A stretch of 64,000 nucleotides of DNA, from contig NZ_VDMA02000020.1 in the NCBI RefSeq assembly GCF_006334915.2, forward strand, positions 62,001 to 126,000, in the 5' to 3' direction. Below, piece by piece: positions 1-64,000 of this stretch (positions are counted from its first letter, which is position 1; each line of letters starts with the position of its first letter). This DNA is from Microbispora catharanthi. GTDB taxonomy: Bacteria; Actinomycetota; Actinomycetes; Streptosporangiales; Streptosporangiaceae. The notes beneath the pieces were generated by a model. It saw only the letters and a program-made list of their open reading frames with translations, made no database searches and was not told where the DNA came from. Position numbers and translations under genes: made by a program.

Positions 1-447
1 CCCTTCCTCGGCGTCCACCTGACCCGCAGGATCGACGGGGAGGTCCTGGTCGGGCCCAACGCCGTGCCTGCGCTCGCCCTGGAGGGCTACTCCTGGCGGT
101 CGGCGTCGCTGCGCGACCTGCGGCGGATCGTCGCCTGGCCGGGCGCCCGGCGCATGGCGGCCGAGCACTGGCGCACCGGCCTGCGCGAGGTGTACGGCTC
201 GCTGGTCAAACGGGCCTTCGTGGCCGCCGCCCGGAAGTATGTGCCCGAGCTGGCCTCGGCCGACCTCGTACGCGCCGGAGGCGGCGTGCGGGCCCAGGCC
301 GTGGCGCGGGACGGCAGGCTGCTCGACGACTTCGTCATCGACGTGCGCGGGCGGATCGTGCTGGTGCGAAACGCGCCCTCGCCTGCGGCGACGAGCAGCC
401 TGGCGATCGCACGGCACATCGCTTTAACGGTTCCCTTAACTTTCTAG
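1..447 (+). CDS. lhgO: L-2-hydroxyglutarate oxidase (LhgO-like), C-terminal part
   Basis: The reading frame is open from the first base, so the start lies outside the window; about 148 residues are present. The visible part has PFLGVHLTRR, then GEVLVGPNAVPALALEGYSW, typical of the C-terminal half of LhgO/DAO-type FAD oxidases, where a Gly-rich strand contacts the flavin, followed by the family's usual end with GGVRAQAV and RNAPSPAATSSLAI(ARHI). These enzymes oxidise L-2-hydroxyglutarate to 2-oxoglutarate, returning a dead-end metabolite to the TCA cycle and passing electrons to the membrane pool. The stop at 445-447 lies 18 bases before the next gene, and the intervening sequence looks like a promoter, so the next gene is probably not co-transcribed. 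Function is inferred from the C-terminal motifs only. Confidence 0.8.
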   Translation, partial: PFLGVHLTRRIDGEVLVGPNAVPALALEGYSWRSASLRDLRRIVAWPGARRMAAEHWRTGLREVYGSLVKRAFVAAARKYVPELASADLVRAGGGVRAQAVARDGRLLDDFVIDVRGRIVLVRNAPSPAATSSLAIARHIALTVPLTF

Positions 448-456
448 GTCTAGAGT
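424..456 (+). promoter_or_regulatory. Putative promoter and TTAAC direct repeat ahead of RR1
   Basis: TTAAC occurs at 424-428 and 436-440 (12-bp period, about one helical turn), as expected for tandem binding of an OmpR-family regulator. A -10-like TAGAGT (451-456) follows a CGGTTC -35-like element (428-433) at 17 bp. The predicted start point falls just before the ATG at 466 and no Shine-Dalgarno sequence is present, so the mRNA may be leaderless. The signal overlaps the end of the upstream gene. Confidence 0.4.
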
Positions 457-465
457 GCTCCCGCC

Positions 466-1188
<723 letters not shown>

Positions 1189-1191
1189 GCC

Positions 1192-2586
1192 GTGTCGGGG
1201 CGCACGCCGCTGCGGATCCGGCTCAGCGCTGCCATGCTCGCGCTGGTCGCGGTCGCCCTCGCGGTCATCGGCGTGGGCAGCGTCTCGGTGCTGCGCGACT
1301 ACCTGGTCAGCCGGGTCGACCGGAAGGTCGCCTTGCTGGCGCACGAGGCCGAAAGACGGCTCGACCGGGGTCCGGCGGCGTTCGCACGGCTCAGGCTGCC
1401 GCCCGAGGGCCGGGTGGAGATCCGTGACGCCACCGGCAGGACGCTGCTCGCGCAGGCGGGCATGGGTGTGGAGACTCTGCCGGGTCCCGGCGCCGTGACC
1501 TCCCGGAACCCCATAACGGTGTCGGCCGTGTCGGGTGACGGCCAGTGGCGGGCCCAGGTGGTGCCCGTAGAGGGCTTCGGCACGGTCGTCGTCGCGGTGG
1601 ACATGGCCTCGGTCGGGCAGATCACCGGCCGGCTCGCCCTCATCGAGGCGCTGGTCGGCGGTGCCCTGATGGTCCTGCTCGCCGTCGTCGGCGTCGTGAT
1701 CGTACGGCGCAGCCTGCGGCCCCTGGCGGAGATCGAGGCGACCGCCGAGGCCATCGCCCGGGGAAACCTCGGCAGCCGGATCCCCGACCGTGACCCGCGC
1801 ACCGAGGTCGGGCGGCTCGCCCGCGCGCTGAACGGCATGCTCGCCCAGATCGAGGCCGCGTTCCAGGCCCGGGCGGCCTCCGAGTCCGCGGCCAGGGAGT
1901 CGGAGGCGCGCATGCGCCGCTTCGTGGCCGACGCCTCGCACGAACTGCGTACGCCGCTCACCTCGATCAGGGGCTTCGCCGAGTTCCACCGGCAGGTGCC
2001 GGACGCCGACACCACGCGGCTGATGTCGCGCATCGAGAGCGAGGCCGCCCGCATGGGCCTGCTCGTGGACGACCTCCTGCTGCTCGCCCGGCTCGACCAG
2101 CAGCGCCCGCTGCGCACGCAGCCCGTGGATCTGCTGGCCCTGGCGGCCGACGCGGTCCACGACGCGAGGACCCTCTGCCCCGGCCGCGAGGTGTCGCTGG
2201 TGGTGGAGGGGGACGCTGCGCTGATCGTTTCGGGGGACGAGGTGCGGCTGAGGCAGGTCGTGGGCAACCTGATGAGCAACGCCACGACCCACACGCCCGA
2301 GGGAACGCCGATCACCGTACGCGTCGGCAGCCAGGACGGCACGGCGTTCATCGAGGTGGCCGACAAGGGGCCCGGCCTCACCCCCGAGCAGGCCGGCCGG
2401 GTCTTCGAGCGCTTCTACCGCGCCGACCCCTCCCGTACGCGGCCGTCCGGCGGCAGCGGCCTCGGGCTCGCGATCGTGGAGTCCCTCGTCCGGGCCCACG
2501 GCGGCGAGGTCGGCGTGGAGACGGCCCCCGGCGCCGGCGCCGCCTTCCGCGTCACCCTCCCCCTCGCCCCCGAGGCCCGCACCTGA
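1192..2586 (+). CDS. Sensor histidine kinase, HAMP/HisKA type (HK1)
   Basis: 464 residues from a GTG start 3 bases after RR1. Transmembrane helix about 11-34, short extracytoplasmic sensor about 35-148, second helix about 149-172, HAMP about 173-225, HisKA with H250 in SHELRTPLTSIRG, then HATPase with N-box NLMSNATTH, G1 DKGPGLTP, F-box VFERFYRADPSR and G2 SGLGLAIVESL. All residues needed for autophosphorylation are present. It should phosphorylate RR1. The sensor domain is only about 115 residues, so the signal is likely sensed at or near the membrane. Its catalytic half closely matches HK2 at 9956, which has a longer N-terminus. Confidence 0.93.
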   Translation: MSGRTPLRIRLSAAMLALVAVALAVIGVGSVSVLRDYLVSRVDRKVALLAHEAERRLDRGPAAFARLRLPPEGRVEIRDATGRTLLAQAGMGVETLPGPGAVTSRNPITVSAVSGDGQWRAQVVPVEGFGTVVVAVDMASVGQITGRLALIEALVGGALMVLLAVVGVVIVRRSLRPLAEIEATAEAIARGNLGSRIPDRDPRTEVGRLARALNGMLAQIEAAFQARAASESAARESEARMRRFVADASHELRTPLTSIRGFAEFHRQVPDADTTRLMSRIESEAARMGLLVDDLLLLARLDQQRPLRTQPVDLLALAADAVHDARTLCPGREVSLVVEGDAALIVSGDEVRLRQVVGNLMSNATTHTPEGTPITVRVGSQDGTAFIEVADKGPGLTPEQAGRVFERFYRADPSRTRPSGGSGLGLAIVESLVRAHGGEVGVETAPGAGAAFRVTLPLAPEART

Positions 2587-2602
2587 CCGGTGGACGGCAA
2601 TT

Positions 2603-3016
2603 TCACGGAAGCAGTTGCAGAGCGGCGACGTGGCGGGGCCGCACGATGCTGAAATGACGCCGATCCAACGTGGCGACCGCAGGCAGGCCGAGCCGCTCGG
2701 CGATGGCGATCACGGACGCGTCCACCGCGCCCAGCGGGAGATTCTTGTAGAGCCGCACCAGCTCCGCGATACGTGTCACGTCTTTCTGCTCAAGGGAGAT
2801 CAACTCCAGATCGCCGCTCTCGATCGAAGTCAGGAAGGCGGCCTCTGCCAAGGCACCCCGGTACTTCTCTACGAGCCAGCACACTTCCACGACCACGGTC
2901 ACTGGAACCAGCAACGGCCCCGGGGCGGTCTGTAGAAGATCGGCGCACCGCGCGTGATCCTTGTCGTCGGCGTCGAGCGCTGCGACCAGGGGGCCCGTAT
3001 CGAGAAGGATCGTCAC
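2603..3016 (-). CDS. vapC: VapC-like PIN-domain ribonuclease toxin
   Basis: 137 residues with the acidic residues of a PIN nuclease: the first Asp in LLDTGPLVAALDADDKDH, Glu in VVVEVCWLVE, and the third/fourth acidic cluster in GAVDASVIAIAERLGL and ATLDRRHF. PIN toxins cleave RNA in the cytoplasm (tRNA or rRNA in characterised VapCs) with metal ions held by these acids. Its ATG overlaps the stop of the small upstream gene by 4 bp (ATGA), the normal antitoxin-first order. It converges on HK1 with a 16-bp gap. The length is typical of VapC. Whether it is an active toxin is inferred. Confidence 0.85.
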   Translation of the reverse strand: MTILLDTGPLVAALDADDKDHARCADLLQTAPGPLLVPVTVVVEVCWLVEKYRGALAEAAFLTSIESGDLELISLEQKDVTRIAELVRLYKNLPLGAVDASVIAIAERLGLPAVATLDRRHFSIVRPRHVAALQLLP

Positions 3017-3264
3017 ATCGGACGATTCAACCCCTCGCGGAGCACCTCTTCATGGCGTTCCGCCAGATCGCCGACTCCCGACTTCATCGCGCCGATGAAC
3101 GACAACCGCCGTCGGCCCTCTTGCTCCACATCTGACCTGTCTGGGCTCTCGTTGGCCTCGACCAGCCGGAGCGCGACCGCATGCAGATCGCGGACCTGCT
3201 CGGGCCGCAGCCTGTCCACCAGAGCGTGCAGATCCTCGTAATCGTGCGCCGCGGTCATGGGCAC
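3013..3264 (-). CDS. Putative antitoxin paired with the PIN toxin
   Basis: 83 residues from ATG at 3264; an internal ATG at 3258 would give MTAAHDYEDLHALVDRL. The protein is acidic and largely helical (DRLRPEQVRDLHAVALRLVE), ending in a polar tail with RRRLSFIGAMKSG. I see no classical ribbon-helix-helix or AbrB motif, so the assignment rests on position: it immediately precedes the PIN gene, overlaps it by 4 bp and is of antitoxin size. A TACACT -10-like hexamer lies on the minus strand at 3269-3274, so the transcript could be nearly leaderless and use the second ATG. It would neutralise the toxin by direct binding and probably autoregulate (family knowledge). Confidence 0.65.
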   Translation of the reverse strand: MPMTAAHDYEDLHALVDRLRPEQVRDLHAVALRLVEANESPDRSDVEQEGRRRLSFIGAMKSGVGDLAERHEEVLREGLNRPM

Positions 3265-3442
3265 AGTGTACGTCGTCGCCGTCCACGAACCAGGTTCACG
3301 CGCACCGCTTCGGGCGACTCCGCTCCGCGGGTGGGCTGCCGCACTACAACGTTCTGTTCATGCGATCTTCTCCTGCGCTGAGCGAACGGCTGCCCCTCCT
3401 CCACACGCCTGTCGCCGGCGAACGGGGGCCATAAGCCGGGGG

Positions 3443-5293
3443 TCAGCGGGCGGCGGGGAAGCCTTCGTCGGGGAAGGCGGTGGAGGCGGCGGGCAGGACG
3501 ACCTGGTCGCCTTCGGAGAGGCCGCCCGTGATCTCCACGTAGCTGTCGCCGCGTACGCCGACCTTGACCGTACGGCGCGACTGCGTCCCGCCGTCGGCCA
3601 CGGTGACCACGGCCGTGCCGTCACCCTGGGCGCGTACGGCCTGCGAGGGGACGTAGAGCGCGTCCGCCGCCTCGCCGGTCGTCACCCGTATGGTGGCGCT
3701 CTGGCCCAGCAGCAGCCGGGCGGGGCGGCTGTTCAGGACGATCGTCACGCCGTAACGGACCAGGCGGTTGCTGGTGGTCGCGGTCGGGTCGATGTGGGCG
3801 ACCGTTCCCGGGTACTCCTGCCCCGGTTGCGTGGGCAGCGTCACGGTGGCCGCCTGACCGACCTTGAGGAAGCGGATGTCCGACTCGGTGAACATCGCCT
3901 GCACCTGCAGGTCGTCGAGGTCGCCGAGGGTGATGAAGGTCCCCGAGGAGTAGCGGGAGCCGGTGGTCCCCGCGACGGACAGGATCGTGCCGTCCGCCGG
4001 AGCCTTGATCCTCACGCCGGCGAGCGCCTCCTTGGCCTCGGCCAGTTCGGTCGTCGCCTGGCTGACCTGCGCCTCGGCCTGTGCCTCGGTGAGCCGGGCA
4101 CCGCCCCCCTGGCCGCCTTGCCCGCTCTGTCCTGCCTGTCCTGTCTGGCCGCCGCCGAAGCCCGCACGTCCCTGCGCGCCGCCGCCCTGCCCTTGTCCGC
4201 CCTGCCCTTGCCCGCTCTGTCCCTGCGAGTTCTGTCCCTGGCCGCCCTGTCCGGGTGCGCAGGCGGAGGAGGAACCGCCGGGGGAGGGGCTCGGCGTGGC
4301 GGACGGCTGCCGCGACGGCGCCGTGGGCAGGATCGAGACGCTCACCTCCGGGTTCGGCGCGGTCGCGCCGTCCGTGGGGGCCGGGGGGTGCGGCCTGGAC
4401 GGTTTCGGGTGTGGATGCGGGCGTGGCGTGACCGTGGGCGCCGGACCGGGCTCGGGCTTGGAGCCTCCGTGGTCGCCACCCCGGTACGCCACGAGGCTGA
4501 TGCTCGCCGCGCTCGCGCCCTTGTTCGCCCCGGCGGCGGCAGGCCGGCTCGAAGGCCGGGTGGTCGCGGAAGGCCGTGACGAGGGCTGCGATGAGGGGCG
4601 CGTGGACGCCTGCCCGGAAGGCCGGGGGGAGGGGGCCGGACACGAGACCGGGCCGCCGCTGCCGGTGCCGCCCGTGTTCCCCGCTCCGGCTCCGCTGCCG
4701 GTGCCACCCGTGTTCCCCGCTCCGGCTTCGCCACCGGTGCCGCCCGCGTTTCCCGACCCCGCTCCAGCGCCCGTTCCGCCGCCGGGGGTCCTGGCCCCGC
4801 CCGCGCCTCCCGCGCCTCCGGAGCCGGTCGCGCCGGTTGACATCCCAGCCCCGGAGCCGCCGGTGGACGCCCCGGCCCCGGAGCCACCCGCACTCGGCGC
4901 GGCGGCTCCGCTCGTGGTGGCGGTGCCGTTCTCGACGTCGTCGAGGGTCTCCTGGGCGGCGGCGAGTGCGGCCTTGGCGGCCTCGTAGTTCTCCCTGGCG
5001 ATGGTGTCGTCGATCCGGGCGAGGACCTTGCCGCGGCGGACCTTCTGGCCCACCTTGACGTAGACCTTCTCGACCCTGCCCTCCGCTCCGAACGCGAGAT
5101 CGCGCACGCCGGTGTCGATCGTGTTGCCCGCGGCCGAGACGTACGACGCGACCGTGCCCCGCTTGACCGAGGCGAGCGCTATCCGGTCGGCCACGGAGGT
5201 GTCGCCGCCAGTGGCGGCGACCACGGCGACGCTCGCGATGACGATCCCCGCCAGCGCGAGCCCTCCGATGCTGAGTGGAGTGCTCGATCTCAT
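3443..5293 (-). CDS. HlyD/MacA-type periplasmic-adaptor-like protein with very long Gly/Pro/Ser insert
   Basis: 616 residues from ATG 5293; the upstream in-frame ATG at 5302 abuts the AGCAGG ribosome site, whereas 5293 has 9-bp spacing. N-terminal signal anchor (LALAGIVIASVAVVAA), first half of a biotinyl-lipoyl domain (GRVEKVYVKVGQKVRRGKVL), one helix of the hairpin (ENYEAAKAALAAAQETL), then about 270 residues of low-complexity Gly/Ser/Pro/Gln sequence, the return helix (EAQVSQATTELAEAKEALAG), second lipoyl half (IKAPADGTI), beta-barrel and membrane-proximal domains. In MacA the hairpin tip docks to TolC; with no outer membrane here, the tip is replaced by a flexible insert. Transcribed divergently from the second adaptor and probably works with the MacAB-like exporter (inference). 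Confidence 0.85.
   Translation of the reverse strand: MRSSTPLSIGGLALAGIVIASVAVVAATGGDTSVADRIALASVKRGTVASYVSAAGNTIDTGVRDLAFGAEGRVEKVYVKVGQKVRRGKVLARIDDTIARENYEAAKAALAAAQETLDDVENGTATTSGAAAPSAGGSGAGASTGGSGAGMSTGATGSGGAGGAGGARTPGGGTGAGAGSGNAGGTGGEAGAGNTGGTGSGAGAGNTGGTGSGGPVSCPAPSPRPSGQASTRPSSQPSSRPSATTRPSSRPAAAGANKGASAASISLVAYRGGDHGGSKPEPGPAPTVTPRPHPHPKPSRPHPPAPTDGATAPNPEVSVSILPTAPSRQPSATPSPSPGGSSSACAPGQGGQGQNSQGQSGQGQGGQGQGGGAQGRAGFGGGQTGQAGQSGQGGQGGGARLTEAQAEAQVSQATTELAEAKEALAGVRIKAPADGTILSVAGTTGSRYSSGTFITLGDLDDLQVQAMFTESDIRFLKVGQAATVTLPTQPGQEYPGTVAHIDPTATTSNRLVRYGVTIVLNSRPARLLLGQSATIRVTTGEAADALYVPSQAVRAQGDGTAVVTVADGGTQSRRTVKVGVRGDSYVEITGGLSEGDQVVLPAASTAFPDEGFPAAR
4656..4763 (-). repeat. 36-bp tandem repeat in the adaptor insert (three units)
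   Basis: Three consecutive 36-bp units (4656-4691, 4692-4727, 4728-4763), the first two nearly identical and the third diverged. On the minus strand each codes for a 12-residue Gly/Thr/Asn/Ala-rich unit of the type GAGNTGGTGSGA. The insert is likely to expand and contract by slippage; unit number may differ between strains. Confidence 0.8.
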
Positions 5294-5377
5294 GGCGGAC
5301 ATCCTGCTGACGCCACGTGACCGGTGGCTTGGCCGTACCTGAGAGTTGTCTGTGGATGCGCGTCCTGATACGGACTG

Positions 5378-5394
5378 TCAGCAAATCCTCAGCA
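5378..5394. promoter_or_regulatory. TCAGCA direct repeat with 11-bp period between divergent adaptor genes
   Basis: TCAGCA at 5378-5383 and 5389-5394, separated by 5 bp, in the 145-bp divergent control region. An 11-bp period is the usual spacing for dimers of OmpR/PhoB regulators binding one face of the helix. RR1 and RR2 are both nearby candidates. No perfect -10/-35 pair could be assigned. Confidence 0.4.
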
Positions 5395-5438
5395 TCGGCC
5401 TAGGTTGCCCGAAGCGGGGTTTGCCATGGTTCGACGTC

Positions 5439-6587
5439 GTGAAGCTGTCGACGAAGCGCAGGACGCTGATCATCAACGGTGTCCTGGTGGTACTGCTGCT
5501 CGGCGGGATCGCGGCGGCCTGGGCGTCCGTGGGAGGCGACTCCTCCGGAGACGGCGCCGTGCCGCTGACGACCCGGGTGACCCGCGGGACCGTGCTCGCC
5601 TCGGTATCGGCCTCCGGTTCCGTCGAGAGCGCCAGGACGCGCGCTCTCGACTTCGCTGCGAACGGCACCGTCGAGTCCGTCCTGGTCGAGAGCGGCGACA
5701 AGGTCAAGAAGGGACAGGCGCTCGCGCGCATCGATGACACGGCCGCCCGGGAGAGCCTGGAGGCGGCCCAGGCGAGCCTGGACGCCGCCGAGGAGGCCGA
5801 CACCTCGACCGCCTCGGGCTACTCGCAGTACATCAGTGCGAGGAACGCCTACCGGTCGGCCAAGCGGGCGCTGGCCGGCACGGTGATCAAGGCGCCCTTC
5901 GCCGGGGTCGTCACGGCGGTCAACGGAGCCGTGGGCGGCTCCTCGGGCGCGTCCGGCGGATCCGGCGGGTCCTCCCAGGGCGGCCAGGCGCAGTCGCAGA
6001 GCGGGTCCGCGGGGTCGAGCGGCACCGGCGGGTCCAGCGGCTTCATCGAGATCGCGGACCCCGCCCACCTGCGGATCGTGGGGAACTTCACCGAGGCCGA
6101 CGTCAGCAGGATCAAGGTCGGCCAGGCGGCGACCGTGTCCTTCGACGCACTCACCGGGGTCACCGCCGCCGGCAAGGTGACGGTGGTCGACCCGCAGCCG
6201 CAGACGAACAACAACGTCGTCCAGTACGCCGTGACGATCTCGCTGACCGACGTGCCGTCCACCGTACGGCTCGGCCAGACGGCCACGGTCCAGGTGACCG
6301 TGGGCAAGGCCGACGACGTGCTCACGGTGGCGTCCTCGGCGGTCACCACGGCGGGCGGCCAGACCACGGTGACGGTGCTGGAGAACGGCAGGCAGGTCGT
6401 GAAGCGGGTGGAGGTCGGCCTGAAGGGCGACACCACCACCGAGATCAAGTCGGGACTCCAGGAGGGCGACCAGGTGGTGCGGCCCCAGGCGTCGACGACC
6501 GGCGGAGGCGGCGGCATCCAGTTCCCCGGCGGCGGAGGCGGGTTCGGCCGCGGCTTCGGCGGCGGTGGCGGCGGAGGCAACCGATGA
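5439..6587 (+). CDS. HlyD/MacA-type adaptor subunit of ABC exporter
   Basis: 382 residues from GTG 5439 (VKLSTKRRTLIINGVLVVLLL), chosen because the start gives a basic N-terminus followed at once by a membrane anchor; an upstream in-frame start at 5346 would place non-membrane sequence first. Lipoyl half 1 (NGTVESVLVESGDKVKKGQAL), a short helix pair, lipoyl half 2 (VIKAPFAGVVTAVNGAVGG), followed by about 40 Gly/Ser/Gln residues inserted before the beta-barrel (IEIADPAHLRIVGNFTEADV), then the membrane-proximal domain and a Gly-rich tail. It overlaps the ATPase gene by 4 bp. Presumably bridges the permease to the cell wall side; substrate unknown. Confidence 0.88.
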   Translation: MKLSTKRRTLIINGVLVVLLLGGIAAAWASVGGDSSGDGAVPLTTRVTRGTVLASVSASGSVESARTRALDFAANGTVESVLVESGDKVKKGQALARIDDTAARESLEAAQASLDAAEEADTSTASGYSQYISARNAYRSAKRALAGTVIKAPFAGVVTAVNGAVGGSSGASGGSGGSSQGGQAQSQSGSAGSSGTGGSSGFIEIADPAHLRIVGNFTEADVSRIKVGQAATVSFDALTGVTAAGKVTVVDPQPQTNNNVVQYAVTISLTDVPSTVRLGQTATVQVTVGKADDVLTVASSAVTTAGGQTTVTVLENGRQVVKRVEVGLKGDTTTEIKSGLQEGDQVVRPQASTTGGGGGIQFPGGGGGFGRGFGGGGGGGNR

Positions 6588-7324
6588 GGGCCGGCCCGCC
6601 GCCGGTACTCGATCTCGGCCACGTCACCAAGGTGTACGGCGAGGGCGAGACCACAGTGCGCGCGCTGCGCGGCGTGTCGCTCAGGGTGGAGCGCGGCGAC
6701 TACGTGGCGATCATGGGCGCCTCCGGCTCCGGCAAGTCCACGCTGATGAACATCATCGGCTGCCTCGACGTCCCGTCCGGGGGGACCTACCGCCTCGACG
6801 GCACCGACGTCGGCCGGCTCGACGAACGACGGCTCGCGGTCGTCCGCAACCGCAAGCTCGGCTTCGTCTTCCAGTCCTTCAACCTCATCCCCAGGATGAG
6901 CGCGGTCGCCAACGTCGAGCTTCCCCTGGCGTACGGCGGGGTCAAGGCCGCGGAGCGGCGCCGCAGGGCGCTGGCCGCGCTCGACCGGGTCGGGCTCGCC
7001 GACCGCGTCCACCACCAGCCCAACGAGCTGTCCGGCGGCCAGCAGCAGCGGGTGGCGGTGGCCCGCGCGCTCGTCACCGCGCCGACCCTGCTGCTGGCCG
7101 ACGAGCCCACGGGCGCTCTCGACAGCAAGTCCAGCGAGGACGTCATGAACATCTTCGACCGCCTCAGCGCGAGCGGCCGGACCCTGGTCGTCATCACGCA
7201 CGAGGAGGAGGTCGCCGCGCACGCCAAACGGGTCGTCCGCCTCATGGACGGCCAGATCGTGGAGGACGTGCGCACCACGCCGGTCGGCGGGCTGCCCCCG
7301 CGGCTCGCGGAGGTGGCCTCGTGA
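6584..7324 (+). CDS. ABC transporter ATP-binding protein, MacB/LolD class
   Basis: 246 residues. Walker A GASGSGKST, Q-loop FVFQSFNLIPRM, signature LSGGQQQRVAVARAL, Walker B TLLLADEPTGALDS, H-loop VITHEEEVA. This is the MacB/LolD/FtsE type, which powers mechanotransmission rather than alternating transport when paired with an FtsX-like permease. It overlaps the adaptor by 4 bp upstream and the permease by 4 bp downstream (GTGA), so all three are translated as a unit. The next gene encodes its permease; the ATPase and permease are separate chains here, unlike E. coli MacB. Confidence 0.95.
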   Translation: MRAGPPPVLDLGHVTKVYGEGETTVRALRGVSLRVERGDYVAIMGASGSGKSTLMNIIGCLDVPSGGTYRLDGTDVGRLDERRLAVVRNRKLGFVFQSFNLIPRMSAVANVELPLAYGGVKAAERRRRALAALDRVGLADRVHHQPNELSGGQQQRVAVARALVTAPTLLLADEPTGALDSKSSEDVMNIFDRLSASGRTLVVITHEEEVAAHAKRVVRLMDGQIVEDVRTTPVGGLPPRLAEVAS

Positions 7325-8619
7325 ACGCCGCGGAGGTCCTGCGTTTCGCCCTGCGCGGCCTGGCCGCCAACAAGATGCGCAGCGCGCTCACCATGCTCGG
7401 CATCCTGATCGGCGTCGCCGCGGTGATCCTGCTGGTCGCGATCGGCGAGGGATCCTCCCAGCAGATCCAGCAGAACATCCAGCGGCTCGGCGCCAACTCG
7501 CTGACCGTCACGCCGTCCACCTCGGGCGGCGGGGGCGGCCCCGGCGGGGGCTTCGCCCGCGGTTTCGGCGGTGGGGGAGGCGGTGGGGGAGGCGGTGGCC
7601 AGGCCGGGCGGCAGAACAGCGGGCCGCGCATCCAGGCCAAGGACCTGACCGTCGACGACGCGCGGGCGCTGGCCGACCCGGCGAACGCCCCCTCGGTCAA
7701 GAGCGTCTCGCCGGTCGTGACGGCCCAGTCCCAGACCGCGACGTACGAAGGGGCGAGCCACTCGATCAGCCAGCTCGTGGGCACCTACCCGAGCTACTTC
7801 GAGGCGTCCAACAAGCCGGTGGTCAAGGGCGCCTACTTCTACAACGACGACGTGCTCGCCGCGCGCAAGGTCGTGGTGATCGGGCAGACGGTGGCCGAGA
7901 ACCTGTTCGGCACGGTCGATCCCCTCGGCAAGCAGATCACCGTGTCGGGCGTGCCGTTCACCGTCGTGGGGGTGCTCAAGGAGGCCGGCTCGTCCGGGTT
8001 CCAGGACGCCGACGACGTGGCCGTCGCCCCGCTGCCCGCCGTGCAGCAGAGCCTGACCGGTTTCGGGCCGCTGGGGCAGATCCTCGTCCAGGCCAAGAGC
8101 GCCGAGGCGGTGGACGCCGCGCAGACCGAGGTCACCGAGGTGCTCAACCAGCGGCACGGCATCACCGGCTCCGCGAGCGCCGACTATCGCATCCTCAACC
8201 AGGCGACCCTGCAGGAGACGGTCAGCGCGGCGACCGGGACGTTCACGGTCCTGCTCGGCGCGGTGGCCGCGATCAGCCTGCTCGTCGGCGGCATCGGCAT
8301 CACCAACATCATGCTCGTCACGGTCACCGAGCGGACCAGGGAGATCGGCATCCGCAAGGCGATCGGCGCGCCCAAGGGCGCGATCCTCGGCCAGTTCCTC
8401 GCCGAGGCGACGATGCTCAGCCTCGTCGGCGGCCTGCTGGGCGTCCTGATCGCCGTGATCGGCGCCCAGTTCACGATCGCGGGCGTGCGGCCGGTGATCG
8501 TCCCCACGTCGATCGCGCTGGCGCTCGGCGTCTCGGTCGCGATCGGCCTGTTCTTCGGCAGCTACCCCGCCAACCGCGCCGCCGGGCTGCGGCCGATCGA
8601 AGCCCTCCGCTTCGAATGA
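7321..8619 (+). CDS. FtsX-like (MacB-type) ABC transporter permease
   Basis: 432 residues from GTG 7321, overlapping the ATPase stop. Helix 1 (SALTMLGILIGVAAVILLVAIG) follows an amphipathic N-terminus; a large extracytoplasmic domain follows; three C-terminal helices include LLGAVAAISLLVGGIGITNIMLV, then the coupling motif TERTREIGIRKAIGAPKGAIL, typical of FtsX/MacB permeases. Between helix 1 and the extracytoplasmic domain is a run rich in Gly (GGGGGPGGGFARGFGGGGGG and beyond, about residues 66-100), absent from classical MacB. Probably exports or extracts a hydrophobic compound or peptide under control of the adjacent two-component systems (inference). Confidence 0.93.
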   Translation: MNAAEVLRFALRGLAANKMRSALTMLGILIGVAAVILLVAIGEGSSQQIQQNIQRLGANSLTVTPSTSGGGGGPGGGFARGFGGGGGGGGGGGQAGRQNSGPRIQAKDLTVDDARALADPANAPSVKSVSPVVTAQSQTATYEGASHSISQLVGTYPSYFEASNKPVVKGAYFYNDDVLAARKVVVIGQTVAENLFGTVDPLGKQITVSGVPFTVVGVLKEAGSSGFQDADDVAVAPLPAVQQSLTGFGPLGQILVQAKSAEAVDAAQTEVTEVLNQRHGITGSASADYRILNQATLQETVSAATGTFTVLLGAVAAISLLVGGIGITNIMLVTVTERTREIGIRKAIGAPKGAILGQFLAEATMLSLVGGLLGVLIAVIGAQFTIAGVRPVIVPTSIALALGVSVAIGLFFGSYPANRAAGLRPIEALRFE

Positions 8620-8662
8620 CGGCCGGACCCATCGAGGCGGACCCCATCGAAGGGAGATGGAT

Positions 8663-9295
8663 GTGAGCAGGCACGACACCGAGGAGCTTCTGGAGACCTC
8701 GCCGTTCGACGACGACCTCCAGGAGGTGCTGGCGGCGCGTCCCGCTCGCGCGGGCGGGTCGAAGCTGACGCTCGCCCTGGCCGGAGGCGTCCTGCTCGTG
8801 GCCGGGCTGCTCCTCGGCATCCAGGTGCAGAAGCTCCTGGGCGGCTCCGCGCCGGGCCGGTTCCCGTCCCGCGCGGCCGGTGCCGGTGCGTACGCCGGTG
8901 CCGGTCAGGCCCCAGGGGGTGGCGGACCGGGCGGCGGGCTCGGCGGCGGGTACGCCCGAGACGCGGGCGGGGGCGGCGGCTTCGCGGGCGCGGGCGGCGG
9001 TGCGGGAAGAGGAGGAGGAGCGGGCGCGGGGGCAGGAGCGGGGCCCGGCGGCATGACCTTCGGCACGGTCAAGCTGGTCGACGGCGACAAGATCTACGTC
9101 CAGACCGTGAACGGCGGCGTGGTCACGGTGACGACCTCGGGCGACACCAAGGTGCGGGTCACCCGGTCGGGGAAGGTCTCCGACCTCAAGCCGGGCAGCT
9201 TCGTCACCGTCGCGGGGACCGCCGACGCCCAGGGCCAGGTGGCGGCGACATCCGTCACCGAGGGCTCGGCCATGGGCCGGAGGGCGGGATCGTGA
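8663..9295 (+). CDS. Membrane-anchored DUF5666-like protein with Gly-rich linker
   Basis: About 210 residues from GTG 8663, preferred over ATG 8657 because the AGGGAG ribosome site (8651-8656) touches the ATG but lies 6 bp from the GTG. Cytosolic acidic N-terminus (DTEELLETSPFDDDLQEVL), one transmembrane helix (LTLALAGGVLLVAGLLLGI), about 70 residues of Gly/Ala linker, then a small beta domain (MTFGTVKLVDGDKIYVQTV, TKVRVTRSGKVSDLKPGSFV) resembling DUF5666, an OB-like extracytoplasmic fold. Overlaps RR2 by 4 bp. It probably assists the exporter or its sensing at the membrane; biochemical role unknown. Confidence 0.75.
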   Translation: MSRHDTEELLETSPFDDDLQEVLAARPARAGGSKLTLALAGGVLLVAGLLLGIQVQKLLGGSAPGRFPSRAAGAGAYAGAGQAPGGGGPGGGLGGGYARDAGGGGGFAGAGGGAGRGGGAGAGAGAGPGGMTFGTVKLVDGDKIYVQTVNGGVVTVTTSGDTKVRVTRSGKVSDLKPGSFVTVAGTADAQGQVAATSVTEGSAMGRRAGS

Positions 9296-9981
9296 TCGCG
9301 GAAGGCCGTCTGCTGGTCGTCGACGACGAGCCCGACATCAGGGAGTTGCTGTCGGCGAGCCTTCGGTATGCCGGGTTCGAGGTGATCACCGCGTCCTCCG
9401 GCCGCGAGGCGGTCCAGATCGCCGGCAAGGTGCGTCCCGACCTGATCGTGCTCGACGTCATGCTGCCGGATCTGGACGGCTTCGCCGTCTCCAACCGGCT
9501 CCATGCCTCCGGGCGGCGGGTCCCTGTGCTGTTCCTCACCGCGAGGGACGCGAACGAGGACAAGATCGCCGGGCTCGGCCGGGGCGACGACTACGTCACC
9601 AAGCCGTTCAGCCTCGAGGAGGTGCTCGCGCGCATCCGGGCCGTGCTGCGGCGCACGCGCGGCGGCGACGCCGTCCCCGCGCGGCTGCACGTCGCCGACC
9701 TGGAGCTCGACGAGGACTCCCGCCAGGTCTGGCGGGACGGCGTCCCCGTACGGCTGTCGCCCACCGAGTTCAAGCTGCTGCACTACTTCATGGTCAACCA
9801 GGGCCGGGTGGTGTCGAAGGCGCAGATCCTCGACCACGTCTGGCACTACGACTTCGGCGGCGACCACAACGTGGTCGAGTCGTACGTCTCCTACCTCCGG
9901 CGCAAGATCGACACCGCCGAGCCGAAGCTGATCCACACGCTCCGCGGCGTGGGCTATGTCCTCCGTGCGCCGCGTCGGTGA
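9292..9981 (+). CDS. OmpR/PhoB-family response regulator (RR2)
   Basis: 229 residues from GTG 9292 (4-bp overlap with the previous gene). Receiver with D11/D12, phosphoacceptor D55 (LIVLDVMLPDLDGFA), T83 and K104; winged helix with RLSPTEFKLLHYFM and HTLRGVGYVLR. Strong paralogue of RR1. One oddity: the segment before DDYVTKPF reads KIAGLGRG, one residue shorter than RR1 (KIRGLTLGG) and the common GL-x-x-GADDY pattern, placing a one-codon deletion at the end of alpha-4, part of the dimerisation face. Co-encoded with HK2 at the end of the export operon, so the exporter and its regulator are made together. Confidence 0.93.
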   Translation: MIAEGRLLVVDDEPDIRELLSASLRYAGFEVITASSGREAVQIAGKVRPDLIVLDVMLPDLDGFAVSNRLHASGRRVPVLFLTARDANEDKIAGLGRGDDYVTKPFSLEEVLARIRAVLRRTRGGDAVPARLHVADLELDEDSRQVWRDGVPVRLSPTEFKLLHYFMVNQGRVVSKAQILDHVWHYDFGGDHNVVESYVSYLRRKIDTAEPKLIHTLRGVGYVLRAPRR

Positions 9982-11572
9982 CCTGCTCCACGCCGGCGGG
10001 CCGGCCCGCGACGCCGGTGCGAAGGCCGGTGAGCCCACCCGCACCCGCCGGTGGCCCCGGCTGTCGCGCGCGCTGGGCGCGCTGCGCCTGCTGAGCATCC
10101 GCGAGCTGCGGCGGCGGGCCGCGAGGACCCCGCTCTGGCTGCGGCTCGTGGCGGGGACGCTGCTGCTCGTGGCGCTCGCGATCGCGCTGACCGGCGGCTT
10201 CGCCGTACAGCTCCTGCGGGGCTATCTGGTGGACCGGGTCGACGGGCAACTGACGGCCGTCGGCCGGCGCCCGGCGGAACCGCCGCCTCCGTTCCAGGCC
10301 ACGGGCAACGGGTCCCGGCCGCCGCGGCAGTTCGGCTCCTTCTACATCGTCCTGCTCGACCGGAACGGCGGCGTCGTCCGCACCGTCCAGGAGCCGCCGA
10401 ACGCCGATCCGCTGCCCGCGCTGCCCAGGCCCAGGCAGGACCGCGGGCAGTGGCTGTTCACGGTCGAGGGCCCCTCGGGAGCGCTGTGGCGGGTGATCGC
10501 CGTACGCGAGGAGGACGGCACCCGCTTCCGCGTCGCGGCCATCAGCCTGGCCGACATCGACGGCACGGTCTCCCGGCTGGTGGTGATCGTCCTGGGGGTC
10601 GGCCTCGCGGTGCTCGTCGCGCTCGGGATCGCCTGCTACTGGCTCGTACGGCGCAGCCTGCGCCCGCTGGGGGAGATCGAACGGACGGCGGAGGCGATCG
10701 CGGCCGGAGATCTGTCGCGGCGCGTCCCGCTCCGGCACCGGCGCACGGAGATGGGCCGTCTCGGCCGGTCCATCAACGGCATGCTCACGCAGATCGAGAC
10801 GGCGTTCCGGGAACGGGAGGCGTCGCAGGAGCGCATGCGCCGGTTCATGGCCGACGCCTCCCACGAGCTGCGCACCCCGCTCACCTCGATCCGCGGCTTC
10901 GCCGAGCTGTACCGGCAGCAGAGTTCGCAGGACCCCGTCCTGCTGCTGCGCCGCATCGAGGACCAGGCCGTGCGGATGGGCCTGCTGGTGGACGACCTGC
11001 TGCTGCTCGCCCGGCTGGACCAGCAGCGCCCCCTCGAACGCCGCCCGGTCGACGTGCTCAGCCTCGCGGCCGGGGCGGTGCTCGACGCGCAGACCCTCGC
11101 GCCCGACCGGGAGATCGACCTGCTGCGGCTGGACGACTCGGACGAGCCGGTGCGGGTGCTCGGCGACGAGGCGCGGCTGCGCCAGGTCGTCGGCAACCTC
11201 GTCAGCAACGCCCTGCGGCACACCCCCGCGGGCACCGCATTCCGCGTCGGCGTGGGGATCGTGTCCGGATCGCAGGCCCTGATCGAGGTGGCCGACGACG
11301 GGCCCGGCCTGGCCCCCGGCGACGCCGAGCGCGTCTTCGAGAGGTTCTACCGCGCCGATCCCTCGCGCAGCCGGTCGGACTCCGGCGGCACGGGGCTCGG
11401 GCTGTCCATCGCCGCCGCCCTCGTCCAGGCCCACGGCGGCACCATCACGGCCGACAGCGAGCCCGGCCGCGGCGCGGTGTTCCGCGTCCGACTCCCCGCG
11501 TGCCCTCCTCCACGAGAGGCCCCTCGGCAAGAGGCCCCTCGACAAGAGGCTCCCGAAGAAAGGCTAGGGTGA
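9956..11572 (+). CDS. Sensor histidine kinase (HK2)
   Basis: 538 residues if the ATG at 9956 is used, overlapping RR2 by 26 bp; GTG 9965 is an alternative. Basic, non-membrane N-terminal extension of about 55 residues, helix about 61-85, sensor domain about 86-205 with a Pro-rich start, helix about 207-231, HAMP, HisKA with H303 in SHELRTPLTSIRG, HATPase with NLVSNALRH, DDGPGLAP, VFERFYRADPSR and GTGLGLSIAAAL. It ends in a repeated PRQEAPRQEAPEE tail with no counterpart in HK1. Partner of RR2. The basic N-terminal extension is unusual for this class and may be an annotation artefact if a later start is used. Confidence 0.92.
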   Translation: MSSVRRVGDLLHAGGPARDAGAKAGEPTRTRRWPRLSRALGALRLLSIRELRRRAARTPLWLRLVAGTLLLVALAIALTGGFAVQLLRGYLVDRVDGQLTAVGRRPAEPPPPFQATGNGSRPPRQFGSFYIVLLDRNGGVVRTVQEPPNADPLPALPRPRQDRGQWLFTVEGPSGALWRVIAVREEDGTRFRVAAISLADIDGTVSRLVVIVLGVGLAVLVALGIACYWLVRRSLRPLGEIERTAEAIAAGDLSRRVPLRHRRTEMGRLGRSINGMLTQIETAFREREASQERMRRFMADASHELRTPLTSIRGFAELYRQQSSQDPVLLLRRIEDQAVRMGLLVDDLLLLARLDQQRPLERRPVDVLSLAAGAVLDAQTLAPDREIDLLRLDDSDEPVRVLGDEARLRQVVGNLVSNALRHTPAGTAFRVGVGIVSGSQALIEVADDGPGLAPGDAERVFERFYRADPSRSRSDSGGTGLGLSIAAALVQAHGGTITADSEPGRGAVFRVRLPACPPPREAPRQEAPRQEAPEERLG

Positions 11573-11578
11573 TCCCCC

Positions 11579-12097
11579 TTGCGATACCTGTCCATCGCGG
11601 TCGCCGCGGCGGCCCTGGCGGTCACGGTGACCGGCTGCGGCGGCGGTGACGACACCGCCGCCACGACCACCCCGCAGGCCGCCGCCGGCGGCGGTTCGAG
11701 CGCCGGCTCCCGGGCGGCGTTCACCGAGTGCCTGCGCAAGAACGGCGTCACGCTGCCGACCGGGCGTCCGTCCGGGATGCCCGGCGGCAGGCCCACCGGT
11801 AGACCGACCGCCAGACCGAGTGGAGGCTTCGGCGGGTTCCGGTCGATGGACCCCGCCATGAGCAAGGCGTTCGAGGCGTGCCGCGCCCTGATGCCGCAAG
11901 GCGGCCGGGGCGGGTTCGGCGGCCGGCGCGGCGCCGATCCACAGGCCATGCAGGCGTTCCGCACCTGCATGAAGGACAACGGTGCCGAGCTGCCCGCGGA
12001 CGGGCGTGTGCGCGATCTCGCCACGACGGACCCCAAGGCGGCCAAGGCGTACGACAAGTGCAAGGTGCTGCTGCCCGCGCCCACTCCCACCGCCTGA
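11579..12097 (+). CDS. Small lipoprotein with paired C-x(n)-NG repeats
   Basis: 172 residues from a TTG start 6 bases after HK2. Signal peptide with lipobox VTGC (cleavage before Cys about 20), Ala/Gly linker, then two related halves: FTECLRKNGVTLP with AFEACRALMP, and AFRTCMKDNGAELP with AYDKCKVLLP, separated by an Arg/Gly/Pro-rich insert (PSGMPGGRPTGRPTARPSGG). Four conserved cysteines outside the lipobox probably form disulfides on the cell surface. Last gene of the export/two-component operon, so a likely accessory or sensor-binding factor. The family is frequent beside MacAB-like exporters in actinomycetes (recollection, not searched). Confidence 0.75.
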   Translation: MRYLSIAVAAAALAVTVTGCGGGDDTAATTTPQAAAGGGSSAGSRAAFTECLRKNGVTLPTGRPSGMPGGRPTGRPTARPSGGFGGFRSMDPAMSKAFEACRALMPQGGRGGFGGRRGADPQAMQAFRTCMKDNGAELPADGRVRDLATTDPKAAKAYDKCKVLLPAPTPTA

Positions 12098-12146
12098 CGG
12101 ACCGGAGCGGCTGATTCGGCGGCCTTCCACAGGGAAGGTCGGAATT

Positions 12147-13874
12147 ATGGCGGGGAACGACAGGCTGCGGGCCGCCCTGGAGAGCCTGCGGCGTCACCTC
12201 GATCAGGACCTGTTCCCCCTGGAGATCGGGGACGCCGCGGCGGACCGGCGCGTCCTGAGGGAGCTGCTCGGGCAGCTCGACGACTACCTGCTGCCCCGCC
12301 TGTCGGCCATCGATGCGCCGCTGCTCGCCGTGGTCGGCGGTTCCACTGGGGCGGGCAAGTCCACTCTGGTCAACTCGCTGGCCGGCATGCTCGTGACCGA
12401 GCCTGGGGTGCTGCGGCCCACCACGCTCGCGCCGACTCTGGTGTGCAACCCCGCCGACGCCGCCTGGTTCACCTCCACGACGGTCCTGCCCGGGCTGGCG
12501 AGGGTGACGGGCGGGCCGGCCGGCGGGGGGCGCGGCGAGCCCGGCACCCTGCGGCTCGCCCCCGTGGACGCCCTGCCCCCCGGGCTGGCGCTGCTCGACG
12601 CCCCCGACATCGACTCCGTCGTCACGGCCAACCGCGAGCTGGCCGCGCAGCTGCTCGCCGCGGCAGACCTGTGGCTGTTCGTCACGACCGCCGCGCGGTA
12701 CGCCGACGAGGTGCCGTGGAGCTTCCTGCGCCTGGCCCGGGAGCGGAGCACGGCACTCGCGGTGATCCTCCAGCGGGTCCCGGCCGAGGCACGCGAACCC
12801 GTGGCCGCCGACCTGACCCGGCTCCTGCGGGAGAACGGCCTGGGCGGCACACCGCTGTTCGCCGTACCCGAACTGGAGCTGCCGTCGGAGCGCGCCCGGC
12901 TGCCCGGCCACGTCGTGCAGCCGATCGCGACCTGGCTCGCCGACCTGTCCGTGGACGCCAAGGCGCGGGCCCAGGTCGTACGGCGGACCCTGTCCGGCGC
13001 CCTGGACAGCCTCGGCACCCGGGTGCCCGACCTGGCCGACCGGGTGGAGCGCCAGCGGGCGGGGATCGCCGAGCTGCGCGACATCGCGGGCAGGGCGTAC
13101 GACGTGGCGATGTCGGCGTTCGACGAGGGGATGCGCGACGGCAGGCTGCTGCGCGGCGAGGTGCTGGCCCGCTGGCAGGACTTCGTCGGCACCGGCGACC
13201 TCATGCGGGCCCTGGAGTCCCGCATCGGCTGGCTGCGCGACCGCCTCGCCGCCGCCTTCCGCGGTCGCCCGGCGCCCGACAGGGAGCTGCGGGTCGCGCT
13301 GGAGAGCGGGGTGGAGTCGCTGATCCGCGCCACCGCCGACGCCGCCGCGGAGCGGGCCGTAGAGGCGTGGCTGGCCCTGCCCGCCGGGCGCGACCTGCTG
13401 GAGAAGTCCGGCGTCGCCGTCTCCGGGCGGCTCGGCCGCGCGTCCGCCGATCTGCCCGCCCGGGCCGGCGTGGCCGTGCGCGACTGGCAGGGTCACGTGC
13501 TCGACCTCGTCCGCTCCGAGGGCGCCGACCGGCGCACGCTCGCCCGGGCGGCGTCGTTCGGCGTGAACAGCCTCGGCGTGCTGATCATGCTGGCGGTGTT
13601 CTCCACGACCGGCGGGATCACCGGCATCGAGCTGGGCATCGCCGGCGGCACCGGCGTGCTCAGCCAGAAGCTGCTCGAAGCCGTCTTCGGCGACCAGGCC
13701 GTACGCACGCTGACCCAGGAGGCGCGTGAGGACCTGCGGCGGCGCGTCCGCGCGCTGCTCGACGAGGAACGCACCCGATTCACCTGTCTGGTGGAGGGGC
13801 TGGGCCCGGCTCCGGAGACGGCGAACCGGCTGCGGGAGGCCGCCAAGGCCGTACAGGAGAGAGGCGTCCTTTGA
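12147..13874 (+). CDS. Dynamin-like GTPase, first of a coupled pair
   Basis: 575 residues from ATG 12147 (MAGNDRLRAALESL). G1 P-loop GGSTGAGKST (about 64-73), G3-like LLDAPDIDSV, G4 region poorly conserved (ILQRVPAEA in place of NKxD), followed by a long helical region and a hydrophobic hairpin (SLGVLIMLAVFSTTGGITGI) that could insert into membrane, then a terminal coiled segment. The layout G domain - helical stalk - membrane paddle - helix is that of bacterial dynamin-like proteins. Its stop overlaps the TTG of the next GTPase (TTGA). Streptomyces DynA/DynB, which stabilise FtsZ rings in sporulation septa, are an adjacent pair of this kind; orthology is inferred, not tested. Confidence 0.8.
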   Translation: MAGNDRLRAALESLRRHLDQDLFPLEIGDAAADRRVLRELLGQLDDYLLPRLSAIDAPLLAVVGGSTGAGKSTLVNSLAGMLVTEPGVLRPTTLAPTLVCNPADAAWFTSTTVLPGLARVTGGPAGGGRGEPGTLRLAPVDALPPGLALLDAPDIDSVVTANRELAAQLLAAADLWLFVTTAARYADEVPWSFLRLARERSTALAVILQRVPAEAREPVAADLTRLLRENGLGGTPLFAVPELELPSERARLPGHVVQPIATWLADLSVDAKARAQVVRRTLSGALDSLGTRVPDLADRVERQRAGIAELRDIAGRAYDVAMSAFDEGMRDGRLLRGEVLARWQDFVGTGDLMRALESRIGWLRDRLAAAFRGRPAPDRELRVALESGVESLIRATADAAAERAVEAWLALPAGRDLLEKSGVAVSGRLGRASADLPARAGVAVRDWQGHVLDLVRSEGADRRTLARAASFGVNSLGVLIMLAVFSTTGGITGIELGIAGGTGVLSQKLLEAVFGDQAVRTLTQEAREDLRRRVRALLDEERTRFTCLVEGLGPAPETANRLREAAKAVQERGVL

Positions 13875-15457
13875 AGCTCCCACGCAGGAAGGCGGAGGTG
13901 TCGCTGGACGACCGCCTGGAGGCGCTCGCGGAGGCCGCCGACCTGGCGGAGGGCCGGCTCGGTCAGGAGGCCGTGGACCACTGCCGCGGTGTGGTCGCCC
14001 GGGCCGGCGCACGGCGCGGCCTGTCGGTGGAGCACACCGCGGTCGCCCTCGCCGGGGCGACGGGGAGCGGCAAGTCGTCGCTGTTCAACGCCCTGTCCGG
14101 GACCGAGCTGGCGACCGTGGGGGTGACCCGGCCGACGACCGCCAAGGCGCAGGCGGCCCTGTGGGGCCCGGACGGCTCGGGAGCGCTGCTCGACTGGCTC
14201 GACGTCCCGTTGCGGCACAGGGTCGAGGGCGACGCGTCCGGGCTGATCCTGCTGGACCTGCCCGACCACGACTCCATCGAGCTGTCCCACCGCAGGGAGG
14301 TCGACCGCCTGGTCGCCGCTGTCGACCTGCTGGTCTGGGTGCTCGACCCGCAGAAGTACGCCGACGCGGCCGTGCACGAGCGCTACCTGGGCCCGCTCGC
14401 CCGGCACCGGGACGTCATGGTCGTCGTGCTCAACCAGGTGGACCGGCTGCCTGAGCGGTCCGTCAAGCGTTGTCTCGACGACCTGCGCGGCCTGCTGGCG
14501 GCCGACGGGCTCGAAGGGGTTCCGGTGCTCGGGGTCTCCGCCCGCACCGGCGAGGGCGTCCCCGAACTGCGGGCGCTGCTCGACCGTCAGGTCTCCCTCC
14601 GCCGCGCCTGGTCGTCCCGGCTCGCCGCCGACGTGGCCTCGGCCGCCTCCGCGCTCTGGGCGGACACCCCGCCCGCGCCGGGACAGGCCGCGGTGCCGGA
14701 GGTCGCCGTGAACAGGGCTCTGACGCGGGCGCTGGCACAGGCGGCGGGGGTGCCTGCCGCGGTCGAGGCCGTCGCGAAGTCGCACCGGCACCGCTCGATC
14801 GCCGCGACGGGCTGGCCGGTGACGCGCTGGCTGCGCAGGCTGCGGCCCGATCCGCTGCGCCGTCTCCACCTGGCCAAGGGCGCCCGTTCCTCGCTGCCCG
14901 CGGCCACCGTCGTGGAGGTCTCGGCCGTGGACACCGCCCTGCGCGACGTCGGTGCCGCGGCCTCGGCCTCGGTGCCCGAGCCGTGGGCGACGGCCGTACG
15001 GCACGCGGCGCGGTCGCGGTCGGAGGAGCTGAAGGACGCCCTGGACCGCACGGTCGCCGCGGCGACCTCGGGCCGCGTCTCCAGCGCCCCTCGGTGGTGG
15101 CGCGTGGCGGGGACCGCACAGTGGCTGACCGTCGCCGCGATGGCCGCGGGCGCGATCTGGCTGCTCGTGCGCTTCGCGCTGGACTACCTCATGCTGCCCG
15201 GACTTCCCACCCCCACGGTCGGCCGGGCGCCGTGGCCGACCGTGCTCCTGCTGGGCGGCGCGCTGGCCGGGGTGCTGATCGCCGCACTGTGCCGGGTGTT
15301 CGCCTGGGCCGGAGGGCGGCGCAGGGCCCGCAGAGCCGCCAAGGCGTTGCGCGCCGGCATCGAACAGGTCGCCGGAGAGCTGATCATCGCCCCGACACGC
15401 GACGAGCTGTCGCGTTACACCCGTTTCGCCGACCGCGTGGCCGTCGCCGCGTCCTGA
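13871..15457 (+). CDS. Dynamin-like GTPase with two C-terminal membrane helices
   Basis: 528 residues from TTG 13871, overlapping the preceding gene by 4 bp. G1 GATGSGKSS (62-70), switch region GVTRPTTAKAQA, G3 LLDLPDHDSIE, G4 NQVDRLP, G5-like GVSART. The central part is helical and Ala-rich; near the C-terminus two membrane segments (about 417-440 and 457-482) end in a basic cytosolic tail. With the previous gene this forms a hetero-pair typical of bacterial dynamin-like GTPases (DynA/DynB, LeoA-like systems). The canonical G4 here versus a degenerate G4 in the partner suggests that the two G domains differ in nucleotide handling. Likely role: membrane remodelling or septum stabilisation (inference). 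Confidence 0.82.
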   Translation: MKLPRRKAEVSLDDRLEALAEAADLAEGRLGQEAVDHCRGVVARAGARRGLSVEHTAVALAGATGSGKSSLFNALSGTELATVGVTRPTTAKAQAALWGPDGSGALLDWLDVPLRHRVEGDASGLILLDLPDHDSIELSHRREVDRLVAAVDLLVWVLDPQKYADAAVHERYLGPLARHRDVMVVVLNQVDRLPERSVKRCLDDLRGLLAADGLEGVPVLGVSARTGEGVPELRALLDRQVSLRRAWSSRLAADVASAASALWADTPPAPGQAAVPEVAVNRALTRALAQAAGVPAAVEAVAKSHRHRSIAATGWPVTRWLRRLRPDPLRRLHLAKGARSSLPAATVVEVSAVDTALRDVGAAASASVPEPWATAVRHAARSRSEELKDALDRTVAAATSGRVSSAPRWWRVAGTAQWLTVAAMAAGAIWLLVRFALDYLMLPGLPTPTVGRAPWPTVLLLGGALAGVLIAALCRVFAWAGGRRRARRAAKALRAGIEQVAGELIIAPTRDELSRYTRFADRVAVAAS

Positions 15458-15470
15458 CCCGACATCAGGC

Positions 15471-15524
15471 GGCAGGAGCCTGACAGGGATCTGGCGCGGC
15501 AGGAGCCTGACAGGGGTTTGGCAG
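15471..15524 (+). repeat. Two tandem 27-bp repeats with CCTGACAGG cores, possible operator
   Basis: Units 15471-15497 and 15498-15524 share GGCAGGAGCCTGACAGGG and differ at four positions. Each contains CCTG-A-CAGG, a perfect inverted repeat, and a third half-site CCTGTCA follows at 15530-15536. They lie 23 bp before the monooxygenase start, where a repressor would bind. Confidence 0.6.
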
Positions 15525-15546
15525 AGCCGCCTGTCACGGTCGGGAC

Positions 15547-16926
15547 ATGCATGAGAACACGGACGTACTGATCGTCGGAGCCGGTCCGACCGGGCTCACC
15601 CTCGCCGTGGACCTGGCCCGCCGGGGCGTCGCCTTCCGCATCGTGGACGAGGCGCCCGAGCCCGCGGCCGGCTCCAAGGGCAAGGGCCTGCAACCGCGCA
15701 CGCAGGAGGTCTTCGACGACCTCGGGGTGATCGGCCCGATCCTGGCGGCGGCGACGCCCTACCCGCCATTGCGGGTCAGGATGGGCGCCGTGCCGATCTG
15801 GCAGGCCCGCATGCACAGGCCCGCCGCGGCCACGGACGCGGTGCCGTACCCGACGGTGCTGATGCACCCGCAGTGGCGCACCGAGGCGGTGCTGCGCGAG
15901 CGCCTGGCCGGGCTGGGCGGGAAGGTGGCGCAGAGCAGCGCGTTGATCGGCTTCGAGCAGGACACGGACGGGGTGACCGCCAGGCTCGGCACGGGAGAGA
16001 GCCTGCGGGCGCGTTACCTGGTGGCGGCGGACGGCGGGAGGAGCCCGGTGCGCAAGGCCCTCGGCATCGGCTTCATCGGCGAGACCCGCGAGGAGGAGCG
16101 GATGGCCCTCGGCGACGTACGGGTCGAGGGGCTCGACCGGGACCACATCCACGTCTGGGTGCGGCCGGGCAGGGGGATGGTGGCGCTCTACCCGATGGCC
16201 GGCACCGACACCTTCCAGATGCTCGCCTCGCTGAAGCCGGGGGTCACGCCGGAGCAGACGTTGTCTGGATATCAGCGGATCTTCGCCGAGAGGTCCATGC
16301 TGCGCCGGGTGCGCCTGACCGAGCTGCTGTGGTCCTCCCTTTACCGGGTGAACATCCGCCTCGCCGACCGCTACCGGTCCGGCCGGGTCTTCCTGGCCGG
16401 GGACGCCGTCCACGTGCACCCGCCGACGGGCGGGCAGGGGCTCAACACCGGCGTCCAGGACGCCTACAACCTGGGCTGGAAGCTCGCCCGGGTGCTCGCG
16501 GGGGCGCCGGAGGCGCTGCTGGACACCTACGAGGAGGAGCGCAGGCCCGTCGCCGCCCGGGTGCTCGGCCTCAGCGTGGATCTCGCCGACAAGAAGTCCT
16601 GCAAACGCGGAGAGGAGACCTACCAGCTCTCGCTGAGCTACCGGGGCGGCTCGCTCGCCCGGCGCGGCGGCGACCGGGTGCCGGACGGCCCGCTCCCGCT
16701 GGCGGACGGGACGCGGGCCCGCATGTTCGACCTGCTGCGGGGCCCGCACTTCACCCTGCTGTCCCCCGACCCCGCTCCGCGCGTCCCCGGCGGTCCCGAG
16801 GCGCGCGCGTACGCGCCGGCCGGGCCGTACGGCGGCGAGCGGCACACCCTCGTCCGGCCGGACGGGTACGTGGGGATCTCCACGTCCTCGGCCGACGAGC
16901 TCGCCGCCTTCCTGGCCATGGTCTGA
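15547..16926 (+). CDS. FAD-dependent aromatic monooxygenase (PheA/TfdB-type group A hydroxylase)
   Basis: 459 residues. N-terminal Rossmann GAGPTGLTLAVDLARRG, a DG-like motif AADGGRSPVRKALGI, and the second FAD motif GDAVHVHPPTGGQGLNTGVQ with DAYNLGWKLA. These define group A flavoprotein hydroxylases, which use NADPH and oxygen to hydroxylate phenolic or polyketide substrates. It lacks the long thioredoxin-like C-terminus of phenol hydroxylase, ending soon after a GGERHTLVRPDGYV segment, so it is closer to small tailoring or antibiotic-inactivating enzymes. It stands alone between convergent neighbours. Upstream tandem operator-like repeats suggest inducible expression. Substrate not predictable. 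Confidence 0.88.
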   Translation: MHENTDVLIVGAGPTGLTLAVDLARRGVAFRIVDEAPEPAAGSKGKGLQPRTQEVFDDLGVIGPILAAATPYPPLRVRMGAVPIWQARMHRPAAATDAVPYPTVLMHPQWRTEAVLRERLAGLGGKVAQSSALIGFEQDTDGVTARLGTGESLRARYLVAADGGRSPVRKALGIGFIGETREEERMALGDVRVEGLDRDHIHVWVRPGRGMVALYPMAGTDTFQMLASLKPGVTPEQTLSGYQRIFAERSMLRRVRLTELLWSSLYRVNIRLADRYRSGRVFLAGDAVHVHPPTGGQGLNTGVQDAYNLGWKLARVLAGAPEALLDTYEEERRPVAARVLGLSVDLADKKSCKRGEETYQLSLSYRGGSLARRGGDRVPDGPLPLADGTRARMFDLLRGPHFTLLSPDPAPRVPGGPEARAYAPAGPYGGERHTLVRPDGYVGISTSSADELAAFLAMV

Positions 16927-16933
16927 CGCCGGG

Positions 16934-18028
16934 CTACGGCCGCTCGTCCGGGCGCACGGCGTGGGCCGGGTCGGGGTTGGGGACGCCGTCCGCGCCGAGG
17001 CCGGGGCGGCCGGCCTCGATCTGGCGCGGTCCCAGCTCGCTGTCCTCGGCCGCCGCCCTGGCCTCGGCTGCGGCGCGCTCGGCCTCCGCGACGGCCTCGC
17101 TGCCCGCCGTCCTCCGCTCGTGCTCCCTGCCGTCCGTCACGGTGGCCCGGCTCGCGGGCAGCGACTCGGTGAACGCCTTCGACAGCGTGTTGAGCGCCGA
17201 GGTGACCTCGCTCGGGATCACCCACATCGTGTTGCCCTGGCCCTGGGCGAGCTGGGGCAGCACCTGGAGGTACTGGTAGGCGAGCAGCTTGGGGTCGGGG
17301 TCGTTGCGGTGCACGGCCTGGAACACCTCGTCGATCGCCTGCGACTGACCCTGGGCCTTGAGGATCTGCGAGGTGCGCTCGCCCTCGGCGCGCAGGATCG
17401 CGCTCTGCTTCTCACCCTCGGCCGTGAGGATCTGCGACTGCCGCTGGCCCTCGGCCGTGAGGATCGCCGCGCGCTTGTCCCGCTCGGCGCGCATCTGCTT
17501 CTCCATCGCGTCCTTGATGGTCTTCGGCGGGTCGATCGCCTTGATCTCGACCCGGTTGACCCGGATGCCCCACTTGCCGGTGGCCTCGTCCAGCACGCCG
17601 CGCAGCTGGCTGTTGATCATGTCACGCGAGGTGAGCGTCTTCTCCAGGTCCATGCCGCCGACCACGTTGCGCAGCGTCGTCACCGTGAGCTGCTCGACGC
17701 CCTGGATGAAGTTGGCGATCTCGTACTCCGCCGCCCGGGGATCGGTGACCTGGAAATACAGCACCGTGTCGATGTCCACGACGAGGTTGTCCTCGGTGAT
17801 GACCGGCTGCGGCTTGAACGACACCACCTGCTCGCGCAGGTCCAGCAGCGGGCGGACCCGGTCGATGAAGGGGATGACGAAGTTCAGGCCGGGGCCGAGC
17901 GTGCGGTAGTACCTGCCCAGGCGCTCGACGTTGCCGGCTCTGGCCTGGGGCACGATCCGGACCGCCCGCAGCACCGTCAGGATCGCGACGAACGCGATGA
18001 CGATTCCGGCGATCACTGCTGCGTCCAT
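16934..18028 (-). CDS. SPFH/band 7 membrane-scaffold protein (QmcA/stomatin-like)
   Basis: 364 residues. N-terminal membrane helix (AVIAGIVIAFVAILTVLRAV), band 7 domain (VPQARAGNVERLGRYYRTLGPGLNFVIPFID, DITVLYFQ-type strand DIDTVLYFQVTDP), the conserved TLRNVVGGMDLEKTLTSRDMIN segment, then repeated coiled-coil heptads TAEGQRQSQILTAEGEKQSAILRAEGER and an acidic Ala/Glu tail. Such proteins oligomerise at the cytoplasmic membrane and organise lipid microdomains. It starts 4 bp after the NfeD gene, the classical two-gene operon. Confidence 0.93.
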   Translation of the reverse strand: MDAAVIAGIVIAFVAILTVLRAVRIVPQARAGNVERLGRYYRTLGPGLNFVIPFIDRVRPLLDLREQVVSFKPQPVITEDNLVVDIDTVLYFQVTDPRAAEYEIANFIQGVEQLTVTTLRNVVGGMDLEKTLTSRDMINSQLRGVLDEATGKWGIRVNRVEIKAIDPPKTIKDAMEKQMRAERDKRAAILTAEGQRQSQILTAEGEKQSAILRAEGERTSQILKAQGQSQAIDEVFQAVHRNDPDPKLLAYQYLQVLPQLAQGQGNTMWVIPSEVTSALNTLSKAFTESLPASRATVTDGREHERRTAGSEAVAEAERAAAEARAAAEDSELGPRQIEAGRPGLGADGVPNPDPAHAVRPDERP

Positions 18029-18031
18029 TGC

Positions 18032-18475
18032 TCACTCCCGGGGGTACACGAGGGCGGTGGCGCCCTCGATCTCCATGACGTCGACCGTGGCCCCCGGCGG
18101 GATCACGAGCGTCTCGTCGTAGGCACGGGCCGACCACTCCTCGCCGCCGATCCGCACCCGGCCGTCCCTGCCGGTGACCTCCTTGGTCACGTACGCGGAC
18201 TTGCCGACGAGCGCGGACACCCCGAAGCGCTTCGGCGGCGGCTGCTTGATGTGCCGGAGCGCGATCGGGCGCACCCCGGCGAGGCCGGCGGCGGAGGCGA
18301 CGACGAACACGGCGAGCTGGATCGCGGGCGGCAGCCCGACGGCCGCGACGACGGTCGTGAGCAGGGCCGCGACCGACAGCAGGCCCAATGCCGCGGTCAG
18401 CGTGAAGATCTCCGCGGCACCCAGCACCGCCGCCAGGATGAGCCATACGATCCAGGGGTCCATTGCCGCCTCCAT
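18032..18475 (-). CDS. NfeD-like membrane protein, partner of SPFH protein
   Basis: 147 residues. Two to three membrane helices (PWIVWLILAAVLGAAEIFTLTA, LLSVAALLTTVVAAVGL, QLAVFVVASAAGLAGV) followed by the small OB-fold NfeD C-terminal domain (LVGKSAYVTKEVTGRDGRVRIGGEEWSARAYDETLVIPPGATVDVMEIEGATALV). It is the short NfeD1b form lacking the ClpP-type protease domain, the form encoded next to paraslipin/QmcA. Immediately upstream of the SPFH gene on the same strand with a 3-base gap. It helps membrane microdomain assembly or quality control with its partner. Confidence 0.92.
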   Translation of the reverse strand: MEAAMDPWIVWLILAAVLGAAEIFTLTAALGLLSVAALLTTVVAAVGLPPAIQLAVFVVASAAGLAGVRPIALRHIKQPPPKRFGVSALVGKSAYVTKEVTGRDGRVRIGGEEWSARAYDETLVIPPGATVDVMEIEGATALVYPRE

Positions 18476-18570
18476 AGCAATGAACGAACACCGCTCGGGT
18501 CGGGTTCCTCCTCCTCAAACCTAACGCGTACGGCCGCGGTCTCCCAGAGAGCCCGGTATCACGCCGGGTT

Positions 18571-19002
18571 TCATACAGGGGACGCGGTGACGCGGAACTC
18601 GTTGCCCTCCGGGTCGGCCATCAGGATGTGGTCGTCGAACGCCTCCAGGATCGTGCCGCCGGCGCGCACCAGCCGGGCCGCCTCCGCCCTGATCCGCTCC
18701 CACCGGTCGGCGGCCGTGCCGTCCCCCGGCACGCGGACGTCGATGTGGAGCCGGTTTTCCGCCGTCTTCCGCTCGGGGACCCGGAGGATGGAGAGCCGGG
18801 GGCCGACCCCCTCGGGGTCGCAGAGGCAGGCGCCGTCGTCCTCGGTGCCGCCGGCCGGCAGGTCGAACCGCGCGAACGACTCCTCACTGGTCGCGTACCG
18901 GGCTGCCGGGATCTCGTCGACGTAGCCGAGCGCCGTCTTCCAGAACTCGGCGAGGAGCCGCGCGTTGTCGCAGTAAAGGGTCAGATCAATTGCTACTGCC
19001 AT
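18571..19002 (-). CDS. VOC/glyoxalase-like superfamily protein
   Basis: 143 residues with two beta-alpha-beta-beta-beta halves: N-terminal IDLTLYCDNARLLAEFWKTALGY and C-terminal NRLHIDVRVPG ... ILEAFDDHILMADPEGNEFRV. The closing MADPEGNEFR is the hallmark of the C-terminal half of glyoxalase-like proteins that bind small molecules or metals. The first potential ligand positions are not His (L-x-L-Y), so metal catalysis is uncertain. It follows the L,D-transpeptidase gene by 46 bp on the same strand, but a functional tie is not evident. Confidence 0.85.
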   Translation of the reverse strand: MAVAIDLTLYCDNARLLAEFWKTALGYVDEIPAARYATSEESFARFDLPAGGTEDDGACLCDPEGVGPRLSILRVPERKTAENRLHIDVRVPGDGTAADRWERIRAEAARLVRAGGTILEAFDDHILMADPEGNEFRVTASPV

Positions 19003-19048
19003 GACTCGACCGTAATGCAGGACGCTGACTTGGACGCGGCCATCTCTG

Positions 19049-20230
19049 TCAAGAGACGGCGGAAGGGGTCTCGGCCGCGTCGTGCCGGAGGGCGCTGCCG
19101 GCGAGCCATCGGGGCCAGGAGAGCTGCCAGTAGCTCCAGCCGTTGTTCCACTCCAGGTGGCGTGTGGTGCCCGTGACGATGACGGGATCGCCGCGCAGCG
19201 CGTGCTCGTAGAACCACCGCGCCTGGTCGGGTCGGACGTTCACGCAGCCGTGGCTGACGTTGGCCCGGCCCTGCGCCCACACGTTGTCCAGCGCGTGGAC
19301 GTACTCGCCGCTGTTGGAGATCCGCACGGCGTAGTCGATGAGCTTGTCGTAGTAGCCGGGGTCGCCCTTGCGGCGGCCCGGCGAGACCATGCGGACGGGG
19401 TTGCCCCTGTCCATCGTCAGGTGGATCCCGCTCGTGGTCGTGTACTCCCTGGTGGTCGCCATGCCGGCGCTGATCGGCAGGCGCTGGGCCACCCTGCCGT
19501 CCTGCCGCACCACCATCTGATGGGCGCGGGTGTCGACCGTGCTGACCATGGCCCGCCCCACGGTGAAGGCCACGCTCCGGTCGGCGGAGCCGTACGTGCC
19601 GGGGGCGGCGCGGACGCCGGCGAGATGGGCGGTGACGCGCACCTCGCCGCCGGCCGGCCACCACGTCCGCGGCCGGTAGACGACCTGGGTGGAACTCGCC
19701 CAGTGCCAGGCGCCCTCGGTCGGGCCCCGGACCACCAGCGCCCGCTCGACCGCCGCGCGCTCCTCGACCGGTCTGGTGAACGTCACGATGATCGGCATGC
19801 CGATCCCGACGGTCTCCCCGTCGTACGGGACGATCGAGGCGACGGCGACCTCACGGCGCGGGGTGAGCGTGCGGAACCGCCCCGCGACCTGGGCGGTGAC
19901 ATTCTGGGGTCCGGTCGCGACCGCGTTGACGACATACTGCGTGCCGGGGCGCAGCGTCCGCGACGACCGCCACACGGTGCGGGCCGGGTCGAAGGCGCCG
20001 GGCACCGGGTCGCGCCCCGCGAAAGCCAGCACGCTGGTCAGCGTGCCGCCCTCCGCCCTGACGACCAGCCCGGCATCCGGCGGGACCGCCACGGCGCCGG
20101 AGGCCGGGCTGATCGTGATGCGCGGCGCGGGCGGCACGCGGACGGCGCAGCCCGCGACAAGCGCGGGACAGGCCACGAGCAGCGCCGCGAGCAGGGCGCG
20201 GGCGGCGGGAGGCAGGGTGCGTGGCTTCAC
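19049..20230 (-). CDS. L,D-transpeptidase lipoprotein (YkuD domain)
   Basis: 393 residues from GTG 20230. Signal peptide with lipobox VAGC, two Ig-like beta domains (RITISPASGAVAVPPDAG; SIVPYDGETVGIGMPI), then the YkuD catalytic domain with GIHLTMDRGNPV, INSGEYVHAL-type loop SNSGEYVHALDNVW and catalytic motif SHGCVNVRPDQARWFYEHA (Cys nucleophile with His and Arg). Matches the layout of mycobacterial LdtA/Ldt(Mt2) enzymes that form 3-3 cross-links between diaminopimelate residues in peptidoglycan. It ends in a Trp-rich tail (WNNGWSYWQLSW), usual for the family. Such enzymes are carbapenem-sensitive rather than penicillin-sensitive. Alternative upstream starts exist but only this one gives a signal peptide. 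Confidence 0.93.
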   Translation of the reverse strand: MKPRTLPPAARALLAALLVACPALVAGCAVRVPPAPRITISPASGAVAVPPDAGLVVRAEGGTLTSVLAFAGRDPVPGAFDPARTVWRSSRTLRPGTQYVVNAVATGPQNVTAQVAGRFRTLTPRREVAVASIVPYDGETVGIGMPIIVTFTRPVEERAAVERALVVRGPTEGAWHWASSTQVVYRPRTWWPAGGEVRVTAHLAGVRAAPGTYGSADRSVAFTVGRAMVSTVDTRAHQMVVRQDGRVAQRLPISAGMATTREYTTTSGIHLTMDRGNPVRMVSPGRRKGDPGYYDKLIDYAVRISNSGEYVHALDNVWAQGRANVSHGCVNVRPDQARWFYEHALRGDPVIVTGTTRHLEWNNGWSYWQLSWPRWLAGSALRHDAAETPSAVS

Positions 20231-20268
20231 GGGCACCCAAGATAGCGACGGGTGACGACAAGAACACG

Positions 20269-21360
20269 CTAAGTCGCCGGAAGGATCCTTCCCGAGACCT
20301 CGCCGAGGCTGATGCCGTGCGAGGTCCACGCCGTGATCGTGACGGTGTCGCCGTCCTCCAGGAAGGTCCGGGTCTCGCCGGGCAGTTTGACCGGCTCCGC
20401 GCCGTTCCAGGTCAGCTCGATGAGCGAGCCGGGCTGCCCGGGGGACGAGACCGTGCCGCTCGCGAACAGGTCGCCGGTGCGAAGACTGGCGCCGTTCACG
20501 GTCATGTGGGCGAGCATCTGGTCGGGCGTCCAGTACATGTCGCGGAACGACGGCGTCGAGACCGTCTCGCCGTTCAGTTCGACGTGCAGGGTGAGGTCGA
20601 GCCCCCAGGGCGCCTGGCGGCGAAGGTAGGTGAGCGGCTCCGGTTCCTGCGACCGGCCCTCGACCCTGGCCTCCTCCAGGGCGTCGAGCGGCGTGATCCA
20701 CGCGGACATCGAGGTGGCGAACGACTTGCCCAGGAACGGCCCGAGCGGGACGTACTCCCACGCCTGGATGTCGCGGGCGCTCCAGTCGTTGACGAGCGCC
20801 ACCCCGAAGACGTGGTCCTCGAACGCGCCCGCGCGCTCGCCGAGCCGCGTCGGCACCCCGACGACGAAGCCGACCTCCGCCTCGATGTCGAGCTTCTGCG
20901 AGGGGCCGAACGACGGCCGCTGCCCGCACGGCCGCCTGATTGGAGTCCCAGAGACGACGACGGTGCCCGCCCGCCCGTGGTAGCCGACGGGCAGGTGCCG
21001 CCAGTTCTGCTTCAGCGGCTCGTCGTCCGGCCGGAACATCCGCCCGAGGTTCGACGCGTGCTCGAGCGAGGCGTAGAAGTCCACGTAGTCGGCCACCTCG
21101 ACCGGCAGGTGCAGGGTCACCTCCGCCAGCGGGATCAGGTGGTCGCCCGTGGCCGCCGCCTCGCGTGCCCGCGCCCGCGTCTCCTGCCAGGCCGCACGGC
21201 CCAGGGCCAGCAGCGGGTTGAGGCTGGGCGCGGCGTAGACGTCCCCGCCGAGGGCGGCCGCCAGGTCGAGGACCTGGTCCCCGACCCGGACGCCGACCCT
21301 GCGGGGCTCGCCGGGCCGGGAGAACACGCCGTACGGCAGGTTGTCGAGCCCGAAGCTCAT
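20269..21360 (-). CDS. fahA: Fumarylacetoacetase
   Basis: 363 residues from ATG 21360, overlapping hmgA by 4 bp. The start FGLDNLPYGVFSRPG is the family signature; metal- and substrate-site segments include DFYASLEHASNLGRMFRP, NWRHLPVGYHGRAGTVVVSGTPIRRP, DIEAEVGFVVGVP, NDWSARDIQAWEYVPLGPFLGKSFATSMSAWI and LFASGTVSSP. It hydrolyses fumarylacetoacetate to fumarate and acetoacetate, the last step of homogentisate degradation. Somewhat shorter than typical FahA (about 400). The maleylacetoacetate isomerase is not in the operon. Confidence 0.95.
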   Translation of the reverse strand: MSFGLDNLPYGVFSRPGEPRRVGVRVGDQVLDLAAALGGDVYAAPSLNPLLALGRAAWQETRARAREAAATGDHLIPLAEVTLHLPVEVADYVDFYASLEHASNLGRMFRPDDEPLKQNWRHLPVGYHGRAGTVVVSGTPIRRPCGQRPSFGPSQKLDIEAEVGFVVGVPTRLGERAGAFEDHVFGVALVNDWSARDIQAWEYVPLGPFLGKSFATSMSAWITPLDALEEARVEGRSQEPEPLTYLRRQAPWGLDLTLHVELNGETVSTPSFRDMYWTPDQMLAHMTVNGASLRTGDLFASGTVSSPGQPGSLIELTWNGAEPVKLPGETRTFLEDGDTVTITAWTSHGISLGEVSGRILPAT

Positions 21361-22523
21361 CTCGCCCACGTCCACGCGTAGCCGGTGTCCTCGCAGGCGA
21401 GGGCGGCCTGGCCGAGGTCGAGCGGGCGGAACGTGTCGATCATGACGGCCATCTCGGTCGTCTCGGTGTGCCCCTGGCGCACGGCCTCGACGGCGGCCTC
21501 CACCGCGCCCGGCTGCGGGCCGTGCGTGAAGCCGGCCGGGTGCAGCGAGATCGAGCCGACGTCGATGCCCGACCCCTTCCTGGCCGTGTAGTCGCCGCCC
21601 ACGTAGAACATGAACTCGTCGGAGTCCACGTTGTGGTGGTTGTACGGGATCGGCACGGCCTCCGGGTGGAAGTCCAGCGGCCGGGGACAGAACGAGCAGA
21701 CGACGAAGCCCGGGCCCTCGAAGGTCTGGTGGACCGGCGGCGGCGCGTGGGTGCGCTTCACGATCGGCTCGAAGTCCTGGATGTTGAACGCGTACGGGTA
21801 GAGGCAGCCGTCCCAGCCCACCACGTCGAAGGGGTGGTGGGCGTAGGTCAGCCTGGTCAGCCCGCCCCGTGTCCTGACCAGGACCTGGACCTCCTCGCCG
21901 TCCACGAGCAGCGGCTCGGCCGGCGCGCGCAGGTCGCGCTCGCAGTAGGGCGCGTGCTCCAGGAACTGGCCGAACTGGGACAGGTAGCGCTTCGGCGGCC
22001 TGATGTGCCCGGCCGCCTCGATCACCAGCGCGGTCACCGGGCCCTCGGGCACCCACCGGTGGATCGTCCCGGTCGGGATCACCACGTAGTCGCCCTCGGC
22101 CACGTCGAGCGCGCCGTACGCCGACTCGAACCGGGCCCTGCCGCGCGCGATGTAGACGCACTCGTCGCCCATCGAGTCGCGGTACAGCTCGCTGGGCGTC
22201 CGCGTCGCGGCGTACGAGATGCGGACGTCGGAGTTGCCCGCGAGCAGCATCCGCCCGGAGACCAGGTCGCCGTCGGGCGTCAGGTCCTGGGTGCGGAAAT
22301 GGCGTGGGGACAGCGGCAGGTTGGGCGTGAGGCCGGGCGCGCCCGCGTCCACGGCCTCGGCCTTGACGATGGCGGTCGGCGCGTGACGGTGGTAGAGCAG
22401 CGAGGAGTCGGAGGAGAAGCCCTCCTCTCCCATGAGCTCCTCCTTGTACAGCCCGCCGTCGGGCGCGCGGAACTGCACGTGGCGCTTGCGCGGCACCTCA
22501 CCGACCACGCGGTAGTACGGCAT
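21357..22523 (-). CDS. hmgA: Homogentisate 1,2-dioxygenase
   Basis: 388 residues. Cupin-type dioxygenase with GDYVVIPTGTIHRWV in the first barrel and the iron-site segments PIPYNHHNVDSDEFMFYVGGDYTARKG, SISLHPAGFTHGPQPGAVEAAV. It opens the aromatic ring of homogentisate to maleylacetoacetate in tyrosine/phenylalanine catabolism. Translationally coupled to fahA. Its promoter region carries an inverted repeat at 22556-22570 that may be an operator. Confidence 0.95.
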   Translation of the reverse strand: MPYYRVVGEVPRKRHVQFRAPDGGLYKEELMGEEGFSSDSSLLYHRHAPTAIVKAEAVDAGAPGLTPNLPLSPRHFRTQDLTPDGDLVSGRMLLAGNSDVRISYAATRTPSELYRDSMGDECVYIARGRARFESAYGALDVAEGDYVVIPTGTIHRWVPEGPVTALVIEAAGHIRPPKRYLSQFGQFLEHAPYCERDLRAPAEPLLVDGEEVQVLVRTRGGLTRLTYAHHPFDVVGWDGCLYPYAFNIQDFEPIVKRTHAPPPVHQTFEGPGFVVCSFCPRPLDFHPEAVPIPYNHHNVDSDEFMFYVGGDYTARKGSGIDVGSISLHPAGFTHGPQPGAVEAAVEAVRQGHTETTEMAVMIDTFRPLDLGQAALACEDTGYAWTWAR

Positions 22524-22555
22524 GACGCCTCCTCTGCTCGTCTTTTAGATTTCTT

Positions 22556-22570
22556 GTCCGTTAATCGGAC
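22556..22570. promoter_or_regulatory. GTCCG-N5-CGGAC inverted repeat upstream of hmgA
   Basis: Arms GTCCG (22556-22560) and CGGAC (22566-22570) around TTAAT, 33-47 bp before the hmgA start, next to an AT-rich TATATAT stretch that could hold the -10 region. A symmetric site here fits a repressor or activator of homogentisate catabolism. Confidence 0.45.
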
Positions 22571-23115
22571 GTCAGTGTCCTATATATGTACGACGATTCG
22601 CCATGAGTGGCCGGATGTCAAGGTGGAGGGTGACCGCTTACCGACCGGGTCCAGGGAGAACCGGCAAGACATCCATGACGCGACCGCATAAGGGTCACCA
22701 GGGACGGCCGGCGTCCTTCAGGTCCCCAAGGGGTTTCGCAATCTCCGCCCGGGACCCGTCCTGCCCGCCACAGCGTGGCCGGTCTTGGACCACCGCCGGG
22801 TCGAGAAACCGGACCTCGGCTCACCATCCTGACGTCGGCAAAACCGTCACACCCGCTGGCATGTTGCGTGAACGCCGTCGGCAGGCAGGTTGGACAACAA
22901 GCTAAGGATAAATCATCTCTTATTGACATATTAAAGTCAAGATTGTGATTGGTGATGGACTGATCGCAGGCTGTCATAAGAGGCCTTGTCCTATAGCCGT
23001 TTGCGACCGATATGATCGTCGAGGTGTGCACCCCCTGGTGATCAGCAAGGGTGGAGCCCCTGGCAGGAAGTGTCTTGGGACGGATCAACTTCGCTACCAG
23101 GAACTCCAGGCGTCC

Positions 23116-23253
23116 ACCCTTGTCACATACGCCGCCACACTCGAGATCAGCCGCTCCACCGTCGAGTTCCTGGCTCGCACATCGCGGTTTCGCTTGGCTT
23201 CGGCGCGCCGCCTTTCCTGGTGTTCCGACGGTACTACCGGCTGCCGCGGTTGA
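23116..23253 (+). pseudogene. Probable IS5-type transposase N-terminal remnant
   Basis: The reading frame contains LVTYAATLEISRSTVEFLAR (23119-23178), which resembles the N-terminal pattern L-V-T-Y-x-A-x-L-x-x-x-x-x-x-V-E-x-L-x-R that I associate with actinobacterial IS5-group DDE transposases. Beyond it the sequence loses similarity and stops at 23251-23253, so only the first 20 or so residues remain. Recognition is from memory of the family pattern and could be mistaken. Confidence 0.35.
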
Positions 23254-23294
23254 TCGGGTTATGCACGCCTGCTAGCGCGTGATGCGTGAGCCGT

Positions 23295-24236
23295 TCACCC
23301 AGCCAGGAGCTTGTCTGCGTTCTGCACCTTAATCTGAAGGTTCTTCTGGTAGGCGCGGAGCGCTTCCTGGTTCTCGGTGATGAGCCGACGCTGCGCGTCG
23401 GCCTCCGCCTGTGCCCGCAGGCCGAGGTAGTTGACCTCGAGCTTGCACTTCATGTCCGTCGTGGACGTGTCGATCTCTTCCTTGGACAGTGCTCCGCCGT
23501 CACGGCGCGGTCCCCAACGGGGGTCCTCCCATGCCTGCTGGGGAGTGTCGTAGGCGTAGCCTGCCCGCCGCATGCACTGGCTCCACGCCTTCGTCGCCTC
23601 GACGACGCCCGGCGCCTGCTCGGACTGATCGGAGGCGAGATTCTCCAGCTTGGTGAGGAGCCACTCGTCGTCCGCCGAGGTGCTGGCGGAGACCGCCCGC
23701 CGCGCCTCTCCCGTGCAGCCCTCCGAGGGCATGCTCTTGCCGTTCACCGTCTGCTGGCCCTGTCCTGTGAGCAGGGACTGTTCCTCGACCGACATGGGGG
23801 CGCGCGAGGGGGCGGAGTCGGAGCGTGCTTTGCCGGCGTCGGGAGCGTCCTTGTCCGAGTCGTCCTTCTGCGGCATTCCGGCGTACCCGTATTTGGCAGT
23901 GAGATCGGGATCGATGAACAGGTAGCGCCGGTCACGAGGGAAGGGATCGGTACCAACGGGAACCTTCGCTGTGAAGCGGTTGGCGAAGCCGAACCTCTCC
24001 ATGCACTTGCCGAGAGCCGAGCGCAGCCCATTCGTGAGCTGGGCCCGCTGGGCGGGGGTTTCCTTGTACTGATCCAAAGGGAAGGAGAAGTTCTGAATCG
24101 TGTCCAGCCGGGCCGCCACCTCCATGGTGCCCGACTGGGCTCCTGATGCGGCCTGTGCACTTCCGCATGCGGTCGCCAGTGACACGAAACCAATCGTGAC
24201 GGCGGCCTTCACCTTACCGGAGATAGGAATGCTCAC
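23295..24236 (-). CDS. Secreted lipoprotein of unknown function
   Basis: 313 residues from GTG 24236 with AAGG ribosome site 7-8 bp upstream. Signal peptide with lipobox-like ATAC (Cys about 24), then about 290 residues with few hydrophobic stretches and cysteines in GKCMERFGF, EGCTGEARR, WSQCMRRAGYAYDTPQQAW and MKCKLEVNYL. The C-terminal part is helical (QAEADAQRRLITENQEALRAYQKNLQIKVQN). The C-x-x-x-x-G and WSQCM-x-x-x-GY pattern recalls lipoproteins common in Streptosporangiaceae; function unknown. It lies 49 bp downstream of the first I36-type inhibitor gene on the same strand, so it may share their transcription. Confidence 0.7.
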   Translation of the reverse strand: MSIPISGKVKAAVTIGFVSLATACGSAQAASGAQSGTMEVAARLDTIQNFSFPLDQYKETPAQRAQLTNGLRSALGKCMERFGFANRFTAKVPVGTDPFPRDRRYLFIDPDLTAKYGYAGMPQKDDSDKDAPDAGKARSDSAPSRAPMSVEEQSLLTGQGQQTVNGKSMPSEGCTGEARRAVSASTSADDEWLLTKLENLASDQSEQAPGVVEATKAWSQCMRRAGYAYDTPQQAWEDPRWGPRRDGGALSKEEIDTSTTDMKCKLEVNYLGLRAQAEADAQRRLITENQEALRAYQKNLQIKVQNADKLLAG

Positions 24237-24285
24237 CTAGCTGCCTTTCTTCTCGTCTGGGCAGAGCCTTGGGAAACTCGCAGGT

Positions 24286-24732
24286 TCAGGGGCAGCGCCA
24301 CGTGACGGCGCTCGCCTTGTTGTCGAAGTCGACGTTGGCCATGTCCGAGATACGCATCCCCGGATACATGACGACCGAGGTCCCGCTTCCGCCGACGAGT
24401 TGCCACAGCACTGCGCTGCATGATAGGTCGAGATTCTCCGCACGGCTCGCGGTGTTGTTGACAGTCAGATACGACTGAGCCCAAGTGGACCCGCTGAGGT
24501 ACCAGTAGTTGTCGTCGGTGAAATCGGAGTCGGGAATGTAATAGTCCACCCGCTCGCCGCCAGCCAGCAACCGGTACAGGCACAACTCTCCCTCAAAGCA
24601 ATATCCGTTGGCGCCGGCCGGCCCAGCCTTCGCCGGTGCGGTCAATAGCACCGCCGTGGCGCTCCCCAGGGCGACTGCCGCCAGGATGCGAGCCATACGA
24701 CGCGTCAACGTCTGCTTCATCTGACTCTCCAT
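24286..24732 (-). CDS. Secreted I36-type (SMI-like) peptidase inhibitor
   Basis: 148 residues. Signal peptide (ILAAVALGSATAVLLTAPAKAGPAG) then the beta-gamma crystallin-like fold starting GYCFEGELCLYRLLAGGERVDY, the usual opening of Streptomyces metalloproteinase inhibitor (I36) relatives. Cysteines: GYC, ELC, LSC, WRC, giving up to two disulfides. The most divergent of the three tandem copies: the C-terminus ends at TWRCP and lacks the SSHYKWTG(T) tail of the other two. Role as a metalloprotease inhibitor is inferred from the family; some crystallin-like relatives bind calcium instead. Confidence 0.72.
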   Translation of the reverse strand: MESQMKQTLTRRMARILAAVALGSATAVLLTAPAKAGPAGANGYCFEGELCLYRLLAGGERVDYYIPDSDFTDDNYWYLSGSTWAQSYLTVNNTASRAENLDLSCSAVLWQLVGGSGTSVVMYPGMRISDMANVDFDNKASAVTWRCP

Positions 24733-24745
24733 GCTCTACGTCGCT

Positions 24746-25222
24746 TCATTGCCCGGTGGATCCGTTCGTGCATTCCTTGGTGCCGGTCCACTTATAGTGT
24801 GAGCTGATCGCGTCATTGTAGTTGCCGCTGACCAAGGCCAGGTTACTGATATTGGTCCCTATCGGAAGCCAGAAGCCGCCGCCGCCAAACTCGATGTCGC
24901 GGTACAGGTACCAGACGCACCGGGTCTCGGCGTTGACGATCGAGCTGACCTGGTCATTGATGTTGATTCCGCTTTCCGAGAAATCTATCCAGAACACATC
25001 TGCTGACGATGTGTAGTTATGGTCGGTCCGGGTGAAGTCGAGCATGCCGCCCGTGTAGTCCGAATCCCGGTACAGGCACAGGTTGCCGTCCTCGGCCGCG
25101 ACATCGCAGTACCCGTCGTGGCCGGCCAGGGCTGGTCGGGGAGCGCCCACTACCGTCGCAGCGGCTACGGCGAGTGCCGTGAAGAATGTCGTGTAACGCC
25201 ATCCTCGCTTGTTGGCAGCCAA
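24746..25222 (-). CDS. Secreted I36-type inhibitor, copy 2
   Basis: 158 residues. Signal peptide (TTFFTALAVAAATVVGAPRPALA), mature start GHDGYCDVAAEDGNLCLYRD, then GGMLDFTRTDHNYTSS. It shares its whole architecture and a C-terminal YNDAISSHYKWTGTKECTNG with copy 3, so the two arose by tandem duplication. The central segment WYLYRDIEFGGGGFWLP parallels WYVFEDIEWGGDGFRYP in copy 3. Copies 2 and 3 are separated by only 25 bp, and copy 1 by 13 bp, indicating one operon. Confidence 0.75.
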   Translation of the reverse strand: MAANKRGWRYTTFFTALAVAAATVVGAPRPALAGHDGYCDVAAEDGNLCLYRDSDYTGGMLDFTRTDHNYTSSADVFWIDFSESGININDQVSSIVNAETRCVWYLYRDIEFGGGGFWLPIGTNISNLALVSGNYNDAISSHYKWTGTKECTNGSTGQ

Positions 25223-25247
25223 TCTATCTCCTCGCTACATGCCGCGC

Positions 25248-25727
25248 TCATTGGCCGGTGGAACCGTTCGTGCACTCCTGAGTGCCAGTCCATTTGTAGT
25301 GTGAGCTGATCCGGTCGTTCCAGTTTCCGATGTTGAGATAACGGAGATCCGGAAAATCCAGACCGTATGGGTAGCGGAATCCATCTCCGCCCCATTCGAT
25401 GTCCTCGAAGACATACCACTCGCAAGTAAGTTCTCGGTTCTTCAGCGCACTGGCCGCGTCGTTTACATTCCAGCCCGTGGGTTGGCCCTGTTGGCCCGGC
25501 TCGTAGAAGTAGTCCGCCGCGGACGTGTAATCCTTGTCGGTCCGCGTGAAGTCCAGCATGCCTCCGCCGTTATTGATGTCCTGGTAGAGGCAGAGATCGC
25601 CGTCCTCGTAGTCGATTCGACAGTTGCCGTCATGCCCGGCCTTGGCCGGCGTGGTGACAGAAACAGCTGCCACCACGGCCAGCAGTGACGCGAACAGTGC
25701 TCTGCTCGCAACTCCGGCTTGCCGCAA
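25248..25727 (-). CDS. Secreted I36-type inhibitor, copy 3 (first gene of operon)
   Basis: 159 residues from TTG 25727 with a GAGG ribosome site 6 bp away. Signal peptide (LFASLLAVVAAVSVTTPAKA), mature start GHDGNCRIDYEDGDLCLYQD, GGMLDFTRTDKDYTSAADYF, and C-terminal WNDRISSHYKWTGTQECTNG. Four cysteines. Highest-placed gene in a minus-strand operon with copies 2 and 1 and perhaps the lipoprotein. The promoter should lie in the gene-poor spacer to the right. Confidence 0.75.
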   Translation of the reverse strand: MRQAGVASRALFASLLAVVAAVSVTTPAKAGHDGNCRIDYEDGDLCLYQDINNGGGMLDFTRTDKDYTSAADYFYEPGQQGQPTGWNVNDAASALKNRELTCEWYVFEDIEWGGDGFRYPYGLDFPDLRYLNIGNWNDRISSHYKWTGTQECTNGSTGQ

Positions 25728-26364
25728 GTCGGCCTCGCTTTCTTTCGCTGCCCATTGTTCGTCGGAATGATCGTCACTTATTGGATGGCTGGATGCAAGA
25801 AATCTTTTCCGGCGTCTGAGACGTGACCGGTTGGGGCAATCAAGATCGTTGGTTGATATAAATTACATGGCAGTGGCCGGCAATGAACCCTGACTTGGTC
25901 TTTACCTGGTTGGCTGGCTGGTTCGGGCGAGCTCGCCTACAAAGTGAGCGGTTTTTGCCTTGGGTCAAACAACTACTCGGCCTACCCGCTCCGCATCGGC
26001 GGTCGGCTCCGGGCGCCCCGCGTCGTGTCGTCGCCCGTGGTTGGTCGAGATACCGATGGCCTCGCGCAGCTACGCCCTGACGGCGGGCATATGACGGTGG
26101 CGCCCCAAGAGGCGCTCGCTCGGATGATTCCGATTTCAGTTGCCATATTCGAGCAGCGTACGTGAGCTGGGGGAGATGTCTTTTGACTTTCCCTGCACGG
26201 TTATTGGACATTTGTGTACGCTGCCGTCCTGTTCGGTCAAGCCCGGGACGTCAATGGATGGCCGGTTGGCGGGAGGGTAGAGTGCCGGCGCTGTCCGGAC
26301 CAGCGTTCTGTGCGAGATGGCATGAGAGCTACTCACGCAAATTACACGGGTGCATTCACTCCGT

Positions 26365-26384
26365 AATGTGAGCTGGATCACATT
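26365..26384. promoter_or_regulatory. Perfect CRP/FNR-type palindrome (TGTGA-N6-TCACA)
   Basis: AATGTGA (26365-26371), six bases, TCACATT (26378-26384): arms of 7 bp with no mismatch, identical to the consensus core of cAMP-receptor-protein sites, which actinobacterial Crp proteins also recognise. It lies 638 bp from the I36 operon start and 692 bp from the large secreted protein start, so which promoter it serves is not evident. Confidence 0.6.
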
Positions 26385-26721
26385 GTATGACTGTTGCTGT
26401 GGCATCCGATCTGATGCACCGTGAAATCTTGTAGCGTAAAGGCCGTCTTCCAATCCCAAGTGCCTAGGAAATCTGCGCATATTGCGATACGCGGCGTGTC
26501 GTGCTATGCAGCTACAGGCGATCCGGTGCCAGGGTCGTTGCGGCGACCGCGCACGATAAAAGCACCTGCTGCGGCTCAACTATTAGCTATCCCTTGGAAA
26601 TCGCGCGGTGGCTAAGGGTATCCGGCTCCTAATAGCGTTCATGGGTGCCGCGAAATTTTAAGCTGAGCCGCTAGAAATCCAAGATGGGGGGATAAGCGAT
26701 CACACGCGGTCCTTTACTCGC

Positions 26722-26814
26722 ATGAATCACGGCCTCGTCTCGCTGGTGCTTCCGTTGTTGACCGTCACTTTTGCCGTGGCCACGGAGTCCGGCCCCGATC
26801 AACCGAGCCCTTGA
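26722..26814 (+). CDS. Possible 30-residue hydrophobic peptide
   Basis: ATG 26722, then MNHGLVSLVLPLLTVTFAVA followed by a short polar tail and TGA at 26812. It resembles an isolated signal peptide or small membrane peptide. There is no ribosome site, so this may be chance or the remnant of a lost secreted-protein gene. Very uncertain. Confidence 0.15.
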   Translation: MNHGLVSLVLPLLTVTFAVATESGPDQPSP

Positions 26815-27075
26815 GCAACGAGTTCTCAAATTAACTCCGCTGATGACACGGTCGAAAAGACCTCCACCGATGACGCAAATTGTCATAACCCACATCTATT
26901 TGATCTGCGGGTGAGTCTCCCGGAGAAGGAGAGTCGTCTGTTTTCTCACTCCGGCCGGTCCATGCCGGAATCGAGCTGAACGGTCTCGCATAGAGGCCCT
27001 CCTGCGGGCGTGTCGAACAGCGACTCTCCCGCCTGTTCCCTAGCGGCTGTAGAAGCGACGGAGACGGAGGTTCGA

Positions 27076-30000
27076 GTGGCAACCGCTCGACTGTCGTGTA
27101 CCGCTCTTGTGATGTCTGTGGTCATCGCCGCCTCGATCGTGAGCGGGGTGGAGGCGGTGCAGGCGAAGACTGCGGCATCCGGCGCGGGAACCAATTCGCC
27201 GCCGTCGATGCAAGCTGTGGCGGAGCCGGTCAGAGGTACGGCGGATCGTTCGTCTGTGGAGGCATCACAGCGCGACCGCGTACTGCCGAAGGGATGGCAG
27301 GAGTCGAAGGATCTGGCCTTAGCCACCGCCGGAGACTCGACCGGGTTCCACCTGCTCGTCGCCGAGGCAAGCACCGGGTACCAGTGGCGGACGCTGGCCA
27401 CGCTCAGCGAGCCGGGCATGGACACCGACCAATGGATTGGGAACGCATGTCTGACGGGGTCAGGGAAGCGTGTAATGGCCGTCTACGCACCGCGGCACTT
27501 CACCAACCGGCCTCAGCTCTTCGCCCGGGGAGCTTTCGCCGCGATCATCGACGTGGACAGCGGTGCGGTGACGAAGCTCAAGGATCAGGTCACGCTGGCG
27601 TACTTCAATCCGGGCTGCGGCGCGGACGGTACGGTCGCGCTGACCCAGGGGGCGGATGAGGAGCACCCGACCAGCCGGCTTCTCCGGGTGGAGACCGGCG
27701 GTGGGAAAGTCACCGATTCGGTGGTGATCCCCGGACAGATCACCTCGGCCGTGCCCTACCGGGACGGCTTCGTGGCCGCCCGGGGTAATGCGCTGGTGTC
27801 GCTGTCCACTACCGGAAAGATGAAGAGCCTGGCCGTCGCGGCCTCCGTGCCCTTCGACGTACACGTGGACGCACAGGGAGGCGTTGCGTTCGCCGAGCAG
27901 GCCACAGGAGACGTCACCGTCCGATACCACGCGGAAGGCAAGACGCGCATGCTGGCCAAAGGCCCGCTCGGGGCGTTATCGGTCCGTTCCGGGAGCGACG
28001 GCCGGGTCTTTCTTCTGGGAGAGACGGACGAGGTCCGGAGCCTGCCGGGGAAGACGAGCCTCCTGCCCGGCCCTGCCGCCGGGCAGATCTCTTCGGACGG
28101 AAAGCTGGTCGTAAAGAGCGCGGCTCGGAGCGGCCTCAGGCAAGGACTGCGCGGTGACCCGAGGGACACACGCATCCCGGGCGTTGGCAAGGACAGCGGG
28201 GGACCCGAAGCGATCGACGTGGCGGCAGAGGTCCCGGCGACAGAGGCCAACCTGAACTTCGAGGTCTCACCGGCGGCGAGGCAGGCCCCTGAGATCCGTA
28301 CAGGAAGCGTGTTGAACCCTCGTCTCGCGGCCATCGCGAAAAGCAGGGCAAAGAAGACCGTCGGCGCGGCGGAGAAGCCGGCCGCGACGTCTGCGAGTGG
28401 GGCGGCCCTGGCGGCGGAGAGCCCGATCGACGACGGGTACACCTGCGCGGTCCCGCGTAATGATCCCAACCTGCAGGTCTATCAGCCGCACTGGCGGCAG
28501 GTGGAATGGGCGGTCGACCAGCTGGTCCAGAAGCGCTTGCAGGTGACGCGTAGCAACTGGAAGAGCCTGAAGCTCACCAACTGGTCTCCGCAGGCCGAGT
28601 TCCCCGCCTACGACCTTGAGGGGAAAGGGCGGGTGCCGACGAACATCATGCTTGGCATCCTCGCTCAGGAGTCGAATCTCTGGCAGGCCCAGCGGAGGGT
28701 CGCCGAAGGCGAACTCGGCAACCCTCTCGTGGGCAACTACTACGGGGTCGACATCTACGACGACGACCCCTCCAACGACTGGGCCATCGACTTCTCGAAG
28801 GCGGACTGCGGGTACGGCATATCGCAGCAGACCGACCACATGCGCAAGGCCGGGTCGGAACGGCCCGGGGAGACGGCGTGGCCCGCGGACAAGCAGAAGG
28901 CGGTGGCCCTGGACTACGTCACCAACATCGCCGCCGGGCTGCGCACCCTGACGGAGAAGTGGAACCAGATCTGGATCGACACCGGCGGCGCTATGAAGGC
29001 GAACGACGGCAACGCGGCCAAGCTGGAGAACTGGTATTACGCGATCTGGGCCTACAACTCGGGCTGGCATCCCGAGAAGGAGGCCAACGGCACCGACGCC
29101 AACGGCGACCCGAACAACGGCGCCTGGGGACTCGGCTGGACCAACAACCCCTCCAACTCCTACTGGAAGCCGGGGCGGCATCCGTTCCTCGACGGGAACA
29201 CGTACGCGGACGCGGCGACGCCGCAGTACTGGCCCTACCAGGAGAAGGTGCTCGGCTGGGCCGCCTGGCCCATCACCAAGACCTACTGGGACCCCGCCCA
29301 AGGCAAGACAGTGGAGCAGGCCGGCTACAACGCCGCGTGGTGGAACCACAACGACTACCGCTCGGCCGTCGTCCCCGTCATCCAGAAGGCGAACCTGTTC
29401 GCGGTCGACGTCAACGCCTTCTGCACCGCGGATAACAACTGTCAGCCCGGCACCACGAACTATGAATCGCCCGCCACCAGTACGGCGGGCACCTGCCTGC
29501 GAGCGGACTTCAAATGCTGGTGGCACATGCCGAAGACCTGGAAGTCCGACTGCACGACGCAGTGCGGGAACGAGGGCACGATCCGCTACTCGGATGACAA
29601 GTGGAGGAGCACTGAACGAGAGGACCCGCAGGACTACTGGTATCCATGCCAGACCCCAGGGCTACCGTCCGGCGCGAAGATCGTCGATGACGTCCCCAGC
29701 ACGGTGCCGGCGTTCCGCGGAGGCTGTGACAACAGCGGCTGGACCAACTCCGGAACCTTCTCTCTCGAGTTCGGCCGTGATTCCGCCGGCCGCGTGCCTG
29801 CCAAGGCGGACTTCCAACAACTCGGCAACGGCTTCGGCGGCCACGAGTGGTTCGGCTACGCGCGGAACGCGAGCCACAACGGGGCCGTGATGAGAGTCAT
29901 CGGCACCTGGACGCTGAACCAGCAGATCAACGGACCGGCACAGGTGTTCGTGCATCTGCCGGACCACTACGGCTACACCAGGCAGGCGCGCTATGACGTG

Positions 30001-30210
30001 CACACCGCCCAGGGCATCAGATCGAGGGTCATCTCCCAGCGGCCGGTGAAGGCGAATGCGGGGCAGCAGGCCAACCGCTGGGTGTCCCTCGGCGTCTTCG
30101 CCTTCTCCGGCACGCCGAAGGTCTCCTTGAGCACGCTCAACGGCGAGGGCGTGGGAGACGAGAGCGTGGTCTTCGACGCCGTGGCCTTCTTCCCGACCAC
30201 CTGTCCGTAA
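27076..30210 (+). CDS. Large secreted lytic-transglycosylase-like protein with golvesin-like C-terminus
   Basis: 1044 residues from GTG 27076, chosen for GGAGG 5 bp upstream and a signal peptide (LSCTALVMSVVIAASIVSG) directly after it. Residues about 60-430: repeated beta-strand sequence suggestive of a propeller. About 440-470: linker. About 480-790: SLT-like domain with E532 in LGILAQESNLWQAQ and CGYGISQQTDHM, where the Glu is the presumed catalytic acid and GYGISQ replaces the usual GIMQ. About 800-1044: Cys-rich segment, then a golvesin/xanthan-lyase-like beta-sandwich (GFGGHEWFGYARN, WTLNQQINGPAQVFVHLPDH, VVFDAVAFFP). It resembles actinomycete proteins annotated NocE. Probably cleaves or binds cell-wall glycan outside the cell (inference). 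Confidence 0.75.
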   Translation: MATARLSCTALVMSVVIAASIVSGVEAVQAKTAASGAGTNSPPSMQAVAEPVRGTADRSSVEASQRDRVLPKGWQESKDLALATAGDSTGFHLLVAEASTGYQWRTLATLSEPGMDTDQWIGNACLTGSGKRVMAVYAPRHFTNRPQLFARGAFAAIIDVDSGAVTKLKDQVTLAYFNPGCGADGTVALTQGADEEHPTSRLLRVETGGGKVTDSVVIPGQITSAVPYRDGFVAARGNALVSLSTTGKMKSLAVAASVPFDVHVDAQGGVAFAEQATGDVTVRYHAEGKTRMLAKGPLGALSVRSGSDGRVFLLGETDEVRSLPGKTSLLPGPAAGQISSDGKLVVKSAARSGLRQGLRGDPRDTRIPGVGKDSGGPEAIDVAAEVPATEANLNFEVSPAARQAPEIRTGSVLNPRLAAIAKSRAKKTVGAAEKPAATSASGAALAAESPIDDGYTCAVPRNDPNLQVYQPHWRQVEWAVDQLVQKRLQVTRSNWKSLKLTNWSPQAEFPAYDLEGKGRVPTNIMLGILAQESNLWQAQRRVAEGELGNPLVGNYYGVDIYDDDPSNDWAIDFSKADCGYGISQQTDHMRKAGSERPGETAWPADKQKAVALDYVTNIAAGLRTLTEKWNQIWIDTGGAMKANDGNAAKLENWYYAIWAYNSGWHPEKEANGTDANGDPNNGAWGLGWTNNPSNSYWKPGRHPFLDGNTYADAATPQYWPYQEKVLGWAAWPITKTYWDPAQGKTVEQAGYNAAWWNHNDYRSAVVPVIQKANLFAVDVNAFCTADNNCQPGTTNYESPATSTAGTCLRADFKCWWHMPKTWKSDCTTQCGNEGTIRYSDDKWRSTEREDPQDYWYPCQTPGLPSGAKIVDDVPSTVPAFRGGCDNSGWTNSGTFSLEFGRDSAGRVPAKADFQQLGNGFGGHEWFGYARNASHNGAVMRVIGTWTLNQQINGPAQVFVHLPDHYGYTRQARYDVHTAQGIRSRVISQRPVKANAGQQANRWVSLGVFAFSGTPKVSLSTLNGEGVGDESVVFDAVAFFPTTCP

Positions 30211-30344
30211 ACGCACACGTCAGTCGACGGAGCCGCGAAGGCCGTGGCTGAAGCTTGCGTTGCGACAAGGCTGCCCAGTTCACCTGTTCGTCGTGTCCCA
30301 CGATAGGCGGAGCATTGTTACCTCCACATCGAAACCGTCTCCTG

Positions 30345-33323
30345 ATGCGGCTGGCGGCGCTGACGGTGATCGGCGTACTCGCATCGGTTCTCCAGTCGGC
30401 CACGCCCTCAAGCGCCCAGACGCCGATGTCGGCTCCGACACCGGCGGCCGTCTCGCCCACACCAGATCCGATCCTGGGCAACGAGTCGCCCCGGCCCTAT
30501 CGACCGGTAGAGCGGCCAGAGAGCGAACTACGCAAGCAGCCGGAAACCCGGAAACCCGACTTCGGCGATGACGATAAAATCTCCAAGGCCTGGTCTCGAG
30601 GAGAGATCGGCGTCGACGAGTACGTCCGAGACACCATTCTCAGAGTCGCGGATCCGAGCCGGCTCCCGAAGAGATTCAAGTCGGAGGCGAAAACGACCCA
30701 TGAGGACGGTCTGACGCTAACGTATGCGCTTTCGCTGGTTAAGCAGGCGTCGCCGGAAACGCAGGCCTGGGTGCGGAGTCTCGCCGTCCGGCCCGGAGAA
30801 AGCCGCGTCTCATCGCAGTCGGCCTCCTCCTGGGTCGACTGCGCCACACCGTATACCGGGTTCACGTACTGGTTCACCTGTAAACGGTCGTTCTCAATGA
30901 ACCATCAGTTTGATATCTACTACAACATCGACGGGTTCTCGGTGAATCCGGACTATGGCACGCCAATGGACGGACTTCCGGACGTCGACCTGGCCCCGAT
31001 GAACGGCGTTCCCGACGCGATCGACAAGATCGAGTCGTCAATGCGAGTGGCCTGGTCCCAATATCAGTCGATGGGGTACGGCCTGACCGGAAGCAAGACC
31101 GAGGTGTACATCGGTTTCGATATCAACAACAACCCTGGCCTGACCTTCCCCTTCGGGGACATAATTGACGGCGGGGCGGTCATCTTCCTGCCGACAGACC
31201 CTGCAGCGAAAGTGGATGGCCAAGGCAATCCCTATCGCGACGAGGACTGGTACACCTATCTTATCCGACACGAACTGTTCCATGCGGTTCAATACCACTA
31301 CATTCCGAACCTCAACTTGCTCGGAAGCCTCACCACGGTCAACTGGTGGATGGAGGCGACCGCGGAGTGGGCTGCTGATGTCGTGTACCAGCGGAACGAC
31401 CCTCAAGGGCCGGGTTGGAAGGCTTATGCCAGGCTCCTGTACGCGTTTCTGAGCAATCCGGAAAGCGCGGTGAACTCGAGCGACGGCCTGGCCGGAAGCC
31501 GACAATATGGAGCCTTCATACTCGCGCAATATCTGACCGAGCGCACCGGTACGGTCGATTTCGTCAGGAAGACCTGGGAGGCGATTGACAGCACGCTCAT
31601 CGTGCACCCGATCGAGGCGATCGAACAGGTTCTGGCCGGCTACGGCCTCAATCTGAAAAACGAGCTGCTGGGTTTCGCGGTGGCCAACTACCGGCTGACC
31701 GGGAAGACCGCGAATCTGTCAGCCTTCATCGGCAGCGCGGACGGCTATGCCCACACACACGCGTCCACTCTCTGGCGTGACAATGCCAAGCTCAAAGACA
31801 CGTCTGTCAGGCGGCCCAGGCGATCGGCGGAGAGAACCATGAGCTGGGGCGACTCGGCCAATGGAAGCACCGCGCTATGGCACGGCGGCGCCTCCTACAT
31901 CGAGTTGACCCCATCCTCGACCGGGAGCGGAAGGGTGTCCGTCCGGGTCGACGCGCCCTCTCAGAGCAGGCCCACAGTGGCCAATCTGCACTACTTCCTC
32001 ATCGCATGGGACAACCTGGTGTCGAGGACGCCATTGCGGTGGGCTGGTGTCGAGGCCAAAGAAGGGGAGGGTCCACGCGACCTGAGCATAAAGATCAACG
32101 CGGGGGAGGTCGCGACGCTGATCGTGGTTCGCCCGGAACTCTGGCTGCTGTCGCTGACAATCCCGAATGACGATTCCATAAAGCAGCCCGTGAACTGGAC
32201 CGCCTCAATGGTGAAGGAGGCCGATGCGGAGCAGGACACTGCTCTGAACGCAATGTGGGGCGGATACGCGAGCAACGCCGGGTGCGCCGACTGGAGCGGC
32301 GGGGACGCCGCCCAGGCCGTGAAGCTCCCTTCGGGAAAGCGAGCATGGTTCTTCTCCGACACCTTCCTCGGCAGCCCGAGCAAGCGGCAGACCGGAAGCG
32401 AGACCAGCTACATCCGCAACTCGGTGGTCATCCAGGACGGGTCCGCGCTACGCACCATCACGGGGGGAAGCACATGCCGGGAGACGGACACGAGCACCGA
32501 TTTTTGGTCGCGATACGCGAAGACTCCGGTGGGCGAGGGCGGCCAGTTCTGGACCGGGGACTCGAAGGTCGTCAACGGAGATGAAGTGGTCAAGTTCTAC
32601 TACGAGGGAGTAGGGGACGAGAACACCCGTGGCGCTTACGTGAGATTCCCGGTCGGCGATCTGGAGGCGAAGAGTACGCTCACCGTCACTCCGACGAGAC
32701 TACAGGAATGCTCGCCCCGGCCTCCGGCCCCTGTCATCTGGGGTTCCTCCCTCCTCAGTTACGGCGGGTACACCTACATATACGGCTGGGAGGCGAGCGG
32801 AACAGACGCGGAAAAATCGGTCTACCTCGCACGCACGGTCGACGACTCGGACCTTGTCGGCCAGAGCAAGTGGCGTTACTACGCCGGTGTGGGGGGCGAC
32901 GGATCCGCTCAGTGGACGGCATCCTGTGCCCAATCGAAGCCGCTGCAACCAAAGGCTGAAATCGACTTCAGCGTCGTCCAGATCAACGGCCTGTTCTGGC
33001 TGGTGCGGCACACGCCGGCGTCCGAGGCGCCCGGGAAGATCGTCGCCATGCCTGCCAAGAGCCCGTGGGGATTCGGCTCCGAGCAGGTGGACCTGTACAC
33101 GCCCCCGGAGACGAAGACCAATCCTCAATACTCCAGTGTCTACGGAGCGAGGGTGCAGCCGGGCCTGCTCTCGGACCCTAGCAAGATAGTCGTCTCGTAT
33201 ACGGTCAGCACGAGCGCCGTGAATCTGAGCTGCTGGACGCGCGGCTACTCGTTCCCCGACAACCAGTTCCCCCGCTTCGTTGACGTTCCGCTGAGTCAAT
33301 TCGTCGCCACCAAGCTTCCATAA
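30345..33323 (+). CDS. Secreted HExxH metalloprotease fused to DUF4185-like five-bladed propeller
   Basis: 992 residues from ATG 30345 (MRLAALTVIGVLASVL, signal peptide); the start is uncertain because no ribosome site is clear. Pro-rich linker, then a protease-like domain with H309-E310-x-x-H313 in RHELFHAVQYHYI and downstream Glu in WWMEATAEWAADVVYQ (about 337-340), a gluzincin-like arrangement as in MXAN_6640-type proteins. Residues about 520-640: beta-rich linker. About 660-990: propeller segment with MWGGYASNAGCADWSGGDA, WFFSDTFLG, PPAPVIWGSSLL, GYTYIYGWE, resembling DUF4185. A fragment of this segment occurs, inverted, at 34191-34375. Follows the transglycosylase-like gene by 134 bp on the same strand. 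Confidence 0.75.
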   Translation: MRLAALTVIGVLASVLQSATPSSAQTPMSAPTPAAVSPTPDPILGNESPRPYRPVERPESELRKQPETRKPDFGDDDKISKAWSRGEIGVDEYVRDTILRVADPSRLPKRFKSEAKTTHEDGLTLTYALSLVKQASPETQAWVRSLAVRPGESRVSSQSASSWVDCATPYTGFTYWFTCKRSFSMNHQFDIYYNIDGFSVNPDYGTPMDGLPDVDLAPMNGVPDAIDKIESSMRVAWSQYQSMGYGLTGSKTEVYIGFDINNNPGLTFPFGDIIDGGAVIFLPTDPAAKVDGQGNPYRDEDWYTYLIRHELFHAVQYHYIPNLNLLGSLTTVNWWMEATAEWAADVVYQRNDPQGPGWKAYARLLYAFLSNPESAVNSSDGLAGSRQYGAFILAQYLTERTGTVDFVRKTWEAIDSTLIVHPIEAIEQVLAGYGLNLKNELLGFAVANYRLTGKTANLSAFIGSADGYAHTHASTLWRDNAKLKDTSVRRPRRSAERTMSWGDSANGSTALWHGGASYIELTPSSTGSGRVSVRVDAPSQSRPTVANLHYFLIAWDNLVSRTPLRWAGVEAKEGEGPRDLSIKINAGEVATLIVVRPELWLLSLTIPNDDSIKQPVNWTASMVKEADAEQDTALNAMWGGYASNAGCADWSGGDAAQAVKLPSGKRAWFFSDTFLGSPSKRQTGSETSYIRNSVVIQDGSALRTITGGSTCRETDTSTDFWSRYAKTPVGEGGQFWTGDSKVVNGDEVVKFYYEGVGDENTRGAYVRFPVGDLEAKSTLTVTPTRLQECSPRPPAPVIWGSSLLSYGGYTYIYGWEASGTDAEKSVYLARTVDDSDLVGQSKWRYYAGVGGDGSAQWTASCAQSKPLQPKAEIDFSVVQINGLFWLVRHTPASEAPGKIVAMPAKSPWGFGSEQVDLYTPPETKTNPQYSSVYGARVQPGLLSDPSKIVVSYTVSTSAVNLSCWTRGYSFPDNQFPRFVDVPLSQFVATKLP

Positions 33324-33350
33324 GTCGGGGCGGCGCGAGAAATGCGGATC

Positions 33351-33390
33351 CTCCGATCCGGCCGGAACTGGCAGGCCGGCCGGATCGGAG
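33351..33390. terminator. Perfect 15-bp hairpin after the metalloprotease gene
   Basis: Arms 33351-33365 (CTCCGATCCGGCCGG) and 33376-33390 are perfect inverted repeats with a 10-nt loop. No T-run follows, as is common for actinobacterial terminators. It lies 27 bp after the stop. Confidence 0.65.
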
Positions 33391-33482
33391 AACGAGCGAG
33401 CGTACCAGGGCCGGTCCCCTGAGATCGGCATTTCCGGCGTACGCTGGGAGGGCCAGAGATCGAGCGGGTACGGAGCGACTGA

Positions 33483-33833
33483 GTGATTATGCGAAATACG
33501 GATGGAGCCTGCGCGACCTCCAGAGCTCGGGTGTTGACCGTGGGGCTGGTGATCGTGGGCGCCCTGGCCTCGAGTGCCTGTCAACCTCGCGCCGAGGCGA
33601 TGTTTCACATCATCAACTACAGTCAGGAAACCGTCACGGTTGGGTGGAAGTCGAACGGTGGTTCTTTCCTGACCCTCGATCCTGGGGAAGGATATCCCTA
33701 CGGCGTCGCGGACAGCGATTGCACCAATCCGGAGCCGGACGCGATCCTGATTGCGACGAGTGAGACTGGAAAGATCTATACCTACGGCCCGCGGATCTGC
33801 AAGGGGACATCCTGGCTGATAGGGAAACAGTGA
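33483..33833 (+). CDS. Small lipoprotein, intact copy of a duplicated pair
   Basis: 116 residues from GTG 33483 (ATG 33489 also in frame). Signal peptide VLTVGLVIVGALASSAC with lipobox SSAC, then a compact beta-rich domain: MFHIINYSQETVTVGWKSN, DPGEGYPYGVADSDCTNPEP, TGKIYTYGPRICKGTSW. Two Cys outside the lipobox. A second, frameshifted copy follows at 34390 with the same motifs (FHVVNRSREPIEVMW, FGVSDSACASPQPDD, ETGKTYTYDPPVC). I do not recognise the family. Confidence 0.75.
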   Translation: MIMRNTDGACATSRARVLTVGLVIVGALASSACQPRAEAMFHIINYSQETVTVGWKSNGGSFLTLDPGEGYPYGVADSDCTNPEPDAILIATSETGKIYTYGPRICKGTSWLIGKQ

Positions 33834-33853
33834 GCATGTACGTGCTGTAGTAG

Positions 33854-34190
33854 TGGTCCCAGCCTGCGGAGCTCGTGCCGTTCCTGTCCTTTGATGTGGA
33901 GATCCGCCGCGTGATCTGCTCGACGAACGCGATCGAGTCGGTCAACGCCCGGATCCGCCGGGCGGTCAAGGCCCGCGGGGCGGCCGCGGCCACTTCCCCA
34001 ACGAGCAGGCCGCACTCAAGTGCGTCTACATGGCGATCATGAGCTTGGACCCGACGGGCAAGGGCCGCAAACGCTGGATGAACCGATGGAAGGCCGCCCT
34101 GAACGCCTTCGAGATCACCACCGAAGGCCGACTGTCAGCAACCCGCCGTTAAACAAACCGAAGCCGAGTTACACCTGTTCACTGGACAGG
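33854..34190 (+). mobile_element. IS256-family transposase C-terminal remnant with right inverted repeat
   Basis: Reading from 33854: WSQPAELVPFLSFDVEIRRV, ICSTNAIESVNARIRRAVKA, a frameshift, then HFPNEQAALKCVYMAIMSLD, PTGKGRKRWMNRWKAALNAF, EITTEGRLSATRR, stop at 34150-34152. STNAIES and the GKGRKRW-MNRWK-ALN region are hallmarks of Mutator-type IS256 transposases (C-terminal third). The frameshift, near 33985, is a 10-bp insertion that creates GCGGCCGC. The end GAAGCCGAGTTACACC-TGTTCAC... (34160-34190) looks like the element's right terminal repeat. The 5' two-thirds of the element are missing. Confidence 0.85.
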
Positions 34191-34375
34191 TCCAGTCGTA
34201 GATGTAGGTGTATCTGTCGTCTGTCGCGGCTGAGCAGGGCGAACCCCAGATGACGGGGGCTGGAGGTCGGGGCGAGCATTCCTGCAGTCTCGTCCGAGTG
34301 ACGGTGAGCGTGCTCTTTGTCTCCATATCGCTGACCGGGCATCGCGCGTAAGCGCCGGACGTGTTCTAAAGAGGG
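34191..34375 (-). pseudogene. Inverted fragment of the DUF4185-like propeller gene
   Basis: On the minus strand this reads, with a few changes, the same residues as 32610-32790 of the metalloprotease/propeller gene: NT-x-GAYxRxPVxD, STLTVTRTRLQECSPRPPAP, VIWGS, YTYIYDW (parent: STLTVTPTRLQECSPRPPAP, YTYIYGW). By eye about 85% DNA identity over about 185 bp. In the copy a parental GAG codon is TAG (34366-34368), and the homology ends at the IS256 right end. It is a non-functional relic of a second propeller gene in opposite orientation. Confidence 0.85.
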
Positions 34376-34389
34376 CGAGGTTCTGGTCC

Positions 34390-34691
34390 TTGCGCCTCCA
34401 CGCGACTGCGCTCGCGGGGCTGCTCACGCTCCTCCTTTCTGGATGCACACCTGTCGACAGTGACTTCTTCCATGTCGTCAACCGGAGCCGCGAGCCGATA
34501 GAGGTGATGTGGAAGCGCTATCAACAGCCCTTCACCACTGTTTCACCGAACTCGGCCACGCGCTTCGGCGTGTCGGACAGCGCGTGCGCCAGTCCTCAGC
34601 CGGACGACGGACTGGTCGCACGGAGACGGGAAAGACGTATACGTACGATCCGCCGGTCTGCCGGGAAAAGACCTGGACGGTCCACGAATAA
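34390..34691 (+). pseudogene. Frameshifted copy of the small lipoprotein
   Basis: TTG 34390 starts a signal peptide (LHATALAGLLTLLLSGC, lipobox LSGC), then FFHVVNRSREPIEVMWKRYQ, TRFGVSDSACASPQPDDG, parallel to the intact lipoprotein at 33483. At about 34618 a one-base deletion (parent codons GCG ACG, here GC ACG) breaks the frame; the remainder, ETGKTYTYDPPVCREKTW, continues in another frame to the TAA at 34689-34691. A ribosomal frameshift is unlikely without a slippery sequence. A second-gene decay event; sequencing error cannot be excluded. Confidence 0.8.
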
Positions 34692-34907
34692 GACCGGTTC
34701 CGGCATTGGCCGCGAGCGTGATCAGGGCAAGGCGCGGCGCTCGCCGTAAGCGAGCATACGGGTCACGTTTGCCGCATGAGGTGGTTTCACCCTTGCTTGG
34801 CCGCTTACGAGAACGGCCGCACGATGATCAGGACCCCGAGGAGATGCAGCAGGTGACGTCCGATCGCCGCACCACCATGCGACCGCTTATCGAGGGGGTG
34901 GTGACCG

Positions 34908-35561
34908 TCAGCGCGGGGGCTCGGACAGGGCGGACGTGAGGCGGCCGGCGGCCTCCAGGACCAGCGGGCCCACCTTGTCCGCGTCGAGGTCGGCGAAGCT
35001 GACGACGCCGACGGACGCCTCCAGCCACGGCAGGCCCGAAATCGGCGCGGCGATGCCCTGCGCGCCCTCCTGGAGGTGTCCGCTGCTCGTGTGCAGGGGC
35101 GGCTCGGCGCGGCCGTCGCGCAGCGCGAGCAGCGCCAGCCCGGCCGCGCCACGCGTCAGCGGATGGCGCGAGCCCTCCCGGTAGGCGACGTGGAAGTCGG
35201 TCCACGACGGCTCGACCACCGCGACCGCCAGGCCCTCGTCGCCCTCGGCCACGGTCAGGTGCGCGGTCGCCCCGGCCTGCTCCGCGAGCGCGCGCAGCGC
35301 CGGCAGCGCCGCCGCCCGCAGCAGGGGGTGCACGGCCTGGGCCAGCACGAGCACCCCGAAGCCCAGATGCACGCGGCCGTGCGCGTCCCGCCGGGCGAAA
35401 CCCTCGGCCTGCAGGGTCGTCAGGAGGCGGTAGACGATCGGCCGGCTCAGGCCCAGCTCCTGGGCGAGCTCGGTCGGCGTGCGGCCCCTGTTCGCGTCGG
35501 CGAGCAGTCGCAACAGCCGTAAGCCCCGTTCGAGCGTCTGCGCGGATTCGGCCGCCATCAT
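34908..35561 (-). CDS. IclR-family transcriptional regulator
   Basis: 217 residues. N-terminal winged helix (TLERGLRLLRLLADANRGRTPTELAQELGLSRPIVYRLLTTLQAEGFARRDAHGRVHLG) and the IclR effector-binding domain (HLTVAEGDEGLAVAVVEPSW, HPLTRGAAGLALLALRDG, GIAAPISGLPWLEASVGVV). These regulators bind small carbon or aromatic metabolites and act as dimers or tetramers at palindromic sites. It diverges from an FAD amine-oxidase gene across a 98-bp spacer carrying a long palindrome, so autoregulation and control of that enzyme are likely (inference). Confidence 0.92.
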   Translation of the reverse strand: MMAAESAQTLERGLRLLRLLADANRGRTPTELAQELGLSRPIVYRLLTTLQAEGFARRDAHGRVHLGFGVLVLAQAVHPLLRAAALPALRALAEQAGATAHLTVAEGDEGLAVAVVEPSWTDFHVAYREGSRHPLTRGAAGLALLALRDGRAEPPLHTSSGHLQEGAQGIAAPISGLPWLEASVGVVSFADLDADKVGPLVLEAAGRLTSALSEPPR

Positions 35562-35593
35562 GCTCTGATTATGGCCGCACCGGTGCGCCTGTA

Positions 35594-35640
35594 GGCGAAA
35601 CCTCCATTCGACGTAGCCTACGTCGGATGTAGGTTTCGCC
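35594..35640. promoter_or_regulatory. 47-bp near-perfect palindrome in divergent promoter
   Basis: GGCGAAACCT at 35594-35603 mirrors AGGTTTCGCC at 35631-35640, and the inner CGACGTAG (35609-35616) mirrors CTACGTCG. Arms of about 23 bp have only two mismatches around one central base. This would accommodate two IclR dimers or a tetramer. It occupies the middle of the divergent IclR-oxidase promoter. Confidence 0.8.
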
Positions 35641-35659
35641 CGCGATCAAGGAGTGGTGG

Positions 35660-36784
35660 ATGAAGTCGGCGATCGTCGTGGGGGCGGGGATCTGGGGGGC
35701 GTCGCTGGCGTTGCGGCTGGCCGACGAGGGCTGGCGGGTGACGCTCGTCGAGCAGTACGCGCCGGGTCACGTGCGTCAGGCCAGCGCCGGGGAGACCCGC
35801 CTGCTGCGCTGCGCGCACGGCTCGGACGACTGGTATCCCCGGCTGGCCTGGCAGGCCCGCGACGCCTGGCGCCGGCTGGAACAGCGGACCGGCGAGGAGC
35901 TGTACGTCGAGTCGGGGCTGATGTGGTTCGCCCGCGACCCGGACGGCTGGGAGACGCGCAGCGCCCGGGTGCTCGAGCGGCTGGACATCCCCTGCGAGCT
36001 GCTCGACCCGGCCGAGGCGGCGCGGCGGTTTCCCGGCCTGCGGGGCGACGACCTCGCCTTCGTGCTGTGGGAGCCGAACGCCGGAGTGCTGCGGGCCCGG
36101 CGGGCGACGCAGGTGACCGCGCGCCTGGCCGGCGCGGCCGGTGTCCGGCAGGTCCGCGCCCGGGCCGTGCCGTACGGACGCGGGGCCGGGGTCGTGGCGG
36201 ACGGCGAAGTGCTGACGGCGGACCGCGTGGTGTGGGCGTGCGGCGCGTGGCTGCCGCGGCTGTTCCCGCACGAGGCGGGACACGTCGAGGTGACGCGGCA
36301 GGACACCTTCCACTTCGGGGTGCCCAGGGACTGGACCACGCCGCCGCTACCCGCGTTCTGCGACTACGACCTGTCGGCGTACGGGCACGGCGACCTGGAC
36401 GGCATGGGGATGAAGGTCACCGGCGACGCCGAGGGCGAGCCGTACGACCCGGAGAGCGGCGGCAGGCGGGTGCTGCGGCACACCGAGGAGCAGGCGCGCG
36501 CCTACCTGGCCAGGCGCTTCCCTTCGCTGGTGGGCGCGCCGGTGGTGTTCAGCCAGGTCTGCCAGTACGCGCTGACCAGGGACGCCGAGTGGATCATCGC
36601 CGAGATCGAGGACGGCGTCTGGCTGCTCGGCGGCGAGTCCGGGCACGGCTTCAAGCACGCCCCGGCCCTGGCCGGACACGTGGCGGAGATCCTCGACGGC
36701 GCGCGGGAGCCGGAGGCGCGGTTCGGCCTGCACGAGCGGCCGGCGGCCCGGGGCCTGCGCACCAGCGGCGGCACCATCCCGTAG
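35660..36784 (+). CDS. FAD-dependent amine/sarcosine-oxidase-like enzyme
   Basis: 374 residues from ATG 35660, with AAGGAG 8 bp upstream. Rossmann motif VVGAGIWGASLALRLADEGW, family segments QASAGETRLLRCAHG, a substrate-domain strand VWACGAWLPRLFP and C-terminal LGGESGHGFKHAPALAGHVAEIL, the HGFKHAP(x) motif of monomeric sarcosine oxidase and N-methyltryptophan oxidase. These demethylate N-methyl amino acids to formaldehyde and H2O2. The covalent FAD cysteine of MSOX (usually C-x-x-x in C-terminal region) is not obvious. The adjacent IclR and PucR regulators fit catabolic control. Confidence 0.85.
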   Translation: MKSAIVVGAGIWGASLALRLADEGWRVTLVEQYAPGHVRQASAGETRLLRCAHGSDDWYPRLAWQARDAWRRLEQRTGEELYVESGLMWFARDPDGWETRSARVLERLDIPCELLDPAEAARRFPGLRGDDLAFVLWEPNAGVLRARRATQVTARLAGAAGVRQVRARAVPYGRGAGVVADGEVLTADRVVWACGAWLPRLFPHEAGHVEVTRQDTFHFGVPRDWTTPPLPAFCDYDLSAYGHGDLDGMGMKVTGDAEGEPYDPESGGRRVLRHTEEQARAYLARRFPSLVGAPVVFSQVCQYALTRDAEWIIAEIEDGVWLLGGESGHGFKHAPALAGHVAEILDGAREPEARFGLHERPAARGLRTSGGTIP

Positions 36785-36790
36785 GGAGGA

Positions 36791-37945
36791 CTAGCCGGGC
36801 GGGTCCTGGCGGGCCTGGCGGGCGCGCAGGACGATCTCCAGCTCGAACCGGACGTCGGGGTCGGCGAGCGCGTCGCCGTACAGCTGCTCGATCTGGCGCA
36901 GGCGATACCGCACGGTCTGCGGGTGGACGTGGAGCGCCGCGGCGACCTCGGCGACGCCCCTGCCGTGACGCAGCCAGGCGAGCAGGGTCTCGGCCAGGCG
37001 GTCCTGCTGGCTCTGGCGCAGGTGGGCGAGGGGCGCGAGGCGCACCTCCGCCAGGGCGGACACCAGGTCCTCGTCCTTGAAGACGACCAGCGTGGCCATG
37101 TGGTCGGCGCAGCGCAGCAGTCCCCGCCGGGGCAGGACGCCGCGGGTGCCGAGGTCGAGGGCCTCCCTGGCCCAGCCGAGCGAGTTCGCGGCGGCGGCGA
37201 GCGGCACGGCGGGGCCGATCGCCGCCCGCCAGCCGCGCAGGGCGTTCTCCAGCGCCTGCACCCGCCCGGGGCCGCCGGGGTCCGGCACCACGAGACACGG
37301 GACGTTGCGGTCGAGCCCGGTCAGCACGTCCGGTGGCAGCACCGGCAGGGGAGAACCGCCGTCGCGTTCCTCCAGGGCCACCCCGGCGACCGTGCGGGGA
37401 AGCCGCCAGCCGGCCGCCCTGGCCACGTCGGCGACGGCCTCCGGCGAGGCCGCGGGACGGGTGAGCAGCAGGTCGAGCAGCCGCCGGCGACGGCGCTCCA
37501 TCTCGCCTGCCGCGTGCGCCCGCGCCTCGGCGAAGCCCTCCGCGGCCGCGTCGGCGAGCTGGTCGAGGTAGACGAAGATGGCCTCGCCCAGGTCGTACAG
37601 CGTCCGCGGGTCGAGGCCGAGCTGCTCGGACTGTTCGGTGAGCCGCCGCCACGCCACCCGCGCGCCCAGCCGCATCGCGGTCTGGAAGGGCTCGAGGTCG
37701 CGCCCCTCGGCGGCCTCGCCCCTGCCGATCGTCCGGAAGACCTCGGGGTCCCACGGCGCCCGCGGGTTCTCGATGCGTTCCAGGAACCCCCGCAGCGCCT
37801 GGTTGACCGACAGCCGCAGGACCTTGATGTAGATCTCGTCCTCCGGGCGGGCGTATTCGGGCACCCGCCGCTGGATCTCCTTGATCATCCGGTCCGCGAC
37901 GTCGCCGATGCGGGGACGCAGCAGCCTCGCGACGCCCGCCGGCAC
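36791..37945 (-). CDS. PucR-type transcriptional regulator
   Basis: 384 residues. N-terminal helical half (ADRMIKEIQRRVPEYARPED, FQTAMRLGARVAWRRLTEQS), central variable region, and C-terminal HTH_30 (QDRLAETLLAWLRHGRGVAE, VAAALHVHPQTVRYRLRQIEQLYGDALADPDVRFELEIVLRAR) that defines PucR/CdaR activators. The N-terminal half resembles the sensor-like region of actinobacterial PucR relatives, not a classical purine-binding domain. It converges on the oxidase with a 6-bp gap. Target genes unknown. Confidence 0.88.
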   Translation of the reverse strand: MPAGVARLLRPRIGDVADRMIKEIQRRVPEYARPEDEIYIKVLRLSVNQALRGFLERIENPRAPWDPEVFRTIGRGEAAEGRDLEPFQTAMRLGARVAWRRLTEQSEQLGLDPRTLYDLGEAIFVYLDQLADAAAEGFAEARAHAAGEMERRRRRLLDLLLTRPAASPEAVADVARAAGWRLPRTVAGVALEERDGGSPLPVLPPDVLTGLDRNVPCLVVPDPGGPGRVQALENALRGWRAAIGPAVPLAAAANSLGWAREALDLGTRGVLPRRGLLRCADHMATLVVFKDEDLVSALAEVRLAPLAHLRQSQQDRLAETLLAWLRHGRGVAEVAAALHVHPQTVRYRLRQIEQLYGDALADPDVRFELEIVLRARQARQDPPG

Positions 37946-37976
37946 CGCGCCCCAGAACTCGTCGTCGCCTTTCAGC

Positions 37977-38040
37977 GTTCGCTCAACGCCCGCTCAACGC
38001 CCGCTGAACGCTGCTCAGCGCTGCTCGGCGCTGCTCAGCC
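37977..38040 (-). repeat. Short tandem repeats across the EF-hand gene 3' end
   Basis: On the plus strand CGCTCAACGCC occurs in near-tandem copies (37978-38010), then GCTGCTCAGC/GCTGCTCGGC type units (38014-38038). The repeats straddle the stop codon of the EF-hand gene (38015-38017) and the spacer after the PucR gene start. They can form stem-loops and might act as a terminator, but the T-run is absent. Confidence 0.6.
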
Positions 38041-38227
38041 AGGCGCCGAACTCCTCCAGATCGATCAGGCCGTCGCGGTCGGCGTCGACCCTGTCGATCG
38101 CGCCCTGCGCTCCCTGCGGTGTGAGCGGCCGGCCGAGCACCTCCATCAGGCGTACGAGCTCCTCGGCGGAGATCCGCCCGTCCCCGTCAGTGTCAATAAG
38201 TTGAAAAGTCGCCGCATATTCGCTCAT
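38015..38227 (-). CDS. Small EF-hand (calmodulin-like) calcium-binding protein
   Basis: 70 residues from ATG 38227 (MSEYAATFQLID), with GGAGGA 6-7 bp upstream. Two canonical 12-residue EF loops: DTDGDGRISAEE and DADRDGLIDLEE, with Asp at 1, 3 and 5 and Glu at 12. Helices between them (LVRLMEVLGRPLTPQGAQGAIDRV) complete a two-hand lobe. Similar actinomycete proteins (CabA/CabB type) serve as intracellular calcium buffers. Upstream divergent gene is an SDR. The C-terminus is encoded inside a tandem repeat tract. Confidence 0.9.
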   Translation of the reverse strand: MSEYAATFQLIDTDGDGRISAEELVRLMEVLGRPLTPQGAQGAIDRVDADRDGLIDLEEFGAWLSSAEQR

Positions 38228-38320
38228 GCCGTCCTCCTCCGGAATCGCGATCAGCACCCTAGCTGAAAGCACGCGCTGCCCCCAGGGATCGCGGCCAAGC
38301 CGCAGGGCCCGGTTTTTGTC

Positions 38321-38336
38321 GGTGGCGTGTGCCACC
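38321..38336. promoter_or_regulatory. Hairpin/operator upstream of the SDR gene
   Basis: GGTGGC-GTGT-GCCACC, perfect 6-bp arms, 10 bp before the SDR ATG. It may be an operator or a 5' UTR hairpin; no -10 could be placed with confidence. Confidence 0.35.
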
Positions 38337-38346
38337 ATGCCGTCTC

Positions 38347-39261
38347 ATGACGAGCAGCCTGACAGGGAAGGTCGCACTGGTCGCCGGAGCGACCCGGGGC
38401 GCGGGGCGCGGCATCGCGGTCCAGCTGGGCGCGGCGGGGGCGACGGTCTACGTGACCGGCCGCAGCACCCGCGAGCGGCGCTCGGAGATGAACCGGCCGG
38501 AGACGATCGAGGAGACGGCCGAGCTGGTGACCGCCGCCGGCGGGCGGGGGATCGCGGTGCCGGTCGACCACCTCGACCGTGAGCAGGTGCGGGCCCTCGT
38601 GGAGCGGATCGACGCCGAGCAGGGCGCGCTCGACGTGCTGGTCAACGACATCTGGGGCGGCGAGCTGCTGTTCAGCTGGAACGACCGGCTCTGGGAGCAC
38701 TCGCTCGACGACGGCCTGCGCATCCTGCGGCTGGCGATCGACACGCACATCATCACCAGCCATTACGCGCTGCCGCTGCTGATCCGCAAGCCGGGTGGTC
38801 TGGTGGTCGAGGTCACCGACGGCACGGCGGAGTACAACGCGGCCAACTACCGCGTCTCGTTCTTCTACGACCTCGCGAAGACGTCCGTGAACCGCATGGC
38901 GTTCGCCCAGGCCAAGGAGCTGGCGCCGCACGGCGCGACCGCGGTGTCGCTCACCCCGGGCTGGCTGCGTTCTGAGCTCATGCTGGAGCACTTCGGGGTG
39001 ACGGAGGCCAACTGGCGCGACGCGCTGGCCAATGTGCCGCATTTCGCCATCTCCGAGACCCCGGCCTTCGTCGGACGCGCGGTGGCGGCCCTGGCCGCCG
39101 ACCCGGAGGTGAGCCGCTGGAACGGGCAGTCGCTGTCCAGCGGCCAACTGGCCCAGGTGTACGGCTTCACCGACGTGGACGGCAGCCGCCCCGACTGCTG
39201 GCGATATCTCGTGGAGGTCCAGGACCCCGGCCGCCCCGCCGACGTCACCGGCTACCGATGA
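38347..39261 (+). CDS. Short-chain dehydrogenase/reductase
   Basis: 304 residues from ATG 38347. Cofactor motif GATRGAGRGIAVQLG (TGxxxGxG variant), NDI in VLVNDIWGGELL (usual NNAG changed to NDIW), and active-site region YDLAKTSVNRMAFAQAKELA, with the catalytic Y-x3-K intact; a Thr/Ser precedes in EVTDGTAEYNAANY. It ends with LAQVYGFTDVDGSRPD and resembles the DHRS1-like group. The 3' end overlaps the sialidase-like gene by 17 bp on the other strand. Substrate unknown. Confidence 0.9.
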   Translation: MTSSLTGKVALVAGATRGAGRGIAVQLGAAGATVYVTGRSTRERRSEMNRPETIEETAELVTAAGGRGIAVPVDHLDREQVRALVERIDAEQGALDVLVNDIWGGELLFSWNDRLWEHSLDDGLRILRLAIDTHIITSHYALPLLIRKPGGLVVEVTDGTAEYNAANYRVSFFYDLAKTSVNRMAFAQAKELAPHGATAVSLTPGWLRSELMLEHFGVTEANWRDALANVPHFAISETPAFVGRAVAALAADPEVSRWNGQSLSSGQLAQVYGFTDVDGSRPDCWRYLVEVQDPGRPADVTGYR

Positions 39262-41485
39262 CAGAGCCGGTCCGGGGCGAACGGGTGCCGAGGGTGGCCG
39301 TGACCAGGGTCCAGTCGATGTGAGCCTCGGCCGCGTTGCCGCCCGTCGTCCCCGCCACCCAGTGCGCGACCTGCGGCGTCTCCCTGCTGTCCGGCACCAC
39401 CCAGGTCGCGCCCGTGTCCGCGCCGTCGCGGTGCAGGCGGGCCACTCCGGCGCTGTCCACGGTCACCTTCCAGGTGGCGGGTCTCCCGGCCTCGGGGAGC
39501 GTGAGGACCCTCTCCCAGGTGCCGGATCCCTTCGTCATCGTCCACACGCCGCCCCGCTGCACCGTCAGCATGAGCCGCCGGGCGCCGTTGGCGACCTTCG
39601 TCCCGAGGCTGACCCCTCGTCCGGTCCGCGGGTCCAGGGCGCTGTCGTCGATCACCCGGCCCCGGAACTCCACGGTGAAGTCGCACGCCCTGGTCACGTC
39701 GAGGGGCAGCACGGCCGAGACGACCCCGCTCGTGGCGCTGCGCAGGCGCAGGCCGCCGTCCGTGAGTGTCGCCCCCCGGTCGAGTGTCCATCCCGTCCAG
39801 GAGCCGCCCGCCACGTGGTCGGTCACCTCGACCAGCTCCAGCACGGCCTCCCCGTCGCCGCCGACCGACACGCCCGGCGAGCCGTCCGCCGCCGGGACCG
39901 TCCACCCCGCTCCGGGCGGGCCGGCCGGGGGGACGGCCTGCGCGGTCGCGGTGCCCGCCGCGTCGACGATCACCCGCCACCGGTCTCCCACCCCGGGGAC
40001 GGGCACCCATCCGCCCGCCGTCAGGGCGTGCGGGCCGTCGGGCCGTACGGCCATCCTGAGGAGGCGCGCGCCCGTGTTCACCTCGATCGCCAGGCCGTCG
40101 CCGGAGCCCGGGAAGCGTGTCACCCTGCCGTGGAAGGTCAGGACGAAGCCCTCAGGCGGTCCGTACGGGCGGCTGATCCGCCCGGAGGTCAGGCGGAGAC
40201 CGCGGGTGTCATCGGGGGAGGAGCCTCCCGAAGCCGGGCCGCCTTCGCCGAATGACCCGATGACTTCGGCGCCGCCGCTCACGGTCCACCCGCCCCAGCC
40301 GGGGGCGACCCCGGTGAAGACGTCGGCCAGGTCGAGGCGGGCGAGCTTGATCTCGACCTGATTGTGCTCCCAGACGACGAAGAACCGGCCCGGCTCGTAC
40401 TCGTCGGCCGACGCGTAGACGTCCCAGCCGCGGGCCGCGTTCTGGGTGAGCCGCCTGCCGTCGGCGAAGAGCCGCCCCGGGCCCCAGGGCGTACCCGGAC
40501 GTCTGACCTTGTAGTGGAGGACCTCGCGATACTGGTCGGGCTTGGCGGACGCCGGGCCGGTGAACGGCCCGGCCAGGGTGTTGTAGACGGTCAGGTAGCG
40601 ATCGAGGGAGTCCTTTGTGAAGAAGGTCTTGACGTAGTAGTTCGGCAGCTCGGGGTCCACGGCGAAGGCGGACCAGGTCAGCCCGCCGTCGGTGCTGGTC
40701 GCGGTCGCGGCGTACGCGGCGTGGGTGCGGTAGTGGGCGTCCTTGTCCGCCGCGGTGCCGCCGCGCAGCGTGCGCGCGACCATGAGCAGGGTGCGCGGGT
40801 CGTCCTGTGACACGACGACCTGCGGCTCCTCGACGGACAGGCCGGGCGGATTGTCCGCCAGGGCGCCCGGCGTCCAGGTGACCAGGTCGGCCGAGCGCAG
40901 CACGCCCGCCCTGGTGGTGCCACCCGCCGCCTGCCAGTACGGCACCAGCCAGACGCCCTCATAGCTGAGGGGTTTGCCGGCCACGACGACCCCCCGGGAG
41001 TTGGACGGAACGGCGACGGAGACGGGATGATCGGCCCAGGTGCGGCCGCCGTCGGTGCTCCTCCTGGCGACCATCGTCACCGGGAAGCCGTCGACGTTCC
41101 CCTCGGCGTCGCGGTCGGCCGCGATCGTGATCCGGCCGAGCAGCGCCAGCAGCGCGTCGCCGTCCTTGAGGAACACCACGTAGTGGTAGCGATGGGTGGG
41201 GGTGGCCGCCGCGAGCGTGCCGGTGGTCCAGGTGCGGCCGCCGTCCCCGGACCGGGCGTACATGATCGCGCCCTGGTCGGTGGGGGAGGGGTCCACCGGG
41301 TCGGCGGCCCCGGCCCGCCAGGCGACCACGAGGCGGCGGGCGTCGAGGGCGGCGACGTCGGGGACGCGGTTGCCTTCGTGGGCGAGTTCGCGCACAGAGC
41401 CGGTGCCGCCGTACACGGTGACGGGGTCGCGGACGGCGGCGCCGACCACGTCGATATCCGGCCACGGCCGGTCAGAGGGGATCAC
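39245..41485 (-). CDS. Sialidase/neuraminidase-like protein with two C-terminal LamG-like modules
   Basis: 746 residues from GTG 41485. Propeller with FRIP-like RVPDVAALDARRL, Asp-boxes SGDGGRTWTTG, STDGGRTWADHPV and STDGGLTWSAF, SYEGVWLVPYW and EEPQVVVSQ, as in GH33 exo-sialidases. After residue about 390, two similar beta-sandwich modules (about 390-560 and 560-746) resembling concanavalin/LamG folds. No signal peptide is encoded at this start nor in the upstream frame, which is unusual for a sialidase; it may be exported by another route or be cytoplasmic. It may act on carbohydrate at the cell surface (inference). Confidence 0.8.
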   Translation of the reverse strand: MIPSDRPWPDIDVVGAAVRDPVTVYGGTGSVRELAHEGNRVPDVAALDARRLVVAWRAGAADPVDPSPTDQGAIMYARSGDGGRTWTTGTLAAATPTHRYHYVVFLKDGDALLALLGRITIAADRDAEGNVDGFPVTMVARRSTDGGRTWADHPVSVAVPSNSRGVVVAGKPLSYEGVWLVPYWQAAGGTTRAGVLRSADLVTWTPGALADNPPGLSVEEPQVVVSQDDPRTLLMVARTLRGGTAADKDAHYRTHAAYAATATSTDGGLTWSAFAVDPELPNYYVKTFFTKDSLDRYLTVYNTLAGPFTGPASAKPDQYREVLHYKVRRPGTPWGPGRLFADGRRLTQNAARGWDVYASADEYEPGRFFVVWEHNQVEIKLARLDLADVFTGVAPGWGGWTVSGGAEVIGSFGEGGPASGGSSPDDTRGLRLTSGRISRPYGPPEGFVLTFHGRVTRFPGSGDGLAIEVNTGARLLRMAVRPDGPHALTAGGWVPVPGVGDRWRVIVDAAGTATAQAVPPAGPPGAGWTVPAADGSPGVSVGGDGEAVLELVEVTDHVAGGSWTGWTLDRGATLTDGGLRLRSATSGVVSAVLPLDVTRACDFTVEFRGRVIDDSALDPRTGRGVSLGTKVANGARRLMLTVQRGGVWTMTKGSGTWERVLTLPEAGRPATWKVTVDSAGVARLHRDGADTGATWVVPDSRETPQVAHWVAGTTGGNAAEAHIDWTLVTATLGTRSPRTGSVIGSR

Positions 41486-41667
41486 TTGTCCCAGGGAACA
41501 CGGTGGGCGGCCGCGAGACGGCGGCTGTCACGAACAGTTCGGAACACGTGCATCGGGCCGTAAGCGCGCGTCCCCCGGGCCCGCATAGGGGGCATCGGGG
41601 GACACCGGGGGACGCACGCCTGCCGGGCGGGCCGACCGCGCCGATAGCAGGCCCGGCCCGATCGAGG

Positions 41668-42777
41668 TCAGGCGGCCGCGCAGGCGGGCGTGGGGGCGGG
41701 GTTGGCGGCGTCCCAGGAGGCGATGAAGCCGAAGGTGGTGCTCGCGCCGGCGCCGAGGGAGCCGTTCCAGCTCTCGTTCTTCACGGTCACGCTCGCCCCG
41801 CTCTGCGTGGCCTTGCCGCCCCACGCCTGGGTCACCTGCTGTCCGCCGGCGAAGGTCCAGGTCACGGTCCAGCCGCTGATGGGAGCGGTGCCCGTGTTCT
41901 TGACCGTGACCTCACCCTGGAAGCCGCCGCCCCACTGGTTGGTGATCGTGTAGGTCGCGCCGCAGCCCGAGGGGCCGGACGAGGGCGAGGGGGAGGGGGA
42001 GGGCGACGGAGAGGGCCACCGGGTCGGCGAGGGGCTGGGGCTGTGACTCGGACTGGGGCTGTGACTCGGGCTGGGGGACGGCTGCGCGCCGCCGAGCAGG
42101 GCCGACAGGGCGGGATACCACTTGTCCGCCATCTTCTGGTTGCCGCTGTCGCTGGGGTGCACGCCGTCGTAGGTGTCCGTGCTCGTGCTGAAGCCGGTCC
42201 ACTGGTCGACGACCACGATCGGGGAGGCCGCCGTGGTCTTCGAGGCGGCCCAGCCCGGGATCGCGCTGTTCAGGGCGACGGCCCGCTGGGCGCACTCGGG
42301 GCAGGTGCTCGGGTTCATCGGGATGATCTGGGCGACCAGGATCTTCATGTTCGGGTTGCTCGCCCGCATCTGGTCCACGAGCTTGCCGTACGCCGCGAGG
42401 ATCGTGTCGGTCGGCTTGTTGCTCCACACGTCGTTGGTGCCGAAGTGCATCATCACGATGTCGGGACGGGTCGCCGAGAGCCAGGCCGGGAGTTGGTTCT
42501 GGTCGGCGACGTTCGTGACGAGGAAGCCGCCGTGGCCCTCGTTGTCGCCGTCGTACGGCACCCCGCACCCCTGGGCGGGCAGCGTCCCCACCATGTCGAT
42601 GTCGGTGAAGCCGCCGTTCTGCAGCTTGTTCCACAGCAGGGCCCGCCAGCAGCCGGGCGATCCGGTGATCGAGTCGCCCAGGGGCATGATCCGCACCGCG
42701 GCCGCCTCGGCGGGGCGGGCGACGAGCAGCCCGAGCACCACGAGCAGGGCGGCCATCACCGCACTTCTCTTCGACAT
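41668..42777 (-). CDS. Secreted SGNH/GDSL esterase with cellulose-binding CBM2
   Basis: 369 residues from ATG 42777. Signal peptide (AVMAALLVVLGLLVARPAEA), SGNH domain with block I MPLGDSITGSPGCW, block III GTNDVW, block V DGVHPSDSG; Ser-Asp-His triad visible. Linker PSPSHSPSPSHSPSPSPTRW (Pro/Ser/Thr), then a CBM2 domain (ATYTITNQWGGGFQGEVTVKNTG, WTVTWTFAGGQQVTQAWGG, SWNGSLGAG). Probably a carbohydrate esterase such as acetyl-xylan or acyl esterase acting on plant fibre. CBM2 and linker are typical of filamentous actinomycete cellulosomal-type enzymes. Confidence 0.93.
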   Translation of the reverse strand: MSKRSAVMAALLVVLGLLVARPAEAAAVRIMPLGDSITGSPGCWRALLWNKLQNGGFTDIDMVGTLPAQGCGVPYDGDNEGHGGFLVTNVADQNQLPAWLSATRPDIVMMHFGTNDVWSNKPTDTILAAYGKLVDQMRASNPNMKILVAQIIPMNPSTCPECAQRAVALNSAIPGWAASKTTAASPIVVVDQWTGFSTSTDTYDGVHPSDSGNQKMADKWYPALSALLGGAQPSPSPSHSPSPSHSPSPSPTRWPSPSPSPSPSPSSGPSGCGATYTITNQWGGGFQGEVTVKNTGTAPISGWTVTWTFAGGQQVTQAWGGKATQSGASVTVKNESWNGSLGAGASTTFGFIASWDAANPAPTPACAAA

Positions 42778-42985
42778 CGCGTCTCTCCCTCGTGCCGTCC
42801 GGCGCGATGGTAGAGAGCGGCCCGCCGCCCGGCCCAGGGGCGAGGCACGGAAAAAGCCCTGACCAGCGGGGATGTATGTACGTTTCACCCGATGACTTGC
42901 GGCGCGGGCGAGCGCCGCTTCCGGCGCGTGCGGTCTCCGCAGGCGCAGGAGCCCCTGCCGTCCGACGCCACTGAACGGTGCCGTG

Positions 42986-43014
42986 TTCCGCCGCCGGGCA
43001 CGAGCGAATATGCT
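42986..43014 (+). promoter_or_regulatory. Putative promoter for the 30-residue peptide
   Basis: -10-like TATGCT (43009-43014) with TTCCGC (42986-42991) 17 bp upstream. The start codon of the small gene is 46 bp after the -10. Confidence 0.4.
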
Positions 43015-43059
43015 GCTCGGGATTAACTTTCCGCACGTCACCGAGAGGATTCGGTCCCC

Positions 43060-43152
43060 ATGTACAAGGAGTTCCTCGGCGAGGTCGTGGTGTGGCTGAT
43101 CCCCATCGTCATCCTCGTGGGCATCGCGCTGCTGGTGACCAGCCACTCCTGA
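43060..43152 (+). CDS. 30-residue single-pass membrane peptide
   Basis: ATG 43060 to TGA 43150-43152. MYKEFLGEVV then hydrophobic VWLIPIVILVGIALLVTSH; the helix spans about residues 8-28. AGAGGA lies about 10 bp before the ATG. A promoter-like TATGCT and a strong terminator flank it, so it forms its own transcript. I do not recognise a family. Peptides of this kind often regulate a membrane enzyme; an alternative is a short RNA whose hairpin is the terminator. Confidence 0.6.
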   Translation: MYKEFLGEVVVWLIPIVILVGIALLVTSHS

Positions 43153-43164
43153 CGACGCGTCGTG

Positions 43165-43199
43165 AAGGGCCGGGCCGTGGAGGCCCGGCCCTTTTGTTT
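43165..43199 (+). terminator. Rho-independent terminator, perfect 12-bp stem
   Basis: AAGGGCCGGGCC (43165-43176), 5-nt loop, GGCCCGGCCCTT (43182-43193), then TTGTTTT. The strongest terminator in the window; directly follows the 30-residue gene stop. Confidence 0.92.
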
Positions 43200-43293
43200 T
43201 CGCTCCCCACGGTGCGGCCACGGTGCGGCAACTCAGCCCTGGCCAGGAACCTAAACGCCACTCACGTCTCAACTGGTGACTAATGCCTACAAA

Positions 43294-43343
43294 AGTATCA
43301 CTAGGCCGGAATCTTGATCATTTCGACCGGATCATGTGATACT
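43294..43343. promoter_or_regulatory. 50-bp inverted repeat upstream of the diterpenoid operon
   Basis: AGTATCAC (43294-43301) mirrors GTGATACT (43336-43343); inner CCGG pairs also mirror, and TGATCA lies near the centre. It is 86 bp before the P450 start, where a cluster-specific regulator could bind. No regulator gene is encoded in the operon. Confidence 0.6.
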
Positions 43344-43428
43344 CCGCGAGTGATGTTCGGTGTGGTCGCTGGACGAGGCCCTGGCGAGGGGCGTCCGGCC
43401 ACACGGGTACCGCGAGAGGGAGACGGCC

Positions 43429-44811
43429 GTGACCTCCGAGGCGATCGACATCCACCGGGTCGCGAGGCGTTCCGCCCTGCCGTTGCGCCGGACCCTTCGT
43501 CCTCTGCTGCGGGATCCCGTCAACGCGCTCGCCGGCTTCGCCCGGCAGGCGCGCGGTGAGGTCGTCCGGTTCAATCTCGGGCCGTTCCGTCCCTACCTGG
43601 TGAGCCATCCGGACCATGTCCAGCACGTCCTGCGCCATGACTGGGAGAACCATCCGCGCGAGGGGATGTTGTGGAAGCCGGTGGAACGGCTCGCCGGCAG
43701 GAGCATCATCAGCGACGGCCCTGACTGGGAGTCCGCCCGGCGGATCATGCAGCCCCTCTTCACCACCAGATACGTCGCGAGCCTGACCCGGGACATGGCC
43801 GAGACGATCAATGAGGGCCTCACGGCGTGGGAGCCGTACGCGCGGGCGGGGCGGTGGATCGACATCTACGAGGAGATGAGCCGCCTCGTGAGCAAGACCG
43901 TCATCCGCGTCCTGTTCGGCAGCAAGATCTCGCTCTCGGACGCCGAGCGGCTCGGCCCGGCGTACGGGATCGCGGCGACCTCGTTCGCCTCCCGGCTGCT
44001 GCTGCCGTTCGCGCCGGACTGGATCCCGTTGCCGGGAGACCGAGCCTTCATGCGAGCGGTGAAGACGATCGACGAGGTCGTGATGCCACTGGTCAGGCAG
44101 GCCCGCAGGGAGCCGGGGGACGGCAACGACATCATCTCGGCGCTCGCCCGCGCCCGCCGCGACGAGGAGGACGCGGCGGCGGAACGGCGGATCAGGGACG
44201 ACCTCGTCAGCATCTACGGCGCGTCCGTGGAGACGACGGCGGTGGCGCTGACCTGGCTGTGGCCGACCCTCCACGACCATCCCGAGGTCGCCGCCCGGAT
44301 GTACGAGGAAGTGGAGACCGTGGTCGGACGCGGGCCGGTGGACGCGGAGTGCCTGCCCCGGCTCACGTACATGAAGACGGTGTTCAGCGAACTGCTGCGG
44401 CTGTACCCGCCGGGCTGGATCCTGCCCCGGATGGCGGCGAAACCGAGCCGGCTCGGCGATGTGCCGATCGAGGCCGGTTCCACGCTGTTGATCAGCCCTT
44501 TCGCCACCCATCGTCTCGAGGGGTTCTGGGACCGTCCCGAGGAGTTCGACCCGGAGCGGTTCGCCGAGGGGGGCGGCCAGGAACGCCGGCACCGGTACGC
44601 CTACTTCCCGTTCGGCGGGGGTCCGCACGTCTGCATCGGCCAGCACCTCTTCTACGCGGAGGCGCCGCTGATGGTGGCCGGCCTCCTGGCCCGCTTCCGC
44701 CCGCAGGTGCGCGCTCCCCGCCCGCTCACGCCGTTCCCGGCGGCGTCGCTGCGGCCCAAGGAGCTGGTCGAGGTGCGCCTGGTCCCCCTCGCCGGGGGCG
44801 CCACGGCATGA
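43429..44811 (+). CDS. Cytochrome P450 of the diterpenoid operon
   Basis: 460 residues from GTG 43429, chosen because GAGGGAGA lies 5-7 bp upstream; a further in-frame GTG (43360) has no ribosome site. I-helix region YGASVETTAVALTW (G-x-x-T core changed to V-E-T-T), ExxR in FSELLRLYPPGW, heme loop FPFGGGPHVCIGQHLF with Cys ligand. It overlaps the terpene synthase by 4 bp. Such P450s hydroxylate diterpene skeletons; regiochemistry cannot be predicted. Electrons must come from a ferredoxin/reductase encoded elsewhere. Confidence 0.93.
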   Translation: MTSEAIDIHRVARRSALPLRRTLRPLLRDPVNALAGFARQARGEVVRFNLGPFRPYLVSHPDHVQHVLRHDWENHPREGMLWKPVERLAGRSIISDGPDWESARRIMQPLFTTRYVASLTRDMAETINEGLTAWEPYARAGRWIDIYEEMSRLVSKTVIRVLFGSKISLSDAERLGPAYGIAATSFASRLLLPFAPDWIPLPGDRAFMRAVKTIDEVVMPLVRQARREPGDGNDIISALARARRDEEDAAAERRIRDDLVSIYGASVETTAVALTWLWPTLHDHPEVAARMYEEVETVVGRGPVDAECLPRLTYMKTVFSELLRLYPPGWILPRMAAKPSRLGDVPIEAGSTLLISPFATHRLEGFWDRPEEFDPERFAEGGGQERRHRYAYFPFGGGPHVCIGQHLFYAEAPLMVAGLLARFRPQVRAPRPLTPFPAASLRPKELVEVRLVPLAGGATA

Positions 44812-45704
44812 GCATGGCACGAAGCCGCGACGCCGCGCACCTGGCGGCGGCGGCCGCAAGTGGCAGGACCAGCGCTCTCGCCGCGCGCTGCCAGCGAGAC
44901 CTGCAGGAATGCGTGCAGGCATTCCCCGAGCTGTTCTCGGCCGGGCCGTTCGACGCGACGCTGTTCGCCACGGTCTCCCTCGCCAACGCGTTCGGCTCTC
45001 CGTGGGCGGCCGCGGAGCAGCTCAGGATCGCCAACCGCACGTCCTTGTGGATCTTCGCGGTCGACTGGCTGATCGACCATGAGGCCGCCTCGCATGAAGA
45101 GATCGACGAGATCGTGCGGGGCTGCCTCGCGGTGGCGGACGGCCGCGGGGCCGTCCCGGACACGTCGCTCACCCGGTTCCTCGCCGTCATCCGCGACGAC
45201 CTCGCCGCGTCCCCGCTGTTCCCGAGCCTCCACGCGGTCTGGCGCGCCGAGCTCGAACGCATGCTCGGCGCCATGGCGCGCGAGTGGGAGTGGAAGCAGG
45301 GCGGCGAGCCCGCGCTGCCGACGTTCGAGGAGTATCTCGGCAACGCCGACAACTTCGGCTCCACCCTGGTCAACGTCGGGCACTGGATCCACTCCGGCGA
45401 TCCGCTCCTCGTTCCCCACCTGGACGAACTGCTCCGGGCGAGCGGCGCCGTCCAGCGCGTGCTGCGCCTGCTCAACGACCTCGCGACGTACGAACGCGAC
45501 GTCGGCTGGGGGGACCTGAACGCCCTCATGCTCGGCGTGTCCCGGGACGAGGTGGTCGCGCGCGTCGCCGCCCTCACCGGCGAATGCCACGCCATGCTCG
45601 AGCCGCTGTGGGCAACCCGTCCCGACGAGTCGGCGTACCTCGAACGGCAGATCGGTTACAGCACGGGCTTCTACGGGCTCGCGGACTACTGGGGCGGACT
45701 TTGA
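44808..45704 (+). CDS. Class I terpene synthase (diterpene synthase)
   Basis: 298 residues from ATG 44808. First metal motif region AVDWLIDHEA (D86-x3-D90) in place of the usual DDxxD; second motif NDLATYERD (223-231), an NSE variant with Asp instead of Glu at the last position. Size and helical pattern fit short class I synthases that ionise a bicyclic diphosphate made by a class II cyclase, as CYC2-type enzymes do in terpentecin-like pathways. Overlaps the P450 (4 bp) and the cyclase (TTGA). Product unknown. Confidence 0.85.
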   Translation: MSMARSRDAAHLAAAAASGRTSALAARCQRDLQECVQAFPELFSAGPFDATLFATVSLANAFGSPWAAAEQLRIANRTSLWIFAVDWLIDHEAASHEEIDEIVRGCLAVADGRGAVPDTSLTRFLAVIRDDLAASPLFPSLHAVWRAELERMLGAMAREWEWKQGGEPALPTFEEYLGNADNFGSTLVNVGHWIHSGDPLLVPHLDELLRASGAVQRVLRLLNDLATYERDVGWGDLNALMLGVSRDEVVARVAALTGECHAMLEPLWATRPDESAYLERQIGYSTGFYGLADYWGGL

Positions 45705-47272
45705 GCGTGAACGACCTTGCCCCGCAGGCGGCCATCGACGTCACTGGTGCGGCTCAGGACCTGGTGCTCGGGCTGATGTCGATGCCCTGGGGACAGGTCT
45801 CGCCGTCCGTCTACGAGACCGGCCGTCTGGTGACGTTGGCACCCTGGCTCACCGGGCACGGCGAGCGCGTGCGCTGGCTGATCGACACTCAGCGCAGCGA
45901 CGGCGGCTGGGGAGCCCCGGACGGCTACGGGCTCGTGCCCAGCCTCAGCGCGACCGAGGCCCTCCTGTCGGTGCTGCGCCGGGGCGACGACGCCGGCGTG
46001 GACGAAGAGACGTTGCGGGAGGCTGCGGCGCGCGGGCTGCGGCGGCTGTCGCGCTGCCTCAGCGGCGCGCGGATGTCGCTGCCCGACATGCCGGCCATCG
46101 AACTGATTGTCCCGTCCCTGGTCACGCTGATCAACGAGCACATCGAGGAGAACGGGATGAGCGCCGCCCTGGCGCTGCCCGCGGGGATGAGCGCCGCACC
46201 GCTGAAGGCGGTCCGCGCCTGGCTGGCATCGGAGGCGGAGATCCCACAGAAGCTCCTGCACGCGCTGGAGATCGCCGGTGACGCGGCCAACGGGGCGGCC
46301 GTGGTCCACGTGACCGAGATCGGCACGGTCGGCGCCTCGCCGGCGGCGAGCGCGGCGTGGCTGGGAGACAGGGGGCCGAGCGAGCCCGGGCATCCCGTCC
46401 GCTGGCACCTGGAGGCCATCGTGCGCAGGCACGGCGGCCCGGTGCCGGTGGGGCTGCCGATCACCGTGTTCGAGCGCGGCTGGGTGCTGAGCTGGCTCGC
46501 CCGGGCGGGCATTCCCTTCGACGTGCCGCCCGAGATGCTGGCCGACCTTCGCGCGGCGATCGGCCCCGAGGGCACGCCCGCCGGCGCGGGCCTGCCACCC
46601 GACGCCGACACCACCTCGGTCGCGCTGTACGCGCTGGCGCTGCTCGGCGTACCGTACGAGCCGGACAGCCTGTGGGCCTTCGAGACGCCGACGCACTTTT
46701 GCACCTGGCAGGGTGAGGAGGGCTCCTCGGTCAGCGTGAACGCTCACGTGCTGGACACCTTCGGCCAGTACGTCGCGGTGCGGCCGGCCGAGTCGGCGCG
46801 GTACGCCCCGGCGATCGGCAAACTGTCGGCCTGGTTGCTTGAGCGGCAGCGGGAGGACGGAAGCTGGGACGACCGCTGGCATGCCTCGCCCTACTACGCG
46901 ACCGTGTCATGCTCCCTCGCGCTGCACGAGTTCGGCGGCCCCGGAGCGGTGCCGGCAGTGCGTGCCGCGGTCGAATGGGTGCTGGACACCCAGCGCGAGG
47001 ACGGGTCATGGGGCCGGTGGACCGGTACGGCGGAGGAGACGGCCTACGCCCTGCAGCTCCTGATGTTCGCCGGAAGCGGGGAACGCGTACGGGACGCGGC
47101 GGCGCGCGGGTACGCCTACCTGCTTCGGGTCGCGGACGTCGCCGAAGGGCCGCCGCTGTGGCACGACAAGGACCTCTACCGGCCGCTGGCGGTCGTCCGT
47201 GCGGCCGTCCTCGCCGCGATCCATCTCGCACAGTCCCGATCACTTGGTGTGAGGCCCATCAGTCAAGTATGA
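45701..47272 (+). CDS. Class II diterpene cyclase
   Basis: 523 residues from TTG 45701 (GTG 45707 also possible). Prenyltransferase-like alpha-barrel repeats with QW-type motifs (QRSDGGWG, QREDGSWDDRW, QREDGSWGRW). The catalytic acid motif DADTTS (301-306) has the middle Asp303 but Thr at the fourth position instead of DxDD, a variant I recall from the mycobacterial Rv3377c group. Second half has ETPTHFCTWQGEEGSSVSVNAHVL. It would protonate geranylgeranyl diphosphate to a labdadienyl or similar bicyclic diphosphate. GGPP synthase is not in the window. Confidence 0.88.
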   Translation: MSVNDLAPQAAIDVTGAAQDLVLGLMSMPWGQVSPSVYETGRLVTLAPWLTGHGERVRWLIDTQRSDGGWGAPDGYGLVPSLSATEALLSVLRRGDDAGVDEETLREAAARGLRRLSRCLSGARMSLPDMPAIELIVPSLVTLINEHIEENGMSAALALPAGMSAAPLKAVRAWLASEAEIPQKLLHALEIAGDAANGAAVVHVTEIGTVGASPAASAAWLGDRGPSEPGHPVRWHLEAIVRRHGGPVPVGLPITVFERGWVLSWLARAGIPFDVPPEMLADLRAAIGPEGTPAGAGLPPDADTTSVALYALALLGVPYEPDSLWAFETPTHFCTWQGEEGSSVSVNAHVLDTFGQYVAVRPAESARYAPAIGKLSAWLLERQREDGSWDDRWHASPYYATVSCSLALHEFGGPGAVPAVRAAVEWVLDTQREDGSWGRWTGTAEETAYALQLLMFAGSGERVRDAAARGYAYLLRVADVAEGPPLWHDKDLYRPLAVVRAAVLAAIHLAQSRSLGVRPISQV

Positions 47273-47475
47273 TCTCGGCACGGGAAATCCGTCGAATTCG
47301 GAAAAGTGGACCTTTTCGCCACTATATTCCCGACTTGAGGGCTTTTCGTCGCCTTTGCTAAGGTGGCCGAGATATAGCGCGGGTGTGGGGTGAGCAGCGC
47401 TTGCGACCCATGACGTCGTGCGAGTGTTAATCGTCGCGAAAACCTCGCGTATCGCCGATTTCGCAAGGTGGTCTC

Positions 47476-49764
47476 ATGCGCTTCCGTAATTCCAGGGTGC
47501 GGACCAAGGTGACGGCATTGCTGGTGTCCCTTGCCGCGCTGTGGGCGTTCGCCGCGTGGGTGACGCTACGGGAGGGTCTGAATCTCGTCTGGGTCGCGGT
47601 CTACGACAAGGGAGTGGCTCAGCCCAGCGAAACGCTCCTGGTCGAGTTGCAGCAGGAGAGGCGGTTGACGGCCGTCGTCCTGGCTCAGTCCTCGTCCGCC
47701 GACCGCGCCGCCCTGACGGCCCAGCGCGTGCGCACCGACGCCGCGGCCGCCGACTTCCGCCGCCTCTCCAAAGGCGGTGACGTGCAGTTCGCCGCGGACG
47801 AGGTGCTTCAGCGGCGCATCGACGAGATGATCCGCCAGCTGGACGGTCTGCGCAAGAACCGCGGTCTCGTCGACGGCGGGCAGATGGATCGCGTCAAGTC
47901 GTTCGACGGCTACACCACCGTCATCGACTCGGTCTATCGCACGTACGACGCCCTGGCCACCCTGGACGACGAGGGTGTCGCCGAGGACACGCGGGCGCTC
48001 ATCGAGCTGAGCCAGGCGCGGGAACTGCTCTCGGAGGAGGACGCCCTGCTTGCCGGCGCTCTGTCGTCGGGACGGCTGACGGTGTCGGAGCGCGCCCGCT
48101 TCTCCCAGATCGTCGGTGCCCAGCGCTTCCACCGCAGCGAGGCCGTGCAGGCGCTGCCCGACGCCGACCGTGCCGTCTTCGACCGCCTGGAGCGGAGCCA
48201 GACCTTCGCCCGCCTGCGGATGCTCGAAGAGACCGTCATGGAGAGCACCCGGCCCGGGGGGCTGCCACCGATCGGCGCGGAGCAGTGGAGATCGGCGACC
48301 GAACCGGCCCTGGCCCAGTTGCAGAAGACGGTCCTGGATGCCGGTGACCGTCTGGTCGAACGGACCATCCCGGTCGCCGTCGCGGTCGTCGCCCGCCTCC
48401 TGCTGGCCGGCGTGCTCGGCCTCGTGGCGGTCATCGCGTCGATCGTCCTGTCGGTCACCACGGCCCGGGCCCTGGTGCGTCAGCTGGAGAAGCTGCGCGA
48501 GGCCGCGCTCGAACTGGCCAACGAGCGGCTGCCCGGAGTGGTCGCCCGCCTCGCCCAGGGCGAGAAGGTCGACGTCAAGGCCGAGGCGCCGCCGCTCGAC
48601 TTCGGACCCGACGTCATCGGCCAGGTGGGCGCGGCGTTCAACACCGTGCAGGAGACCGCCATCCGCACCGCCGTCGAGGAGGCCCAGCTCCGGCAGAGCA
48701 TCCGCGACATCCTGCTCAGCCTCGCGCGGCGTACGCAGTCGCTGGTGCACCGCCAGCTCACGCTGCTCGACGTGATGGAGCGGCGCGAGTCGGACCCGGC
48801 GGAGCTGAAGGACCTGTTCCGCATCGACCACCTCGCCACCCGTATGCGCCGCAACGCCGAGAACCTCATCGTCCTGTCCGGGGCGTCCCCCGCCCGTGCC
48901 TGGCGGCGCTCGGTGCCGATGGTCGACGTCGTACGCGGCGCGCTGGCCGAGGTCGAGGACTACACCCGCGTCACCGTGATGCCGATGGGGGAGACCGCGC
49001 TCATCGGACGCGCGGTGGGCGACGTCATCCATCTGCTCGCCGAGCTGATCGAGAACGCGGTGTCGTTCTCCCCGCCGTACACGATGGTGCAGGTGGGCGG
49101 CCAGGCGGTGGCCAGCGGCTACGCGATCGAGATCGAGGACCGCGGCCTCGGGATGAGCGCCGAGGACCTGGAGGCGACCAACCAGCGGATCGCCGACCCG
49201 CCCGAGTTCAACCTGTCGAGCACCGCCCGGCTCGGCCTGTACGTCGTCAGCCGCCTGGCCGAACGGCACGGGATCCGGGTGTCGCTCAAGGCGTCGCCGT
49301 ACGGCGGGACGACCGCGGTCGTGCTGCTGCCGCGCGACCTCGTCATCGAGGGCGGGGAGGAGCTGCCCGGGGAGGAGACCGCTTCCGGCCTCCCGCGGCG
49401 GGAGCCCGGCTCCCGGAGGATCGCGCTGGTCGGCGCGCCCGAACCAGTTCAGGAGGTGGTTCCCGTGCCGAGGGCTCCCGAGCCGCCCAGGCCCGTGCAG
49501 AGCGTCCCACCACCCGGCGGCGCGGATCCGGACAGGCCTGAGCCTTCGGCCGGGTTCACCCCGTCAGGCTTGCCCTTCCGGGTGCCGCAGGCCAACCTCG
49601 CCCCCGCGCTCGCCGAGGAGTCGAGGAACGCGGACGAGGCGGAGGACCGGGAGGATCGATCGCCGGACGACATCCGCAAGATCATGGGCTCGTTCCAGTC
49701 GGGGACGAGGCGCGGCAGATCCGAGGCCGCGAAGCTGCTGAGTGACGAGGAGGACAACCTGTGA
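47476..49764 (+). CDS. cvnA: Conservon sensor kinase-like protein
   Basis: 762 residues from ATG 47476, AAGGTGG 5 bp upstream. N-terminal helix (VTALLVSLAALWAFAAWV), nitrate-sensor-like (NIT) extracytoplasmic domain about 45-300 with conserved LLVELQQERRLT, second helix (VAVVARLLLAGVLGLVAVIASIVL), then a kinase core with R-R-T-Q-S-L-V-H-R-Q and ATPase-like LLAELIENAVSFSPP, IEDRGLGM, RLGLYVVSRLA. Typical CvnA: histidine-kinase-like ATPase followed by a disordered Pro-rich tail (about 630-762). First gene of a four-gene conservon. Confidence 0.94.
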   Translation: MRFRNSRVRTKVTALLVSLAALWAFAAWVTLREGLNLVWVAVYDKGVAQPSETLLVELQQERRLTAVVLAQSSSADRAALTAQRVRTDAAAADFRRLSKGGDVQFAADEVLQRRIDEMIRQLDGLRKNRGLVDGGQMDRVKSFDGYTTVIDSVYRTYDALATLDDEGVAEDTRALIELSQARELLSEEDALLAGALSSGRLTVSERARFSQIVGAQRFHRSEAVQALPDADRAVFDRLERSQTFARLRMLEETVMESTRPGGLPPIGAEQWRSATEPALAQLQKTVLDAGDRLVERTIPVAVAVVARLLLAGVLGLVAVIASIVLSVTTARALVRQLEKLREAALELANERLPGVVARLAQGEKVDVKAEAPPLDFGPDVIGQVGAAFNTVQETAIRTAVEEAQLRQSIRDILLSLARRTQSLVHRQLTLLDVMERRESDPAELKDLFRIDHLATRMRRNAENLIVLSGASPARAWRRSVPMVDVVRGALAEVEDYTRVTVMPMGETALIGRAVGDVIHLLAELIENAVSFSPPYTMVQVGGQAVASGYAIEIEDRGLGMSAEDLEATNQRIADPPEFNLSSTARLGLYVVSRLAERHGIRVSLKASPYGGTTAVVLLPRDLVIEGGEELPGEETASGLPRREPGSRRIALVGAPEPVQEVVPVPRAPEPPRPVQSVPPPGGADPDRPEPSAGFTPSGLPFRVPQANLAPALAEESRNADEAEDREDRSPDDIRKIMGSFQSGTRRGRSEAAKLLSDEEDNL

Positions 49765-50210
49765 CGCAGAAGACCGGGGCCTCCGCGGACCTCGCGTGGC
49801 TGCTCGACGATCTCGTCGCGCGGGTCCGCGAGGTCGAGCACGGCATCGTGCTGTCCACCGACGGCCTGCTGCTGGCCGGCTCGCAGGGACTTCGCGTGGA
49901 GGACGCCGAGCACCTGTCCGCCGTCGCCTCCGGCCTGCAGAGCCTGGCGCGCGGAGTCGGCGAGCGCTTCCAGGGCGGGTCCATACGGCAGACCATCGTG
50001 GAGATGAAGTCGGCCTACCTGCTCGTGACCGTGGCGGGCCAGGGCGCCTGCCTGGCCGTGCTCTGCTCGGGAGACGCCGACGTCGGCCTGGTGGCGTACG
50101 AGATGGCTATGCTCGTCGTGCGCGTCGGGCAGTACCTCACCTCGCCCGCCCGGACCACGATCGACCGGGCCGCGCTGGACCGGGCCACCGGGAGCGAGGT
50201 TCGCCGGTGA
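49761..50210 (+). CDS. cvnB: Conservon roadblock/LC7 protein
   Basis: 149 residues from GTG 49761, 4-bp overlap with cvnA. Roadblock/LC7 fold (LAWLLDDLVARVREVEHGIVLSTDGLLLAGS, ASGLQSLARGVGERFQGG, VEMKSAYLLVTVAGQGACLAVLC, VAYEMAMLVVRVGQYL). These MglB-like proteins bind and activate the small GTPase of the conservon. Confidence 0.95.
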   Translation: MTQKTGASADLAWLLDDLVARVREVEHGIVLSTDGLLLAGSQGLRVEDAEHLSAVASGLQSLARGVGERFQGGSIRQTIVEMKSAYLLVTVAGQGACLAVLCSGDADVGLVAYEMAMLVVRVGQYLTSPARTTIDRAALDRATGSEVRR

Positions 50211-50581
50211 ACGCCGAGTGGGGCCCGGACGAGGAGCGCTTACTCGACGCGCCGACCATCCGGCCATACGTGATCGCACGCGGCCGTACGGAGGCGCAGG
50301 ACCGCTTCGACCTCATCTCGCTCGCGGTCACCATCCGGCCCACCACGGGAGCCGAGATCGGGCTGGACCCCGAGCATCAGGCGATCGTGCGGCTGTGCCG
50401 CAGGCCGCTGTCGGTCGCGGAGATCGCGGCCCATCTGGACCTGCCGGCCGGGATCGTCCGGGTCCTCCTCGGCGACCTGTTCGACCGGGGCTTCGTGGCC
50501 GTGCAGCAGCCCCAACCGGAGATGGACGTGCTCGACGAGCGGATGTACAAGGCGGTGCTCGATGGCCTTCGGGCGCTCTGA
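50207..50581 (+). CDS. cvnC: Conservon DUF742 protein
   Basis: 124 residues from GTG 50207, overlapping cvnB by 4 bp. Winged-helix-like DUF742 (TIRPYVIARGRT, ISLAVTIRP, EHQAIVRLCRRPLSVAEIAAHLDLPAGIVRVLLGDLFDRGFV). Third gene of the conservon; scaffolds or helps link the kinase-like protein to the GTPase. Confidence 0.95.
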   Translation: MNAEWGPDEERLLDAPTIRPYVIARGRTEAQDRFDLISLAVTIRPTTGAEIGLDPEHQAIVRLCRRPLSVAEIAAHLDLPAGIVRVLLGDLFDRGFVAVQQPQPEMDVLDERMYKAVLDGLRAL

Positions 50582-51161
50582 TTCGGCGAAGAACCCGCCG
50601 AAGATGCCCACGGCGATCAAGTTGCTGATCGCCGGAGGCTTCGGGGTGGGCAAGACCACGATGGTCGGCGCGGTGTCGGAGATCCGGCCGCTGCGCACGG
50701 AGGAGACGCTGACCGACCGCAGCGTCGGCGTGGACGACCTGTCCGGGGTCGAGGCGAAGGCGACCACCACGGTCGCCATGGACTTCGGCCGCATCAGCAT
50801 CGGGCAGGACTTCGTCCTCTATCTCTTCGGCACCCCCGGCCAGGAGCGGTTCTGGTTCGTCTGGGACGAGCTCGCCCGGGGAGCGCTCGGTGCGGTCGTG
50901 CTGGCCGACACCCGCAGGCTCGCCGACTGCTTCCCCTCCGTCGACTATTTCGAGCGGCGCGGCACGCCCTTCGTCGTCGCGGTCAACTGCTTCGAGGGCG
51001 CCCCGGTCTTCGATCTGGACGAGGTCAAGCTCGCGCTCAACCTCGGCCAGGACGTGCCGATCATGCTCTGCGACGCGCGCAAGCGGGAGTCGGGCAAGGA
51101 AGTCCTGATCGAGCTCGTCAAGCACGCGTACGGCAAGCGCCCGACCGCCGCCACCCGCTGA
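50562..51161 (+). CDS. cvnD: Conservon small GTPase
   Basis: 199 residues from ATG 50562, overlapping cvnC by 20 bp. G1 GGFGVGKTT, switch I SVGVDDLSGVEAKATTTVAMD, G3 LFGTPGQERFWF, NCFEG in place of NKxD, G5-like CDARK. MglA/Rab-like conservon GTPases form a membrane complex with CvnA-C and affect differentiation and secondary metabolism in Streptomyces. A weak terminator follows. Confidence 0.95.
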   Translation: MAFGRSDSAKNPPKMPTAIKLLIAGGFGVGKTTMVGAVSEIRPLRTEETLTDRSVGVDDLSGVEAKATTTVAMDFGRISIGQDFVLYLFGTPGQERFWFVWDELARGALGAVVLADTRRLADCFPSVDYFERRGTPFVVAVNCFEGAPVFDLDEVKLALNLGQDVPIMLCDARKRESGKEVLIELVKHAYGKRPTAATR

Positions 51162-51179
51162 CGCTTTCGCCGGCTCCTC

Positions 51180-51202
51180 ACCCGGGAGTGTCCGGGTTTC
51201 TT
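51180..51202 (+). terminator. Likely terminator of the conservon operon
   Basis: ACCCGG (51180-51185), loop GAGTGT, CCGGGT (51192-51197), then TTCTT. 6-bp GC stem just after cvnD. Confidence 0.5.
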
Positions 51203-51424
51203 GGCGTGCGCGGCTTTTCTACCGTTGCGTACGATTTACGTTTCGTGGCAGGGTGGCGTTTGCGTACCTCGGTTCGCGCGCGGCCCGCGCCCGAGCGGGC
51301 GCCCGTTCGGTTTCGGCCGCCCGTTAATGCCGCCTGATTGCTCCCCATCCGTCCCTTTTGGGCCTCGTGGACCGGCCGTACTTTCCTTCGCCGTCGACCA
51401 TGCGTAACAGGTGCACAACAGCCG

Positions 51425-51453
51425 TTGATATGAACCTAACCCCCCTGTAACCT
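51425..51453 (+). promoter_or_regulatory. Promoter of the sugar ABC transporter operon
   Basis: -35 TTGATA (51425-51430), 17-bp spacer, -10 TAACCT (51448-51453) preceded by TG (extended). The substrate-binding protein gene starts 69 bp further. No obvious operator palindrome seen in the 360-bp gap from cvnD, which otherwise holds only the terminator. Confidence 0.6.
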
Positions 51454-51521
51454 CGGCCCCATCGCAGAAACTATCGGGCGAGTGCCGAAAGTTTCGGTCG
51501 GAATCCAGAAGGGAAACCACC

Positions 51522-52808
51522 GTGAAGTTGAGTCGGCGAGGTGCGGCGCTCCTAGCGGCGTCGGCACTGGTCCTCGGGGGATGTGGTAGTACCGGGAACG
51601 ACGCCGGCGAGAGCAAGAGCTCAGCCGGCGGCAAGGTGACCGTCGAGTTCTGGAACATCTGGACCACCGAACCCCTGAAGAGCTACGGCGCTCAGGCGAT
51701 CAAGGATTTCCAGGCCGCGCACCCGAACATCACGATCAAGAGCGTTCCCTACGAGAACGAGGCGTTCAAGGCGAAGCTGACGACGCTCACCCAGTCCGGC
51801 AAGGCGCCGGACATCTTCCAGACCTGGGGCGGCGGCGTGCTCGCCCAGCAGGTGGACGCGGGCCTGGTCAAGGACCTCACCTCCGACGCCGGCTCCTGGC
51901 TCGGCACGTTCACGGACGCCGCGCTGTCGGCGTACAAGGTCGAGGACAAGCAGTACGCCATTCCCGACGACATCGGCATGGTGGGCTTCTGGTACAACAA
52001 GGCGCTGTTCAAGAAGGCCGGGATCGCCGAGCCTCCGGGGACCTGGTCGCAGCTCATCGACGACGTCAAGAAGCTGAAGGCCGCCGGGGTCACCCCGATC
52101 GCGCTCGGCGGCAAGGACAAGTGGCCGGGCCACTACTACTGGGCCTACCTCGCCATGCGGATCGGCGGCCTCGACGCCCTCAAGCAGGCCGGTGAGAGCA
52201 AGGACTTCACGGGTCCCGCCTTCGTGCAGGCGGGGCAGAAGCTCAAGGAACTGGCCGATCTCCAGCCGTTCCAGAAGGGCTACCTCGGCGCGACGTACGG
52301 CGACCCGGGCGGCCAGGCCGCGACGATGGGCGACGGCAAGGCCGCCATGGAGCTGATGGGCCAGTGGGCGCCCGCGGTCCAGAAGGACGCCGGCAAGGGC
52401 CTCGGCGACGACCTCGGCTTCTTCCCCTTCCCGGCGGTCGACGGCGGCAAGGGCGCGGTCACCGACGCCTTCGGCGGCGGCGGCGGCTTCGCGATCGGGG
52501 CCGACGCCCCGGCGGAGGCCATCGAGTTCCTGAAGTTCCTCACCGACAGCACCGAGCACCGCAAGGCCGTCGCGACCGGGGGCCTGCTCCCGGTGCTGAA
52601 GGGCGAGGAGGACGCGGTCACCGACCCGAACCTGAGCGTGGTCGCCAAGAACCTCGCCGGGGCCACCGGGTTCCAGCTCTACCTCGACCAGGCGTACCCG
52701 CCGGCCGTCGGTCAGGAGGTCAACGACTCCGTGGCCCAGCTGATCGGCGGAACCAAGACGCCCGAGCAGGTGGCGCAGGCCATCACGGAAACCGCGAAGT
52801 CGGAGTAA
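51522..52808 (+). CDS. Carbohydrate ABC transporter substrate-binding lipoprotein
   Basis: 428 residues from GTG 51522, AAGGGA 8 bp upstream. Signal peptide with lipobox LGGC, then the type I solute-binding fold: VEFWNIWTTEPLKS, PDIFQTWGGGVLAQQVDAG, IPDDIGMVGFWYNKALFKKAGI, LMGQWAPAV, FPAVDGGKGAVTDAF. Cluster with MalF/MalG-type permeases downstream, so an oligosaccharide or sugar-amide importer. Ligand unknown. Very likely binds sugar. Confidence 0.93.
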   Translation: MKLSRRGAALLAASALVLGGCGSTGNDAGESKSSAGGKVTVEFWNIWTTEPLKSYGAQAIKDFQAAHPNITIKSVPYENEAFKAKLTTLTQSGKAPDIFQTWGGGVLAQQVDAGLVKDLTSDAGSWLGTFTDAALSAYKVEDKQYAIPDDIGMVGFWYNKALFKKAGIAEPPGTWSQLIDDVKKLKAAGVTPIALGGKDKWPGHYYWAYLAMRIGGLDALKQAGESKDFTGPAFVQAGQKLKELADLQPFQKGYLGATYGDPGGQAATMGDGKAAMELMGQWAPAVQKDAGKGLGDDLGFFPFPAVDGGKGAVTDAFGGGGGFAIGADAPAEAIEFLKFLTDSTEHRKAVATGGLLPVLKGEEDAVTDPNLSVVAKNLAGATGFQLYLDQAYPPAVGQEVNDSVAQLIGGTKTPEQVAQAITETAKSE

Positions 52809-52815
52809 CTGTCGC

Positions 52816-53742
52816 GTGAAGACGACGAGACCCCGGAGCCGCAGGCTCCGGGGGTTCACCACGATCCTTCTGTTCCTGCTTCCCGCGCTCGTGCTCTTCC
52901 TGGCGCTCGTCGTGGCGCCGATCCTGCTCGCCTTCTACGCGAGCGTGTTCAAATGGAACGGCATGCGCGGGCTGCCGACGAACTTCATCGGCATGGCGAA
53001 CTTCACCCGCGTACTGGCCGACGAGGTCTTCCTGGGCGACCTGTGGCGCGGGCTGCTGCTGATCATCTTGTCGGTGGCGATCCAGCTTCCCCTCTCGCTG
53101 GGCATCGCCATGCTGCTCAACCAGAAGATCCGCGGCCGGGCGTTCTTCCGCCTGCTGTTCTTCGCCCCGTACGTGCTGTCCGAGGCGATCACCGCGGTCC
53201 TGTTCATGATGATCCTGTCGCCCACGGACGGCCTGGCCAACTACATCCTCGGCTGGTTCGGGATCGACCAGCTCGACTGGTTCGCCGACCCGTCGACGGT
53301 CATGATGTCGGTGTTCATCGTCATGACCTGGAAGTACTTCGGCTTCCACATGATCTTGTACATCGCCGGGCGTCAGGGCATCCCGAAGGAGCTCACCGAG
53401 GCCGCCCAGATCGACGGCGCGACGGGGTGGAAGGTCTTCCGCTACGTCACGCTGCCGCTGCTCGGGCCCACGATCCGCATCAGCGTGTTCCTGTCGGTCA
53501 TCGGTGCGATCCAGCTGTTCGACCTGGTCTGGATCATCACCGGCGGAGGCCCCTCGCACTCCTCCGAGACCATGGCCGTCACGATGTTCCAGTTCGGCTT
53601 CAAACGCTTCCAGGTCGGCTACGCGAGTGCGATCAGCGTGGTGATGTTCTTCATCAGCCTCGTGTTCGCGCTCTTCTACCAGCGATACGTCATGCGCCGC
53701 GACCTCGAAGGAGCCTCCACCGTGCTGCGAGACCAGCGATGA
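52816..53742 (+). CDS. ABC sugar permease, MalF-like
   Basis: 308 residues from GTG 52816, 7 bp after the binding protein gene. Six predicted helices (FTTILLFLLPALVLFLALVV, LLLIILSVAIQLPLSLGIAM, YVLSEAITAVLFMMIL, MMSVFIVMTWKYFGFHMILY, SVFLSVIGAIQLFDLVWIIT, AISVVMFFISLVFALFY) and the EAA loop KELTEAAQIDGATGWKVFRYVTLPLLGPT. Lacks the long periplasmic loop of E. coli MalF, as usual in CUT1 Gram-positive permeases. Overlaps its partner gene by 4 bp. Confidence 0.95.
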   Translation: MKTTRPRSRRLRGFTTILLFLLPALVLFLALVVAPILLAFYASVFKWNGMRGLPTNFIGMANFTRVLADEVFLGDLWRGLLLIILSVAIQLPLSLGIAMLLNQKIRGRAFFRLLFFAPYVLSEAITAVLFMMILSPTDGLANYILGWFGIDQLDWFADPSTVMMSVFIVMTWKYFGFHMILYIAGRQGIPKELTEAAQIDGATGWKVFRYVTLPLLGPTIRISVFLSVIGAIQLFDLVWIITGGGPSHSSETMAVTMFQFGFKRFQVGYASAISVVMFFISLVFALFYQRYVMRRDLEGASTVLRDQR

Positions 53743-54596
53743 GCGCCAACCGTCACAGGCAGTCCCCGACATCGGGCGGTCCGCTGCGCAGCATCTCTCT
53801 GCACGTGATCGTCGTGATCACGGCGTTGTTCGTCGGCGTCCCGCTGCTGTACGCCGTGATCGGCGGGTTCAAGACCACCCGGCAGCTCTCGAGCAACCCG
53901 CTGGGCCTGCCCAGCCCCTGGGTGCCGGAGAACTACACGGGCATCCTCGCCTCGGCGTCGTTCTGGCGCATGCTCTGGAACAGCACCTACATCGCGGTGC
54001 TGACCACGCTCGTGGTCGTCGCGGTGTCCGCGCTGGCGGCCTTCGTGTTCGCACGCTTCGCCTTCCGGGGGCGCGAGGCGCTGTTCACGATGTTCGCCGC
54101 CGGGCTCATGTTCCCGTTCGCGGTGGCGATCCTGCCGTTGTTCGTGCTGCTGCGGATGTTCGGGCTGCTCGACAACCCGCTCGGTGTGATCCTCCCGCAG
54201 GCGGCCTTCGGCATGCCGATGACGATCATCATCCTGCGCGGCTTCTTCCGGGCCATCCCGGGAGAGATCGAGGAGGCGGCGATCCTCGACGGGTGCTCAC
54301 CGTTCGGGTTCTTCTGGCGGATCCTGCTGCCGATGGCGCGGCCCGCGATCGCCACGGTCTCCGTGCTGGCGGTCGTGAACAGCTGGAACCAGTTCATGCT
54401 GCCGCTCGTGGTGTTCAGCGACGACAGTTTCTTCACCATCCCGCTGGGCGTCCAGCAGTTCCAGGGGCAGTATGCGACGGACATCGCGCGGGTCATGGCC
54501 TACATCGTGGTCGCGATGCTGCCCGCCCTCGGCTTCTACGCCGTGGCCGAGCGCCAGCTCGTCAGCGGCCTGACCGCGGGGGCCGTCAAGGGCTGA
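53739..54596 (+). CDS. ABC sugar permease, MalG-like
   Basis: 285 residues from ATG 53739. Helices include LHVIVVITALFVGVPLLYAV, YIAVLTTLVVVAVSALAAFV, TMFAAGLMFPFAVAILPLFV, and the EAA loop GEIEEAAILDGCSPFGFFWRILLPMARPA; C-terminal IPLGVQQFQGQYATDIARVMAYIVVAMLPAL. No ATPase gene follows; the importer probably borrows a shared MsiK-type multi-sugar ATPase encoded elsewhere, as in Streptomyces. Confidence 0.95.
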   Translation: MSANRHRQSPTSGGPLRSISLHVIVVITALFVGVPLLYAVIGGFKTTRQLSSNPLGLPSPWVPENYTGILASASFWRMLWNSTYIAVLTTLVVVAVSALAAFVFARFAFRGREALFTMFAAGLMFPFAVAILPLFVLLRMFGLLDNPLGVILPQAAFGMPMTIIILRGFFRAIPGEIEEAAILDGCSPFGFFWRILLPMARPAIATVSVLAVVNSWNQFMLPLVVFSDDSFFTIPLGVQQFQGQYATDIARVMAYIVVAMLPALGFYAVAERQLVSGLTAGAVKG

Positions 54597-54898
54597 CCCG
54601 CGCCACGGCCGGGTCGTCCGGGCGGCTGTCGATCCGCCTGACGGCGGCCTGGGCCGGCAGGGACGCCCCCAGCATCAGAGCGGGCAGCGCCAGCGCCGCC
54701 GCCGCCCGCACCCACCCCGTCCTGGTAGGACGGGTGGATCTGCGACACGACGAGCAGCAGGGCGGGTGGCAGGAGCGCCAGCGGCACGGCGAACGCGGCG
54801 ATCCCGGGCAGTCGGCCTGGGCCGCCGGGTGCTCGTCCGGCGGCGGTTCCCGCCAAGCCTCCCTCCCGATTCGTCGTCAGGCCGAGCGCCACGAGCAC
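54586..54898 (-). pseudogene. Small membrane protein gene, probably broken by a G-run frameshift
   Basis: The minus strand from GTG 54898 gives VLVALGLTTNREGG, then PGIAAFAVPLALLPPALLLVVSQIHPSYQDG. There the frame runs into Gly-rich nonsense. If one G of the GGGG (plus-strand CCCC 54715-54718) is removed, it continues WVRAAAALALPALMLGASLPAQAAVRRIDS and stops at 54586-54588. Two to three membrane helices would result. It could be real decay, phase variation or sequencing error. It overlaps the permease's 3' end by 11 bp. Confidence 0.4.
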
Positions 54899-54962
54899 GA
54901 CGGTCGCCGCACGCGCCCTAAGGTGATCGGAACAAGGGGAGAACTCGCAGGGGGGAGCACCG

Positions 54963-55787
54963 ATGGCGGAACCGATCGTCCGCCCCGCCGCCGACGCCGA
55001 CATGCCCGGCCTTCGCGCCGTCGCCGACCACTTCGGCCTCCTGAGCCTGTGGCCGGAGCGGCCCGACTTCGTGGACGCCGAACGCGCGTTCGGCGAGGTG
55101 CTCGTCGGTGAGGTGAACGGCGCGATCGTGGGGTTCGGCGGCACGCTGCGCCGGGGAACGGTCACGCACCTCGGAGACCTGTTCGTCCTGCCGGACCACC
55201 AGTCGTCGAAGGTGGGCCGCACGATCCTGTCCCGCCTGCTGCCGGGCGGCACGCCCAAGGTCACCTTCGCGTCGGACGACAAGAGGGCGCTCGCGCTGTA
55301 CGTCAGGAACGGGATGCGCCCGCGCTGCCCGCTGTTCTACCTGAAGCGGAGGCCGCTCGGCGACCGGCCTGTGCGGCAGGAGAGCGACCAGGCGGCGCCG
55401 GGGGAGGGGGACGTCCACGCGGCGGCGGCCATGGACGCCCACGTCTCGGGTGGCGACCGGACCTCGACGCTCACCTGGTATGCCGCGCTGCCCGGTGTGA
55501 CCCTGCACGTCAGCGGCTCGGGCTACGCGTTCGTCAGGACGGCCGGAGACAAGGTCGTCATCGGGCCGGCCGGGGGTGCGACCCCGCAGGACTGCGCCGA
55601 CATCGTGCTGGAGGCGGCGAACACCCACCCCGACGCCGGGCTGGTCCACGTGGCGGTGCCCGGCACGCATCCGCTGCTTGCCCTGCTGCTGGACGCGGGC
55701 TGGCACATCGGCGACATGGACACGCTGCTGACCAGCGAGGACTTCATGCGGCTCGACTGCTACGTCCCACACCCCGACCTCGGCTGA
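54963..55787 (+). CDS. GNAT-family acetyltransferase (tandem GNAT-like halves)
   Basis: 274 residues from ATG 54963, GGGGGGAG 8 bp upstream. N-terminal GNAT core: RPAADADMPGLRAVADHFGL, VNGAIVGFGGTLRR, VTHLGDLFVLPDHQSSKVGRTILSRLL (acetyl-CoA pyrophosphate loop variant, Q-S-S-K-V-G-R), ALALYVRNGMRP. C-terminal half resembles a second, degenerate GNAT domain without the loop. Likely N-acetylates an amine; substrate unknown. Confidence 0.85.
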   Translation: MAEPIVRPAADADMPGLRAVADHFGLLSLWPERPDFVDAERAFGEVLVGEVNGAIVGFGGTLRRGTVTHLGDLFVLPDHQSSKVGRTILSRLLPGGTPKVTFASDDKRALALYVRNGMRPRCPLFYLKRRPLGDRPVRQESDQAAPGEGDVHAAAAMDAHVSGGDRTSTLTWYAALPGVTLHVSGSGYAFVRTAGDKVVIGPAGGATPQDCADIVLEAANTHPDAGLVHVAVPGTHPLLALLLDAGWHIGDMDTLLTSEDFMRLDCYVPHPDLG

Positions 55788-55800
55788 GGCCGGCGGCCCC

Positions 55801-55829
55801 CGTCCCCGGCCAGGGGGACACCGGGGACG
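55801..55829 (+). terminator. Hairpin terminator after the GNAT gene
   Basis: CGTCCCCGG (55801-55809) pairs with CCGGGGACG (55821-55829) with an 11-nt loop. 9-bp stem, no T-run. Confidence 0.6.
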
Positions 55830-55872
55830 AGGACAGCGCGGCTTCGCGGCGTCCGGCGAGTGCCGGCCGGCG

Positions 55873-55898
55873 CGTCCCGGGCCTTTCGGCCCGGGACG
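55873..55898. terminator. Bidirectional hairpin terminator between convergent genes
   Basis: CGTCCCGGGCC (55873-55883), loop TTTC, GGCCCGGGACG (55888-55898): perfect 11-bp stem directly at the SH3-repeat gene's stop. It may serve both convergent transcripts. Confidence 0.8.
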
Positions 55899-56612
55899 TC
55901 ACATCCTGCGGAGGTAGTGGGCGGAGGCCCATCCGGGAATGCCGTCGGCGCTGTCGACGGCCACCCAGCCGTGGGTGGCGTCGCAGGCTCCGGCGATGTT
56001 CCCGCCGGCCGGCCGCAGCTTGCCGACGCGGGCGTGGCGGATGCCGGCGCCCTCGCGGACGTTGAGGAAGCTGCCCTCGCGCACGTGCCGGAGGCGGTAG
56101 ATGCACGAGAGCGAGGGCCGTCCGCTCAGGTCGAGCCTGTGGAGGTAGCGGGCGGCGGCGAAACCCGAGGTCCCGGCGGCGGTCTTCACCGCGATCCAGC
56201 CGTTGGTGGCGGTGCAGGCGCCGGAGAAGCCTCCGTCGGCCGGCCGCAGTTTGCCGACGGGGGCGTGGCGGACGCCGGCGCTCTCGCGCACGTTGAGGAA
56301 GCCCCCCTTGCGCACGCCCCGGAGCCGGTAGGCGCACACGACACCGGGCCCCTGCCTGGCCTCGTGCACGACCTGCCCATAAGGTCCCGAGGCGGTGGGT
56401 TCGCCGGGGCCGGGCGGCCGGACCGTCGCGACTCCCGAGGCGGGATGCCCCCGGACCCCCGACGCCGGCTCGGCCGCGATCCCCGAGGTGAGGCGCCCCC
56501 CGGCGTCGGAACCGGCCTGGCCCGCGAGGGCCGGCGCGGGATGGCCTGCGACGAACCACCCCGTGGCGGCCCACGCCGCCAGCGCGGGAACGATGCTCTT
56601 CGCCACTGTCAC
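55899..56612 (-). CDS. Secreted protein with two bacterial SH3-like repeats
   Basis: 237 residues from GTG 56612. Signal peptide (AKSIVPALAAWAATGWFVAG), low-complexity linker, then two similar ~75-residue repeats: CAYRLRGVRKGGFLNVRESA ... GWIAVKTAAGTSGFAAARYL, and CIYRLRHVREGSFLNVREGA ... GWVAVDSADGIPGWASAHYL. The repeats have the L-N-V-R-E motif of SH3b domains, which bind cell-wall peptides. Each repeat has two Cys that may pair. No catalytic domain, so probably a wall-binding or adhesion factor. Confidence 0.85.
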   Translation of the reverse strand: MTVAKSIVPALAAWAATGWFVAGHPAPALAGQAGSDAGGRLTSGIAAEPASGVRGHPASGVATVRPPGPGEPTASGPYGQVVHEARQGPGVVCAYRLRGVRKGGFLNVRESAGVRHAPVGKLRPADGGFSGACTATNGWIAVKTAAGTSGFAAARYLHRLDLSGRPSLSCIYRLRHVREGSFLNVREGAGIRHARVGKLRPAGGNIAGACDATHGWVAVDSADGIPGWASAHYLRRM

Positions 56613-56770
56613 GATCTCTCCCTTCGGTCGGCATCGCCCACGCCCGGCCGGGGGGATCCGGGCCAGTGGTGCTTACCCGAAGTTCTGATCTGATTACCGA
56701 GCGTTTACACCTCGGTTGAATTCCCGCCTGGATTTTTTACTCGACACACTGGGGAAAAAGGGTGATTCAC

Positions 56771-58789
56771 TCACCCGCTGTGCGCGCCGTGGAAGGGCGT
56801 GGTGACTCCCTCGTACGCCAGGTGCAGCATCATTCCCAGGTCGGCGTGGCTGAGGTTGTGGCAGTGGTTCATCCACAGCCCCGGATTGGCGGCGCGGAAG
56901 GCGACCTCCCACACCTGGCCGGGCTGTACGTCGAAGGTGTCGAGCCACAGAGGGCTGCCGGTGACGGAGCGGCCGTCACGCGAGAGCACGAGCACCCGAT
57001 GGCCGTGGAGGTGCCAGGGGTGGGTGTCCCGGCCGCGGTTGACCACGGTGAGCCGGACCAGGTCGCCATCCCTGACCACTTCGGTGGGGATGTCGGGGAA
57101 GGCGGCGCCGTTCACCGTGTGCGCGTACATCGGCCGCCCGTTCGTCAGCGCGAATCCCCTGTCGAGGACGAGCGTGAAGTCCCGGTCGAAGCGGCTGCGG
57201 GACGTGTACGGCGTGGGGGCGGGGGCGCCATACCGGGTGAGGTCGAGCTCCGGCCAGTCCGCCGTCTGGCCGCCGGCGGCGGGAACGGCGCCGGGATCAG
57301 CGGCCGCCGTCGCGCCCGCGGACCCGTCGCCCGTGCTCGCCGGGGTGAGCCGTACGGAGTCGGTGCGGTCGTCGACGCGCAGGAGCACCGGGTTTGACGG
57401 CATCGTGAACGCGAGGTCATACCGGCCGCCCGCCGCGAGTCGCAGGCCGACGCGGCCGAGCGTGCCCGGCCCGTTCAGGTCCGTCCCGTCCACCGCCACC
57501 AGCCGGTAGGGCGTGCCCGCCAGCGTGAACCGATGCGGCGTGTTGTCGGTGTTGATCAGGCGCAGCCGTACGGGCGTGCCGGGCGCGGCCTGCCGGACCA
57601 GGGGCTGGTCGCGATCACCCGTCACCGTCGCGCCGCCGAGAGTGTGCACGGGCAGCGTGAGGTCAAGTCCCGAGGCCGCCGTCCCCTTCGGCGTGACGAC
57701 GAGCGTGCCGTAGAGCCCCATCCGGACGCCGAGGTCGGACACCTCGTGGGTGTGATACCAGTACGTGCCCACCTGGGCGGCGACGAACCGGTAGACGAAC
57801 TCCCCGCCGGGCGGCACGGCCTCCTGGGTGAGGCCGGGCACGCCGTCCTCTCCCGAGGGCACGTCGTAGCCGTGCCAGTGCAGCGTCACCCCGGACGCGA
57901 TGTCCGCGTTGCGCAGCCGCACCTCGACGAGGTCGCCCTGGACCGCGGTGAGCGGCGGCCCGGGGACCTGGCCGTTGAAGGTCCACGCCGACACCTTCCG
58001 TCCCGAGGACAGCGTGACGGTCGCCGTACGGGCCGTCAGCTCGAACCGGCGCACGGCGCCGCCCGGCGGAGGTGTGGCTGGGCCGCGCAGGTCGGTCACC
58101 GGACGGGTCGCCCCTCCCATGACGGAGGCGGATCCTCCCGATTCGAAGTGATCGTGGGAGGTGGAGCCGGTGGCGGCCATCGCGGCGGTCCCTCCCGGGG
58201 CGGAGCCCTCTGCCGTGGTTTGCGCGCTGGGAAGGAACGCGAGGGTGGCTCCGAGCACGGCCGCCACGGCGGTGGCCGCCGTCGCCGTCCGCAGCCCGGG
58301 GACGTGCCTGCTCATCGCTCTCCAGGTCCCCAGGACGGCCCCCGCGGCGACGGCCAGGAGGAGGAGAGCGGTGCCCGGATCCGCCGGGTATCCGATCAGG
58401 AAGGTCTGCACGATCCCGGCCGCCGCGGCGTACCCGGCGCCGAGCAGCGGGACCGCGACCGCCGGAGCTCTGACGGCGTCCCGCGAAGCCGCGTCCGCTC
58501 GCCGGACGGCTCGGAGCAGGCGCGGCCCGGCGAGTGCGGTGGCCGCGGCGCCCGCCGCGACGAGAAGCGGCAGGGCGACGGTGATCTTCTCCTGCACGAA
58601 CCACCAGCCGGCCCCGGCCAGCGCGAGGACGGACCAGATCCGGGCCAGGGACGCGACCAGAGCCACCGCGAACAGGGCCGCGGCCGCCCTCGGACGGCGG
58701 GCCGCGGCGGCCACGCCCGCGCCCACCCACGCCGCCGCGGTCAGGACCGAGACGAGCAGGTCGAGCGCCATGAGCCGGTCGGTCGTCAT
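56771..58789 (-). CDS. Multicopper oxidase fused to an N-terminal multi-helix membrane domain
   Basis: 672 residues from ATG 58789. About six membrane helices (1-205), a His/Ser/Gly linker (TGSTSHDHFESGG), then cupredoxin domains with copper ligands HWHGYD, WYHTHEVSD, HPWHLHGH and HCHNLSHADLGMMLHL (C-H-x3-H-x4-M type-1 site). A classical laccase/nitrite-reductase-like pattern in three domains. Outer oxidase attached to a membrane anchor is unusual. Overlaps its upstream membrane gene by 4 bp. Probably oxidises copper, phenols or metal ions at the cell surface. Confidence 0.9.
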   Translation of the reverse strand: MTTDRLMALDLLVSVLTAAAWVGAGVAAAARRPRAAAALFAVALVASLARIWSVLALAGAGWWFVQEKITVALPLLVAAGAAATALAGPRLLRAVRRADAASRDAVRAPAVAVPLLGAGYAAAAGIVQTFLIGYPADPGTALLLLAVAAGAVLGTWRAMSRHVPGLRTATAATAVAAVLGATLAFLPSAQTTAEGSAPGGTAAMAATGSTSHDHFESGGSASVMGGATRPVTDLRGPATPPPGGAVRRFELTARTATVTLSSGRKVSAWTFNGQVPGPPLTAVQGDLVEVRLRNADIASGVTLHWHGYDVPSGEDGVPGLTQEAVPPGGEFVYRFVAAQVGTYWYHTHEVSDLGVRMGLYGTLVVTPKGTAASGLDLTLPVHTLGGATVTGDRDQPLVRQAAPGTPVRLRLINTDNTPHRFTLAGTPYRLVAVDGTDLNGPGTLGRVGLRLAAGGRYDLAFTMPSNPVLLRVDDRTDSVRLTPASTGDGSAGATAAADPGAVPAAGGQTADWPELDLTRYGAPAPTPYTSRSRFDRDFTLVLDRGFALTNGRPMYAHTVNGAAFPDIPTEVVRDGDLVRLTVVNRGRDTHPWHLHGHRVLVLSRDGRSVTGSPLWLDTFDVQPGQVWEVAFRAANPGLWMNHCHNLSHADLGMMLHLAYEGVTTPFHGAHSG

Positions 58790-59241
58790 GAGGCGCGAAC
58801 CGGACGGCCCTCCGCGGCGGCCTCCGACGGAGCGGGCTTGGCCGACACGAGCCGCCGCGCATTGCGGAACACCATGGCGCAGACGCCCATGACCGCCATG
58901 CCGTTGATGGCGTGCAGGCCGAGGATCGCCAGGGAGAGCGGCGTCGTGTTGCCGGTGCTGTCGTCGAACAGGCCGCCGAGGGCGACGATCAGCGCCTGCA
59001 CGATGATCAGCCCGACGGGCAGGACGGTCAGCCCGATCTGGCGTCCCGGCGCCTTGGCGGCCGCCGCGGCGGCGGTGGCCACCAGCGACAGCACCGGGAT
59101 GACCATCATGCCGTTCATGCTGTGCAGGGCGAACGAGGAGTCGTCCTGGGGTTTGTCGAACGCGCCGACGGCCGCGAGGTACATCTGCACCACGGTGGCG
59201 GCGAGCAGCAGTCCCGCTAAAGCGGCGTAGACCTTGCGCAC
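58786..59241 (-). CDS. Small four-helix membrane protein (DUF6220-like)
   Basis: 151 residues from GTG 59241, GGGAG 7 bp upstream. Helices VYAALAGLLLAATVVQMYLAA, MMVIPVLSLVATAAAAAA, LTVLPVGLIIVQALIVALGG, INGMAVMGVCAMVFRNARRL; paired LHSMNGMM and LHAINGMA motifs place His near the membrane face, which could bind heme or metal. Coupled to the multicopper oxidase gene by a 4-bp overlap, so a likely partner. Confidence 0.8.
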   Translation of the reverse strand: MRKVYAALAGLLLAATVVQMYLAAVGAFDKPQDDSSFALHSMNGMMVIPVLSLVATAAAAAAKAPGRQIGLTVLPVGLIIVQALIVALGGLFDDSTGNTTPLSLAILGLHAINGMAVMGVCAMVFRNARRLVSAKPAPSEAAAEGRPVRAS

Positions 59242-59489
59242 GCTCTTGCTCCCTTCGGTCAGCGGATTGTGGGTCACGGGGATCCTGTCCCACGTGGCCG
59301 GCGGTGTCGTCCCTCGTCGAGAGACACGTCGGCTACCGCTGGGGGAGTACGCGGGCCTGGCGCCGTCCGTCCCCTGGCGGTGTCTCGATGGTGCCGCCGT
59401 GGGCCGTCGACGTCGTCGCACGCGGGGAGGCTCCCGGTCCTACCGCCGTGGGATCAGCGCCGTAGGCCGCTACGTCCCGGGGAGTACGG

Positions 59490-59939
59490 TCATTGCGGCC
59501 AGTTCGCGATGATGGCCGGGGTGATGGCGTCGGCGTAGCAGTTCAGGGTCGTACGACGAGCCCTGTCGTACACGCAGACCTTGACGTCCACCCGCGTGAT
59601 CCGGCCGTCCGACGACAGCCGGATCGGCTTCTTCGGAGCGCAGGTCGTCTTCGGCAGGGCCCACCCGGTGCCGCCGCCGGCGTAGTGGAAGCGGGCCCGG
59701 ACGTAGGCGCAGTGCTCACCGTGCGCGTCGCGGTCGTACAGCGTGCCCGAGACGACGAAGGTCTCCGCGGTGAAGCGGGTGATCCACACATCGGCCTTGG
59801 CATATCCGTGGTGCCCGCTCCGGGACTGCACGGGTCCCCAGTGGATCAGCGAAGCCGTGGCGGCCCCGGCCGTGGCGGCCGGCAGGCTCCCGGCGATCAC
59901 GAATGCCAGCAGGCCGCCGATGACGAGGTTCTTTCTCAT
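59490..59939 (-). CDS. Secreted protein of unknown function
   Basis: 149 residues from ATG 59939. Signal peptide (LVIGGLLAFVIAGSLPAATAGAA), mature ~125 residues with beta-strand pattern (HWGPVQSRSGHHGYAKADVW, TFVVSGTLYDRDAHGEHCAYVRARFHY, ALPKTTCAPKKPIRL, VDVKVCVYDRARRTTLNCYADAI) and four Cys. Similar secreted small beta-sandwich proteins occur in actinomycetes; function unknown. Confidence 0.75.
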   Translation of the reverse strand: MRKNLVIGGLLAFVIAGSLPAATAGAATASLIHWGPVQSRSGHHGYAKADVWITRFTAETFVVSGTLYDRDAHGEHCAYVRARFHYAGGGTGWALPKTTCAPKKPIRLSSDGRITRVDVKVCVYDRARRTTLNCYADAITPAIIANWPQ

Positions 59940-59992
59940 GTCCGCCGACCCTAGGGCGGGCGACTTGGAGGGACCTTGCATCCCGCTGGTCG

Positions 59993-60253
59993 TCAGGGCG
60001 CACCCTTGCGATACGCCTCGTAGAGCGCGTTCAGATTGTCGGTGTACAGCTCCGTGAAGCCGCAGGAGGCGCAGATCCACGCTCGTATCGTGCCGAGTGC
60101 CTCACCCTGGACGTAGAAGAAGGGGACCTTGGCCGGCAGCGGCTCCTCGACGCGCACCCGAAGGGGCTGCGGCCCGTTCGGGCCCCGGTCGCGCACCTCG
60201 ACTCCGGCCATGACGGCGCCGGACGAGCATTTGGGGCAGATGTTGTCTCTCAC
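59993..60253 (-). CDS. Small zinc-ribbon protein
   Basis: 86 residues from GTG 60253, GAGAGGAAG 5 bp upstream. CPKC near the N-terminus and CASC at about position 63 form a Cys4 zinc ribbon around RVEEPLPAKVPFFYVQGEA. Ends in LYTDNLNALYEAYRKGAP. Resembles standalone zinc-ribbon proteins of unknown role. Follows the GT9 gene by 44 bp on the same strand. Confidence 0.75.
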   Translation of the reverse strand: MRDNICPKCSSGAVMAGVEVRDRGPNGPQPLRVRVEEPLPAKVPFFYVQGEALGTIRAWICASCGFTELYTDNLNALYEAYRKGAP

Positions 60254-60297
60254 GCGACTTCCTCTCCGCGGGTACGCCGAGGAGGAGTCTGCTCCCG

Positions 60298-61356
60298 TCA
60301 AATCTCGCGGCGGCCACGAAGCAGGTCTTCGGCCTGCTCGACCACGTCGTCGACCGGGACCTCGGCCACCCACGACTCGTCGTGGGGGCACCGCCCCACC
60401 CGGGGATCGTGTCCGCTGACGCCGCAGACCGGGCACCGGGCGGTCCAGGAGACCAGCGGCCGGTGGAGAGCGCGGGTGAGGGGCCCGGCGTTGATGAGGT
60501 TGCCGCACCAGAAGACGCCGACGGTGGCCGTCCCGACCGCCGCGGCGAGGTGGCGGGGGCCGGTGTCGTTGGAGATGACCAGGTCGCACCGCTCGTACAG
60601 CGCGGAGAGGCCGCCGATGCCGAGCGTGCCGACCGCCGTGACGGCGGGCCGCCGCATCGCCGCCGCGACCTCCTCGACCACCTCCCGCTCCTTCTCGATT
60701 CCGGTGATCACGACCGGGCGGCCGAGCCGGTCGGCCGCCTCCGCGAAGGCGCGCGCCGGCCAGCGCCGCCGGGGGTCGCTCGCCCCCGGATGCAGCGCGA
60801 CCAGACCGGGCGGCGGCTCGCCGTACACACGGGCGAGTTCGGCGCGGTCGGCGTCGGTCACGGCGATGCTCGGCTCGTACGCCTCGGCCGTCCCGCCCAC
60901 CAGCGCGGCGACCTCCAGGTAGCGCAGCGTCTCGTGCTGGTAGTAGACGTACGGCACCCACAGGTCGAGCCGTTCCGCGTCCGGCGTGCGCAGGCCGGCC
61001 GTCACCCGGGCGCCGATCGCCTTGACGAAGGGGTTGGAGTTGCGCCCGCCGCCGTGGATCTGCACGGCGAGGTCGAACCGGTGCTCGCGCAGCTCCTCGA
61101 ACAGGCTCCGCGGAGCCTTGTGGCCGCTGTCCGCCGACGACACCCCGGAGATGGGCGGCAGGGCGATGACGTCGTCGACCGGTCCCGGCCTGCCGTCCAG
61201 GAACCGGGCGTGCCAGGGGATACCGAGGAGGGTCAGCCGGGCCCGCGGGTAGGCCCGGCGGAGCGCCTCCAGGGCGGGCATCGCGAGGACCAGGTCGCCC
61301 AGGGCGTTGGCCCGCAGCACCGCGATGCGGCGCACGTCCTCGATCAGGGCGCCCAT
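60298..61356 (-). CDS. Glycosyltransferase family 9 (heptosyltransferase-like)
   Basis: 352 residues from ATG 61356. GT9 motifs VLRANALGDLVLAMPALEAL, AVQIHGGGRNSN, VALHPGASDPRRRWPARAFAEAADRL, and the C-terminal donor site CDLVISNDTGPRHLAAAVGTATVGVFW. GT-B fold heptosyltransferase-type, in actinomycetes usually part of cell-surface glycan or glycolipid biosynthesis. Overlaps the GT2 gene by 13 bp. Sugar donor unknown. Confidence 0.93.
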   Translation of the reverse strand: MGALIEDVRRIAVLRANALGDLVLAMPALEALRRAYPRARLTLLGIPWHARFLDGRPGPVDDVIALPPISGVSSADSGHKAPRSLFEELREHRFDLAVQIHGGGRNSNPFVKAIGARVTAGLRTPDAERLDLWVPYVYYQHETLRYLEVAALVGGTAEAYEPSIAVTDADRAELARVYGEPPPGLVALHPGASDPRRRWPARAFAEAADRLGRPVVITGIEKEREVVEEVAAAMRRPAVTAVGTLGIGGLSALYERCDLVISNDTGPRHLAAAVGTATVGVFWCGNLINAGPLTRALHRPLVSWTARCPVCGVSGHDPRVGRCPHDESWVAEVPVDDVVEQAEDLLRGRREI

Positions 61357-62177
61357 GCCGTCTCGAACACGTAGTCGTAGCACTCGGCCCTGCGGTCGGT
61401 GACCGTCGTGGGCAGCTCCAGGTGGTAGGCCCGGCTCGGCAGCAGGCCCGCGCCGCCGTACCTCTCCATGACGCGCAGCTGCGCCACGACGTCCTCACCC
61501 GCGTGCCGGGGCGGCACCGACCGCCAGAAGTCGAAGCCGCCGCACTCCGCCAGCCGTTCCCGGTCGTACAGCACGCAGCCGCCGATCCAGGCCACCTTGT
61601 ACGGCCGCCACTCCCGGGGACCCGGCGAGCCGAGGTGTTTCCGGGCGAGGTGCAGCGGATTGGAGGCGTTGTGCAGGGTGTGGCGCTGCCAGGCCGGCGA
61701 CTCCCGGCGCACCCGCTCGGGCCGCACGCCGTCCGTCCACTCCTCGTACGGCGCGAGCTCGGCGGGGCGCACGTCGTCGCGGTAGGACAGACCGTGCAGG
61801 GCGTAGCCGACGAAGCCGCAGCGCAGCTCGCCGATCGCGGCCAGCAGGACCTCGATCGCCTCCGGCTCCAGCCATACGTCGTCGTCCAGGTAGAGCGCCA
61901 GCCGTCGCCCGGCCCGGCCGAGCAGGAACGCGCGTTGCTCCGCCATGCCCCGCGGGGGCAGGTGGCGGTGGACGGCCGCCGGCCTGTCGCGGTGGTCGAG
62001 GATCCGCAGCTGCGCCGCCACCAGCGGGTCGTCGGCGACCGGCTCGTGCGACTGGTCCGAGACCACGACGCGGAACCCGGACACGGTCTGCGTCGCGAGG
62101 CCCGCCAACGTGACGGCCAGCGCGCCCGCGCGGTCCTTGGTGGGCACGAGCACGTCCAGGTCAGACGGGGCGAACAT
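61344..62177 (-). CDS. Glycosyltransferase family 2
   Basis: 277 residues. GT-A signatures LDVLVPTKDRAGALAVTLAGLATQTV and metal-binding LALYLDDDVWLEPEAIEVL; acceptor region WIGGCVLYDRERLAECGGFDFW, HAGEDVVAQLRVMERYG. Polymerising or transferring GT2 with a single catalytic domain. In an operon with the GT9 gene (13-bp overlap), suggesting both add sugars to the same surface glycan. Confidence 0.92.
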   Translation of the reverse strand: MFAPSDLDVLVPTKDRAGALAVTLAGLATQTVSGFRVVVSDQSHEPVADDPLVAAQLRILDHRDRPAAVHRHLPPRGMAEQRAFLLGRAGRRLALYLDDDVWLEPEAIEVLLAAIGELRCGFVGYALHGLSYRDDVRPAELAPYEEWTDGVRPERVRRESPAWQRHTLHNASNPLHLARKHLGSPGPREWRPYKVAWIGGCVLYDRERLAECGGFDFWRSVPPRHAGEDVVAQLRVMERYGGAGLLPSRAYHLELPTTVTDRRAECYDYVFETAWAP

Positions 62178-62282
62178 GCGCGCCTGATACCCCTGAGGTC
62201 GTACGGCAAACGGAGCCCGTCAGCCGCTCACGCCCGCCGTGTCCTTCTCCTCCTTCCGCGCCTCGGCGGCCCGGCGCGGTAG

Positions 62283-62609
62283 GCCGTCGCCCAGGAGGCG
62301 GGGGTGGCCGGCCAGACGCTCTACTTCACGTTCGCGACCAAACGGGCGATCCTCAAGGAGGTCCTGGACGTCGCGGTGGCCGGCGACACCGAGCCGGTGG
62401 CCACGCTGGACCGCCTCTGGGCGGCCGAGGTCATGGCCGCGCCGCCGATGGAGCAGCTCAGGCGGCACGTGGACGCCACCGCCCGGGTCCACGAGCGGGT
62501 CGTGCCCGTCGTCGAGGTGCTGCGCTCGGCCGCCGCGGCCGATCCGGAGATCGCCGAGTGGGCCTTCGATGCGCTCGTCCGGCAACTGCTGCCCGACCGC
62601 AATGACTAG
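62283..62609 (+). pseudogene. TetR-family regulator lacking the start of its DNA-binding domain
   Basis: From 62283: AVAQEAGVAGQTLYFTFATKRAILKEVLDV, the second half of a TetR helix-turn-helix (recognition helix VAGQTLYFTF), then a ligand-binding domain ending QLLPDRND. The in-frame codon just before is TAG (62280-62282), and no upstream frame supplies the missing first helices (about 30 residues). GTG 62304 could start a residual protein without DNA binding. Adjacent to the operator-like palindrome at 62605-62623. Confidence 0.75.
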
Positions 62610-62623
62610 AGTGACACTCTAGT
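62605..62623. promoter_or_regulatory. Perfect 19-bp palindrome ACTAGAGTG-A-CACTCTAGT
   Basis: 9-bp arms (62605-62613, 62615-62623) around one base: a classic TetR-family operator form. It overlaps the TetR relic's stop codon and lies 16 bp before the methyltransferase start, so it would have controlled this gene. Confidence 0.8.
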
Positions 62624-62638
62624 GAATGAAGGAGAGTC

Positions 62639-63352
62639 ATGACGATGCTCGCCCCCACCCCGGCCACGCAGCGTTGGCTGGACGCCACCTGGTCGTTCGT
62701 GTCCGGCCACCTGCCGCCCGCACCCTCCCGTGTGCTGGAGATCGGCTGTGGACCGTTCGGGGGCCTCGTCCCCATGCTGCGCGAGCGGGGATACGACGCG
62801 GTGGGGGTCGATCCCGAGGCCCCGGACGGGCCCGGCTACGAGCGCGTCGAGTTCGAGCGCTACGCGGTGCGGGGCCGGGTGGACGCCGTCGTGGCCTGCA
62901 CGTCGCTGCACCACGTGGCCGACCTGGGCGACGTCCTCGATCGGGTGACGGAAGCCCTCGTGCCGGGAGGCACGCTGGTCGTGGTCGAGTGGGCGCGGGA
63001 GAGGTTCGACGAGGCCACGGCCGAGTGGTGCTTCCCCCGCCTGGCCGAGGCCGACGAACCCGGGTGGCTGCACCGACACCGGGACCGATGGGCCGAGTCC
63101 GGCCTGCCCTGGGCGGCGTACATCGAGGAGTGGGCGAGCGAGCACCATCCTCTGCACACCGGCCGAGACCTGCTTGAGGCGCTCGGGGAGCGCTTCGAGG
63201 CCCGGCTCTGCGAGCACGGGCCGTACTTCTTCTCCGAGCTGGACGGCGTCACCGAGGCCGACGAGCAGGCCGCCGCCGACCGCGGTGACCTCCGGTCCAA
63301 CGGCATCCGGTGGGTCGGCGCCACCCGCCAGGCTTCGCCCCGCCCCCGGTGA
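62639..63352 (+). CDS. Class I SAM-dependent methyltransferase
   Basis: 237 residues from ATG 62639, AAGGAG 6 bp upstream. Motif I VLEIGCGPFGGLVPMLRERGYDAVGVDPEA, motif II/III VDAVVACTSLHHVADLGDVL and VPGGTLVVVEW (post III). Ordinary class I fold, small-molecule type. Transcribed next to the broken TetR gene and its palindrome, which suggests it was once TetR-controlled. Substrate unknown. Confidence 0.9.
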   Translation: MTMLAPTPATQRWLDATWSFVSGHLPPAPSRVLEIGCGPFGGLVPMLRERGYDAVGVDPEAPDGPGYERVEFERYAVRGRVDAVVACTSLHHVADLGDVLDRVTEALVPGGTLVVVEWARERFDEATAEWCFPRLAEADEPGWLHRHRDRWAESGLPWAAYIEEWASEHHPLHTGRDLLEALGERFEARLCEHGPYFFSELDGVTEADEQAAADRGDLRSNGIRWVGATRQASPRPR

Positions 63353-63365
63353 GAGGAGGCGGGGG

Positions 63366-64000
63366 TCAGGAGAGGCGTCTGGCGCCGGGGAACCTGATGT
63401 ATCGGCGGCCGGCGCAACCCTGCGATCGGCGGTCGTCCCCGGACCGCATCCGCCCGTTGACGTGCGCCGGGCCGTGGGCGTCCGCGCAGTGCGGCTCCGC
63501 CGCCGTGGTGGCGGACTGCGGCTCCGCCGCCGTTGTGGCGCAGTGGGGTTCCGCCGCCTCGGCCGCCGCCTCACCGATCGCGAGAAGCTCCGGTGGGGCG
63601 TGGTCGACCTGCAGCGTGGTGTGGGCGATGCCGTACTCGTCGTGGACCATCCGCTGCGCCGCCTGCCGTACGGCGTGGCAGTCCGCGCCCGGGGCGACCA
63701 GGATGTGCGCCGACATGGCGGGGTAGCCGCTGGTGACCTCCCAGATGTGCAGGTCGTGCACCTCCACCACGTGTTCCAGGGCGGCGGTCTTGCGGCCGAT
63801 CTCGGCGGGGTTCATCCCGGCGGGAGCGGCCTCCATGAAGACCCGGCCGGACTCGCGCACCAGGTCCCATCCGGCCTTGAGCATCAGGGCGGCCACGACG
63901 AGGGCGGCCAGGGCGTCGGCCCGGCCCCAGCCGGTCAGCCAGATCACCGCGCCCGCGGCGGTGGTGGCGATGAAGGCGAACAGGTCGTTGAGGATGTGCT
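63366..64000 (-). CDS. Cation diffusion facilitator (CDF) transporter, C-terminal part
   Basis: The frame is open at the right edge, so the N-terminus lies outside. About 211 residues: AFIATTAAGAVIWLTGWGRADALAALVVAALML (last helices with the HxxxD-type site region, D in GRADAL), then the cytoplasmic domain GMNPAEIGRKTAALEHVVEVHDLHIWEVTSGYPAMSAHILV, a zinc-sensing ferredoxin-like fold, and a His/Cys-containing tail EPHCATTAAEPQSATTAAEPHCADAHG. CzcD/ZitB-type zinc or cobalt exporters. The tail is encoded by a 27-bp tandem repeat and could bind metal. Confidence 0.9.
   Translation of the reverse strand, partial: HILNDLFAFIATTAAGAVIWLTGWGRADALAALVVAALMLKAGWDLVRESGRVFMEAAPAGMNPAEIGRKTAALEHVVEVHDLHIWEVTSGYPAMSAHILVAPGADCHAVRQAAQRMVHDEYGIAHTTLQVDHAPPELLAIGEAAAEAAEPHCATTAAEPQSATTAAEPHCADAHGPAHVNGRMRSGDDRRSQGCAGRRYIRFPGARRLS
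63484..63561 (-). repeat. 27-bp tandem repeat coding the CDF His/Cys tail (nearly three units)
   Basis: Units 63484-63510, 63511-63537 and partial 63538-63561 share a GCG-x-x-x-TG-CGG-CTCCGCCGCCG pattern. They encode 9-residue units (A-A-E-P-x-x-A-T-T) on the minus strand. Only two of three units retain His-Cys. Confidence 0.8.

Follow-up and report, generated by a model that had tools for sequence, protein, structure and literature searches.

The locus described here raises two questions: what three consecutive terpene genes of Microbispora catharanthi make, and what the signalling genes that follow them have to do with the product. The window, by which we mean the whole 64,000-nucleotide stretch of DNA that was analyzed, contains both sets of genes:

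43314..43343, + strand: promoter-like element TTGATC-18-GATACT before the P450 gene, aligned in 13 of 13 Microbispora upstream regions compared
43429..44811, + strand: cytochrome P450, 460 aa, GTG start, TGA stop (Pfam p450, 1.8e-66)
44808..45704, + strand: class I diterpene synthase, Sat1646-like, 298 aa, ATG start (Pfam Terpene_syn_C_2, 8.7e-9)
45701..47272, + strand: class II diterpene cyclase, up to 523 aa, start at TTG 45701 or GTG 45707 (Pfam SQHop_cyclase_C, 9e-17)
47476..49764, + strand: cvnA, membrane sensor kinase with NIT, TM2 and HATPase (Pfam NIT, 1.6e-43; HATPase_c, 1.4e-12)
47635..48354, + strand: NIT sensor domain (aa 54-293) on the extracytoplasmic side of CvnA, switching type in step with the biosynthetic genes
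49761..50210, + strand: cvnB, Roadblock/LC7 protein (Pfam Robl_LC7, 3e-24)
50207..50581, + strand: cvnC, DUF742 protein (Pfam DUF742, 1.6e-33)
50562..51161, + strand: cvnD, GTP-binding protein (Pfam ATP_bind_1, 8.8e-33), its role being as in the accessible text of PMC13343842

An earlier sequence-only reading had recognized three overlapping genes for a P450, a class I synthase and a class II cyclase, and the reading frames and Pfam domains agree; the interpretation of this trio as a minimal diterpene pathway is well supported. Position 43294 falls in upstream DNA only, ahead of the P450 gene, for which there is an alternative in-frame GTG at 43360. By eye, we found the heme motif FGGGPHVCIG and an ExxR motif in the P450, whose gene is overlapped by the class I gene at ATGA. 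Among solved structures, the top match of the class I enzyme was Sat1646 (phmmer, 6e-84); the window enzyme carries the motifs D86-WLI-D90 and NDLATYERD (residues 223-231), and residue mapping placed Phe183 at the product-determining effector site, with Tyr289 retained. The class II enzyme, which matched PtmT2 (phmmer, 9e-117), has the acid motif DADTTS with the central catalytic Asp of DxDD/DxDT present, and an Asp at the site of PtmT2 D502 and Tpn2 G485, within its WHDKDLY motif. Compared with the nearest relative, L067, the three biosynthetic genes had dN/dS values of 0.23, 0.33 and 0.16, indicating that all are under purifying selection.

The same reading had gone on to argue for an uncharacterized scaffold, based on atypical motifs and the lack of a GGPP synthase nearby. 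All of the motifs are present as it gave them, and the six prenyl (polyprenyl) synthases found in the genome are all on contigs other than that of the window, yet neither observation points to novelty. Both class I metal motifs (of the DDxxD and NSE/DTE kinds) occur in variant form as in Sat1646, for which the Mg-binding motifs EDWQVD (87-92) and NDLASYERD (223-231) have been described (PMC9814573); D88 and D92 were each found in 137 of 139 aligned class I rows, with DWLID and NDLATYERD as the window's variants. Among aligned class II rows, DxD followed by T or S occurred in 138 of 140 and W.DKDLY in 133 of 140. Novelty from motifs is thus ruled out, and so is a missing GGPP supply as a clue, given the six synthases elsewhere in the genome, one of which scores well to the GGPP synthase IdsB. 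We consider a new diterpene scaffold brought about by unusual metal and acid motifs very improbable: identity of about 50% to enzymes of known product and a variable effector position 183 (F, L, Y, C, T, V, I or M across the family) would allow for one, whereas motifs common to Sat1646 and nearly the entire family, together with the Asp of WxDKD, which points to a labdane intermediate (available text of PMC9814783), speak against it. A match above 70% identity to a pair of known product, which that reading had taken as decisive against its proposal, was not found among the sequences searched.

Based on sequence comparison, the trio can be assigned to the published terp1/sat kind of Salinispora (SaDTS/Sat1646, SaCPS and CYP1051A1, yielding isopimara-8,15-dien-19-ol), with 44-52% identity, the same three gene kinds side by side and the same class I motifs. 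Locus L222, which we take to be the Salinispora sat operon from the 98% identity of its class I enzyme to Sat1646, has an adjacent DxDTT cyclase and, as in the window, cvnABCD following the trio; its proteins are 44% (P450), 48.5% (class I) and 52.3% (class II) identical to those of the window. Where Sat1646 has the catalytic Tyr183, the window enzyme has Phe183, and Sat1646 with Phe in place of Tyr183 gave isopimara-8(14),15-diene (PMC9814573); the residue argues for a predicted double-bond position other than that of isopimara-8,15-diene. In its accessible part, the same paper reports no detection of diterpenoids when the strains that sat and stt come from were fermented. Another cyclase, the halimane-type class II enzyme Rv3377c (the name given to 6vpt in PMC9814783), shares the DxDTTS motif but is distant from the window enzyme (phmmer, 1.8e-27) and has Ala where the window family has the Asp of WxDKD (PMC9814783), so that a different product is expected. 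Kauranes are known from Actinomadura, and abietanes and one labdane from Acrocarpospora, which shows that other skeletons are produced in locus-bearing genera as well; pimarane-type diterpenoids have been isolated from Microbispora, Micromonospora (Verrucosispora) and others (PMC10301674).

The genes at 47476-51161, absent from the sequence-only reading, are part of the same conserved locus and follow conservon order (kinase, Roadblock, DUF742, GTPase). Conservons are actinobacterial G protein systems that are widespread in actinomycetes, and the window has all four core proteins with a CvnA of the NIT type, whose TM2 spans approximately aa 305-326; DUF742 occurs at eight places in the genome. 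A phmmer search of CvnA against PDB matched kinase regions, with no NIT match, and what conservon NIT sensors detect is untested according to the available text of PMC13343842. The window P450 as a CvnE accessory was ruled out because it lies upstream, with the terpene genes, and its CvnA has a NIT domain, whereas CvnE accessory P450s are described downstream and go with CvnA proteins without NIT (PMC8510531, PMC13343842). Indole prenyltransferase clusters likewise place a small-molecule cluster constantly beside a conservon, and signalling has been suggested for them, but their chemistry is different and the accessible part of the report describes no joint sensor-domain change (PMC3617294). 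Our literature search, mostly without subscription papers, found no link between conservons and diterpenes.

The arrangement itself is highly conserved, with cvnA located after the trio on the same strand in every one of 40 family loci and of 80 named loci (the best 80 of 160). It also followed the trio in 16 of 20 Micromonosporaceae loci, L222 among them. L226 and L241 have no adjacent conservon, the conservon of L228 is divergent, and L235 is decayed. Outer neighbors were less conserved, a GDSL gene being found in 15 and an SBP gene in 14 of the 40 family loci. Among 198 genomes, 60 had both class II and cvnC, two class II only, four cvnC only and 132 neither, and the locus was present in all 15 own-genus genomes listed.

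Comparison between loci revealed distinct types, in which part of CvnA changes together with the enzymes:

43200..48400, + strand: divergent block of P450, class I, class II and the NIT half of cvnA, 59-79% nucleotide identity between types (left edge approximate, in the DNA ahead of the P450)
48352..48429, + strand: where the divergent block ends on the right in 13 of the 15 pairs examined, at aa 293-318 and running into TM2

The block was delimited from the window versus L080, L068 versus L084 and the upstream alignment. Its right edge is similar in several genera, the kinase and near flanks are mostly 90-99% identical in nucleotides, and much of the DNA flanking the promoter-like element differs between types in the 13 Microbispora upstream regions. 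Identity at four-fold sites was 38-65% in biosynthesis and NIT versus 65-97% in the kinase, a contrast that is weak in the most distant pairs (for L158/L179, 65 in both kinase and class I). Selection acting on the kinase protein as the sole cause is ruled out, since its four-fold sites are conserved too. For 67 Microbispora pairs between types, identities were 49-57% for P450, 44-60% for class I, 61-72% for class II and 35-50% for NIT versus 92-100% for the kinase, while the 24 pairs within types had 72-95%, 68-95%, 72-95%, 61-95% and 93-100%, respectively. Type calls by NIT, P450 and class I agreed in all 91 Microbispora pairs, and type changed eight times on the Microbispora signalling tree, versus a minimum of three; agreement was looser in the Actinomadura set (128 of 136 pairs for NIT with P450, 123 of 136 for NIT with class I). 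In AU tests on two locus sets, NIT data rejected the signalling (kinase) tree (3e-55 and 1e-135) but not the biosynthesis tree (0.059 and 0.20). Across 162 close pairs, selected by cut-offs chosen after the pattern was visible in Microbispora, r was 0.96 for NIT-P450 and 0.25 for NIT-kinase. As in pherotypes, the sensor part co-varies with the biosynthetic genes while the kinase part is conserved.

Three other single-copy conservons in five Microbispora genomes had NIT identities of 76-98% that followed kinase and species, and a fourth control group (L242-L245, four of the five genomes, 79-97%) also followed species, which rules out generally fast NIT evolution as the sole cause. One further conservon, with no terpene genes beside it, has a polymorphic NIT that changes with adjacent importer genes, so joint NIT change is not unique to diterpene loci. 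In the NIT control sample, 30 of 33 NIT matches had a locus and were used.

The joint change of enzymes and sensor suggests that a diterpenoid may be the signal read by CvnA, and we lean, with modest confidence, towards a seven-gene signal-and-receptor unit with the diterpenoid as CvnA ligand. The comparisons establish the genes themselves, the constancy of their order, how they co-occur and the shared change of enzymes and sensor; product, release, binding and signalling direction are what we infer. GGPP would come from a prenyl synthase encoded at another place in the genome; the class II enzyme would cyclize it to a copalyl-type diphosphate, from which the class I enzyme would make a pimarane-type diene for the P450 to oxidize. 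The extracytoplasmic NIT domain would bind the resulting diterpenoid as its cognate ligand, and the kinase half of CvnA would relay the signal to CvnB, CvnC and the GTPase CvnD. Pherotypes, each a signal type with its matching sensor domain, would pass from species to species on a shared signalling chassis. By analogy, the locus resembles the comQXP pherotypes of Bacillus, in which signal-making genes and the N-terminal sensor vary and the cytoplasmic kinase is conserved (PMC4008528, PMC4408185), although comQXPA employs a peptide signal and a response regulator in contrast to the predicted diterpenoid and G-protein-like relay of the window.

Because the NIT half adjoins the class II gene, linkage alone could carry it, and because exchange of strongly diverged blocks mostly involves the entire block, as expected at 60-70% identity, the absence of recombinants is weak evidence. 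An ordinary terp1-type operon, regulated by its conservon on an outside cue while the sensor half hitchhikes, would also fit with conservon cvn8 regulating specialized metabolism in several pathways (PMC8510531). We nevertheless judge this unlikely, as the kinase half and cvnBCD are homogenized up to TM2 but the approximately 1 kb from class II to TM2 is not, a comparable edge occurs in several genera, and the further polymorphic conservon switches NIT along with its importer genes. Less probable again is that NIT senses the diterpenoid to give product feedback, or to protect the producer from its own antibiotic or antifungal, rather than as a social signal: matched specificity would give the same sequence pattern, and actinomadurol, a norditerpenoid of a locus-carrying genus, is antibacterial (PMC10951976), but occurrence throughout the own-genus genomes listed argues for a core trait rather than a sporadic antibiotic, and a transporter or resistance gene is absent among the seven locus genes (those seven only).

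Extending the signal-and-receptor explanation, we tentatively propose, at somewhat less than an even chance, a diterpenoid pheromone with trans-species pherotypes, in which oxidized pimarane-type compounds would be ligands of NIT conservons in Microbispora, Actinomadura, Micromonospora, Salinispora and relatives, and the NIT domain would, as a general rule, read a small molecule handled by adjacent genes. If true, this would account for the terp1-type operon, whose first paper reportedly calls it an "orphan" in its title, being kept across genera, and would tie it to the pimarane-type diterpenoids from Microbispora, Micromonospora (Verrucosispora) and others. The locus gives a candidate ligand for one large conservon NIT family and has specificity controls built in, with several types per genus on near-identical kinases, so that the ligand question reduces to one of cross-activation.

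The three diterpenoid genes proposed in a sequence-only reading of the window are present, with start sites slightly corrected (reading frames, with families assigned by Pfam):

P450: GTG 43429 to 44811
Class I diterpene synthase: ATG 44808 to 45704
Class II cyclase: TTG 45701 or GTG 45707 to 47272

Between the window and its nearest relative, L067, dN/dS for this trio is 0.16-0.33, pointing to working genes. Among named relatives, Microbispora rosea comes nearest (class I 89% identical), and class I and class II genes are present in 15/15 own-genus genomes among those listed. Between a GDSL gene and the P450 gene lies a gene for a 30-residue membrane peptide (MYKEFL..., 43060-43152), conserved in 13/13 Microbispora upstream regions compared and, in the window, followed by a terminator-like hairpin at about 43167. 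Elsewhere in the window, positions 22001-34000 have a G+C of 0.59-0.66 versus about 0.72 around them, with large reading frames at 27010-33323, and are perhaps an island.

The same reading had called the class I metal motifs atypical and had pointed to Thr in place of the last Asp of the class II DxDD; these motifs proved to be normal for the family. Among solved structures, the class I enzyme best matches Sat1646 (6e-84), whose crystal structure is described with Mg bound to EDWQVD87-92 and NDLASYERD223-231 (PMC9814573). For the class II enzyme, which best matches the ent-CPP synthase PtmT2 (9e-117), DxD followed by T or S was found in 138/140 aligned rows (window included, duplicates kept), the two others being L235 (DVGATA, decayed) and L241 (DSDDTA, distant). 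The cyclase of L222, a locus taken as Salinispora given its adjoining 98%-identical Sat1646, has DADTTA. An Asp of PtmT2 is tied to labdane formation, with Gly at the same place in the clerodane synthase Tpn2 (PMC9814783); it is kept in the window cyclase and in 133/140 class II rows, and we would thus expect a copalyl-type intermediate.

Sat1646 converts CPP to isopimara-8,15-diene, and its Tyr183 to Phe change shifted the product to isopimara-8(14),15-diene (PMC9814573). Residue mapping places Phe183 of the window enzyme at this catalytic Tyr183 and Tyr289 at Sat1646 Tyr288. A natural product built on an 8(14),15-pimaradiene skeleton is reported from Microbispora hainanensis (PMC10301674). 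As a pointer to such a product, Phe183 and this compound are suggestive only, because L072, the locus of M. hainanensis (its contig taken to be that of L174), has Cys instead at site 183. Across 139 class I rows (138 accounted), the residue is F in 46, L in 45, Y in 20, C in 10, T in 10, V in 3, I in 3 and M in 1, so that products probably differ among lineages. Locus-bearing genera are also sources of other skeletons: Actinomadura geliboluensis has yielded kauranes, and Acrocarpospora has yielded abietanes and a labdane; the passages describing them tie them to no gene cluster. The lack of a GGPP synthase near the trio was confirmed, as 0/6 polyprenyl synthases in the genome are on the window's contig; one of the six, L005, matches the GGPP synthase IdsB model at 9e-75, with its top score to another polyprenyl transferase model and as a domain only, the full-length cut-off not being reached.

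Downstream of the trio is a conservon, a G-protein-like sensor system of cvnA (NIT sensor domain, HATPase), cvnB (Roadblock), cvnC (DUF742) and cvnD (GTP-binding). Among 40 loci fetched from 62 class II-positive genomes (198 relatives), cvnA is 3′ of the trio on the same strand in 40/40 and the full seven-gene order is kept in 35/40, the exceptions being L085 and L088 (class I not in place), L099 (no cvnB match), L100 (contig end) and L102 (rearranged). Outer neighbors vary more, with a GDSL gene in 15/40 and a sugar-binding protein gene in 14/40 loci. In a named-genome scan for class I relatives (best 80 of 160 kept, several shared with the 40 loci), cvnA was 3′ on the same strand in 80/80, and all seven genes were in order in 75, the others being L150, L155, L161, L175 and L185. 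The conservon was also 3′ of the trio in 16/20 Micromonosporaceae loci chosen from 126 positive genomes among 300, L222 included and L226, L228, L235 and L241 excepted.

Across the 198 genomes, 60 had both class II (E ≤ 1e-30) and the linked-type cvnC (E ≤ 1e-28), 2 class II only, 4 cvnC only and 132 neither (Fisher 3e-43, shared ancestry ignored). Both class II-only genomes have a cvnC: in G065 it is just under the cut-off, behind class II on the same contig, and in G034 it is cut by the contig end; the four cvnC-only genomes have matches of 48-58%. The window's genome has eight DUF742 places, so the trio-linked conservon is one specific subfamily.

Several loci depart from the usual layout. 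L085 and L088 keep P450, class II and conservon, with class I matches elsewhere in their genomes (G112:C1:3386186 and G017:C297:448, respectively). Thermomonospora echinospora (L102/L161) has two back-to-back conservons, class II lying with one and P450 plus class I with the second, and an extra distant class I gene. In Micromonosporaceae, L226 is an operon with no adjoining conservon, its genome having other cvnC genes elsewhere, L228 has a divergent upstream conservon, and L240 has class I behind cvnD.

The 14 Microbispora loci sort into four types. In the 67 between-type pairs, identities are 49-57% for P450, 44-60% for class I, 61-72% for class II and 35-50% for NIT, versus 92-100% for the kinase (CvnA 380-620) and 86-99% for CvnB, C and D. 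Within types (24 pairs), they are 72-95%, 68-95%, 72-95%, 61-95% and 93-100% for P450, class I, class II, NIT and kinase, respectively. The CvnA C-terminal tail (621-762) varies too (66-97%), independently of type: the window is 71% identical to L068 of its own type and 91.5% to L070 of another. L072 (type C) is closer to L073, taken as Sphaerimonospora, than to types A/B in P450 (72% versus at most 52%), class I (68% versus 51%) and NIT (61% versus 49%), about equally close in class II (73% versus 72%), and nearer types A/B in the kinase (99% versus 90%).

All seven genes were present in 128 of 140 loci, and dropping L236 for length and merging duplicates left 103 distinct rows including the window. 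Given kinase and cvnB, C and D, partial correlations of pairwise identity with NIT were 0.72 for P450, 0.56 for class I and 0.56 for class II; those of the kinase given cvnB-D were 0.15, 0.09 and 0.14. Among 162 close pairs with near-equal kinase and cvnBCD (60 loci, non-independent, cut-offs set after a first look at the data), the 102 with NIT below 57% had P450 at 40-70% and class I at 42-67%, and the 60 with NIT of at least 57% had 69-98% and 68-97%. In AU tests on Microbispora (14 rows), the signaling tree was rejected by NIT data (3e-55) and by biosynthesis data (1e-7); NIT data did not reject the biosynthesis tree (0.059), nor did biosynthesis data reject the NIT tree (0.051), and these last two values lie close to the 0.05 line. 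The Actinomadura set (17 rows) gave 1e-135 and 0.20 for NIT data and 2e-35 and 0.139 for biosynthesis data; signaling data rejected the biosynthesis and NIT trees in both sets. Parsimony places 8 type changes per set on the signaling tree, versus minima of 3 (Microbispora) and 6 (Actinomadura), and NIT type agrees in 91/91 Microbispora pairs and, in the Actinomadura set, in 128/136 pairs with P450 and 123/136 with class I.

At the DNA level, near flanks and kinase are mostly 90-99% identical (window versus L080; L068 versus L084), and in both pairs a block of 59-79% identity extends from the DNA before P450 to the sensor/TM2 boundary; for L068 and L084, a sialidase gene is missing from one genome and likeness stops in the outermost 900 bases. 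The best single change point was located in 15 chosen unlike-NIT pairs (Microbispora, Actinomadura, Micromonospora, Microtetraspora and one Actinomadura-Actinoallomurus pair): 13 of them have it within CvnA residues 293-318, and the other two have it at 343 and 346, TM2 being at about 305-326. Four-fold degenerate sites are 38-65% identical inside the block versus 65-97% in the kinase, a contrast that is clear for close pairs and weak for L158/L179, the most distant pair (class I 65, kinase 65); the block therefore reflects exchange of DNA, beyond protein conservation only.

The simplest functional reading of these patterns, toward which we lean slightly, is that the diterpenoid, putatively secreted, would bind the linked CvnA as its ligand. 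The main rival, which we consider rather unlikely, is plain linkage, with the sensor half carried along with the biosynthetic block; because exchange at 60-70% identity takes in whole blocks, the matching need not be selected. Against such passive carriage, the homogenized sequence reaches TM2 yet spares the preceding kilobase, repeatedly in several genera. Three other single-copy conservons in five Microbispora genomes have NIT domains 76-98% identical, tracking kinase and species. They group G000 with G003 and G013, and pair G011 with G001; by diterpene type, G000 instead goes with G011, and G013 with G001.

A further conservon (L246-L249, four genomes) makes the diterpene locus less unique: it has two NIT types, 49-51% identical between them, with kinase regions at 92-96%, and the genes next to it, for an ABC importer with its NMT1-like binding protein, likewise differ. 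This suggests a general rule, in which NIT may follow the genes handling its molecule. L272 (G000 contig C48, 1-8870) and L275 are 57-77% identical over importer and NIT, and 70-97% across the remaining conservon. In the Microbispora polymorphic-NIT loci L272, L273, L274 and L275, the divergent block includes the ABC importer operon, transcribed oppositely; in L275 it also holds an O-methyltransferase gene, with a similar gene seen by eye in L274.
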